DNA of 37,559 nucleotides from Terriglobales bacterium (GTDB taxonomy: Bacteria > Acidobacteriota > Terriglobia > Terriglobales > Acidobacteriaceae). Positions 1-37,559 of this stretch are shown piece by piece. The stretch spans positions 1 through 37,559 of the forward strand of contig DATIBR010000156.1 in NCBI GenBank assembly GCA_035457425.1, given 5' to 3'. How positions within the stretch are numbered: position 1 is the first letter of the stretch; the number at the start of each line of letters is the position of its first letter. The notes beneath the pieces were generated by a model. It was not told where the DNA came from. It saw only the letters and a program-made list of their open reading frames with translations, and searched no databases. Position numbers and translations under genes: made by a program.

Positions 1-18
1 CTTCGCGCTCACCCGTTT

Positions 19-46
19 GAGTACCGAGTTGCGAGTAACGAGTAGC
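19..46. repeat. Degenerate heptanucleotide tandem repeat (4 units)
   Basis: Four adjacent 7-mers can be read: GAGTACC, GAGTTGC, GAGTAAC and GAGTAGC, giving the consensus GAGTANC. The array starts 18 bases beyond the stop codon of the minus-strand peroxiredoxin gene. A second heptad array with a different consensus lies at 12693-12724, again just past a minus-strand stop. The form resembles the short tandemly repeated heptanucleotide (STRR) class known from cyanobacteria. The function is unknown. Confidence 0.55.
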
Positions 47-63
47 CGAACGATGCCCGACAC

Positions 64-729
64 TCACTTCTTCGCAGCCTCAGCCAAGGACTTCTTACTG
101 AAGTACCAATCTTTCACGTCGAGGCCGCCGGCGGCGGCGGCGCGTTCGGCGGCGGCCTGCTGCGTGACGGGGGCGGGCACGATGACGGGCTCGCCCGGCT
201 TCCAGTTGGCGGGCGTGGCGCAGGCGTTGGCGTCGGCGGTCTGGAGCGCGTCGACGATGCGCACGATCTCGTCGACGTTGCGGCCGAGCGAGAGCGGGTA
301 ATAGATGAGCGCGCGCACGGTCTGCTTAGGGTCGATGACGAAGACAGCGCGGACCGCGGCGGTATCAGAGACGGCCTCATGCACCATGCCGAAGGCGCGG
401 GCCACTTTCTGGTCGAGGTCGGCGACGACCGGGAAGGTGACCTTGACGGCGAACTTCTGCTCGATGTCGCGCACCCAGGCGATGTGCGAGTAGACGCTGT
501 CGATGGAGTTGCCGATGAGCTGCACGTTGCGGCGCTCGAAGTCGGCGGAGCGGCGGGCGAACTCGACGAACTCGGTGGTGCAGACGGGGGTGAAGTCCGC
601 GGGGTGCGAGAACAGGACGACCCACTTCCCCTTGCCGGTGAAATCGCTGAGGCGCAGCACGCCGTGCGTGGTCTTGGCCTCGAAGTCGGGGGCGGGCTCG
701 TTGATGCGGGGCATGCGAAGAGGTTCCAT
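64..729 (-). CDS. 1-Cys peroxiredoxin (Prx6 type)
   Basis: Thiol peroxidase that reduces hydrogen peroxide and alkyl hydroperoxides in the cytosol. The 221-residue product opens with MPRINEPAPDFEAKTTHG and carries the peroxidatic-cysteine motif at residues 46-52 (FTPVCTT, Cys50). The long C-terminal domain contains the CATPANWKPGEPV signature of the Prx6 class, and the length fits that class. I chose the ATG at 729 because an AAAGGA ribosome site lies 8 bases upstream; a second in-frame ATG at 750 would overlap that site. A second Cys sits in the CATPANW motif, so a 2-Cys cycle as in archaeal Prx6 enzymes cannot be excluded. The gene is divergent from the PhzF-like gene across a 113-base gap, and a heptad repeat follows its stop. 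Confidence 0.93.
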   Translation of the reverse strand: MEPLRMPRINEPAPDFEAKTTHGVLRLSDFTGKGKWVVLFSHPADFTPVCTTEFVEFARRSADFERRNVQLIGNSIDSVYSHIAWVRDIEQKFAVKVTFPVVADLDQKVARAFGMVHEAVSDTAAVRAVFVIDPKQTVRALIYYPLSLGRNVDEIVRIVDALQTADANACATPANWKPGEPVIVPAPVTQQAAAERAAAAGGLDVKDWYFSKKSLAEAAKK

Positions 730-842
730 GGCAAATGTCCTTTCGCCCATTGGATACGGCGGGCTGGCGGGCGATGCAGGAAGAGGATTTAGAATACGCG
801 GCAGCTTTCCACGCGGTCAATCGGCTCCCAGGAGGCACACCC

Positions 843-1781
843 GTGTCGTACGAGCGCCGTTTTCCCTTCCGCCAGCTCGACGTGTTCACCGCCCAACCAT
901 TGCAGGGGAACCAGCTCGCGGTCATCACGGACGCGCGCGGGCTCTCGGACGCCGACATGCAGTTGCTGGCGCGGGAGATGAACCTGTCGGAGACGACGTT
1001 CGTGTTCCCGCGGGACTTCGCGACCGAGCGGCAGCACGGGATCAAGACGCGCATCTTCACGGTGGCGGAGGAGCTGCCGTTCGCGGGACATCCGACGCTG
1101 GGGACGGCGTTCGCGCTGCACGGGCCGGACCGGCGCGCGGGAGAAGCGAGCGGCAAGTTCCGCGTGTACGGTCACGAGAACAGGATCGAGCTCGACCTGA
1201 AGGTCGGCAAGGTGCCGGTGGAGTTCAGCTTCCAGGAAGGGATGCTGTTCGGGGAGATGACGCAACCGGAGCCGGAGTTCGGCAACGTGCTGAAACCAGA
1301 GGACGTAGCGCCGGTGGCGGGGCTGGAGGTGGCGGACCTGGAGCGCGGGCTGCCGATCCAGACGGTGTCGACCGGGCTGCCGTTCGCGATCGTGCCGGTG
1401 AAGTCGGTGGAGGCGCTGGGAAAGGTCTCGCTGGATTGGAAGAAGGCGGACGGGTACTTGGGGCGGACGGACGCGAAGTTCCTGTACTTCGTGACGCCGG
1501 GCGGCGTGGACGGGGCGCGGCCGAAGATGCGGGCGCGGATGATCTTCTACAACGGCGAGGACCCGGCGACGGGGTCGGCGGCGGGCTGCTGCGCGGCGTG
1601 GATGGTGCGGCACGGCGTGGCGAAGCCGGATGAGCAGGTGCTGATCGAGCAGGGCGTGGAGATGAAGCGGACGTCGCACATGTACGTGCGCGCGGGAAAA
1701 TCCACAGAAGGTGACCGCGTCGTCAACGTGCGCGTGGGCGGCACTGTCGTAGAAGTGATGCAAGGTGAGGTTTTCCTCTGA
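843..1781 (+). CDS. PhzF family isomerase/epimerase
   Basis: The 312-residue product belongs to the PhzF/diaminopimelate-epimerase fold. PhzF in phenazine producers isomerises trans-2,3-dihydro-3-hydroxyanthranilate; most homologues have unknown substrates. Visible family motifs are FRQLDVFTAQPLQGNQ near residues 9-24, NLSET with the catalytic Glu50, AGHPTLGTA at 81-89 and DPATGSAAG near 240. The start is the GTG at 843, because a perfect AGGAGG lies 7 bases upstream (830-835) and the family usually begins only a few residues before the FRQLDVFT motif. An upstream in-frame ATG at 735 would add 36 unconserved residues. No other phenazine gene is in the window, so phenazine production is not implied. 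Confidence 0.9.
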   Translation: MSYERRFPFRQLDVFTAQPLQGNQLAVITDARGLSDADMQLLAREMNLSETTFVFPRDFATERQHGIKTRIFTVAEELPFAGHPTLGTAFALHGPDRRAGEASGKFRVYGHENRIELDLKVGKVPVEFSFQEGMLFGEMTQPEPEFGNVLKPEDVAPVAGLEVADLERGLPIQTVSTGLPFAIVPVKSVEALGKVSLDWKKADGYLGRTDAKFLYFVTPGGVDGARPKMRARMIFYNGEDPATGSAAGCCAAWMVRHGVAKPDEQVLIEQGVEMKRTSHMYVRAGKSTEGDRVVNVRVGGTVVEVMQGEVFL

Positions 1782-1889
1782 GACGCACAGCGGATGAGGC
1801 GCGAAATCCGCGAACGCACACGCAGGGTGCCAAGAAAATAAATCGTCCGCATAGGACAATCACCTATTAGCTTTTCCGTCACTTTACAG

Positions 1890-1908
1890 CTACTGTTGCC
1901 GACAGTAG
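1890..1908. promoter_or_regulatory. Perfect 7-bp dyad upstream of the response regulator
   Basis: CTACTGT and ACAGTAG are separated by five bases, forming a perfect inverted repeat 108 bases before the response-regulator start. It lies in an unusually AT-richer stretch (about 1845-1960) of this GC-rich window, as a promoter region would. It could be an operator or a small hairpin. There is no T-run, so terminator function for phzF is unlikely. Confidence 0.4.
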
Positions 1909-2015
1909 GATGCGCGAACGTTTTTCGCTCTGACGAATCAAACAATCACACGATAAGCAGGTTCAGCGTCCTTCCACGGCGCGGCCTTCCTTCGAGCATA
2001 AGGGGACAGAACCAC

Positions 2016-2444
2016 ATGAAGCCGAAGAGGACGATCCTCTGCGTCGATGACAACGAACAATCCCTCTCCATCCGAAAAGTGATGCTGGAAACGCGGGGAT
2101 ACCGGGTGGTGACGTGCGCGAACGGGCGGGAGGCGCTGGCGGTGTTCGAGCGCGGCGGCATCGACCTGGTGCTGAGCGACCTGGTGATGCCCGACCTGGA
2201 CGGCACCGAGCTGATCGAGCGGGTGAAGACGCTCTCGCCGGAGACGCCGGCGATCCTGTTCTCGGGGAAGATCAAGGTGTACGAGCGCGACACGCGCGCC
2301 GACATCTTCCTGCCAAAGGGGATGTACGCGCCGGCGGAGCTGCTGGAGCGCATCCGGCTGCTGCTGGTGCGGAAGCGCGGGCCGAAGAAGGGCGTGGCCC
2401 GGGTGCAGGCGGCGGTGCAGCCGCGGAGGATCGCGAGCGCGTAG
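2016..2444 (+). CDS. Single-domain response regulator (REC only)
   Basis: This 142-residue protein is a receiver domain with no output domain. The acidic pocket is Asp11-Asp12 (CVDDNEQ), the phospho-acceptor is Asp55 (LVLSDLVMPDLDG), the switch Ser is Ser83 (ILFSGK) and the conserved Lys is Lys101 (FLPKGM). The last 25 residues are basic and low-complexity (RKRGPKKG...). I chose the ATG at 2016 because an AGGGGA lies about 9 bases upstream and the receiver fold begins immediately; an upstream ATG at 1896 adds 40 residues without family character. No histidine kinase is adjacent, so its partner is encoded elsewhere. It probably acts by protein-protein contact in a phosphorelay. A terminator hairpin follows. 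Confidence 0.92.
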   Translation: MKPKRTILCVDDNEQSLSIRKVMLETRGYRVVTCANGREALAVFERGGIDLVLSDLVMPDLDGTELIERVKTLSPETPAILFSGKIKVYERDTRADIFLPKGMYAPAELLERIRLLLVRKRGPKKGVARVQAAVQPRRIASA

Positions 2445-2470
2445 AGGAGTCTGGGGCTGGGGTCAAGGAT

Positions 2471-2496
2471 GGCCGTCCGAGAGGGCGGCCTTTGTT
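2471..2496 (+). terminator. Rho-independent terminator after the response regulator
   Basis: GGCCGTCC and GGGCGGCC form an 8-bp stem (one G-U pair in RNA) closed by a GAGA tetraloop and followed by TTTGTT. It lies 27 bases past the response-regulator stop and ahead of the ABC genes. Confidence 0.7.
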
Positions 2497-2529
2497 GTGC
2501 GCGCTCGGGGCGAGGGCGCCACAACTCCG

Positions 2530-2557
2530 TTGGGTTTGGTCGTGTAAACTCTGTAGT
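2530..2557 (+). promoter_or_regulatory. Weak candidate promoter close to the ABC ATPase start
   Basis: TTGGGT at 2530-2535 and TGTAGT at 2552-2557 are 16 bases apart. Transcription would start at about the ATG at 2563, which has no Shine-Dalgarno sequence, so a leaderless message is possible. The match to consensus is modest. Confidence 0.3.
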
Positions 2558-2562
2558 TTCCG

Positions 2563-3267
2563 ATGCCTGCCATCATCCAGACCGAGAACGTGACGAAGGT
2601 GTACCGCGTGGGCAAGGTGGAGGTGCCGGCGCTGCGCGGGGTGACGTTCGCGGTGGAGCGCGGGGAGTTCGTCTCGATCGTGGGGCCGTCGGGGTCGGGC
2701 AAGTCCACGCTGTTCTACCTGCTGGGCGGGCTGACGCGGGCGACCACGGGGAAGGTCATCATCGACGGCGAGGATTTCGCGCAGCTCTCCGACGCGGAGC
2801 GGACGCGGCTGCGGAAGCGGCGCATCGGGTTCGTCTTCCAGAAGTTCAACCTGCTGCCGACGCTGGACGCGCGCGCGAACATCCAGATCGCGCACGACAT
2901 CGCGGGCGGCAACGGCGAACTGGACCAGAAGTATCTCGATAAGATCCTGGAGATGCTGGGGCTGACGGGGCGGCTGGACCACCGGCCGAGCGAACTGAGC
3001 GGGGGCGAGCAGCAGCGGGTGGCGCTGGCGCGCGCGCTCATCAACCGGCCGGCGATCATCCTGGCAGACGAGCCGACCGGGAACCTGGACTCGAAGAACT
3101 CCGACGTGGTGCTGAAGATGTTGCGGCAGTCGAACCAGGAGCTGGGGCAGACGGTGCTGATGATCACGCACAACCCGGAGGCCGCGACCGTGGGCGACCG
3201 GATCATCCACATGCGCGACGGTTCGATCGTGAAGCCGGAAGAGGACCCGCAGTGGGTCCACCACTAG
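2563..3267 (+). CDS. LolD/MacB-type ABC transporter ATP-binding protein
   Basis: This 234-residue cytoplasmic ATPase has all the nucleotide-binding motifs: Walker [10 protein letters not shown] at 41-49, Q-loop near 93, signature LSGGEQ at 145-150, Walker B IILADE at 165-170, PTGNLDS D-loop and H-loop His203. The pattern ([24 protein letters not shown]) is that of the LolD/MacB/FtsE branch, which powers mechanotransmission-type permeases or lipoprotein release. No FtsX-like permease accompanies it; the next gene encodes a complete exporter with its own ATPase, so the partner is either elsewhere or novel. There is no ribosome-binding site before the ATG. Specificity cannot be assigned. Confidence 0.93.
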
Positions 3268-3310
3268 GCAAGATCCGCACCCGCTGGCCCTCCAGGAACA
3301 TCGAACTCCG

Positions 3311-5200
3311 ATGAGCAGCTCCGCCATCCCGCAGCCTGCCAAGCCCAAGAAACCCAAAGTGAGCTGGCGCGCCGCCCTGCCCGAGATCTGGGCGCTGATG
3401 GCGCCGCGCAAAGGGCTGCTCGCGATGGGCTTCGTGCTGATGGTGATCAACCGCGTGGCGGGGCTGGTGCTGCCGTACTCGATGCGCTACGTGGTGGACA
3501 ACGTGGTGATCCACCGGCAGCAGCAGCTGCTGGGGCCGATCGTGGGCGTGGTGCTGCTGGCGACGGTGATCCAGGGCATCACGTCGTACACGCTGACGCA
3601 GACGCTGTCGAAGGCGGCGCAGCGACTGATCGCGGAGCTGCGGCTGAAGGTGCAGCACCACGTGGGGCGGCTGCCGGTGGCCTACTACGACTCGAACAAG
3701 AGCGGCGTGCTGGTGTCGCGCATCATGACGGACGTGGAGGGCGTGCGGAACCTGATCGGCACGGGGCTGGTGGATTTCATCGGGGGGCTGGTCACCGCGG
3801 CCATCGCGCTGGTCATGCTGATGCAACTGAGCGCGCGGATGACGTCGTTCGCGCTGGTCTTCATGGCGATCTTCGCGCTCGCGCTGGCAAAGGCGTTCGG
3901 GACGATGCGGCCGATCTTCCGCGAGCGGGGCAAGATCAACGCCGAGGTGACGGGGCGGCTGACCGAGTCGCTGGGCGGCGTGCGCGTGGTGAAGGGGTAT
4001 CACGCGGAGGAGCGGGAGCACGGCGTGTTCGGCGCGGGCGTGCAGCGGCTGCTCGACAACGTGCTGAAGACGCTGACCGCGGTCTCGATCATGACGCTCT
4101 CCTCGAGCGTGCTGATCGGGGTGATCGGGGCGGCGGTGATGTACTTCGGCGCGCGCCAGGGGCTGGCGGGCACGATGACGCCGGGCCAGCTGCTGACCTA
4201 CATCATGCTGCTCGGGTTCATGGCGGTGCCGCTGTTCGGCGTGGTCAACGTGGGCACGCAGATCACCGAGGCGGTCGCCGGGCTGGAGCGGACGCGCGAG
4301 CTGCTCAACGAGAAGCCAGAAGACACGGACCCGCGGCGCGTGGTCTCGCTGCCGGGGATCGAAGGGCGCATCGAGTTCCGCGAGGTGGTGTTCGAATACG
4401 ACCAGGGCAAGCCGGTGCTGCAGGAGGTCTCGTTCGTCTCGAACCCGGGGACGGTGACGGCGCTGGTAGGGTCGTCGGGCTCGGGGAAATCGACCATCAT
4501 CGGGCTGGTGGCGGCGTTCCACGTGCCGCTGGCGGGGCAGGTGCTGGTGGACGGCACCGACCTGGCGACGGTGCGGCTGGAGTCCTATCGCACGCACCTC
4601 GGCGTGGTGCTGCAGGACTCGTTCCTGTTCGATGGGACGATCCGGGAGAACATTCGTTTCTCGAAGCCGGAGGCGACGGAGGAAGACGTGCTGCGCGCGT
4701 GCCGCATCGCGCGCGTCGACGAGTTCGCGGAGCGCTTCCCCAACGGCTACGACACCATCATCGGGGAGCGCGGCGTGAAGTTGTCGGGCGGGCAGCGGCA
4801 GCGCGTCTCGATCGCACGCGCGGTGCTGGCCGACCCGCGCATCCTGATCCTGGATGAAGCGACGTCGAGCCTGGACTCGGAGTCGGAGCAGCTCATCCAG
4901 GAAGGCCTGGCGTACCTGATGAAGGGGCGGACGACGTTCGTGATCGCGCACCGGCTCTCGACCATCCGTCGGGCGGACCAGATCCTGGTGGTGGAGTCAG
5001 GCAGGATCGTGGAACGCGGCAGGCACGAGCAACTGTATGCCGCCGGCGGCCGCTATCGCGAACTCTACGACAAGCAGCACGGGCTGGAGGCGAACCTGTT
5101 TCTGGCGCCGGGCGAGGGTGACACGGTGGAGGAGGAGGCGGCGGCGGGCGGAGCGCGCGAGACGGCGATCGATCCGCTGCGCATCATCCGGGGAAGTTAG
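3311..5200 (+). CDS. ABC exporter half-transporter (MsbA-like TMD-NBD fusion)
   Basis: The 629-residue inner-membrane protein has a six-helix type I exporter domain (about residues 35-330) followed by a nucleotide-binding domain. The ATPase motifs are Walker A GSSGSGKST near 387-395, signature LSGGQRQR near 491, Walker B ILILDEATSSLD near 511 and the H-loop IAHRLSTI. It should work as a homodimer exporting a lipid, peptide or drug; sequence alone does not separate MsbA from multidrug exporters. It begins 43 bases after the LolD-like gene and is probably co-transcribed with it. The C-terminal 40 residues are a Glu/Ala-rich tail beyond the usual end of the family. The ribosome site is poor. Confidence 0.92.
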   Translation: MSSSAIPQPAKPKKPKVSWRAALPEIWALMAPRKGLLAMGFVLMVINRVAGLVLPYSMRYVVDNVVIHRQQQLLGPIVGVVLLATVIQGITSYTLTQTLSKAAQRLIAELRLKVQHHVGRLPVAYYDSNKSGVLVSRIMTDVEGVRNLIGTGLVDFIGGLVTAAIALVMLMQLSARMTSFALVFMAIFALALAKAFGTMRPIFRERGKINAEVTGRLTESLGGVRVVKGYHAEEREHGVFGAGVQRLLDNVLKTLTAVSIMTLSSSVLIGVIGAAVMYFGARQGLAGTMTPGQLLTYIMLLGFMAVPLFGVVNVGTQITEAVAGLERTRELLNEKPEDTDPRRVVSLPGIEGRIEFREVVFEYDQGKPVLQEVSFVSNPGTVTALVGSSGSGKSTIIGLVAAFHVPLAGQVLVDGTDLATVRLESYRTHLGVVLQDSFLFDGTIRENIRFSKPEATEEDVLRACRIARVDEFAERFPNGYDTIIGERGVKLSGGQRQRVSIARAVLADPRILILDEATSSLDSESEQLIQEGLAYLMKGRTTFVIAHRLSTIRRADQILVVESGRIVERGRHEQLYAAGGRYRELYDKQHGLEANLFLAPGEGDTVEEEAAAGGARETAIDPLRIIRGS

Positions 5201-5237
5201 GCCCCGGGAGTGCCGCAAAGCAGGCAAAACCGCGGGT

Positions 5238-5267
5238 TTGCCGGAGCGCGGCGCGCTTCGTTATAAT
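5238..5267 (+). promoter_or_regulatory. Promoter of tRNA-Gly
   Basis: A perfect TATAAT at 5262-5267 is preceded, 18 bases away, by TTGCCG (4 of 6 matches to the -35 consensus). Transcription would start near 5274, about 12 bases before the mature tRNA 5' end. This is the best sigma-70-type promoter in the window. Confidence 0.7.
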
Positions 5268-5285
5268 CACAAGGTTCCCAAAAGA

Positions 5286-5360
<75 letters not shown>

Positions 5361-5390
5361 TCTTTCTTTAGGGTCGCCGCAACGCTACTC

Positions 5391-5471
5391 GCCGAGTCCG
5401 CCATGGCGGACTTGGCTCGGCTGCGTCGCCCCTCGCGTTTGCTTCGCGCGATGCCAGGCGCGCGCAAACGC
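5391..5471. other. Structured spacer between two tRNA genes
   Basis: The 169-base spacer between tRNA-Gly and tRNA-Cys holds several inverted repeats. GCCGAGTCCGCC at 5391-5402 faces GGCGGACT...CTCGGC at 5405-5421, an interrupted long hairpin. GCGTTTGC at 5435-5442 faces GCAAACGC at 5464-5471. There is no convincing reading frame. It may be an RNA-processing spacer or a degenerate repeat element. Confidence 0.45.
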
Positions 5472-5493
5472 TTCACCCGATGTACTGGCTCTG

Positions 5494-5515
5494 CCCTCGC
5501 GCAAGCGAGGGTTTC
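5494..5515 (+). terminator. GNRA-capped hairpin before tRNA-Cys
   Basis: CCCTCGC and GCGAGGG form a perfect 7-bp stem with a GCAA tetraloop, followed by TTTCGTT. It could terminate the tRNA-Gly transcript. No clear separate promoter is visible for tRNA-Cys, 14 bases further on, so it may instead be a processing hairpin in a dicistronic tRNA transcript. Confidence 0.5.
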
Positions 5516-5529
5516 GTTCCTTCATAAAG

Positions 5530-5604
5530 GGCGCGGTAGCCAAGTGGTAAGGCCGAGGTCTGCAAAACCTCTATTCGGCGGTTCGATTCCGCCCCGCGCC
5601 TCCA
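5530..5604 (+). tRNA. tRNA-Cys(GCA)
   Basis: A 75-base cloverleaf with encoded CCA. Acceptor arms are GGCGCGG and CCGCGCC with discriminator T. The anticodon stem GAGGT/ACCTC encloses CTGCAAA, anticodon GCA. The T-arm contains GGTTCGATTCC. Confidence 0.97.
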
Positions 5605-5635
5605 ACCTTCGTCCAACGTGTCTTCGCAGGCACGC

Positions 5636-6382
5636 ATGACAGCACCCGCCCTGCCAACGACTTCGCTGTTCACAGAACCGACGCTCGTCCCGATCCCCGC
5701 GGGGTGGTTCACGATGGGGCACGCGAAGGGACTGGACTGCGAGCGGCCGCCGCATCGGGTGTGGGTGGACGCGTTCCTGCTGGCGAGCTGCCAAGTGACG
5801 AACGCGGAGTACGCTCGGTTTCTCGGAAGCACGGGGGCGGCGGCGCCTCCATTCATGGACAAGCCGGAGTTCAGCGGGCCGCGTCAGCCCGTGGTGGGAG
5901 TGTCATGGTTTGAGGCCGTGGCGTACTGCGAATGGCTGGCGGCGAAGAGCGGCCGGGGCGTCATTCGACAATATCGCCTGCCGACAGAGGCCGAATGGGA
6001 GCGTGCGGCGCGGGGCGGGCGCGAGGGCGAGCTGTTTCCCTGGGGCGATGAGCCGCCGCAGTCGTTGCCCGGCTACAGCGCGCGCTGGCGCAGCGGGCCG
6101 GAGCCGGTGGGCGATTCCCCAAAGAACGGCTTCGGGCTGCATGAGATGTGCGAGAACGTGCACGAGTGGTGCGCGGACTGGTACGGCGCGGAGTACTACG
6201 CGCATTCGCCGGAGCGGAATCCGAAGGGGCCGGAAAGCGGGACGCGTCGGGCCTCACGCGGCGGCTCGTGGCGGCATCACGTGAAGACGTCGCACTGCCA
6301 CACGCGGTCGAGCATCCCGCCGGGGATGCAGTACGCGGACTACGGGTTTCGCGTGGCGTGCGACAGCGGCGTCGCCGGCTGA
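5636..6382 (+). CDS. SUMF1/formylglycine-generating-enzyme-like domain protein lacking the oxidase cysteines
   Basis: The 248-residue protein is a single FGE-sulfatase (SUMF1) domain: IPAGWFTMG near the N-terminus, HRVWVDAFLLASCQVTNAEY, PVVGVSWFEAVAYCEWLA, RLPTEAEWERAARGG, GLHEMCENVHEWCADWY and a C-terminal RGGSW...GFRVACD. True formylglycine-generating enzymes carry two copper-binding cysteines, six and eleven residues after the Arg of RGGS; by eye these positions are His214 and Ser219, and the nearest Cys is Cys221. It is therefore unlikely to make formylglycine and belongs to the broad non-FGE part of the family. No sulfatase is nearby. The start is uncertain: ATG 5636 has a weak AGG upstream, while GTG 5618 is possible but only 14 bases after the tRNA. 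Confidence 0.88.
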   Translation: MTAPALPTTSLFTEPTLVPIPAGWFTMGHAKGLDCERPPHRVWVDAFLLASCQVTNAEYARFLGSTGAAAPPFMDKPEFSGPRQPVVGVSWFEAVAYCEWLAAKSGRGVIRQYRLPTEAEWERAARGGREGELFPWGDEPPQSLPGYSARWRSGPEPVGDSPKNGFGLHEMCENVHEWCADWYGAEYYAHSPERNPKGPESGTRRASRGGSWRHHVKTSHCHTRSSIPPGMQYADYGFRVACDSGVAG

Positions 6383-6390
6383 AGCCGGCG
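6373..6390. other. Stop-codon hairpin
   Basis: CGCCGGC-TGAA-GCCGGCG is a perfect 7-bp stem whose loop contains the TGA stop of the SUMF1-domain gene. No T-run follows. It may be a weak terminator, an mRNA-end stabiliser or part of a dispersed repeat. Confidence 0.45.
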
Positions 6391-6414
6391 AGTCGCGCGG
6401 CGCACCTAGCCGGC

Positions 6415-6431
6415 GTTGTGATACTTCTCAC
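6415..6431. promoter_or_regulatory. CRP/FNR-like half-perfect site (upstream copy)
   Basis: GTTGTGA-N6-TCAC matches the TGTGA-N6-TCACA layout of CRP/FNR-family operators with an incomplete right arm. Its centre lies 30 bases, about three helical turns, upstream of the perfect site at 6445-6464. Confidence 0.4.
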
Positions 6432-6444
6432 TGCACTGCGCGCT

Positions 6445-6464
6445 GTTGTGACGAATATCACAAC
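6445..6464. promoter_or_regulatory. Perfect CRP/FNR-type palindrome upstream of the TonB-dependent receptor
   Basis: GTTGTGA-N6-TCACAAC is a perfect 20-base palindrome containing the exact TGTGA-N6-TCACA consensus of the CRP family. It sits 213 bases ahead of the receptor ATG in an AT-richer patch (6415-6500). No matching regulator is encoded in the window. Promoter elements downstream are not clear enough to place. Confidence 0.65.
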
Positions 6465-6677
6465 GAATCGTTGCACGATATCACTATGTCAATCAGTAGA
6501 TGAGCGCTGCGAATCTCCGCTTCGTGGGAGAGTTGCGCCCAGGCAGCGACGCAAGCGACTGAAAAGGCAGCGATGGGTTGTGGCCCGCTGCTTGCGGTAT
6601 CGAATTGCCCCGCAGGAGTCCTCTCCCCCGGAGCACGGGCCCAAAATGAAACTCAACCATTGAATACTGGAGTGACG

Positions 6678-9600
6678 ATGGACCGAAATCATTTACGTCC
6701 TCTTCTGTTAATGACCTTCTTGCTGGTGGTCAGCGGCCTGGCGTTTGGCCAAGCCGAGACCGGGCAAGTGGCCGGCACGGTGACCGACCCGCAAGGCGCG
6801 GTCGTCACCAACGCGACCGTGACGGTGAAGAACCTGAACACCGCGGCGGTGCGCAGTGCGACGACCAACGAGAATGGCCTGTACACCTTCACCATGCTTC
6901 CACCGGCGCCGTATGAAGTGACGGTGGAAGCGCAGGGCTTCCAAGCGCTGAAGAAGCAAGTGGCGGTCACGGTCGGGTCACGGAACACGCTCGACCTGAC
7001 GCTGCGCGTGGCGGGCGGCGAGGCAATCGTCGAGGTGGTGAGCGCGACCGGCGGCACGCAGGTGGAAGTCACGACGCAGGAGCTGTCACAGGTGATCGGG
7101 CGGCAGCAGATCGCGGAGTTACCGACGTTCAACCGCAATCCGTACACGTTGATCGGGACGGCCGGCAACGTCACGTCGGATGCGCAAGGGTCGACCATCC
7201 GGGGCGCGGGCTACTCGATCAACGGGCAGCGCGCGGCCTCGACCGACATCCTGCTGGATGGCGGGGAGAACGTGGACCTGTTCACCGCGAGCATCGGGCA
7301 ATTGGTGCCGCTGGATGCGGTGAGCGAGTTCCGCGTGATCACGAGCAACTTCTCGGCGGAGTACGGACGTGCCTCGGGCGGAGTGGTGAACGTGGCGACG
7401 CGGCAGGGCACGAACAACTTCCACGGCGGCGTTTTCTGGACGTATCGCGGAGCCGGGCTGACCTCGAACACGTACGACAACAACGCCATCATGTCAGTGG
7501 ACCACCAGGGGTTCGTGGCGGACCCGATCGGACATCCGACGTGCGCGAACTTTGGCGACGCGGACTGCGCCGGTTACAAGCCGAACTACGTGCGCAACCA
7601 GTTCGGCTACAGCGTGGGCGGGCCGATCTGGAAGGACAAGCTGTTCTTCTTCAACTCGACGGAATGGATCCGGGTGCGGAGCTCGGCGGTGCAGCAAGTC
7701 GTGGTGCCGGACCCGACGTTCATCACCTCGGGGGCGGTCGCGCCCGAGACAGCGGCGTTCTTCACGGCGTACGGCGCGCTGCGGCCGGGGCTGAAGGTGG
7801 TGCACAACGACGTGCAGGTGTGCGGCACGTCGTATGACCCGGTGACGGACACCTGCGCGCTGGGAAACTCGGTCCCGTTCGACACGGTGGCGTTCACGGT
7901 GCCGTCCAACGCGGGCGGTGGCGATCCGCAGAACCAGTACCAGACGGTGGCGCGGGTCGACTTCAACATCACGGACAAGACGACGATGTACGGCCGTTAC
8001 GCGCTGCAGAGCCTGAGCCTGTTCCCGGGCAGCGTGTCGAACAGCCCGTACGGCGGGTTCGACACGGGCGAGAGCATCTTCAACAACAACGTGCTGGTGA
8101 ACCTGACGCACATCTGGAACCCCGACCTGGTCAGCCAGTCGAAGTTCATCTTCAACCGGCTGAACGACGTGCAGCCGATCAACGCGGCGCCGACCCCGAC
8201 GTTGTTCATGCGGGACCGGACGACGCGCATCGGCGGCAACCGCGTGGCACTCCCCGGCTACCTGCCGTTCTCGCCGGGCAGCGGCATCCCGTTCGGCGGC
8301 CCGCAGAACCTGTACCAGTTCTACCAGGACGTGAGCTGGAACAAGGGCACGCACCAGTTCCGGTTCGGCGGGCAGTACATCCACACGCGTGACAACCGGA
8401 TGTTCGGCGCGTACGAAGAGTCGTCGCAGTACTTGTCGCTGACGGGCGAGCCGTCGGGCATGTACATCGACCGGCTGATCGCGGGCGAACTGGTGCGGTT
8501 CGAAGGCGCCGTGGATCCGCAGGGCCACTATCCCTGCCCGACGGACCCGTTCGGAGCAGTGATCTCGTCGCCGGCGTGCCAAGTCGTATTGCCGGTGTCG
8601 TCGCCACGCTTCGACCGCGCGAATCGCTACCACGATTTCGCGGCGTACGCGCAGGACACGTGGAAGATCCACCCGCGCCTGTCGCTGAACCTGGGCATGC
8701 GGTGGGAGTACTACGGTGTGCAACACAGCAACGACCCGAGCCTGGACTCGAACTTCTACCTCGGCGCCGGCAGCACGTATCCGGCGATGGTGCGGAACGG
8801 ACAGGTATTCCCGATCACCGATCCGGGCAACCCGGTCGGCGAGCTGTGGGAACCCGACTGGAACAACTTCGCTCCGCGCTTCGGCTTTGCCTGGGACATC
8901 TTCGGAGACGGCAGGACCTCGCTCCGGGGCGGTTACGGCATGGCGTACGAGCGGAACTTCGGGAACGTGACGTTCAACGTGATCCAGAACCCGCCGAACT
9001 ATGCGGTGATGTCGCTGACCAGCGGAGTGGATGCGGTGTGCATCCCGACCTGCATGATCAGCGTGAACAACTTCGGCCCGCTGGGCGCGCCGCTGGGCGT
9101 GGCCGACCTGCCGAAGACCAGCCTGCGGGCACCGAAGCAGGACCTGAACACGGCGTACTCGCACTTCTGGAGTCTCGCCATCGAGCGGGAACTGGCGAAG
9201 AACACGGTGCTGGCAGTGGAATACACCGGCTCGAAGGGCGTGCACCTGTACTCGATCGAGAACCCGAACAAGATCGGCGCGGGCGTCATCTACCTGGGTG
9301 ACAACCCGGCCGACCAGTTCATCCCGTCGGCGAGCTGCTACGGGGTGGGCAACTGCCCGACGCGCCGGTTGAACGACCAGTACAGCGGGTTCAATCGCCG
9401 TGGCGACGCGGGCTTCTCGCAGTACCACGGGCTCAACGTGCGGCTGCAGACGACGAACCTGTTCAACTCGGGGTGGACGTTCACTTCGAACTACACGTGG
9501 TCGCATGCCATCGACAACCTGAGCTCGACGTTCAGCGAGTCGGCCAACAACTTCAACCTGGGGTTCGTGGACGTATTCAACCCGGCGCTGGACAAAGGGC

Positions 9601-10274
9601 ATGCCGATTTCGACATCCGGCATCGCTGGGTGTTCAGCGGCGTGTGGGACGTGCCGTGGTTCAAGAACAGCGACACGTGGTGGGGCAAGTACGTGCTGAG
9701 CGGCTGGACGGTCTCGCCCGTGATCTCGGTACAGACGGGCACGCCGTTCACGCTGTGGGACTGCACGTGGGGCTTCCAGCTGTGTCCGCGGTACATGCCG
9801 CTGTCGGCGGTCGACGCCGCGGCGCATGACACGAACACGCTGACGGACGCGACCGCGGACCAGAACTCCTTCAGCTACATCACCATCGATCCGGCGAACA
9901 CGCTCAACTACTTCAACCCCGTGATGGGGACGGCGGACTTCGGTGACTGCGGTGTAGGCGAAGGCGCGGTGCGCACCTGCCTGTATCCCGGGCAGATGAC
10001 GCAGCGCAACGCATTCCGCGGCCCTGGACTGTGGAACACCGACCTCGCGATCGCGAAGAACTTCAAGATCGGCGAGCGGTTCAACCTGCAGTTCCGCGCT
10101 GACGCGTTCAACCTGTTCAACCACTCCAACCTGTACGTCATCGGGTCGACCGCCGACGTGTGCAACCAGCTGTGCTTCGGCGATCCCGCTTCGGTCACCG
10201 CGAAACGCGGGGGCTTCGGCGACGAGTTCGATGAGCGCAGGTACCTCAGCCTCGGGCTGAAGCTGACCTTCTAG
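6678..10274 (+). CDS. TonB-dependent receptor with carboxypeptidase-regulatory-like N-terminal domain (Oar-like)
   Basis: The 1,198-residue outer-membrane protein starts with a signal peptide (MDRNHLRPLLLMTFLLVVSG, cleavage near GLAFGQA). Residues about 27-105 form a carboxypeptidase-D regulatory-like beta-sandwich (GTVTDPQGAVVTNATVTV...NGLYTFTMLPPAPYEVTVEAQGF). A plug-like segment follows (INGQRAASTDILLDG, SEFRVITSNFSAEYGRASGGVVNVATRQGTN), then a large beta-barrel rich in aromatic and Asn residues, ending in Phe (LGLKLTF) as outer-membrane proteins do. Such Oar-like receptors are greatly expanded in Acidobacteriota and are thought to import glycans or peptides; the substrate here is unknown. 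A GGAG lies 5 bases before the ATG. Two CRP/FNR-like sites precede it and a strong terminator follows, so it is probably monocistronic. Confidence 0.93.
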   Translation: MDRNHLRPLLLMTFLLVVSGLAFGQAETGQVAGTVTDPQGAVVTNATVTVKNLNTAAVRSATTNENGLYTFTMLPPAPYEVTVEAQGFQALKKQVAVTVGSRNTLDLTLRVAGGEAIVEVVSATGGTQVEVTTQELSQVIGRQQIAELPTFNRNPYTLIGTAGNVTSDAQGSTIRGAGYSINGQRAASTDILLDGGENVDLFTASIGQLVPLDAVSEFRVITSNFSAEYGRASGGVVNVATRQGTNNFHGGVFWTYRGAGLTSNTYDNNAIMSVDHQGFVADPIGHPTCANFGDADCAGYKPNYVRNQFGYSVGGPIWKDKLFFFNSTEWIRVRSSAVQQVVVPDPTFITSGAVAPETAAFFTAYGALRPGLKVVHNDVQVCGTSYDPVTDTCALGNSVPFDTVAFTVPSNAGGGDPQNQYQTVARVDFNITDKTTMYGRYALQSLSLFPGSVSNSPYGGFDTGESIFNNNVLVNLTHIWNPDLVSQSKFIFNRLNDVQPINAAPTPTLFMRDRTTRIGGNRVALPGYLPFSPGSGIPFGGPQNLYQFYQDVSWNKGTHQFRFGGQYIHTRDNRMFGAYEESSQYLSLTGEPSGMYIDRLIAGELVRFEGAVDPQGHYPCPTDPFGAVISSPACQVVLPVSSPRFDRANRYHDFAAYAQDTWKIHPRLSLNLGMRWEYYGVQHSNDPSLDSNFYLGAGSTYPAMVRNGQVFPITDPGNPVGELWEPDWNNFAPRFGFAWDIFGDGRTSLRGGYGMAYERNFGNVTFNVIQNPPNYAVMSLTSGVDAVCIPTCMISVNNFGPLGAPLGVADLPKTSLRAPKQDLNTAYSHFWSLAIERELAKNTVLAVEYTGSKGVHLYSIENPNKIGAGVIYLGDNPADQFIPSASCYGVGNCPTRRLNDQYSGFNRRGDAGFSQYHGLNVRLQTTNLFNSGWTFTSNYTWSHAIDNLSSTFSESANNFNLGFVDVFNPALDKGHADFDIRHRWVFSGVWDVPWFKNSDTWWGKYVLSGWTVSPVISVQTGTPFTLWDCTWGFQLCPRYMPLSAVDAAAHDTNTLTDATADQNSFSYITIDPANTLNYFNPVMGTADFGDCGVGEGAVRTCLYPGQMTQRNAFRGPGLWNTDLAIAKNFKIGERFNLQFRADAFNLFNHSNLYVIGSTADVCNQLCFGDPASVTAKRGGFGDEFDERRYLSLGLKLTF

Positions 10275-10291
10275 CTTCGGAACGAAGACGC

Positions 10292-10325
10292 TTCGGGGGA
10301 GCCGCGAGGCTCCCCCGAACTTTTT
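10292..10325 (+). terminator. Strong Rho-independent terminator of the receptor gene
   Basis: TTCGGGGGAGCC and GGCTCCCCCGAA form a perfect 12-bp stem capped by a GCGA (GNRA) tetraloop, followed by C and five T residues. It separates the receptor from the convergent S9 peptidase gene. The T-run serves only the plus strand. Confidence 0.92.
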
Positions 10326-10326
10326 G

Positions 10327-12654
10327 CTACTGCTTCCCTTTTGGCTTCGTGTTCGGCTTGGGCGTCGCGGGCGGCTTGGTGGTGCCGGGCGGGACGCTGA
10401 CGTCCTGGCCGGTGACGTCGCGGAACTGCGCGACGTCCTTCCCCAGGATGTACTTGTCCATCCAGCCGACGATGGCTTGCAGGCGCTCGACGCGGTGCCA
10501 GGGCTGTCCGGAGCGCGAGAGCTCGTGCGACTCGTTGGGGAAGCGGACCATCGCGGTGGGGCGCTTGAGGTACTTGAGCGCGCGGAACAGGACCTCGCCG
10601 CCGGCGGTGGGCGGCGTGCGCCAGTCCACTTCGCCGAGGATGAAGGCGATGGGGGTGTGGATGTTGGTGACGTGGGTGATGGCGGAGCGGTTGGCGTAGT
10701 CCTGCGGATCGAGGAAGGGCGGCTGGCGGAACCACGCGGGCTGGAAGAGAGTGAAGTCGGCGGTGTACCACCAGTTGGACCAGTCGGCGATGTCGCGCTG
10801 CGAGACCGCGGCCTTGAAGCGGTTGGTGTGGGTGACGGTCCAGTTGGTGAGCACGCCGCCGCCGGAGCCACCGGTCACGCCGAGTTTCTCGGGGTCGGCC
10901 CAGCCGCGCTTGATGACTTCGTCGACGCCGGCCATCAGGTCCTTGTAGTCGTCGCCGGGATACTTGTACTGGATGATGTTGCCGAAATCCTGCCCGTAGG
11001 AGGTGGAGCCGCGCGGGTTGGGATAGAGGACGAGGTAGCCCTTGGCGGCCATCCACTGGAATTCGTGGTCGAAGACCCAGCCGTAGGCGGCGTGCGGCCC
11101 GCCGTGGATGTTGAGGATGAGGGGATACTTCTTGCCGGGGTCGAAGTCGGGCGGGCGCTGCACCCAGGCCTGGATCTTCTTGCCGTCGAAGCTGGTGTAC
11201 CAGATCTCGACCGGCTCAGTGAGATTCAACTGCGAGAAGAGCGGCTGGTTGAAATGGGTGAGCTGGCGGGTCTGGGCGCCGTCGAGCATCCAGATGTCGC
11301 CGATGGCGGTGGGTGAGGACAGGATGAAGATGAGCCTGCCGTCGGGGTTGCCGCGATAGGTCATGACCGCCGGGTCGCCCTTGGTGACGGGTGTGGGATC
11401 GCCGCCATCCAGCGGGAAGCGCATGAGGTTGGCGCGGCCCTTGTCGGCAACGCGCTCGATGATGGCCTTGCCGTCGGCGGTCCAGATGGGGCGCGAGCCG
11501 GAGTTACCGCGCGGCGCGCCGTTGTCGCCGAAGACGCCGCCACCGACGTCCCAATCGAGCTTGTCGGTGAGATTGGTGAGCTTGCCGGTGGCGAGGTCGA
11601 GCGTCCAGAGATCGGGCTGCGTGTAGGACTGGACAGGTTTGGTGATCGATGCGTTGAAGGCGAGCAGGCGGCCATCGGGCGAGAGCGAGTAGTTGTTCAC
11701 GTCCATGTCGATGGCGGCGACCTTCTTCATCTCGCCGCCGGCGGCGGGGATGGAGTAGAGGTCGGTCTGGCCGGTCTCGTAGTAGGGCTCGTCGATGCGC
11801 GTGGTGGAGAAGTAGAGGGTGGAGCCGTCGCGCGACCACAGCGGCTCGGCTTCGTCGTACTTGCCGGTGGTGAGCTGCTTCGCGTCGACGGGCTTGTCGG
11901 AGAACTCGGGGACGTCGACGACCCAGAGATGGTCGACGTGCTTGGGATCGAGGTAGCCGGGGCCGTTGAAGCGATAGATGGCGCGGGTGATGGTGCGCAC
12001 GTCGCTCTCGCGGTCCGATTCGTCGGGCGGCTTGGGCGTGGCGCCTTCCTGCGGCTTGGCGGAGCCTTCGCCGGTCGCGGTCTCGGAGCCGGGCTTCTTC
12101 TCGCCGGGCTCCTCCTTCTTCTCGTCCTGGACGGTCTTGCGGGCGGCGCGCTCCTTCTTTTGCTTGGCGAGATCTTTCTCGTTGGTGTCGGAAGTGAAAG
12201 CGATGCGCTTGCCGTCGGGCGACCAGACGGCCGCGGAGGCGCCGTTGGGAACGTCGGTGAGCTGCCAGGCCTCGCCGCCGGAGAGCGGCATGACGAAGAG
12301 CTGCGCGGGGGCGGGCTTGCCGTCTTTCAGGGGCGCGCGCAGGAAGGCGAGGCGCTTGCCGTCGGGGGACCAGCGCGGCTGCGCGTCGCGCGTGCCGGAG
12401 GTGAGGCGCGTGGGCTCGGACTGGCCGTCGGCCGCGACCGACCAGAGCGAGGTCTCATAGCCGTCGCCCTTGTCGTTGACGACGACGCGGGTGAAGGCGA
12501 CCCGGTCGCCGGCGGGCGACAGCTGCGGGTCGGCGACCCAGATGAAGCGGAAGATGTCCTTTTCGGTGATGAGGCGCCTGGCGGGCTGCTGCGTGAGCGC
12601 GAGCGTGGCGAGCAGGAAGACGAGCGAGACGGCGGCAAAACGGCGGAAGCGCAT
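10327..12654 (-). CDS. Secreted S9 family prolyl-oligopeptidase-like serine peptidase
   Basis: The 775-residue protein has a signal peptide (MRFRRFAAVSLVFLLATLAL, then TQQPA), an N-terminal beta-propeller with repeated SPDGKR/SRDGS-type blades, and a C-terminal alpha/beta-hydrolase domain beginning near PLILNIHGGPH. The triad reads as Ser597 (GGSGGGV), Asp677 (GEVDW) and His710 (ESHELSRSG). The nucleophile elbow is GGSGGG where S9 enzymes usually have GGSYGG. A Lys/Glu/Pro-rich insert of about 60 residues interrupts the propeller near 180-240, and a Pro/Lys-rich tail ends the protein. It probably trims oligopeptides or acylated N-termini in the periplasm (acylaminoacyl-peptidase branch, S9C). 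It lies 68 bases after the acyl-CoA synthetase fusion gene on the same strand. Confidence 0.93.
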   Translation of the reverse strand: MRFRRFAAVSLVFLLATLALTQQPARRLITEKDIFRFIWVADPQLSPAGDRVAFTRVVVNDKGDGYETSLWSVAADGQSEPTRLTSGTRDAQPRWSPDGKRLAFLRAPLKDGKPAPAQLFVMPLSGGEAWQLTDVPNGASAAVWSPDGKRIAFTSDTNEKDLAKQKKERAARKTVQDEKKEEPGEKKPGSETATGEGSAKPQEGATPKPPDESDRESDVRTITRAIYRFNGPGYLDPKHVDHLWVVDVPEFSDKPVDAKQLTTGKYDEAEPLWSRDGSTLYFSTTRIDEPYYETGQTDLYSIPAAGGEMKKVAAIDMDVNNYSLSPDGRLLAFNASITKPVQSYTQPDLWTLDLATGKLTNLTDKLDWDVGGGVFGDNGAPRGNSGSRPIWTADGKAIIERVADKGRANLMRFPLDGGDPTPVTKGDPAVMTYRGNPDGRLIFILSSPTAIGDIWMLDGAQTRQLTHFNQPLFSQLNLTEPVEIWYTSFDGKKIQAWVQRPPDFDPGKKYPLILNIHGGPHAAYGWVFDHEFQWMAAKGYLVLYPNPRGSTSYGQDFGNIIQYKYPGDDYKDLMAGVDEVIKRGWADPEKLGVTGGSGGGVLTNWTVTHTNRFKAAVSQRDIADWSNWWYTADFTLFQPAWFRQPPFLDPQDYANRSAITHVTNIHTPIAFILGEVDWRTPPTAGGEVLFRALKYLKRPTAMVRFPNESHELSRSGQPWHRVERLQAIVGWMDKYILGKDVAQFRDVTGQDVSVPPGTTKPPATPKPNTKPKGKQ

Positions 12655-12692
12655 GGCGGCTCCTTGGGAAACGGACAGTTATACGTCAGGGG

Positions 12693-12724
12693 GATTGCCG
12701 ATTGCCAATCGCCGATTGGCGATT
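12693..12724. repeat. Degenerate heptanucleotide tandem repeat with nested dyads
   Basis: Consecutive 7-mers read GATTGCC, GATTGCC, AATCGCC, GATTGGC and the start of GATTAGA. Because AATCGCC resembles the reverse of its neighbours, the array also forms hairpins: GCCAATC-GCC-GATTGGC at 12704-12720 and AATCGCC-GATT-GGCGATT at 12707-12724. It overlaps the stop codon of the acyl-CoA synthetase fusion gene. Compare the heptads at 19-46. Confidence 0.55.
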
Positions 12725-15476
12725 AGAGCGTGATGGTGGCGGCGAGCAGGGTGCCGTCGTCGGCGGTGTGGACGTCGAAGCCGAGGCGCTTGAGGACGGT
12801 CTGCATCTCGGTGTTCTCGGGCAGGACGTTGGCGGTGATGCGGGCGAGTTTCTCGTCGCGGCCGACCTGGATGAGGCGGCGGAGCAGCTCGGTGCCGAGC
12901 CCCTGGCGCTGGAACTGGTCGGAAACGAGCACGGAGAACTCGGCGTCGTTGGTGGCGTGCTGGCGGCTGAGGCGGCCGATGGCGAGCAGGCGGCGCGCGC
13001 CCGAGATGGGGTCGCGCTGCTCGACGACCAGGGCCATCTCGCGGTCGTAGTCGATGAAGCAGATGCGCTGCAGGCGCTCGTGCGCGGTGCGCCAGGTGAG
13101 GTTGGCCATGTGGAAGTAGCGCAGGTAGATGCTGCGTTCGGAGAGCGTCTTGTGGAACTCGACCATGAGCGGCTCGTCCTCGGGCCGGATGGGGCGGATG
13201 GTCACGGTCTCGCCGTCCTTCATCTTCCAGGTGGAGACGTACTGGGCCGGGTAGGAGCGGACGGCGGGCCTGGGCAGCTCTTCTTCTTTCGTTTGCGGCG
13301 GGTGGAGGACGACGCGAGCGTCGAGCGCGATGAGGCGCTCGGCGGAGGCGAGCAGCGGGTTGATGTCCACCTCTTTGATCCACGGCTGCTCGACGACGAG
13401 GTAGCTGAAGAGGACGAGCAGGCGCTCGAGCTCGGCAATGTTCACCGGCTTGCGTCCGCGAACGCCGCCGAGCGCCTTGAAGATGCGGGTCTGGTCCATG
13501 AGGCGGCGGGCGAGCGTGGTGTTGAGCGGCGGCAAGGCGAGGGCGCGGTCCTGAAAGACCTCGACGAGCTGGCCGCCGGCGCCGAAGAGGATGACGGGGC
13601 CGAACTGCGGGTCGGGCGAGCTGCCGACGATGAGCTCGTAGCCTTCGAACTTCATCATCTTCTGCACCGCGACGCCGTGGAAGGCGTCACGGCCGGCCTT
13701 GGCGGTGACCGAGTCCTCGATCTTCCTGAACGCCGCTCGCACCGCCTTCTCGTCGGCGAGGTTGAGCTGCACGCCGCCGACGTCGGTCTTGTGCGTGACG
13801 GTGAGCGAGTGCAGCTTGAGGACGACCGGATAGCCGAGCCTGGCGGCGAGCTTCGCGGCTTCGTCGGCGGACTGCGCGACGAAGGTCTCGACGGTCGGGA
13901 TGCCGTAGAGCGCGAGGATCTGCTTGGACTCGAACTCGGTGAGGATGGTGCGGCCGGCGTGGCGCGCTTCGCCGAGCAACTTCCCTACCGCGGCGACGCG
14001 GTCGGCGGCGGCGCCGGATTCTTCGGCGAGCACGGGCGTCTCGTAGAGCCCGCGGAGGTTGTAGGTGTAGCGCCACATGTAGTCGAAGGCGCGCGCGGCG
14101 GTGTCGGGAAAGGCGAAGGTCGGGATGCCTTTCTGGTTGAGCATCTCCTCGCTCTTGGCGGTGGCGGCGCCGCCCATGAGCGAGGCGAGCATGGGCTTGC
14201 CGAACATATGCGCGTACTTCGCGACGTGCTCGGCGGTGAGCGAGAGGTCGTTCATGCCTTGCGGGATGAGGACAGCGAGCAGGCCGTCGGAGTTGGGATC
14301 GTGGGCGGCGATCTCGAGCGTCCTGGCGTAGCGTTCGGGGCCGGCGTCGCCGAGGATGTCGATGGGATTGCCGTGCGACCAATGCGGCGGCAGGAACTCG
14401 TTGAGCTTGGCGAGGGTCTCGGGGGCGAGCTGCGTGAGCTCGCCTCCGCCGGAGATGAGGGCGTCGGTGGCGAGCACGCCGGGTCCGCCGGCGTTGGTGA
14501 CGATGGTGAGTCGCGGGCCCTGCGGGCGCGGCTGCCGGCCGAGGACTTCCGCCATGTAGAAGAGGTCGGCGATGGAGTTGACGCGCAGGACGCCGCAGCG
14601 GCGGAAGGCGGCTTCGAGCACGTCGTCGGAGCCGGTGAGCGAGCCGGTGTGGGAGGCGGCGGCCTTGGAGGCGGCCTCGGTGCGGCCCGCCTTGATGACG
14701 ATGATGGGCTTGGCGAGCGCGACCTCGCGCGCGGCCGAGAGGAAGCTGCGCGCGTCGCCGATGGATTCCATGTAGATGAGGATGGACTGGGTGTGCGGGT
14801 CGTCGCCGAGGTAGTAGATAAGGTCGCCCCAGCCGACATCGAGCATGGAACCGGTGGAGACGAAGGAGCTGAAGCCGACGAGTTCGCGCAGGCTCCAGTC
14901 GAGGATGGCGACCAGCAGCGCGCCGCTCTGGCTGAGGAAGGCAACGTTGCCGGGGCGCGCGATGTCGTGCGCGAAGGTGGCGTTCAGGCCGAGGAGCGGG
15001 TTCATCACGCCGACGCAGTTCGGCCCGATGACGCGCAGCCCGGTGCCGCGGATGATGTGCTTGATCTCGCGCTCGAGCGCGGCGCCGGCTTCGCCGTGCT
15101 CCTTGAAGCCGGCGGTGATGATGACGGCGGAGCGCACGCCGGCGGCGACGCACTCGCGCATCACGCCCGGCACGGTCGGCGCGGGGGTGATGACAACGAC
15201 CTGGTCGAGCGGCCCAGGGACGGACCTCACATCCGGGAAGCAGGGGACGCCGAGGACTTCCTTGCGGCTGGGGTTCACGCCGTAGACGCGTCCCTTGAAC
15301 GACTTCTTGAGGTTGGTGAGGACGGCGCGGCCGACCGAGCCTTCGCGATCGGTGGCGCCGATGACGGCGACGCTCTCGGGCTTGAAGATGGCGTCGAGCG
15401 GCGAGGCGCTCTCGGAGCGCAGGAAATTGTGGGAAGGGTCGCTGGAGGGGCGCGGCTTCTGCGAGGGGAAACTCAC
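12723..15476 (-). CDS. ADP-forming acyl-CoA synthetase / GNAT acetyltransferase fusion (Pat-like)
   Basis: The 917-residue protein has a CoA-binding Rossmann domain (about 28-125, [16 protein letters not shown]), succinyl-CoA-ligase-like domains (about 150-460), an ATP-grasp domain (about 500-710, [10 protein letters not shown]...[10 protein letters not shown]) and a C-terminal GNAT domain (about 760-917, [14 protein letters not shown]...[13 protein letters not shown]). This is the layout of protein-lysine acetyltransferases of the Pat/PatZ type that control acetyl-CoA synthetase. Unlike what is reported for enterobacterial Pat, the ligase phospho-histidine appears intact: His276 in [12 protein letters not shown]. 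The protein may therefore still have acyl-CoA synthetase activity. Upstream lies the REPIN-like element, shared with the divergent methyltransferase. Confidence 0.92.
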
Positions 15477-15513
15477 AGGTCCACTATCTACGAGGTAGCA
15501 ACGAGGTTCAAGG

Positions 15514-15578
15514 GTAGAGACGCCCTTCTGGGCGTCTCCTGTGACGCGAACCAGAGACGGCCAGAAGGCCGTCTCTAC
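15514..15578. repeat. REPIN-like double hairpin
   Basis: Two hairpins stand head to head. The first is GAGACGCCC-TTCT-GGGCGTCTC (15517-15538) and the second GAGACGGCC-AGAA-GGCCGTCTC (15554-15575). The outer ends, GTAGAGACG at 15514-15522 and CGTCTCTAC at 15570-15578, are also exact inverse complements, so the whole 65 bases can fold into one long hairpin. Two inverted REPs around a short spacer is the definition of a REPIN, normally mobilised by a RAYT (Y1-type) transposase. No such gene is present here. Confidence 0.7.
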
Positions 15579-15606
15579 CGAAGAGTTTCGCGATTACGAT
15601 GAGCAC

Positions 15607-16335
15607 GTGAGTTCGCTCTTCGAGATCGCCGCGCGGCGGTGGCGGGAGGCGGCGCGGCACGCGGGAGCGTGGCGCGCGACGCGCGAGCTGGCCGGCGACA
15701 TGTGGTACTTCGTGCGCGACTCGACGCCGGAGCGCGCGCGAGCGCGCTACGGCGACCTGGACTACGACTTCGAGAGCGGCGCGGACACGACGGCGGCGAA
15801 CGTCGGTTGGCGAGCGCGGCTGGCGGCCGCGCTCGCCGGCGCGCCGTACCAGCCCACGGTGCCGGCGGAGTTCCACGAAATAGTGCGCTCGCCCGCCCTC
15901 GACGCGAGCGCGTTCACGTTCCTCGACGTGGGGTCCGGCAAGGGGCGCGCGCTGCTCTTGGCGGCGGAGTATCCGTTCCGAAGGATCGTGGGCGTGGAGA
16001 TCGTGCCGGAGCTGCACGCGTCGGCGAAAGAGAACATCCGCCAGTGGAAGGCGCGGCACGGCGAGCGGGAGATCGAGTCCGTGCGGGGCGACGCGCGGGA
16101 CTTCCCTATTCCGGAGGGGCCGCTGGTGGTCTATCTCTTCAACCCGCTGCCGGAGGCGGCGCTCGCGGATCTCGTGCGGCGAGTGGAAGACTCGTGGCGC
16201 GCGGCGCCGCGGCCGGTGTTCCTCCTGTATCACAACGCGATCAACGCTCGCGTGCTGGAGGAGGCGGAAGTGTTCGAGCGCATCGGGAGGACGGAGCGGT
16301 ACGCGCTCTATCGCGCGCGGCAAGTCTCGGGCTAG
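15607..16335 (+). CDS. Class I SAM-dependent methyltransferase
   Basis: The product (242 residues from GTG 15607) contains motif I FLDVGSGKGRALLLA (Asp107 to Gly113 region), followed by the acidic strand-2 end GVEIVPELH, motif ESVRGDARDF and VVYLFNPLP as motif IV. These define the Rossmann methyltransferase fold; the substrate is unknown. An earlier GTG at 15541 keeps the frame open but would encode the second hairpin of the REPIN-like element, so I favour the later start. Neither start has a convincing ribosome site. The first 75 residues are Arg-rich and helical. It is a lone plus-strand gene between two minus-strand genes, with a long hairpin just after the stop. Confidence 0.85.
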   Translation: MSSLFEIAARRWREAARHAGAWRATRELAGDMWYFVRDSTPERARARYGDLDYDFESGADTTAANVGWRARLAAALAGAPYQPTVPAEFHEIVRSPALDASAFTFLDVGSGKGRALLLAAEYPFRRIVGVEIVPELHASAKENIRQWKARHGEREIESVRGDARDFPIPEGPLVVYLFNPLPEAALADLVRRVEDSWRAAPRPVFLLYHNAINARVLEEAEVFERIGRTERYALYRARQVSG

Positions 16336-16338
16336 AAC

Positions 16339-16370
16339 CAAGACACGGAGGCCGGGGCCTCCGTGTCTTG
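16339..16370. terminator. Long bidirectional hairpin between convergent genes
   Basis: CAAGACACGGAGGCC and GGCCTCCGTGTCTTG are exact inverse complements separated by GG, giving a 13-15 bp stem. It starts 3 bases after the methyltransferase stop and ends 20 bases before the stop of the convergent small gene. There is no T-run on either strand, so it may act as a Rho-assisted terminator or a 3'-end stabiliser. Confidence 0.65.
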
Positions 16371-16390
16371 CCGCTCCGGGGAGCGCCGAC

Positions 16391-16612
16391 CTACATGATC
16401 TGGGGATCGAGCCAGCGATCTTCGTCTTCGCGCAGCGGGTACGGCTCGCTGTGATGCAGCGCGTCGTTGAGACGCTCCTCGAGCGCCAGCGCCTGCTTAC
16501 GCGTGAGGTCTACGCTGACGCTGCGCTTCCCCTTGGGCAGCGAGACGCGGAAGCCGTGGCGCGAGCGCTCGATGGCGGTGCGGGGGTGGTGGCGAGTGGT
16601 GACGGTGCTCAT
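16391..16612 (-). CDS. Small basic hypothetical protein
   Basis: This 73-residue product is not one I recognise. It has a basic N-terminal half (TTRHHPRTAIERSRHGFRVSLPKGKRSVSVDLT) predicted to form beta strands, a helix (RKQALALEERLNDAL) and an acidic C-terminus (REDEDRWLDPQIM). The reality of the gene is supported by an AAGGAG ribosome site 8 bases before the ATG. The TAA stop of the upstream aminotransferase gene (16624-16626) runs directly into that site (TAAGGAGA), so the two are almost certainly co-transcribed and coupled. Nothing in the sequence gives a function. Confidence 0.7.
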   Translation of the reverse strand: MSTVTTRHHPRTAIERSRHGFRVSLPKGKRSVSVDLTRKQALALEERLNDALHHSEPYPLREDEDRWLDPQIM

Positions 16613-16623
16613 GCATCTTCTCC

Positions 16624-17805
16624 TTAGGCGGTGACGAGCTGGCGGCTGAGGACCTCGCGCATGCGGCGCATGCCCTCGAGGATCTTCTGCTGGTTGTTGG
16701 CGTACGAGAAGCGGAGGTATCCCTTGCCGGCGGGACCGAACGCGGTGCCGGCGAGGCAGGCGACGCCGCCCTCGTCGAGCAGGCGGTTGGCGAGCTGCTT
16801 GGCGTCGCCGGTGACGCGCGAGACGTTGGCGAAAGCGTAGAAGGCGCCCCGGGGCATGCGGCAGCTCACGCCCTCGATGCGGTTGAGCTCGCCGACGATG
16901 AGGTCGCGGCGCGCGCGGAACTCGGCGACCATCTCGTCCACGGAGTCTTGCGGGCCGAGCAGCGCGGCGATGGCGGCCATCTGGACGAAGGCGACGGCGC
17001 AGGAGTTGGAGTTGATGGTGAGCTTGGCCATCTTCTCGGCGAGCGGGACGGGCATGACGCCGAAGCCGAGGCGCCAGCCGGTCATGGCATAGGCCTTGGA
17101 GAGGCCGTCCATGAGGATGGCGCGCTCCTGCATGCCGGGTACGGAGAGGATGCTGAAGGGCGCTCCGTCGTACTGGATGCGGCTGTAGATCTCGTCGGAG
17201 AGCACGAAGGCCTTGGTGCGCAGCACGGCTTCGGCGATGGCCTCGATGTCGGAGCGCTCGAGGATGGAGCCGCAGGGATTGTGCGGCGAGTTGAGGATGA
17301 CGAGGCGGGTGCGCGGCGAGAGCAGCGCGCGGAACTCGTCGAGGTCGAAGCGGAAGTCGTTCTCCTCGCGCAGCCGGATGGGCTTGGGGGTGGCGCCGAC
17401 GAAGCGCGCGACCGATTCGTAGATGGGATATCCGGGGTCGGGATAGATGACCTCGTCGCCCGGGTTCACCAGCGAGAGCGCGGCGTAGAGCAGGATGTTC
17501 TTGGAGCCCGGTACGAGGACAGTCTCCTCGGGTGTGGCAGTGATGCCACGGGTGTGTGACACATATTCGGCGACGGCGGCGCGCGCCTCGAGGAGGCCGG
17601 CGGCGGGCGTGTAGTGCGTATAGCCGTCGTACAGGGCGCGGATGGCGGCCTCGGTGATGTGGACGGGGGTCTCGAAATCGGGCTCGCCGATCTCGAGGTG
17701 GATCACGTTCTTGCCTTGCGCCTCGAGACGGCGGGCGTGCGCCAGGACTTCAAAGGCGGTTTCGGTGCCGAGGGCGTCCATGCGAGCGGCAAATTCGATG
17801 TTCAT
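16624..17805 (-). CDS. Class I/II pyridoxal-phosphate aminotransferase
   Basis: The 393-residue cytosolic enzyme belongs to fold type I, aspartate aminotransferase subfamily I-gamma type. It has IEIGEPDF-like LEIGEPDFETP at 38-47, YTHYTPAAG near 62-70, the NSPHNPCG motif (Asn176), Asp204 and Tyr207 (SDEIYSRIQYDG) for the PLP ring, the Schiff-base Lys237 (DGLSKAYAMTGWRLG) with Arg245, and a C-terminal substrate-carboxylate Arg in YLRFSYA. The start at 17805 has GGAG 8 bases upstream; reading further upstream gives no family sequence. The amino-acid specificity (Asp, Ala or aromatic) cannot be fixed. A palindrome at 17897-17910 lies between this gene and the divergent hydrolase. Confidence 0.93.
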   Translation of the reverse strand: MNIEFAARMDALGTETAFEVLAHARRLEAQGKNVIHLEIGEPDFETPVHITEAAIRALYDGYTHYTPAAGLLEARAAVAEYVSHTRGITATPEETVLVPGSKNILLYAALSLVNPGDEVIYPDPGYPIYESVARFVGATPKPIRLREENDFRFDLDEFRALLSPRTRLVILNSPHNPCGSILERSDIEAIAEAVLRTKAFVLSDEIYSRIQYDGAPFSILSVPGMQERAILMDGLSKAYAMTGWRLGFGVMPVPLAEKMAKLTINSNSCAVAFVQMAAIAALLGPQDSVDEMVAEFRARRDLIVGELNRIEGVSCRMPRGAFYAFANVSRVTGDAKQLANRLLDEGGVACLAGTAFGPAGKGYLRFSYANNQQKILEGMRRMREVLSRQLVTA

Positions 17806-17896
17806 GAGAGCGCTCCGAGGCCGGGGAGGAGTCGTATCCAGCTTGAATATCGGCGCGTATCGCGGGCAAGCGCAGTGAGAACAGTCACGTCCGCAG

Positions 17897-17910
17897 GTGA
17901 TTGCAATCAC
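17897..17910. promoter_or_regulatory. Perfect palindrome in a divergent promoter region
   Basis: GTGATTGCAATCAC is a 14-base perfect palindrome, 62 bases before the hydrolase ATG and 92 bases before the aminotransferase start. Its GTGA-N6-TCAC core has the same spacing as the CRP/FNR-like site at 6445-6464. With the promoter at 17934-17963, its centre would lie near -66. Confidence 0.55.
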
Positions 17911-17933
17911 GGGGCCAAAGCCGGGCGATGCGT

Positions 17934-17963
17934 TTGTCAGCGTTCCGCGGGCGGCGGTAGACT
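17934..17963 (+). promoter_or_regulatory. Promoter of the dienelactone hydrolase gene, probably leaderless
   Basis: TTGTCA (5 of 6 matches) and TAGACT (4 of 6) are separated by 18 bases. Transcription should start at about 17970, essentially on the ATG at 17972, which has no Shine-Dalgarno sequence. Confidence 0.5.
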
Positions 17964-17971
17964 CCCAGGCT

Positions 17972-18766
17972 ATGAAACGAACGATGGCGTTGCTGGTGTT
18001 GCTGGCGATGAGCGCGCTGCCGGCGCTCGCGCAGGATTGGGCGAAACAGAGACTGGAGAAATCGCCGCGCCACGGCGAGTGGATCGAGGTGAAACACGGC
18101 GCGCGCACGGTGCGGGCGTTCGTGGTGTACCCGGAAGCGAAGCAGAAAGCGGCGGCGGTGATCGTGATCCACGAGATCTTCGGGCTCACCGACTGGGTGC
18201 GGACGGTGGCGGACGAACTGGCGGCGAACGGCTACATCGCCATCGCGCCGGACCTGCTGTCGGGCGCGGGGCCGAACGGCGGCGGGAGCGATTCCTTCCC
18301 CGACGTGGACGCACGGCGCGCGGCCATCGGCAAACTCGATCCCGACCAGATCACCGCGGACCTGAACGCGGTGGCCGACTACGTGACGAAGCTGCCGGCA
18401 GCGAACGGGAAGCTTGCCGTCGGCGGGTTCTGCTGGGGCGGCGGGCAGACGTTCCGCTTCGCAACGAACCGCAAGGACTTGAAGGCCGCGTTCGTCTTTT
18501 ACGGGCCTCCGCCGAAGGAGTTCGCGAACATCACGGCGCCGGTGTACGGCTTCTACGGCGGCAACGACGCGCGCATCAATGCGACCATCCCGGACACCCA
18601 GAAGGCGATGAAGGACGCGAAGAAGAAGTACGAGCCGGTGACCTACGAGGGCGCGGGGCACGGCTTCATGCGCGCGGGCGAAGACCCGGCAAACACGAAC
18701 CCGGCGAACACGACGGCGCGCGCCGCGGCGTGGAAGCGCTGGCTGGCGCTGCTGAAGAAGATGTAG
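17972..18766 (+). CDS. Secreted dienelactone hydrolase family protein
   Basis: The 264-residue alpha/beta hydrolase has a signal peptide (MKRTMALLVLLAMSALPALA, cleaved before QDW). The Cys-His-Asp triad typical of dienelactone hydrolases reads as Cys154 (GGFCWGGG), Asp199 (YGGNDARI) and His230 (EGAGHGF); VIVIHEIFGL at 63-72 holds the usual Glu. Classical enzymes open the lactone ring in chlorocatechol breakdown, but secreted homologues act on unknown esters or lactones. The start is the ATG at 17972, giving a clean signal peptide; an upstream in-frame ATT start at 17897 would overlap the palindrome. It appears to be read from a leaderless message. Confidence 0.9.
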   Translation: MKRTMALLVLLAMSALPALAQDWAKQRLEKSPRHGEWIEVKHGARTVRAFVVYPEAKQKAAAVIVIHEIFGLTDWVRTVADELAANGYIAIAPDLLSGAGPNGGGSDSFPDVDARRAAIGKLDPDQITADLNAVADYVTKLPAANGKLAVGGFCWGGGQTFRFATNRKDLKAAFVFYGPPPKEFANITAPVYGFYGGNDARINATIPDTQKAMKDAKKKYEPVTYEGAGHGFMRAGEDPANTNPANTTARAAAWKRWLALLKKM

Positions 18767-18830
18767 CGGCGGCGGGTGGCGGCGTTTACACTGAGGGTCC
18801 CCCGAAAATCTCCCAGGACCTTCCAGGAAA

Positions 18831-19091
18831 ATGACCGCCAAGTTCTACGTGGACATCTTCTGGTTCAAGTGCATCGGTTGCGGCCGGAGCAACCACCAGA
18901 AGGCGTATTACCGCCTGTTCGAGAAAGACCAGGCGGCGGCGGTGCGGCGCGACGGGCGGCTGGCGCACGCTTGCCATCACTGCAAGCGCTCCTTCCCGGC
19001 GAATGCTCTGCAGGTTCACAGCATGATGATGGAGGTCCCGGAGCAGGAAGCGCGCTCGCGGGGGCTGACACTGGACGTCGGCGGCCAATGA
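18831..19091 (+). CDS. Small zinc-ribbon-like hypothetical protein
   Basis: An 86-residue cytoplasmic protein with two cysteine pairs, CIGC at 14-17 and CHHC at 48-51, the spacing of a zinc ribbon (two CxxC knuckles about 30 residues apart). The sequence between them (SNHQKAYYRLFEKDQAAAVRRDG) is helical and basic. Its function is unknown. An AGGAAA lies just before the ATG. The stop TGA overlaps the ATG of the following metallopeptidase gene (ATGA, 19088-19091), so the two are translationally coupled. Confidence 0.8.
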   Translation: MTAKFYVDIFWFKCIGCGRSNHQKAYYRLFEKDQAAAVRRDGRLAHACHHCKRSFPANALQVHSMMMEVPEQEARSRGLTLDVGGQ

Positions 19092-20725
19092 TGCGTCGCA
19101 CTCTCTCTCTTCTGGCGCTGGTTCTTGCGACGCTGCCGGCCGCTGCGGGGCGCCGGCAGGAGGAGTCGCCACTCGCCAGGGTCGAAGAAGCTTACGCCGA
19201 CCTGGTCGACGCGCGGGGCGCCATCGGCTTCATCGATTCGGGATTCGTCGCGACCTACGGCGGCAAAGACCGCAAGGCGTGGGAAGAGATCCGCAAAGCA
19301 AAGCTGAAGGAGATGCAGGAGCTCCTGCCGGCCGTCCCGGAGGAGAAGCTACCGGCTCGCGAGCGGCGCGGGCTGAAGCTGATGCAGGAAGCGGTGGAAG
19401 CGGCCGCGGCCGAAGGCGCGCCGGCGCTCGCGCCCGCGGGCAACTGCCAGGACGCGCAGCGCGCCGGCCTCGACTACAAGCAGCTGCGCGAGGCGCTCTA
19501 CGCCTGCTTTGACGAAGTCGGCAATCATCTGGAGTTCGAAGGCAAGCGGGAAAGCCGGCTCTCCGGGTTCGAGCTGCTCACCACGATGCCCGAGGCCGAG
19601 CGCCGCAAGCAGATGTTCCTGGCGTACGGACCGCTGTGGCAGGCGATCAACGCGAAGAACGAGCCGGATAGCCCGTACCGGCGGCTGATCAAGCTGGCAG
19701 CAGCCGACGCCGCGCAGAAGAAGGGCTCGGAGATCGACGCCGCCGCGAAGACGCTGGGCGTGACGGCGGCGGAGGTCGAGCGCTGGCTGGAGCAGATCCT
19801 GGAGACGTGGCGGCAGTCCACGCCCGCGACGCCGATCGAGCCGTGGGACTACCGCTACTGGGCGGGCGAGTGCGACCGCGAGCTGGCCCGCACGGCGCCT
19901 CGCGGGCAGATGCGCGACGTCAGCGCACGCTTCTATCGCGACCTGGGCGCGAGCGACGCGCTTCGCACCGTGATCTACGACATCGAGCCGCGCGACGGCA
20001 AGGCGCCGGTGGCGTACACGGACTACGTGCGCATGGGCCGGATGGCCGGCGGGAAGTGGCAGTCGACGGTCGTGAGGATTTCCGCGAGTTATCCGCGCGG
20101 CGGATACGGCCTGCTGGGCGAGCTGATCCACGAGGAAGGCCACGCGGTGCATTTCCTTGCGCTGCGTACCAGCCCGGCGTTCATGGACCTGGGCGACTCG
20201 CTGTTCGTGGAGTCGTTCGCCGACGTGCCGGCGTGGAGCATGGTCGAGCCGGCGTGGCAGAAGAAGTATCTCGGGCGGAGCGCGCCGGTGGCGACGTGCC
20301 GACGCGGCGCCTACGCCGGCGTGATGCTCGACGTGGCGTGGTCGCTGTTCGAGGCGCGCATGCTGCGCGAGCCTTCCGCCGACCCGAACGAAGTCTGGAC
20401 CGAGATCACCAGCAAATACCTGCACATCGTGCCGCATCCGGAGTACGCGTGGTGGGCGTGGCGCGTGCAACTGGTCCACCTGCCGGGCTACATGGTGAAC
20501 TACGGGCTGGGCTCGGTGCTGACGGCTGACCTGCGCGCGCGCATCCGTGAGCAGATCGGTCCGTTCGATACCGGCAACCGGCGGTGGTACGGCTGGGTGT
20601 CGGAGAACCTGCTGAAGACGGGCCGGGAGCAGGAGACGGCGGACCTACTGCGGCGGTTTTTGGGGCGTCCGGTCTCGCCGGAAGCCCTGCAGAAGGAGCT
20701 CGCGCGCATGCGCGAGGCCAAGTAG
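19088..20725 (+). CDS. Secreted M3-like gluzincin metallopeptidase
   Basis: The 545-residue product starts with a signal peptide (MMRRTLSLLALVLATLPAAA) and is mostly helical. The zinc site is clear: HEEGH at 348-352 and a third ligand Glu375 in SLFVESFADVPAW, 23 residues later, which is the gluzincin arrangement of M3/M2-like peptidases. The flank IHEEGHAVHFLAL resembles the thimet-oligopeptidase HEFGHALH. It probably cleaves short peptides in the periplasm. It is coupled to the zinc-ribbon gene by a 4-base overlap; whether that small protein affects expression or zinc supply is not known. The assignment to M3 proper is tentative. Confidence 0.82.
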   Translation: MMRRTLSLLALVLATLPAAAGRRQEESPLARVEEAYADLVDARGAIGFIDSGFVATYGGKDRKAWEEIRKAKLKEMQELLPAVPEEKLPARERRGLKLMQEAVEAAAAEGAPALAPAGNCQDAQRAGLDYKQLREALYACFDEVGNHLEFEGKRESRLSGFELLTTMPEAERRKQMFLAYGPLWQAINAKNEPDSPYRRLIKLAAADAAQKKGSEIDAAAKTLGVTAAEVERWLEQILETWRQSTPATPIEPWDYRYWAGECDRELARTAPRGQMRDVSARFYRDLGASDALRTVIYDIEPRDGKAPVAYTDYVRMGRMAGGKWQSTVVRISASYPRGGYGLLGELIHEEGHAVHFLALRTSPAFMDLGDSLFVESFADVPAWSMVEPAWQKKYLGRSAPVATCRRGAYAGVMLDVAWSLFEARMLREPSADPNEVWTEITSKYLHIVPHPEYAWWAWRVQLVHLPGYMVNYGLGSVLTADLRARIREQIGPFDTGNRRWYGWVSENLLKTGREQETADLLRRFLGRPVSPEALQKELARMREAK

Positions 20726-20783
20726 TTCCCTTCCGTGCCACGCGGATGCATCACCGCAGCTCTGCTTCTCCATCTATACGGGT

Positions 20784-22616
20784 GTGCCCCGTGAATCGAG
20801 CATCCAGGACTACGCCGTCATCGGCGACTGCCGCGCCGCCGCGCTGGTGAGCCGCGCCGGCTCGCTCGACTGGCTGTGCTGGCCGCGCTTCGATAGTCCG
20901 GCGATCTTCGCCGCGCTGCTCGACCGCGAACGCGGCGGCTACTGGCGGATCGCTCCGGCTGACGCGCACGAGGCGCGGCGGCGGTATGTGGGCGAGTCGA
21001 ACGTCCTGGAGACGACGTTCACCGGCGCGAGCGGCAGCGCGACGCTCACCGACCTGATGCCGGTGGCGAGCGAGCAGTTCAAGAACGAGCACCTCATCCC
21101 GGATCACGAGGTGGTGCGGCGCGTGGAGTGCACCGCGGGCGCGGTCGAGCTCGACGTGGAGTTTTTTCCGCGCTCGCAATATGGGTTGAAGGCGCGCGCG
21201 CTGCGCGAGCGCGGCAAGCTCGGGCTGCGCCTGGAAGACGGCCGCGGCGCGTACTGGCTGCGCGCGAGCGTGCCGCTCGAGGTCCGCGGAAAAGGCGCGA
21301 TCGCGCGGGTGCGGCTGCGGGCGGGCGAGCGCGCGTACTTCTCGCTGAGCTACGCGCAGGAATCGCCGATTGTGTTGCCAGAGCTGGGCGAGCCGACCGA
21401 GAAAGCCATCGCGCGCTCGGTGCGCTGGTGGGAGGAGTGGGCGGCGCGCTGCCAGTATGACGGCCCGTACCGCGCGGCGGTGGTGCGGAGCGCGCTGGCG
21501 CTGAAGCTGTTGACGTATGCGCCGTCGGGGGCGATCGTCGCCGCGGCCACGACTTCCCTGCCGGAGATCGTGGGCGCGAGCGCGAACTGGGACTACCGCT
21601 ACTGCTGGCTGCGCGATGCGTCGCTCACGATGCGCGCGCTGCTCGGGCTCGGGCATCGCAACGAGGCCGCGGGCTTCCTCGACTGGCTGCTGCATGCGAC
21701 GCGACAGACGCATCCGGAGCTGCGCGTGCTGTACACCGTGTTCGGGCGCGAATCGCCCCGCGAGCGCGAGCTGACGCACCTGCGCGGCTACCGCGAGTCG
21801 CGGCCGGTGCGCGTGGGCAATGCCGCGCGCGGGCAGTTGCAGCTCGACATCTACGGCGAGGTGATCAAGGCCGCGGGCCAGTTCGCCGAGGAAGACGGCT
21901 GCTTCGACGGCATGACGCAGAAAGTCCTGCTCGGGCTGGGCAAGTACGTGGCGAAGCACTGGCGCCTGCCGGACGAAGGGATCTGGGAGCCGCGGACCGG
22001 CCGGCGGCACAACACGTTCTCGCGGCTGCTGTGCTGGGCGGCGCTGGACCGGCTGATCACGCTGGGGGAAAGCGGGAGATTGAAGAGCGTGCCGCTGGAG
22101 CGCTTCGCGCGAGAGCGCGATGCCATCCGGCGCGAGCTCGAGACACGTGCGTGGAATGAAGAGCTTCAGAGCTACACCGCCACGCTCGACGGGGACGACC
22201 TCGACGCCACGCTGCTGCGCATCCCGTGGTACGAGTTCGAAGCCGCGGGCTCGCCGCGCATGCGCGCGACGCACGAAGCGGTCACGCGCGCGCTCTCGGC
22301 GGGCAACGGCTTGCTGTATCGCTATCGTCGCGAGCCGGCAGAGGGCGCGTTCGGCATCTGCAGCTTCTGGAACGCGGAGTACCTGGCGACGGGCGGCGGC
22401 ACGCTGGAGCAGGCGCATGCGGCGTTCCAGGCGCTATTGCGCTACGCCAACGACGTGGGGCTGTACGGCGAGGAGATCGAGCCGGAGACGGGTGCGGCGC
22501 TGGGGAACTTTCCGCAATCCTTCACGCACGTGGGGCTGATCAGCGCGGCGCTTTCGATCGCGGAAAGACAAAAGCAGGGAGCGCGGCCGCCGCTGACCGC
22601 GAGCGAGGCCGCATGA
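20784..22616 (+). CDS. GH15 family glycosidase (trehalase or glucoamylase type)
   Basis: The 610-residue cytosolic protein opens with the GH15 bacterial signature IQDYAVIGDCRAAALVSRAGSLDWLCWPRFDSPAIFAALL. The (alpha/alpha)6 barrel carries NWDYRYCWLRDASLT (substrate site), the general acid in EGIWE (Glu402) and the general base in YGEEIEPETGAALGNFPQSFTH (Glu563 or Glu564). Members act on trehalose, maltose-type oligosaccharides or dextran ends with inversion; mycobacterial trehalase is the closest studied layout. The GTG start at 20784 has no good ribosome site. It overlaps the next gene by 4 bases. A glycogen debranching gene at 35634 is compatible with storage-carbohydrate turnover in this organism. 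Confidence 0.92.
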   Translation: MPRESSIQDYAVIGDCRAAALVSRAGSLDWLCWPRFDSPAIFAALLDRERGGYWRIAPADAHEARRRYVGESNVLETTFTGASGSATLTDLMPVASEQFKNEHLIPDHEVVRRVECTAGAVELDVEFFPRSQYGLKARALRERGKLGLRLEDGRGAYWLRASVPLEVRGKGAIARVRLRAGERAYFSLSYAQESPIVLPELGEPTEKAIARSVRWWEEWAARCQYDGPYRAAVVRSALALKLLTYAPSGAIVAAATTSLPEIVGASANWDYRYCWLRDASLTMRALLGLGHRNEAAGFLDWLLHATRQTHPELRVLYTVFGRESPRERELTHLRGYRESRPVRVGNAARGQLQLDIYGEVIKAAGQFAEEDGCFDGMTQKVLLGLGKYVAKHWRLPDEGIWEPRTGRRHNTFSRLLCWAALDRLITLGESGRLKSVPLERFARERDAIRRELETRAWNEELQSYTATLDGDDLDATLLRIPWYEFEAAGSPRMRATHEAVTRALSAGNGLLYRYRREPAEGAFGICSFWNAEYLATGGGTLEQAHAAFQALLRYANDVGLYGEEIEPETGAALGNFPQSFTHVGLISAALSIAERQKQGARPPLTASEAA

Positions 22617-23092
22617 TCCAGTGGCAGAGCTGGCTGCTGTGGGGGTTCCTGGCGACGCTGCTGCTCACCACCGTGAGCGCGGTGACGCAGGGGCTAGGAT
22701 TCACGCGCATGAACATCCCGTACCTTCTGGGAACGATGTTGACGCCGGACCGCGACCGCGCGCGCGTCTACGGATTCTTCGCGCACCTGGGGATCGGCTG
22801 GGCATTCTCGCTGCTCTACGTGCTGATCTTCCGCGCGCTGGGGCAGGCCGACTGGTGGCACGGAGCGCTCATCGGGCTGCTGCATGCGCTGTTCGTGCTG
22901 GTGGTGGTGGCGGTGCTGCTGCCGGGCGTGCACCCGCGGATGGCGAGCGAGCAGCACGGCCCGGAAGCGGGACGCGTGCTCGAACCGCCGGGCTTCCTGG
23001 CGCTGAACTACGGGATCCAGACACCGCTCTCGGTGTTCGTCTCGCACGCGGTGTTCGGCGCGGTGCTGGGCGCCTTCTACCGGCTGCACTGA
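22613..23092 (+). CDS. Four-helix integral membrane protein of unknown function
   Basis: A 159-residue protein with four hydrophobic segments: about 8-30 (LLWGFLATLLLTTVSAVTQG), 55-77 (FFAHLGIGWAFSLLYVLIF), 83-105 (HGALIGLLHALFVLVVVAVLL) and 138-157 (SVFVSHAVFGAVLGAFYRL). The loop before the last helix contains HPRMASEQHGPEAG. I do not recognise the family. Its ATG overlaps the GH15 stop (ATGA), so it is translated with that enzyme. Its stop at 23090-23092 touches the stop of the convergent ASRT gene, leaving no intergenic bases. Confidence 0.8.
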   Translation: MIQWQSWLLWGFLATLLLTTVSAVTQGLGFTRMNIPYLLGTMLTPDRDRARVYGFFAHLGIGWAFSLLYVLIFRALGQADWWHGALIGLLHALFVLVVVAVLLPGVHPRMASEQHGPEAGRVLEPPGFLALNYGIQTPLSVFVSHAVFGAVLGAFYRLH

Positions 23093-23470
23093 TCAGGCGG
23101 CCGGAAACGCGATGGTGGTGAGCAGGGCGTTCTCCGCCTGGCGCGAGTCGAGGCGCGTGTGCTGCACGACGATGGGGACGTCGGAGCGGATGACGCTGGA
23201 GTAGTCGGTGTCGCGCGGGATGGGCTCGGGGTCGCGCAGGTCGTTGAAGCGCAGGTGCAGTGTGCGGCGCGGCGGCAGGGTGACGCGGTACGGCCCGCTG
23301 GGCTCGCGGTCCTTATAGAAGATGGTGATCTCGATGCGCGCCTCGCGGTCGCCGGCGTTGAGCAGGCAGGCGGTCTCGTGGCTGGTCATCTGCGGCGCGG
23401 GGCCGTGGCTCTCCGACGGGATGTAGCCTTCGGCGATGGCCCAGACTCTTGCTCCGATCGCATCGTTCAT
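23093..23470 (-). CDS. Anabaena sensory rhodopsin transducer (ASRT) family protein
   Basis: The 125-residue soluble protein matches the ASRT family nearly end to end as I recall it: VWAIAEGYIPSESHGP at 9-24, MTSHETACLLNAGD, IEITIFYKDREPSGPYRVTLPPRRT, LHLRFNDLRDPEPIPRDTDYSSVI and PIVVQHTRLDSRQAENALLTTIA. In Anabaena this beta-sandwich protein binds the retinal protein ASR. Homologues occur in organisms without rhodopsins and have been proposed to bind small molecules, possibly sugars, or DNA. No rhodopsin gene is in this window. It is the last gene of a four-gene run, 10 bases after the FAD/Fe-S oxidoreductase, with AGGAGG 4 bases before its ATG. Confidence 0.93.
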   Translation of the reverse strand: MNDAIGARVWAIAEGYIPSESHGPAPQMTSHETACLLNAGDREARIEITIFYKDREPSGPYRVTLPPRRTLHLRFNDLRDPEPIPRDTDYSSVIRSDVPIVVQHTRLDSRQAENALLTTIAFPAA

Positions 23471-23480
23471 CGTTCCTCCT

Positions 23481-26400
23481 TCATTTGCGCGCGAGGCGCC
23501 AAAAGACGAAAGCACCGGCGGCGAGCAGTCCGAGGGTGGTTGCGGCCCGGGAGCGCGCCTTGCGGCGCGCGGCCGCCCGTTTCCGGATGAGCGCCGTCTC
23601 CGGCGGTCCTTCGACGGCGGCGCCCTGCTTGGCCAGTTGGATCACCTCGGCGAGATGCAGGGCGTGGCGGCCGGTCTGCTGCGCGATCTGCTCGCGGCAA
23701 CTGAAGCCGTCGGCGAGGATGAAGGTCTCGCGGTCCGCCGCGCGCACCGCCGGCAGCAGCGCGCGCTCGCCGACGGCGATCGAGACGTCATACTTATCGC
23801 TCTCGAAGCCGAACGAACCTGCCATGCCGCAGCAGCCAGAGGCGAGGACCTCCGCGTCGAGTCCGAGCTGCTGCAGCACGGCCTGCTCGCTATCGAACTT
23901 CAAGACTGACTTGTGATGGCAGTGCCCCTGCACGAGCGCTTTGCGCGCGAGCCGCGGGAGGCGGTCGGGAGCGACGTGGCGCGCGAGGAACTCGCTGAGC
24001 AGCACAGTCTGGCGGCGCAGCTTTTCGGCGCGCGGGTCGCCAGGAAGAAGGTTGCGGAGTTCGTCGCGGAAGACGGAGGCGCAACTGGGCTCGAGCACGA
24101 CGATGGGAGTGCCGGCGGCGAGCTCGGGCGCGAGCTGTTCCAGCACGCGTTCGAGGTAGCGCTTCGCCGTCGCCAACATGCCGAAGTCGTAGAGCGGGCG
24201 GCCGCAGCAGAGGTGCGCGCGCGGGACGTCGACGGCGAAGCCGGCGTCGTCGAGCACGGCGGCGGCGGCTTGCGCGGTCTCGGGGAAAAAGTAGTTGTTG
24301 AAGGTGTCGGGCCAGAGCAGGACGCGCGAGCGCCCGACGTGGCGAGGCCGATGCCGGGCGAACCACGCCTGGAAGGTCCGCGGGGCGAACTCGGGGATGG
24401 CGCGCGCGCGCGGAATGCCCGCCGCGAGCTTGGCGAGATCGCGAAGGAGCGGCGTCTGCGTGACGAGGTTCACCGCGCCGGGCCAGAGCGACGCCAGCCG
24501 CGCCCACTGGTCGATGAAGCCGAAGGCGTAGGCGTGGCGCGGACGCAGGCGGCCCTCGAAGTAGTGCGCGAGGAACTCGGCCTTGTAGGTGGCCAGGTCG
24601 ACGTTCACGGGGCACTCGCCCTTGCAGCCTTTGCACGCGAGGCAGAGGTCGAGCGCCTCCTTCACGTTCTCGTCGCGCCAGCCCTCGCGCAGCACGTCGC
24701 CTTGCAACATCTCCCAAAGCAGGTGCGCGCGGCCGCGCGTGGAATGCTTCTCCTCGCGCGTGACCATGTAGCTGGGGCACATGGTGTCGCGACCGGGCTC
24801 GACCCCGCGTTCCTTGCGGCACTCGCCCACGCCGACGCAGCGCAACGTGGCGTCGCTGAAGCGGCCGTGGTCGTCAGGAAACTGAAAATAGGTCCGCGGC
24901 TGCGCCGGACGATAGGCCGCGCCGAGGCGCAGGTTCTCGTCGGCACGATATGGGTCGACGACTTTCCCGGGGTTCATCCTCCCTTCCGGATCCCAGATGC
25001 GCTTGAACTCGCGAAAGGCTTCGACCAGCTCCGGCCCGAACATCTTGTGGAGGAACTCGGCGCGCGACTGTCCGTCGCCGTGCTCGCCGGAGAGCGAGCC
25101 GCCGTGCGCAACGACGAGATCGGTGGCTTCTTCCAGGAACTCGCGGAACTTGCGCACGCCGGGCGCGCTCATCAGGTCGAAGCTGATGCGGGTGTGCACG
25201 CAGCCCATGCCGAAGTGCCCGTAGAGCGCGCCGATGTAGCCGAACTTCTCGTAGAGCTTGCAGAGATCGCGCAGGTAGGCGCCGAGGCGCTCGGGCGCGA
25301 CGGCGGAATCTTCCCAGCCCTCCCAGGTGACGGGCTGCCCGGGAACGAAGGCGGTGGCGCCGAGTCCGGCTTCGCGCGTCGCCCACACGTGCTTCTCTTC
25401 CTCGGGATCGTCGTAGAGCTTCATCGTGGGAGCTGAGGAGCTGTGCTTGAGCTTGTCCATCAGCTCGCGCGCGCGGTCGTCGGATTCCTGCTGCGTCTCG
25501 CCGCCGAACTCGACCAACAGCCAACCCCTCCCTTCCGGCAAGAGCTTCAGGTACTCCTCGTGCAGGCGCTTCTTCTTCATGTTCTCGACCAGCAGGCTGT
25601 CCAAGCCTTCGAGGCCGATGGGGCGAGACGGCAGGATGTCGGGGATGTGGTCGGCGGCGTGGTAGACGTCGGGATAGCCGAGCACGACGAGCGTGCGGTA
25701 CTTCGGCCAGGGGACCAGATGGACCGTGGCTTCCAGGATGGTGACGAGCGTGCCTTCGGAGCCGACCAGGGCGCGCGCGAGGTTGAAACGGCCGTCTTCC
25801 CCGGGCAGCAGCGAATCGAGGTTGTAGCCGGAGACGCGACGCGGGATCTTCGGATAGCGCTCGGCGATGAGGCGCGCGTAGCGCTCGCGCATCCGCGCGA
25901 CGCCGCGGAAGATCTCGCCCACGCGCCCGGACGCGGCAGCCTGGGCGGCGAGGTCGGCTTCGGTCATCCACCCGGCGCGCAGGCGGAGGCCGTCGTAGGT
26001 GAGGAGCTCGAGTTCCTCGGTGTTGTCCACGGTCTTGCCGGCCATCTGGGCGTGGACGCCGCAGGAGTTGTTACCCAGCATCCCGCCGAGGGTGCAGTGA
26101 TTGTGTGTAGCGGGGTCGGGACCGAAGGTGAGGCCGTGCTGCTGCGCGGCCTCGCGCAAGTCGTCGAGCACGGTGCCGGGAAGGACGCGGGCGCGGCGAG
26201 CGGCGGGGTCGAGCGCGACGACGCGGTTCAGGTATTTCGACCAATCGAGCACGACGGCGACGTTGCAGCACTGGCCGGCGAGGCTGGTGCCGCCTCCGCG
26301 CGAGAGCACCGGCGCGCCGAACTCGCGGCACAGGCCGATGGTCGCGACCACGTCTTCGATACTGCGCGGCACGACGACGCCGATGGGGACCTGGCGGTAG

Positions 26401-26555
26401 TTGGAAGCATCGGTCGCATAGAGCGCGCGGCTGCCGGCGTCAAAGCGGACTTCGGCGGTGGTGCGCTGGCGCAGCGCCTGCTCGAGCGCTCGGAAGTCCA
26501 CGGTCGCCGGCGGCGGCGCGATGCGGACCAGCGGGTTGTCATGCAGCGCGCTCAT
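23481..26555 (-). CDS. FAD-binding and Fe-S-binding oxidoreductase (YdiJ/D-lactate dehydrogenase-like)
   Basis: The 1,024-residue protein joins a GlcD-type flavin domain to a GlpC-type Fe-S domain. The PCMH flavin site spans about 40-225 (VPRSIEDVVATIGLCREFGAPVLSRGGGTSLAG; GGMLGNNSCG). The flavin-oxidase C-domain ends at MNPGKVVDPY. Then come two 4Fe-4S clusters (CVGVGEC...MCPSY and CLACKGCKGECPV near 636-648) and two CCG domains (HLCCGRPL near 782, SGCCGMAGSFG near 907). A basic stretch and hydrophobic helix (TTLGLLAAGAFVFWRLA) at the C-terminus may anchor it to the membrane. Size and layout match E. coli YdiJ, a D-2-hydroxyglutarate dehydrogenase, so oxidation of a D-2-hydroxyacid is likely. 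I chose ATG 26555 (AAAGAGA upstream); TTG 26567 is possible. It sits 8 bases after the enolase-superfamily gene. Confidence 0.92.
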   Translation of the reverse strand: MSALHDNPLVRIAPPPATVDFRALEQALRQRTTAEVRFDAGSRALYATDASNYRQVPIGVVVPRSIEDVVATIGLCREFGAPVLSRGGGTSLAGQCCNVAVVLDWSKYLNRVVALDPAARRARVLPGTVLDDLREAAQQHGLTFGPDPATHNHCTLGGMLGNNSCGVHAQMAGKTVDNTEELELLTYDGLRLRAGWMTEADLAAQAAASGRVGEIFRGVARMRERYARLIAERYPKIPRRVSGYNLDSLLPGEDGRFNLARALVGSEGTLVTILEATVHLVPWPKYRTLVVLGYPDVYHAADHIPDILPSRPIGLEGLDSLLVENMKKKRLHEEYLKLLPEGRGWLLVEFGGETQQESDDRARELMDKLKHSSSAPTMKLYDDPEEEKHVWATREAGLGATAFVPGQPVTWEGWEDSAVAPERLGAYLRDLCKLYEKFGYIGALYGHFGMGCVHTRISFDLMSAPGVRKFREFLEEATDLVVAHGGSLSGEHGDGQSRAEFLHKMFGPELVEAFREFKRIWDPEGRMNPGKVVDPYRADENLRLGAAYRPAQPRTYFQFPDDHGRFSDATLRCVGVGECRKERGVEPGRDTMCPSYMVTREEKHSTRGRAHLLWEMLQGDVLREGWRDENVKEALDLCLACKGCKGECPVNVDLATYKAEFLAHYFEGRLRPRHAYAFGFIDQWARLASLWPGAVNLVTQTPLLRDLAKLAAGIPRARAIPEFAPRTFQAWFARHRPRHVGRSRVLLWPDTFNNYFFPETAQAAAAVLDDAGFAVDVPRAHLCCGRPLYDFGMLATAKRYLERVLEQLAPELAAGTPIVVLEPSCASVFRDELRNLLPGDPRAEKLRRQTVLLSEFLARHVAPDRLPRLARKALVQGHCHHKSVLKFDSEQAVLQQLGLDAEVLASGCCGMAGSFGFESDKYDVSIAVGERALLPAVRAADRETFILADGFSCREQIAQQTGRHALHLAEVIQLAKQGAAVEGPPETALIRKRAAARRKARSRAATTLGLLAAGAFVFWRLARK

Positions 26556-26563
26556 CGTCTCTT

Positions 26564-27679
26564 TCAAGCGGCATACCGCAGCGCGTCGGCGCGCTTCAGT
26601 TCAAGGCCCATGCCGGGGCGGCCGAGATCTGGCGCCAGCTTTCCGTCCACCGGTGTGCTGGCGCCGTCGAAGAACATCTGCTCGATGCGCGCGTGATCGT
26701 GGAAGTGCTCGATGGAGTGGCAGTTTGGGACGGCGCAGCACACATGCAAATGCAGCGCGGGGGCGGTGTGAGCAGAGAGCGGCATGTTCCACGCGGCGGC
26801 GAGCGCGGCCGCGCGCAGGAAACCGGTGATGCCGGCGCAGCGGGTCGCATCGGCTTGAAGGATATCGACCGCGCCGGCCTCGAGCATGCGACGGAAGTAG
26901 TAGTCGTCGTAGCCGTACTCGCCGGCGGTGATCGCCATGCGCGCGGGCGCGCGGTCGCGGATGAGCCGCAGTCCTTCGAGGTCATCGGATGAGACCGGCT
27001 CCTCGAACCACGTCACGCGCTGCTCGCGGAAGCGCTCGGCCATCGCGAGCGCCTGCTTGCGCGTGTAGGCGCCGTTCGCGTCGACGAACAGCTCGGCGCG
27101 CTCGCCGATGGCTTCGCGCGCGAGCGTCACCCTCGCGGGATCGCGCTCGGGCTCGCGACCGATCTTCATCTTCACCATGCCGATGCCTTCGCGCACCCAG
27201 TCGCCGAGCTGTGCCTGAAGCTGCGCGTCGTCATACGAAGTGAAGCCGCCGCTGCCGTAGACCGGGACGTCCTCGCGCGCCATCCCCAACAACTTTGCGA
27301 GCGGCATGCCGAGGAGACGGGCCTTCAAGTCCCAGAGCGCAGCGTCGACCGCGGCGATGGCCATGGAGCAGATGCCGGGGCGCCCGTTGTTGCGGATGGC
27401 GTGCACCATGCGATGCCACGCGCTTTCGATATCGAGCGCGTCGCGGCCGATGATGAGCGGCGTGAAAGTCGCACGGATGAGCTGGGCGATGCAGGCGTGC
27501 CCATAGGTGTAGCCAATGCCTGTGGTCGAGCCAGCGGTGAGCTCAACGAGAACCATCGTGGTGCTGTCCCATTCGAAGGTGCCGTCGGACTCCGGCGACG
27601 AGGTCGGGACGCGAAAAACGGACACCTCGAGGCGCGTGACCGGCGCTTCCCCGCTCCGGATTGGCTGGAGGTTCCCCAC
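26564..27679 (-). CDS. Enolase superfamily, mandelate-racemase-subgroup enzyme
   Basis: The 371-residue enzyme shows a complete MR-subgroup active site by eye: Lys170-x-Lys172 (VKMKIG), metal ligands Asp200 (FVDANGAY), Glu226 (WFEEPV) and Glu254 (TAGEYGYD), and the Asp277/His304 dyad (LQADATR, LSAHTAP). These positions run 5-7 residues behind those of mandelate racemase itself (164/166, 195, 221, 247, 270/297). Such enzymes abstract the alpha-proton of a carboxylate, usually to dehydrate a sugar acid or racemise a hydroxyacid. Product chemistry fits the downstream flavin/Fe-S dehydrogenase. The GTG start overlaps the SDR stop by one base (TAGTG), so the genes are coupled. Confidence 0.92.
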   Translation of the reverse strand: MGNLQPIRSGEAPVTRLEVSVFRVPTSSPESDGTFEWDSTTMVLVELTAGSTTGIGYTYGHACIAQLIRATFTPLIIGRDALDIESAWHRMVHAIRNNGRPGICSMAIAAVDAALWDLKARLLGMPLAKLLGMAREDVPVYGSGGFTSYDDAQLQAQLGDWVREGIGMVKMKIGREPERDPARVTLAREAIGERAELFVDANGAYTRKQALAMAERFREQRVTWFEEPVSSDDLEGLRLIRDRAPARMAITAGEYGYDDYYFRRMLEAGAVDILQADATRCAGITGFLRAAALAAAWNMPLSAHTAPALHLHVCCAVPNCHSIEHFHDHARIEQMFFDGASTPVDGKLAPDLGRPGMGLELKRADALRYAA

Positions 27680-28707
27680 TAGGCCGCCTCGAGCTCGTCC
27701 AGCTCCTCACGCAGCCGGCGGCCGGAGGTCGCTAACGCGAACAAGAGAGCTGCGCCGGTGAGGATGCCGGCGAGCAGCGGCGCGCGATGCGTGGTGAACC
27801 AGAGCTGCCGGCTGCGGTCGAGCGCGCGCTCGTCGAAGCGGCCGTGGGCGCCGACGTCTCCCGGGACGGGCTTCCACAAATTGTTGGGGCGAGCAGGATC
27901 GGCGGGCTCGGAGGTCTGCTGCGCGTCGTAGCCGTTGCGCGCGAGATAGTGGTCGGCGAGGGAGGGCACGAGCTTGTCGGCCCAGATGGCCTTCACGGTG
28001 GAGCCGCCGACATAGACCTCGCGGCGGCGATGGTGCGCCGCCCAGTAGATAGCGCGCGCGGCGACCTCGGGCTGGAAGATAGGCGGGACCGGCTGCGCGC
28101 GGCGCGGCAGGCGGCTCTTCACCCAGTCGAACTGCGGGGTGTTGAGCGCGGGGAGCTGCACCATGCAGAGATGGATGTTGCTGTTGTCGTGCAGCAGCTC
28201 GGTGCGGAGCGATTCGGTGAAGCCGAGCACGGCGTGCTTGGCGGCGCAGTACGCGGACTGCAACGGGATGCTGCGGTAGGCGAGCGCGGAGCCGACCTGC
28301 ACGATGGCGCCGCGGCCGCGCGCGCGCATGCGGCGCAGCGCGGCGAGGGTGCCGTAGACGGTCCCGAGATAGGTGACGGCGGTGACGCGGTCGAATTCGT
28401 CGGGCGTCATCTGGGCGACGGGCGAGAAGACGCTGGCCATGGCGTTGTTGATCCAGACGTCGATGCGGCCGAAGATGCGCTCGACCTTGGCAGCGGCGGC
28501 CTCGACCTGCCGCTGATCGGCGACGTCAGTGGGCAGCGCGATGGCTTCGGCGGCGCCGAGGCGCTCGGCCTCGCGGGCGGCGGCTTCCAGGCGGCGCGGC
28601 TCGCGCGCGAGCAGCGCGATGCGCGCGCCGTGGCGCGCGAATTCCTGCACGGTCGCGCGGCCGACGCCGGCGGAGGCGCCGGTGATGACGACGATTTCCC
28701 TGTCCAT
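27679..28707 (-). CDS. Membrane-anchored short-chain dehydrogenase/reductase
   Basis: The 342-residue protein has a classical SDR domain: TGASAGVG cofactor loop at 9-16, NNA at 87-89, catalytic Ser140, Tyr153 and Lys157 (YCAAK). After about residue 240 it carries a long extension ending in a hydrophobic helix near 309-327 (APLLAGILTGAALLFALA) and an acidic tail, so the enzyme is probably tethered to the membrane. The Arg after the TGASAGVG loop and Arg36 in LLAREPRRL favour NADP(H). It begins a four-gene coupled group with the MR-subgroup enzyme, flavin/Fe-S oxidoreductase and ASRT. It has no clear ribosome site; 99 bases separate it from the upstream hydrolase gene. Confidence 0.92.
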   Translation of the reverse strand: MDREIVVITGASAGVGRATVQEFARHGARIALLAREPRRLEAAAREAERLGAAEAIALPTDVADQRQVEAAAAKVERIFGRIDVWINNAMASVFSPVAQMTPDEFDRVTAVTYLGTVYGTLAALRRMRARGRGAIVQVGSALAYRSIPLQSAYCAAKHAVLGFTESLRTELLHDNSNIHLCMVQLPALNTPQFDWVKSRLPRRAQPVPPIFQPEVAARAIYWAAHHRRREVYVGGSTVKAIWADKLVPSLADHYLARNGYDAQQTSEPADPARPNNLWKPVPGDVGAHGRFDERALDRSRQLWFTTHRAPLLAGILTGAALLFALATSGRRLREELDELEAA

Positions 28708-28806
28708 GCTGATTGGGATGCGCAGCAGGCAGGACTCGTGGTCTAGCGGCGCCTGGAGATTCGCGTATGGCGCGTTGGGCTGACTGCCGCGCCGCGCGGA
28801 GGTCCT

Positions 28807-29748
28807 CTATTGTTCGGCGAAGAAGGTCAGGATGCGCGCGGTGACCTCCTGCGGGCACTCTTCGGCGAGGTAGTGTCCGCAGCCGGAGATGGCGCCGCCC
28901 TGGACGTTGGTGGCGGCCTGCTGCATGGCCTTGAGCATGGTGTCGCCGGTGGCCTTGGCGATGTCGCCGCCGATGGTGAGCACCGGCATCTCCAGCTTCG
29001 TCTGCATGGACTTGCGGTTCTGCTGGTGGTCGGTGAAGAAGGCGCGGTAGTAGTCGAAGCCGGCCTTCATGTAGCCGGGCTTGGAATAGACGCGAGTGTA
29101 CTCGGCGAGGTCGGCGCCGGCGACGGTGTCAGGGTTGAAGGACTTCGCCTGGAAGAACCACGCGAGATATTGGCGCTCGCGCCCTTTGGTCATCGCTTCC
29201 GGAAGGTCGGGCACGGCGTGCCAGAAGAACTGGAAGATCTTGTTGTGGGTGGCGTCGGAGAGCATGAAGGCCTGGTCGGGGGCGACGCCGGGGATGGCGG
29301 CGTCCATCAGCACCAGCTTTTTCGTGACGTCGCGGTAGTTGGCGGCGTAGGCGTAGGCGAGCCAGGCGCCGACATCGTGGCCGACGAGCAGGTGCTGCTG
29401 CACGCCGAGCTTGACGAGCGCGTCGTGCAGGTAACCGGCGATGGTCTCGGTGTCGTAGGCGGTGGCGAAGCCGGAATCGCCCTGGCCGGGCAGGTCGAAG
29501 GCGTAGACCTTGTAATGCTTCGCGAGGTCGGGCATGACCTTGCGCCAGGCGTACCAGCTCTCGGGCCAGCCGCCGACGAGCACGAGCGGCTCGCCTTCGC
29601 CGCCGACGACGTAATGCATCTTGGCGCCGCGCACGGTGACGTTGCCATGCTTGAAGTCCCTGGCGAAAGCCTTGGCGTCGAAGCGCTGGGCGAACGCGGC
29701 GCCGCAGAACGCGGCGAGCAGGAAAACGAGAGCAAGAACGCGACGCAT
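28807..29748 (-). CDS. Secreted epoxide-hydrolase/haloalkane-dehalogenase-like alpha/beta hydrolase
   Basis: The 313-residue protein has a signal peptide (MRRVLALVFLLAAFCGAAFA). The nucleophile is an aspartate, Asp125 in LVGHDVGAWLAY, which marks the epoxide hydrolase and dehalogenase branch rather than esterases. His292 (SGCGHYLAEECP) completes the site, and GGWPESWYAW at 59-68 replaces the usual HGWP oxyanion motif. Cap-domain tyrosines (YTRVY near 217-221, YY near 233) fit epoxide activation. ATG 29748 has GGAG 6-7 bases upstream. It starts 11 bases after the VOC gene and ends the six-gene group. The true substrate, epoxide or halo-acid, is unknown. Confidence 0.9.
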   Translation of the reverse strand: MRRVLALVFLLAAFCGAAFAQRFDAKAFARDFKHGNVTVRGAKMHYVVGGEGEPLVLVGGWPESWYAWRKVMPDLAKHYKVYAFDLPGQGDSGFATAYDTETIAGYLHDALVKLGVQQHLLVGHDVGAWLAYAYAANYRDVTKKLVLMDAAIPGVAPDQAFMLSDATHNKIFQFFWHAVPDLPEAMTKGRERQYLAWFFQAKSFNPDTVAGADLAEYTRVYSKPGYMKAGFDYYRAFFTDHQQNRKSMQTKLEMPVLTIGGDIAKATGDTMLKAMQQAATNVQGGAISGCGHYLAEECPQEVTARILTFFAEQ

Positions 29749-29759
29749 GAGTGCTCCTC

Positions 29760-30437
29760 TTATTTGATCCAGGGACGATCCTGGTGCCACGACTGCGCCG
29801 GCCCGTAGAGGCGCGCCGGCGTCTGCTGCTCGTACGCGAGGTGCGCCGGCCGGTGGACCAGTTCCATGTACATGCCGAACGGGGAGACGAAATAGCGGAT
29901 CTGCTCGCCCTTCTTGGCGGCGCCGCCCGGCAGGAACGGGCCCGCGAGCAGGCGCGCGCCGTTCTTCTGGAGGTAGGCGGAGGCGACTTCGAGGTCGTCG
30001 ACGTAGAACGCGATGTGCGGCGAGCCGACGTCGGCGTTGCGCGGGAACTTCTTCACCTGGCCCGGGAACGGCGCTTCCTTGAGCTCGAAGTTGATGTTGG
30101 GACCGAGGCGCAGCATGGCAACACGCGAGACCGCGCGGCCGTCCACCTCATAGCGCGCGGGGTTGTTGACGGGATCGCGGAACGGGCCGGCGGTCCAGAG
30201 CAGGTCGGCGCCGAGCACGGTGGTGGACCACTTCAGCGCGGCGTCGAGATCCTTGACGACGACGCCGAAGTGGTCGGGATTGCGCGCGCCGGGGATGCCG
30301 GCGCCGGTCTTGCCGTAGTCGTCGAGCGGACGCTGCGGCGGCACGTCGGCCACGGGCGTGGGCCGGGCTTGCCACGCGAACGCGGCGGCGGCGACCAACA
30401 CCAGTGCGAGCGCGCAGGCATGGGTTCGGTGCGTCAT
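29760..30437 (-). CDS. Secreted VOC (glyoxalase/dioxygenase fold) protein
   Basis: The 225-residue protein has an N-terminal signal peptide (THACALALVLVAAAAFAWQA). The first beta-alpha-beta-beta-beta module reads NPDHFGVVVKDLDAALKWSTTVLGADLLW (about 53-81) and the second GSPHIAFYVDDLEVASAYLQKNGARLL (about 138-164), ending FGMYMELVHRP. The His of PDHFG, the His of SPHIAF and the Glu of MYMELV are plausible metal ligands. Secreted VOC proteins are unusual. Activity could be lyase, isomerase, dioxygenase or epimerase. It lies 28 bases after the ABM gene and 11 before the hydrolase gene. Confidence 0.88.
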   Translation of the reverse strand: MTHRTHACALALVLVAAAAFAWQARPTPVADVPPQRPLDDYGKTGAGIPGARNPDHFGVVVKDLDAALKWSTTVLGADLLWTAGPFRDPVNNPARYEVDGRAVSRVAMLRLGPNINFELKEAPFPGQVKKFPRNADVGSPHIAFYVDDLEVASAYLQKNGARLLAGPFLPGGAAKKGEQIRYFVSPFGMYMELVHRPAHLAYEQQTPARLYGPAQSWHQDRPWIK

Positions 30438-30465
30438 TGCGACCTCCCGCGGCGGAAAGGGATGC

Positions 30466-30765
30466 TCAGAGTTGTTTCACGCTCGCCACGTTGTAGAGCT
30501 TGATCACCGGCGTGCCGGTGATCATGTCGGGAAAACGCTTCATGAAGTCCTGGAAGTACGAGGTCTGGAAGTGCTTGTCGAGGACTTCCTGGCTCTCCCA
30601 CTCTTCGAAAAAGACGAACGAGTCGGGGTCGCCGGCGTCCTGATAGCAGCTGTAGTGCAGGCAGCCCTGCTCGGCGCGCGAGGGGCCGTAGAGCGACGTG
30701 GCGAGCTTCACCATGTCGGCACGCCGCTCCGGCTTCACTTTGAACCTGCCTCCGACGACGATCAC
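30466..30765 (-). CDS. Antibiotic biosynthesis monooxygenase (ABM/YgiN-like) protein
   Basis: A 99-residue ferredoxin-like-fold protein: MIVVGGRFKVKPERRADMVK at the start, EQGCLHYSCYQDAGDPDSFVFFEEWESQEVLDKHFQTSYFQDF in the middle. The family includes cofactor-free quinone-forming monooxygenases (ActVA-Orf6, YgiN) and haem-degrading enzymes. No signal peptide, so it is cytosolic, unlike its secreted neighbours. It lies 13 bases after the cupin gene on the same strand. Confidence 0.9.
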   Translation of the reverse strand: MIVVGGRFKVKPERRADMVKLATSLYGPSRAEQGCLHYSCYQDAGDPDSFVFFEEWESQEVLDKHFQTSYFQDFMKRFPDMITGTPVIKLYNVASVKQL

Positions 30766-30778
30766 GCGAGCACCTCCG

Positions 30779-31495
30779 CTACTTGCATGCGCCGCCGTTG
30801 CGCTTGGCGTCGGTGGCGAACAGCGCCTCGAGCTCCTTGGCGTGGTTGTCGGCGGGCTTCATGGTGTAGTCGCCGGGACCGTCCACGTACTCGCCCCACG
30901 ACGCGCTCTGATTGATGCCGTACTTCGGCCCCTGCGAGACGAACAGCTGCTTGTTCTTGTCGGCGATGGGGGGCGGGTTCTTGGGGTCGGTGACGAGCTG
31001 GCCGACTTCCTTGAAGTACTCGCTGATCTTGTCCGGCGTCCAGACGAAGATGAGGCGGCGGTTGTCTTTGGCCTCGTTGTTGAAGCCATGGATGTAGTAG
31101 CGCGGTCCGTAGATGAGGTCGCCAGGCTGCGTGCGGTACTTGTGCACCTTGCCCTTGGGGAGCTGCTTGCCCGGGACCTGCTTGAGGTCAGGGTAGGTCT
31201 TTTCGCTCATGTAGATGGTGATGCCGCCATCCGGGAAGTAGAACCACTCGTCGGTCCAGTGGTGAATGTGAGGCATGGGACCGGCGCCCGGCGGGATGAC
31301 GGAGTCGGCGATGGTGAACTTGCCGCAGGTAGTGGCGCCGACGCGGGTGAAGGTGAAGATCTCGCCCGCCGGCCCCTGGATGACCATCGGCTTGGGGTCC
31401 TTCTTGTAGTCCGGGAACTTGTACTTCATGCTCTGCGCCGAGGCGGCGCCGAGGAACAGCGTGACGAGCAGGGCCCCGAGTGCGAATCTCCGCAT
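30779..31495 (-). CDS. Secreted cupin-domain protein
   Basis: The 238-residue protein carries a signal peptide (MRRFALGALLVTLFLGAASA, before QSMKYKF). One cupin barrel is visible: motif 1 PHIHHWTDEWFYFPDGG (His76, His78 or His79, Glu83) and motif 2 PGDLIYGPRYYIHGFNN (His136), which give a typical two-or-three-His plus Glu metal site. The C-terminal 90 residues are outside the core. Cupins of this type can be dioxygenases, isomerases or binding proteins; no substrate can be inferred. It is in the middle of the six-gene minus-strand group. Confidence 0.88.
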   Translation of the reverse strand: MRRFALGALLVTLFLGAASAQSMKYKFPDYKKDPKPMVIQGPAGEIFTFTRVGATTCGKFTIADSVIPPGAGPMPHIHHWTDEWFYFPDGGITIYMSEKTYPDLKQVPGKQLPKGKVHKYRTQPGDLIYGPRYYIHGFNNEAKDNRRLIFVWTPDKISEYFKEVGQLVTDPKNPPPIADKNKQLFVSQGPKYGINQSASWGEYVDGPGDYTMKPADNHAKELEALFATDAKRNGGACK

Positions 31496-31596
31496 GACGG
31501 TCCTTTCGGCGCGCGGCACGGCCGGGCGCCTGTTGATGTTGGTGGTGAAGGGAGTGAAGCGAGTATGCACTGCCGCGCGGGGCGGGCGCAAGTCGC

Positions 31597-31956
31597 CTAC
31601 GCGCCCTTGCCTTTGGCCTCGCCCAGCACCTGCTTCAACATGCCGAAGGCGCCGGCGGCCTTGTTGAAGCCGGCGTAGACGCACATGAACAGCAGCAGCT
31701 CCTCGATCTCCTCGCGGGTGGCGCCCTGCTTCATCGCCATGTTGACGTGCGCGCCGAAGGGATTGCCGGGGCCGTTGTGGTCCTGGTTCACCACGTCGAT
31801 GGCGATGGTGATGAGCGCCTTGGTCTTCTGGTCGATGAGCGGCTTGCCCCACACCTCGCCCGCAACGCGGGTGCACAGGTCGCCGAACGCCGGGTGGATG
31901 CCGGCGAGGCCTTGCTGAAGGTCTTTGTCGTCGAGTACGGCATTCTTGTATGGCAT
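31597..31956 (-). CDS. Carboxymuconolactone decarboxylase family protein
   Basis: The 119-residue helical protein matches the CMD/AhpD-like domain: HPAFGDLCTRVAGEVWGKPLIDQKTKALITIAIDVVNQDH, then GAHVNMAMKQGATREEIEELLLFMCVYAGFNKAAGAFGMLKQV. The AhpD CxxC redox pair is absent, so it is not a disulfide reductase. The His usual in LLH of gamma-carboxymuconolactone decarboxylase is Phe here (LLLFMCVYAG), so the classical activity is doubtful. GGAG lies 6-7 bases before the ATG. It is 101 bases upstream of the cupin gene. Confidence 0.9.
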   Translation of the reverse strand: MPYKNAVLDDKDLQQGLAGIHPAFGDLCTRVAGEVWGKPLIDQKTKALITIAIDVVNQDHNGPGNPFGAHVNMAMKQGATREEIEELLLFMCVYAGFNKAAGAFGMLKQVLGEAKGKGA

Positions 31957-31989
31957 GAGTCTCCTCTGAGTCCCTTCTGAAAATGGTGT

Positions 31990-32015
31990 GCGCGCGGACG
32001 CAAGCGCCCGCGCGC
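31990..32015. other. GC-rich hairpin between two operon genes
   Basis: GCGCGCGG and CCGCGCGC form a perfect 8-bp stem around a 10-base loop, between the NTF2-like and carboxymuconolactone-decarboxylase-like genes. There is no T-run. It may tune the relative amounts of the two parts of the transcript. Confidence 0.4.
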
Positions 32016-32028
32016 GGGTTGCAGATCG

Positions 32029-32607
32029 CTATTTGCCGGCCGCGGCCGCGCGGATGAGCTTGATGAGCTCGGGCGAGGCGTAGACGTCGCGGTAGAAGGT
32101 GAGCTGCTCGCTCTTGTAGTAGCAGCCGCCGCGATGCCCGCGGCGCACCCAGCAGACATTGCCCTTGGCGATGGTCTCGTTGGTGGCGTTGTCCTCGCAC
32201 TTCCACTCGAAGTGGACGAACTCGCTCCAGAACTGGACGATGGGCCAGCACATGGTGACGCCGGGCTGGGCGATGAGCGCCCACCAGTGCTCCTCGCGCG
32301 CATGCTGCTCGTTCAGGCCGCGGAAGGGACCGTCCTGGCAGTGGTAGACGAGGTCGTCGCGATACTCGCCGGTCAGCAGGTCGCCGCGGCCTTCCCGCAG
32401 GGCTTCGCAGTGCGTGGGCCACCACTCGCGATTCTCCTTCTCGATCTGCTCCATGGTGTAGCCCGGGCCGATGGCGGGCAGCGTCTTCTCTTTGATGGCG
32501 ATGAAGCGCGCGGAATCGGCGATGAGCTTGGCCTTGAGGGCGTCGGGTACGAGGCCGGGGCGCGAAAAGTCGGCGGCCAGTCCTTCGTAGTAATTCCTGC
32601 GGGTCAC
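32029..32607 (-). CDS. NTF2/SnoaL-like protein
   Basis: The 192-residue protein has the look of a cone-shaped NTF2-like fold: EGRGDLLTGEYRDDLVYHCQDGPFRGLNEQHAREEHWWALI, then WSEFVHFEWKCEDNATNETIAKGNVCWVRRGHRGGCYYKSEQLTFYRD. SnoaL-type members are cyclases, isomerases or dehydratases on polyketide-like substrates; others only bind ligands. I chose the GTG at 32607 because AGGAGG lies 6 bases upstream; longer readings run through the promoter. This is the first gene of the ten-gene minus-strand run. Confidence 0.78.
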   Translation of the reverse strand: MTRRNYYEGLAADFSRPGLVPDALKAKLIADSARFIAIKEKTLPAIGPGYTMEQIEKENREWWPTHCEALREGRGDLLTGEYRDDLVYHCQDGPFRGLNEQHAREEHWWALIAQPGVTMCWPIVQFWSEFVHFEWKCEDNATNETIAKGNVCWVRRGHRGGCYYKSEQLTFYRDVYASPELIKLIRAAAAGK

Positions 32608-32650
32608 AGAACTCCTCCTGGGAACGGCTGGATATGGGGTCGGGGCGACG

Positions 32651-32679
32651 ATTCTCTTGTGGGTCTGAAAAAATAGCAA
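32651..32679 (-). promoter_or_regulatory. Candidate promoter of the minus-strand catabolic run
   Basis: Read on the minus strand, TTGCTA (plus coordinates 32674-32679) and GAGAAT (32651-32656) are separated by 17 bases; each matches consensus at 4 of 6. Transcription would start near 32644, giving a leader of about 37 bases before the GTG at 32607. Confidence 0.5.
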
Positions 32680-32725
32680 CAGGAATCGGTGTGGTGATTT
32701 CCGCAGTGGTAGGGCGTTCGCCGCG

Positions 32726-32753
32726 TTGATTTTTAGCGGGGAGATGCTAGAGT
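32726..32753 (+). promoter_or_regulatory. Candidate promoter of the DJ-1/AGE/STAS/GlgX operon
   Basis: TTGATT at 32726-32731 and TAGAGT at 32748-32753 are 16 bases apart; each matches consensus at 4 of 6. Transcription would start near 32760, 22 bases before the DJ-1-like ATG. It is back to back with the minus-strand promoter at 32651-32679. Confidence 0.5.
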
Positions 32754-32781
32754 GTCTCACCTCCCGGGACATACCTTATCT

Positions 32782-33396
32782 ATGCCAGCCAGCAAGAAGA
32801 TCGCAGTCCTCATTGAAGAGCACTTTGACGGCACGGAGTACCGCCGCTTCAACGACTACTTTCCCCAGCAGGGCTACCAGGTGGAGTACGTCTCACACCT
32901 GTGGGGACAGCCTTCGCTCACTTTCGGCAACAACCCGGACGACGGGACGGTGGACCTGCACGTCAGGGTGACGACCGAGGTGGACAACGTGAAGCCGGGC
33001 GACTACGCGGGCGTGATCCTGATCGGCGCGTACGCGATGGACCGGCTGCGCTACCAGGCGAACGTGAAGCCGGGGCAGCCGAACCAGGCGCCGGCGGTGC
33101 GCTTCCTGCGGCAGGCGATGAAGGAAGGCGTGCCGGTGGGAACGATCTGCCACTCGCTGTGGCTGCTGTGCGCCGACCCGGCGCTGCTGCGCGGGCGCAA
33201 GGTGACCTGCGCGCACAACATCATCTGCGACGTGGAGAACGCGGGCGGGCAGGTGGTGTACGAGGGCGAGCAGACCGCCGACCTGGTGGTGGACGGCAAC
33301 CTGGTCTCGGGCAAGCACCCGGCGGTGGTCGACCTCTTCATGCAAAAGTTCGTGGAACAGATGGCGCGCACGGCGACGGCCGCGGCGCGCGCCTAG
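32782..33396 (+). CDS. DJ-1/PfpI family protein
   Basis: The 204-residue protein has the class I glutamine-amidotransferase-like fold of DJ-1/PfpI: KKIAVLIEEHFDGTEY at the N-terminus (Glu12 or Glu13 as the conserved acid), DYAGVILIGAYAMDRL, and the nucleophile elbow PVGTICHSLWLLCADPALLRGRKVTC with Cys123-His124. It could be a protease, deglycase or glyoxalase-III-like enzyme; the family does not reveal which. I chose ATG 32782, where homology begins, over ATG 32752 which precedes the predicted transcription start. It leads an operon and is followed after 19 bases by the AGE-family gene. Confidence 0.9.
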   Translation: MPASKKIAVLIEEHFDGTEYRRFNDYFPQQGYQVEYVSHLWGQPSLTFGNNPDDGTVDLHVRVTTEVDNVKPGDYAGVILIGAYAMDRLRYQANVKPGQPNQAPAVRFLRQAMKEGVPVGTICHSLWLLCADPALLRGRKVTCAHNIICDVENAGGQVVYEGEQTADLVVDGNLVSGKHPAVVDLFMQKFVEQMARTATAAARA

Positions 33397-33415
33397 CTTT
33401 CTTCGGGGGACTTCC

Positions 33416-35308
33416 TTGGCTACGACAGCGACATCGGTACGCGCCGGCGCGAAGCAGAACGAGCGGCCCGGCATGCGCGTGGACTTCACTTTTTCCGACA
33501 CCATCGCGGGCTACGTGAGCGGCTGGGACGCGGCGCAGCGGCGCTTCACCATCACCACGCCCGACGGGCGCGACTTCGAGGCCTTCCTGACGCCGGCCAG
33601 CTACGCGCGCTACGTCTTCAACCTGGGCGAGAGCTACCAGGACGCGACCGGCGACATGGCGAAGCTGCTCGCCACCGAAGGCCAGATGGTGTTCGCTTAC
33701 GGGACGTTCTATCCGGCGGCGCAGGATTCGAGCGGAAGATTCTGCGCGCAGTGGCTGGTCTTCCCCGAGCGCAAGCCGGGCGAGTTCCGGCATGAAGATG
33801 CCGGCTGGTGGGTCGAGCAGTCGCGCTCCATCGGGCACTCGTACCTGAAGTGGCAATTCGACTGGCCGGAGCAGGAGATCGACTACGCCAACTACCGCAC
33901 CTTCCTGAACCTGGCGGGCACGAAGAAGGGCGACTACCTGCAGGAGACCGACACCATCAGCCGCATGATCTACGGCCTCTCGACGGCGTACATGCTGACG
34001 GGCGAGGAGGCGTTCCTCACCGCTTCGGAGCGCGGCACGCGCTACCTGCGCGACCACATGCGCTTCTACGACGAGGACAACGACGTCGTCTACTGGTACC
34101 ACGGCATCAAGGTGCAGGGCGAGAAGAAGCAGAAGCTGCTGACCTCGGAGTTCGGCGACGACTTCTACTCCATCCCGATGTACGAGCAGATCTACGCGCT
34201 GTGCGGGCCGACGATGACCTACCGGCTGACGGGCGATCCCGCCATCATGTCGGACATCGAGCGCACGATGCGGCTGTTCAAGAAGTTCTACCGCGACGAC
34301 AAGCAGGGCGGCTACTTCTCGCACCTCGATCCCATCTCGCTCGACCCGCGCGCGGAGTCCCTCAACAACAATCGCGCGCGCAAGAACTGGAACTCGGTAG
34401 GCGACCACGCGCCCGCGTACCTGATCAACCTGTACCTGGCGACGGGCGCGGCCGAGCACGCCGCCTTCCTGGAAGAGACTTTCGACACCATCGTGCAGCG
34501 CTTCCCGGACTACGCGGAGTCGCCCTTCGTGCAGGAGCGCTTCCATGAGGACTGGTCGAAGGACCAGTCGTGGGGCTGGCAGCAGAACCGATCGGTCGTG
34601 GGGCACAACCTGAAGATCGCGTGGAACCTGATGCGCATGCACGCGCTCAAGCCGAAGGCGGACTACGAAGCGATGGCGCGCAAGATCGGCGCGCTCATGC
34701 CGGCGGCGGGCTCCGACCGGCAGCGCTGCGGCTGGTACGACGTGGTCGAGCGCGTGAACAAGCCCGCGGGCAAGGATTTCGAGTTCGTGTGGCACGACCG
34801 CAAGGCGTGGTGGCAGCAGGAGCAGGCCATCCTGGCGTACCACATCCTGAACGGCGTGCTGGGCGACGAGGAATACCTGCGGCTGGCGCGGGAGTCGGCG
34901 GCGTTCTACAACGCCTTCTTCCTCGACCACGACGACGGCGGCGTCTACTTCAACACGCTGGCGTGCGGGCTGCCGTACCTGTTGGGCAACGAGCGGCTGA
35001 AAGGCTGCCACTCGATGTCGGCGTATCACTCGATGGAGCTGTGCTTCCTGTCGGCGGTGTACACCAACCTGCTGATCTTCGGGCGGCCGATGACGTTCCA
35101 CTTCCAGCCGTACGCCAACGGGTTCGCGGACCGCGTGCTGCGCGTCGCGCCGGACCTGCTGCCCCAGGGCAGCGTGAAGCTGACGGCGGTGAAGCTCGAC
35201 GGCGCCGCGTACACGGATTTCGACGCCGGCGCGCTGGCCATCCGCCTGCCGAAGACCGACCGCGCCGTGAAGGTGGAAGCCACGGTCACGCCGGCGAGGA
35301 AGAAGTAA
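33416..35308 (+). CDS. AGE (N-acylglucosamine 2-epimerase) family protein with an extra N-terminal domain
   Basis: The 630-residue protein is far longer than the usual ~400 of the family. Residues about 135-580 form an (alpha/alpha)6 barrel with AGE-type repeats (HSYLKWQFDWPEQEIDYANYRTF, LSTAYMLTGEEAFLTASERG, HAPAYLINLYLATG, GHNLKIAWNLMRM, HDRKAWWQQEQAILAYHIL near 460-475). Members epimerise or isomerise sugars such as N-acetylglucosamine, cellobiose or mannose; the substrate here is unknown. Residues about 20-130 (VDFTFSDTIAGYVSGWD...TPDGRDFEAFLTPASYARYVF) look like a separate beta-rich domain I cannot name. The start appears to be TTG 33416 with GGGGGA upstream; ATG 33473 is an alternative. 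The stop overlaps the next ATG (TAATG). Confidence 0.87.
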   Translation: MATTATSVRAGAKQNERPGMRVDFTFSDTIAGYVSGWDAAQRRFTITTPDGRDFEAFLTPASYARYVFNLGESYQDATGDMAKLLATEGQMVFAYGTFYPAAQDSSGRFCAQWLVFPERKPGEFRHEDAGWWVEQSRSIGHSYLKWQFDWPEQEIDYANYRTFLNLAGTKKGDYLQETDTISRMIYGLSTAYMLTGEEAFLTASERGTRYLRDHMRFYDEDNDVVYWYHGIKVQGEKKQKLLTSEFGDDFYSIPMYEQIYALCGPTMTYRLTGDPAIMSDIERTMRLFKKFYRDDKQGGYFSHLDPISLDPRAESLNNNRARKNWNSVGDHAPAYLINLYLATGAAEHAAFLEETFDTIVQRFPDYAESPFVQERFHEDWSKDQSWGWQQNRSVVGHNLKIAWNLMRMHALKPKADYEAMARKIGALMPAAGSDRQRCGWYDVVERVNKPAGKDFEFVWHDRKAWWQQEQAILAYHILNGVLGDEEYLRLARESAAFYNAFFLDHDDGGVYFNTLACGLPYLLGNERLKGCHSMSAYHSMELCFLSAVYTNLLIFGRPMTFHFQPYANGFADRVLRVAPDLLPQGSVKLTAVKLDGAAYTDFDAGALAIRLPKTDRAVKVEATVTPARKK

Positions 35309-35637
35309 TGGTCGAGGTCAGCGCGCGCGAGGGCTACTCGCTGGTGACACTGGCCGGCGCCATCGACGGCAAGACCGCGCCCGAGGTCCAGGAACAGCTG
35401 CGCCCGGTGATGGAGGGCAGCGGCGACGTGGTGATGGACATGTCGGCGGTGGACTACATGTCGAGCGCCGGGCTGCGGCTGCTCCTCCTTATCTATAGGG
35501 ACTTCACGGCGCGGCGGCGGCGGCTGGTGCTGGCCGGCATCTCGCCGGACATCCGCAACGTGATGCAGCACACGGGGTTCCTCGGTTTCTTCGTCGTCGC
35601 CGACGACGTGCCAAAAGCCGCGCAGGTGCTGGCGTGA
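35308..35637 (+). CDS. STAS-domain anti-anti-sigma factor (RsbV/SpoIIAA-like)
   Basis: A 109-residue single STAS domain: VTLAGAIDGKTAPEVQEQL, then DVVMDMSAVDYMSSAGLRLLL with Ser53 as the likely phospho-acceptor, then RRLVLAGISPDIRNVMQHTGFLGFF. In partner switching, such proteins in the unphosphorylated form bind an anti-sigma kinase and free a sigma factor or other target. No RsbW-type kinase, phosphatase or sigma factor is nearby. It overlaps the upstream AGE-family gene by one base and the downstream debranching-enzyme gene by four (GTGA), so it is made in step with carbohydrate enzymes, an unusual setting. Confidence 0.93.
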   Translation: MVEVSAREGYSLVTLAGAIDGKTAPEVQEQLRPVMEGSGDVVMDMSAVDYMSSAGLRLLLLIYRDFTARRRRLVLAGISPDIRNVMQHTGFLGFFVVADDVPKAAQVLA

Positions 35638-37559
35638 CGACTCCGGCCCAGGCGCCCATCGACGGATACCCGACCCACGAATTCCAGGGATTCCGCTTCC
35701 GGCGCGGGCGCACGCTGCCGTTCGGGGCGTCGGTCGAGCCGCACGGCGTGAACTTCTCCATCTTCTCGAGCGCGGCCACCGGCTGCACGCTGGTGCTCTT
35801 CCGCAAGGGCGAGAAGAAGCCGATGGCCGAGATCCCCTTCCCCGACGAATTCCGCACCGGTGACGTCTACTCGATGCTGGTGTTCGGGCTGCCGTATGAG
35901 GACGTGGAGTATGGCTTCCGGTTCGACGGGCCGTGGCAGCCGGAGCGCGGCAACCGCTTCGATAAGACCGCGATCCTGTGCGACCCGTACGCGCACACCG
36001 TCGCCGGGCGCGACGTCTGGCGGCGGATGCCCGACTGGAAGGATCCGTACCAGCACCGCGCGCGCCTGACCTTCGACGACTTCGACTGGGAAGCGGACCG
36101 GCAGCTCGAGCATCCCATCCAGGAACTGGTGATCTACGAGATGCACGTGCGCGGGTTCACCGCGCACCCGTCGGCGAAATCGTCGGCGCCGGGGACCTAC
36201 GCCGGGCTGCTGGAGAAGATCCCGTACCTGCAGGAGCTGGGCGTCACCTGCGTGGAGCTGCTGCCGGTGTTCGAGTTCGACGAGTGGGAGAACCACCGCC
36301 GCACGCCCGACGGCAAAGACCTGCTGCTCAACTACTGGGGATATTCGACGCTCGGGTTCTTCGCGCCCAAGGCGGGCTACGCCGCGACCGGCGCGCTCGG
36401 CATGCAGTGCGACGAGTTCAAGAACCTGGTGAAGCAGCTGCACCGCGCCGGCATCGAGGTGATCCTCGACGTGGTGTTCAACCACACGGCAGAGGGCGAC
36501 GAGCGCGGGCTGACCATCTCGTTCCGCGGCATCGACAACCGGACGTACTACATGCTCACGCCCGACGGGCACTACTTCAACTTCTCCGGCACGGGCAACA
36601 CGCTGAACTGCAACCATCCGGTGGTGCGCAACTTGGTGCTCGACTGCCTGCGCTACTGGGTGTCGTACTACCACGTGGACGGCTTCCGCTTCGACCTGGC
36701 GTCGATCCTGGGGCGCGACCAGGACGGCGCGCCGCTGGCGAATCCCCCGCTGCTGGAGTCGCTGGCGTTCGACCCCGTGCTCAGCAAGTGCAAGCTCATC
36801 GCGGAGGCGTGGGACGCCGGCGGGCTGTACCAGGTCGGGTCGTTCCCCGCGTATGGCCGCTGGGCGGAGTGGAACGGCAAGTTTCGCGACGACGTGCGGC
36901 GCTTCGTGAAGGGCGAGCCGGGCCTGACGCTGGCGATGGCCAAGCGCATCCAGGGTTCGCCGGACCTGTATCTCGGGCGCGGCCCGTGCGCGAGCGTGAA
37001 CTTCGTGACCTGCCACGACGGCTTCACGCTGCGCGACCTCTACAGCTACGACGAGAAGCACAACGAAGCGAACGGCGAAGAGAATCGCGACGGCGCGAAC
37101 GACAACAACAGCTGGAACTGCGGCGCGGAGGGCCCGACCAACGACGCAGCGATCAACCGACTGCGCGCGCAGCTCAGCAAGAACGCGCTCTGCCTGCTGC
37201 TGTTGAGCCGCGGCGTCCCGATGCTGCTGATGGGCGATGAGCTCGGCCGCACGCAGCGCGGCAACAACAACGCCTACTGCCACGACAGCGAGCTTTCGTG
37301 GACGTCGTGGGATCTCACACCGGACGCACGGGCATTGCTCGACTTTGTGCGTCGCGTGATCGCACTGCGAGCTGCACAGCCGGTCTTGAAACGGCGGACC
37401 TTTCTCAGCGGGCGACGACCCGGCGCGTCGGACGTGCTCTGGCTGAGGCCGGACGGCGACGAGATGACCGACGACGACTGGAACGACGGCACTCGCCGCG
37501 CGTTCGGCATGTTGCTCGACGGCGACGCCATTTCAGAACACGACGCGCACGGCCAGCGC
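35634..37559 (+). CDS. glgX: Glycogen debranching enzyme, isoamylase type (GlgX/TreX-like), partial at 3' end
   Basis: The open frame runs from GTG 35634 to the window edge (642 codons, no stop), so the C-terminus is missing; family length is about 650-720. An N-terminal CBM48-like domain (LPFGASVEPHGVNFSIFSSAATGCTL) is followed by a GH13 barrel: VIYEMHVRGFT, DVVFNHTAEG, nucleophile Asp354 (VDGFRFDLAS), general acid Glu391 (LIAEAWDAGG) and Asp462 (VTCHDGFTL). LNYWGYSTLGFFAP and GNNNAYCHDSELSW are hallmarks of the GlgX/isoamylase group, which cleaves alpha-1,6 branches of glycogen. The GTG start overlaps the STAS stop. TreX-like activity in trehalose synthesis is an alternative; trehalose genes may follow beyond the window. 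Confidence 0.93.
   Translation, partial: MTTPAQAPIDGYPTHEFQGFRFRRGRTLPFGASVEPHGVNFSIFSSAATGCTLVLFRKGEKKPMAEIPFPDEFRTGDVYSMLVFGLPYEDVEYGFRFDGPWQPERGNRFDKTAILCDPYAHTVAGRDVWRRMPDWKDPYQHRARLTFDDFDWEADRQLEHPIQELVIYEMHVRGFTAHPSAKSSAPGTYAGLLEKIPYLQELGVTCVELLPVFEFDEWENHRRTPDGKDLLLNYWGYSTLGFFAPKAGYAATGALGMQCDEFKNLVKQLHRAGIEVILDVVFNHTAEGDERGLTISFRGIDNRTYYMLTPDGHYFNFSGTGNTLNCNHPVVRNLVLDCLRYWVSYYHVDGFRFDLASILGRDQDGAPLANPPLLESLAFDPVLSKCKLIAEAWDAGGLYQVGSFPAYGRWAEWNGKFRDDVRRFVKGEPGLTLAMAKRIQGSPDLYLGRGPCASVNFVTCHDGFTLRDLYSYDEKHNEANGEENRDGANDNNSWNCGAEGPTNDAAINRLRAQLSKNALCLLLLSRGVPMLLMGDELGRTQRGNNNAYCHDSELSWTSWDLTPDARALLDFVRRVIALRAAQPVLKRRTFLSGRRPGASDVLWLRPDGDEMTDDDWNDGTRRAFGMLLDGDAISEHDAHGQR

Follow-up and report, generated by a model that had tools for sequence, protein, structure and literature searches.

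The window, i.e. the whole stretch of 37,559 nucleotides analysed here, represents an entire contig (C156) of a Terriglobales genome and harbours four tightly packed minus-strand genes, the last of which encodes a member of the Anabaena sensory rhodopsin transducer (ASRT) family (Table 1). The TAG stop codon of the SDR gene and the GTG start codon of the MR-like gene have one G in common, resulting in a 1-base overlap. Gaps of 8 and 10 bases separate the MR-like gene from the FAD/Fe-S gene and the latter from the ASRT gene, respectively; AGGAGG is located directly 5′ of the ATG of ASRT, and a TTG in frame with the FAD/Fe-S gene occurs at 26567. Coordinates, overlap and gaps agreed with the four-gene arrangement given in a preliminary description of this DNA.

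Table 1 Genes of the ASRT locus (positions in the window)
Feature	Position	Strand	Basis
SDR, PRK07109 type, 342 aa	27679..28707	-	NCBIfam profile and hydrophobic C-terminal segment
MR-like, MR-subgroup enolase-superfamily enzyme, 371 aa	26564..27679	-	Pfam and PDB match 3cyj
FAD/Fe-S oxidoreductase, YdiJ/GlcDF-like, about 1024 aa	23481..26555	-	Pfam
ASRT, 125 aa, canonical SHExxCxxN	23093..23470	-	PF07100, 2ii7, predicted fold
Small membrane-type protein, 159 aa, convergent with ASRT	22613..23092	+	Relatives in two Acidobacteriota islands
GH15 glycoside hydrolase with TREH_N domain, 610 aa	20784..22616	+	Pfam

The ASRT protein matched PF07100 at positions 1–119 of 119 with 187.5 bits (8.6e-56; gathering score 25), and its closest PDB sequence was Anabaena ASRT (2ii7, 8.7e-57), so that the earlier label of a near-perfect family member is fair. 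All residues of the signature SHExxCxxN were present (S30, H31, E32, C35 and N38). The signature was also found in 88 of the 91 best ASRT copies scanned (one locus, L039 = L141, being counted twice), and the three exceptions, all from Nannocystis, lacked the cysteine. The histidine and the cysteine of this motif have been proposed to line a pocket (De Souza et al. 2009, PMC2739507). Alignment of the window ASRT with 79 homologues (80 rows from 12 phyla; L083 was excluded owing to an in-frame stop in its ASRT) revealed 26 invariant columns, including H31, E32, H72, H104, R106 and D108. The predicted model (pLDDT 84, C-terminal part low in confidence) exhibited the beta-sandwich fold of the family, with Z scores of 16.4 to 2ii9 and 15.4 to 1nc7 (TM1070), the next unrelated structure reaching 5.6.

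The partner enzymes were assigned by profile searches. The SDR scored 483.8 bits against NCBIfam PRK07109 (cut-off 264), matched Pfam adh_short and carried a hydrophobic C-terminus (best 19-residue mean hydropathy 1.95). A similar but weaker C-terminal segment was present in the FAD/Fe-S protein, where the preliminary description had mentioned none. This single chain combines FAD_binding_4, FAD-oxidase_C, Fer4_8, Fer4_17 and CCG, all five above Pfam cut-offs, and thus has the architecture of GlcD-GlcF/YdiJ-type FAD/Fe-S 2-hydroxyacid dehydrogenases. The name YdiJ-like, used in the preliminary description, suits this architecture but is loose, since the protein scored 495 bits against the YdiJ D-2-hydroxyglutarate dehydrogenase equivalog, below the cut-off of 1350.

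The MR-like protein showed both MR_MLE_N and MR_MLE_C, and its best PDB match was 3cyj, which aligned over the full length (3.7e-128). The PDB molecule name of 3cyj gives no specific function; the protein comes from Rubrobacter xylanophilus. K170, K172, D200, N202, E226, E227, E254 and D277 were invariant in 25 island copies. The protein displays the hallmarks of the MR subgroup, namely KxK, acidic metal ligands and an Asp/His dyad (the His in at least 90% of the 25 copies), the roles of the individual residues being putative. None of the 16 NCBIfam acid-sugar dehydratase equivalogs listed reached its cut-off, the best being L-talarate/galactarate dehydratase with 202.5 versus 500. The MR-like enzyme is probably an acid-sugar dehydratase or racemase.

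On the opposite strand, the GH15 protein matched Glyco_hydro_15 (3e-61) and TREH_N (9.2e-14). The membrane-type protein shared 68% and 51% identity with proteins of two other loci (L049 and L039), both of which adjoin GH15, and its sole Pfam signal was a sub-threshold match to DUF1440. This gene pair beside ASRT, which the preliminary description had not mentioned, recurs in related islands.

A pattern-based scan of 84,980 species genomes yielded at least 472 ASRT relatives. Gene neighbourhoods were counted at the best 80 of these 472 loci, a sample that leaves distant ASRT types outside, and eight families were scored against 60 control stretches. Stretches of at least 20 kb were available for 44 of the 80 loci, many ending at contig ends; at L017, L039 and L064 the ASRT was missed by greedy ORF choice and recovered by profile. 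Among these best 80 loci, a PoxB-like TPP enzyme was encoded at 27, an MR-like enzyme at 21, a tailed SDR at 16, a YdiJ-like FAD/Fe-S enzyme at 15 (15/15 together with MR) and GH15 at 10, and GH13 and LLM genes were likewise enriched; each of these families was found in 0/60 control stretches. For the SDR, the count from the tailed-SDR profile was used instead of a broader cluster (30/89 loci) that includes ordinary SDRs. MR, TPP and YdiJ-like enzymes occurred jointly at 14 of the best 80 loci, distributed over eight phyla, while 27 of the 80 had none of the eight tested families. Among the 154 immediate neighbour ORFs of the 80 loci (78 downstream, 76 upstream), the TPP enzyme was the top Pfam family (17/154). 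The neighbourhood is thus conserved beyond the control and across several phyla; neither a lack of conservation nor consistently unrelated neighbours, the outcomes that would have spoken against the preliminary description, was observed. The partner set of MR, FAD/Fe-S and SDR neighbours given in that description does recur, but it lacked the commonest immediate neighbour, the TPP enzyme, which is invisible in the window because its gene sits on another contig of the same genome (C157). LigD was found downstream of 2 of the 78 ASRT genes with a downstream ORF, and a DUF892 gene lies near the Sinorhizobium meliloti locus; as these observations were made without a control, we regard a general stress island as a lead and do not claim it.

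The TPP enzyme on C157 shared 70–77% identity with the nearest island copies and 42–60% with the remaining full-length copies. Joining C157 to the window was rejected, as the last 21–55 bases of each window end were not found in C157. Within 297 Acidobacteriota genomes, the close ASRT type was detected in four and MR in ten, and all four ASRT genomes also held MR (hypergeometric 6.6e-7, uncorrected for descent). In one genome (G067), the TPP-MR-YdiJ set lies about 82–88 kb away from ASRT, suggesting that the link between ASRT and these genes needs no adjacency. The YdiJ-like enzyme was present in 62 of the 297 genomes, four of which carried the close ASRT type, and other ASRT loci carry GMC or ALO oxidases; we therefore rejected the YdiJ-like enzyme as an exclusive partner. 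MR adjoins TPP in four further genomes of the window's own family (99–100% complete) in which no ASRT was found. Three of these stretches also hold GMC, and the fourth ends at the stretch limit.

A second, altered ASRT (ASRT2) was encoded at 6 of the 88 loci examined (best of 472; a weak fragment at L020, score -1, was excluded). An ALO-type FAD oxidase occurred at exactly these six loci, and neither gene at the other 82 (Fisher 1.8e-9, uncorrected for descent). Searching in the reverse direction with ALO (E 1e-60) gave matches in 5 of 247 genomes, all five with an adjoining ASRT2. The order ASRT1-ALO-ASRT2 was complete in four and interrupted by a contig end in the fifth; one of the five is the genome of L026, another matches the L077 query at 100% identity, and three are new. 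In all six ASRT2 proteins the acid at position 14, Y16 and H104 are lost and E32 is replaced by D, and four have lost H31 and C35, while W10, N38, Q103, R106 and D108 are kept in all six. This residue pattern is as expected if the pocket were altered on an unaltered scaffold. The pairing of ASRT2 with ALO makes a link of ASRT to flavoenzymes more likely. We did not encounter the ASRT1-ALO-ASRT2 set in the portions of the literature searched, an absence that is no proof of its being unpublished. SMb20099 is named treS in the S. meliloti text available to us, and from the gene order we infer that it corresponds to the GH13 gene adjoining the ASRT genes of this species. The expression passages on SMb20102/SMb20103 were set aside, since these genes lie further along than the ASRT locus, and in a paper on rhamnose the passages covered made no mention of ASRT.

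Taken together, the window appears to contain most of a module for flavin-dependent sugar or sugar-acid oxidation that has probably been passed between lineages. The oxidase would be the FAD/Fe-S enzyme here, and GMC with gluconate-dehydrogenase subunit 3, or the ALO-type FAD oxidase, in relatives; an MR-type dehydratase/racemase, the tailed SDR, a glycoside hydrolase and ASRT would complete the set, and the PoxB-like TPP enzyme would take the resulting 2-oxo acid. ASRT itself would be a cytosolic oligomer with a pocket for an intermediate, be it a sugar, a lactone or a sugar acid. Putative pocket residues are E14, Y16, H31, E32, C35 and H104, of which H31 and C35 follow the published proposal (De Souza et al. 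2009, PMC2739507) and the others are our candidates. Upon binding, ASRT would act on the flavoenzyme of the module through direct contact; the order of the pathway, the ligand, this contact and the direction of control are all predictions from gene context. We assign a probability of about one half to this view, in which ASRT binds a ligand and serves flavin-dependent sugar/sugar-acid oxidation as an accessory or regulatory partner. In the window it may regulate the flavin/Fe-S enzyme or form a subunit of it, as the preliminary description had inferred. We counted against the partner role that 27 of the 80 loci are free of the tested families, that YdiJ-like enzymes are widespread in Acidobacteriota, that MR-TPP pairs exist without ASRT, that Anabaena ASRT is reported to bind DNA, and that strong conservation could also mean an enzyme.

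This last point leads to the alternative that ASRT is a small pathway enzyme, e.g. an aldose mutarotase or aldonolactone hydrolase, feeding or draining flavin oxidases. Its polar residues are strongly conserved, as evident from the invariant columns, and it ranked first in conservation among the operon proteins, with a median identity to the window of 73.8% (14 loci) compared to 66.6% for SDR (9), 63.0% for MR (14) and 60.0% for FAD/Fe-S (13), a comparison biased toward ASRT because the loci were chosen by ASRT similarity. An enzymatic role would also fit the finding that ASRT2 lacks Y16, H104 and the acid at 14 all at once. That flavin sugar oxidases commonly yield lactones and MR dehydratases use the open acid would speak for it too. 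However, the parts of the literature available to us mention no enzyme activity of ASRT, C35 is missing in the three Nannocystis copies, and Q replaces H104 in ASRT1 of S. meliloti. Structural neighbours beyond ASRT and TM1070 were weak (Z about 5 or lower) and mixed (carbohydrate-binding modules, GH32, calpain, GOLD and PHR domains), and no enzyme relative could be derived from the fold. We thus consider an enzymatic role rather doubtful.

That ASRT binds DNA and thereby regulates the operon encoding it, a role put forward for Anabaena, is unlikely. In the accessible parts of PMC8660804, Anabaena ASRT is described to bind and loop DNA and to raise reporter activity in E. coli, and the contact residue R109 named there (R110 here, offset by one) was invariant in our 80 rows, Q111 being kept in at least 90%. 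The same passages, however, report a KD of about 10 μM with weak sequence dependence, more looping of a random sequence than of a promoter fragment, and raised reporter activity for all constructs. N113 (N114 here) was neither invariant nor near-invariant in the 80 rows, and the Pfam search of the window ASRT returned PF07100 as the sole match and no known DNA-binding domain.

It also seems quite improbable that ASRT is a passenger on a transferred sugar/stress island, doing no direct work with its neighbours. The patchy distribution of ASRT, the loci devoid of all eight families and the scatter of phyla on the ASRT tree (34 changes versus a least possible 11) would be in line with such a passenger, yet the partner families were absent from the control stretches at the thresholds used, the pairing of ASRT2 with ALO was exact in both search directions, and G067 showed co-occurrence without adjacency. 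The tree is poorly resolved, with 43 of 77 inner branches open and too few columns, and was not accepted as proof of co-inheritance with a partner type.

As the preliminary description had noted, no rhodopsin was detected: PF01036 had no match among the four operon proteins and six other window proteins, nor was one found in the window's own genome, a draft with a missing part. Fourteen control genomes gave no match either; the search works, as it matched 6 of 50 other ASRT genomes. A rhodopsin gene was located on the ASRT stretch itself at 1 of 88 loci (L055), which represents another rhodopsin-ASRT gene pair. Despite this pair and the Anabaena studies, a light-signalling role of the window ASRT is close to refuted and highly improbable, given the lack of a rhodopsin in the operon, the other window proteins and the genome, and the rarity of rhodopsins in ASRT genomes and stretches.

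Returning to ASRT as a partner of flavin-dependent oxidation, a more general possibility, which we regard as less likely than not, is that ASRTs are dedicated partner subunits or helper enzymes (mutarotase/lactonase) of flavin sugar oxidases, that ASRT and ASRT2 might form a mixed oligomer on the ALO-type oxidase, and that the light-signalling pair of Anabaena could be a late borrowing. In the literature passages available to us, the role of ASRT outside Anabaena has been proposed from gene context, and the module now names concrete candidate partners. Sensor subunit, enzyme and DNA binder could be told apart with ASRT1-ALO-ASRT2, a small system that occurs, among others, in Sinorhizobium meliloti and Luteimonas and can be cultivated.

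Compared to known systems, the window ASRT closely resembles that of the Anabaena ASR-ASRT pair (2ii7, 8.7e-57), in which the rhodopsin gene belongs to the same operon, whereas the window operon is a different one in which no rhodopsin was found. TM1070 of Thermotoga maritima (1nc7) shares the fold (Z 15.4) at a diverged sequence (72.2 bits); its rhodopsin-free genome places it in a metabolic neighbourhood of isomerase, aldolase and kinase genes (De Souza et al. 2009, PMC2739507). The MR-like protein matches 3cyj over the full length (3.7e-128); the module could also help to assign a function to 3cyj-type MR enzymes, as it connects them with a flavin oxidase and a PoxB-like TPP enzyme. Finally, De Souza, Iyer and Aravind (2009, PMC2739507) proposed that ASRT binds small molecules, probably sugars, and that, in metabolic operons, it is a sensor of sugar type acting through protein contact, and named such neighbours. 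The idea of ASRT as a metabolic ligand sensor, put forward in the preliminary description, is partly supported, namely by the conserved neighbourhood and the rarity of rhodopsins, and it is not new. With ASRT, a dehydratase/racemase and a glycolate-oxidase-like FAD oxidoreductase, the window represents a further copy of these operons, from Acidobacteriota and separated from its TPP gene by a contig boundary, and shares both the ASRT family and the proposed sensor type. The control counts, the tailed SDR, the pair of GH15 and membrane protein, the exchange of the oxidase and ASRT1-ALO-ASRT2 are not part of the main text of that study (its figures or supplement may show some), and the focus on the flavoenzyme is added here.

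The four genes in the window lie where the preliminary description had placed them and are transcribed from the minus strand in the order SDR, mandelate-racemase-like enzyme (MR), FAD/Fe-S oxidoreductase and Anabaena sensory rhodopsin transducer family protein (ASRT). The tight spacing was likewise confirmed: SDR and MR genes share one base, and gaps of 8 and 10 bases precede the FAD/Fe-S and ASRT genes, the latter having a good ribosome site (AGGAGG) at its start. The nearest same-strand upstream gene ends 99 bases ahead of the SDR gene; a sigma-70 promoter scan found none, a negative of limited weight given the high G+C content of the genome.

Genes of the ASRT operon in the window
Gene	Position	Strand	Remarks
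SDR (short-chain dehydrogenase)	28707-27679	-	PRK07109 protein
MR, enolase-superfamily enzyme	27679-26564	-	nearest solved relative 3cyj
FAD/Fe-S oxidoreductase	26555-23481	-	GlcD/GlcF-type parts in one chain
ASRT	23470-23093	-	PF07100 match, full length

The closest solved relative of the window ASRT was the Anabaena protein, and its predicted structure adopts the ASRT fold. The FAD/Fe-S protein, initially described as YdiJ-like, falls below the NCBI cut-off for YdiJ; we retain "YdiJ-like" as a family label. The MR protein reached no cut-off among dehydratase equivalogs; its presumed catalytic residues were invariant across 25 island copies. Upstream of the operon, a row of small minus-strand genes (28807-32772) encodes, among others, an alpha/beta hydrolase, a glyoxalase-like protein, an ABM monooxygenase and a carboxymuconolactone decarboxylase-like protein. 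A large TonB-receptor-type outer-membrane protein (OMP_b-brl_4 and CarboxypepD_reg domains) is encoded at 6573-10274 on the plus strand.

A pattern-based scan of 84,980 species genomes yielded 472 ASRT relatives, the best 80 of which represent 12 phyla and were retrieved with flanks of up to 10 kb per side; eight plasmid loci were added, with annotation for seven. Recurring families were first seen by ORF clustering in 89 loci. Counted with profiles built from the ASRT loci, which favours matches there, and with fixed thresholds of our own choice, the best 80 loci contained MR in 21 cases, a PoxB-like TPP enzyme in 27, a YdiJ-like oxidoreductase in 15, an SDR with hydrophobic C-terminal segment (tailed SDR) in 16, GH15 in 10, GH13 in 15, an LLM flavoprotein in 13 and GMC in one. 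None of these eight families exceeded its threshold in 60 control stretches from 49 ASRT genomes, a control that covered 0.85 Mb (1.32 Mb in the ASRT loci), started at contig ends and included many short contigs. The control also gave a few matches below threshold, for example one of 98.8 bits to the SDR profile and one of 120.1 bits to that of the TPP enzyme. Assuming equal density, the probability of all matches falling in ASRT loci was 9.3e-7 for TPP, 1.8e-5 for MR, 2.2e-4 for GH13 and 3.6e-4 each for YdiJ-like and tailed SDR, with weaker values for LLM (0.0016) and GH15 (0.007). Of the best 80 loci, 27 contained none of the eight families. All 15 loci with a YdiJ-like gene also contained MR, and MR, TPP and YdiJ-like genes occurred together in 14/80 loci from eight phyla. 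Directly flanking ASRT, the TPP enzyme was the commonest family (11/78 downstream, 6/76 upstream), followed by alpha-amylase (6/78 and 4/76). "LLM" is our own label, assigned from sequence; the matching Pfam family among ASRT neighbours is Bac_luciferase. Two irregular forms of ASRT were also observed: an in-frame stop codon in one locus (L083:10001-10375) among TPP, MR, YdiJ-like and SDR genes, due either to decay of the gene or to misassembly, and serine replacing the pocket cysteine of SHExxCxxN in three Nannocystis loci (L068, L078, L092).

The window is one whole contig of a 3.14 Mb draft genome of the phylum Acidobacteriota, in which ASRT, a close MR gene and a close FAD/Fe-S gene occur once each, all remaining matches being far weaker. 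Its PoxB-like TPP enzyme is encoded on another contig (C157), adjoining an aldehyde dehydrogenase gene, and shares 70-77% identity with the nearest ASRT-locus enzymes (L021, L052, L053, L061, L076, L083) and 42-60% with the other full-length copies, save one at 40%.

A search of 297 Acidobacteriota genomes found ASRT matches in seven (E 0.001), five of them over the Pfam cut-off and four of these of the close type. MR (E 1e-60) was present in ten, including a contig-end fragment and a copy of 37% identity, and the FAD/Fe-S enzyme (E 1e-150) in 62; both sets included all four close-ASRT genomes. Among 49 ASRT genomes, 23 carried MR (E 1e-50), 22 of these at 55% identity or more. In one acidobacterial genome (G067) the TPP-MR-YdiJ set lies about 82-88 kb away from ASRT, and four genomes, all from the window's own family, have MR beside TPP with no ASRT found; in three a GMC gene follows MR/TPP, the fourth stretch being cut. 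We thus conclude that MR-TPP is the steadier pair, that the oxidase is exchangeable and that ASRT is not obligatory. Three acidobacterial MR-TPP loci without ASRT (L138, L139, L140) carry GMC together with a cluster c17 protein, for which one member tested had no Pfam match; two of the three also encode gluconate-dehydrogenase subunit 3.

A second, altered ASRT (ASRT2) was detected in six of the 88 loci (L009-L096). These six (L009, L026, L077, L082, L090, L096) come from S. meliloti pSymB, Vulcaniibacterium, Luteimonas, Longitalea, Nonomuraea and a MAG that bears the title Deltaproteobacteria but was placed in Myxococcota. Exactly these six loci, and none of the 60 control stretches, encoded an ALO-type FAD oxidase (E 1e-20; PF01565 and PF04030 in 3/3 tested). 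The order ASRT1-ALO-ASRT2 was found in five; in Longitalea (L082), ASRT1 lies beyond ASRT2. All six ASRT2 proteins have lost the acid at position 14, Y16 and H104 and carry D for E32, four have also lost H31 and C35, and scaffold residues are kept. ASRT2 is an exception to the account of the family by De Souza et al. A reverse search by ALO found the oxidase in five of 247 genomes of Vulcaniibacterium's family, three of them new (one was L026's genome and one was 100% identical to the L077 query). In all five, ASRT2 adjoins ALO and an LLM flavoprotein is present; four have the full ASRT1-ALO-ASRT2 set, the fifth being interrupted by a contig end. The S. meliloti locus unites both kinds of module (TPP, ASRT1, ALO, ASRT2, GH13, LLM). 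The strongest indication linking ASRT to a flavin step is the ASRT2-ALO pairing, which occurs in loci other than the window.

Most likely, ASRT acts as a ligand-binding partner on the flavoenzyme. From what is known of these families, the flavin enzyme would most likely oxidise a sugar or sugar acid, the sugar possibly being supplied by GH15 or GH13, MR would then dehydrate or racemise the resulting acid, and the PoxB-like enzyme would decarboxylate the 2-oxo acid. As a rival explanation, ASRT may itself be a small enzyme. A second rival is a role as DNA-binding regulator; in the published account (PMC8660804), ASRT binds DNA weakly and with little dependence on sequence.

At its core, the claim of the preliminary description, that ASRT proteins are at root ligand sensors of metabolism rather than light-signalling parts, was already published in 2009 by De Souza et al. 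(PMC2739507), and the window adds one more case of their type of ASRT operon. Rhodopsin genes occurred in 6 of 50 ASRT genomes searched. Queries that recovered all six of these rhodopsin loci, as fetched, found a rhodopsin on only one of the 88 ASRT stretches, which do not include Anabaena PCC 7120. This was L055 from an Oscillatoriaceae cyanobacterium, where the rhodopsin gene (L055:6449-7635; PF01036, 4.8e-59) stops 17 bases ahead of the ASRT start. Relative to the open literature, the present analysis adds the partner counts, the finding of a TPP gene on another contig of the window's genome, the oxidase exchange, ASRT2 with ALO, and the rhodopsin-ASRT pair of L055, an arrangement that a 2011 paper treated as specific to Anabaena PCC 7120 (PMC3198991).
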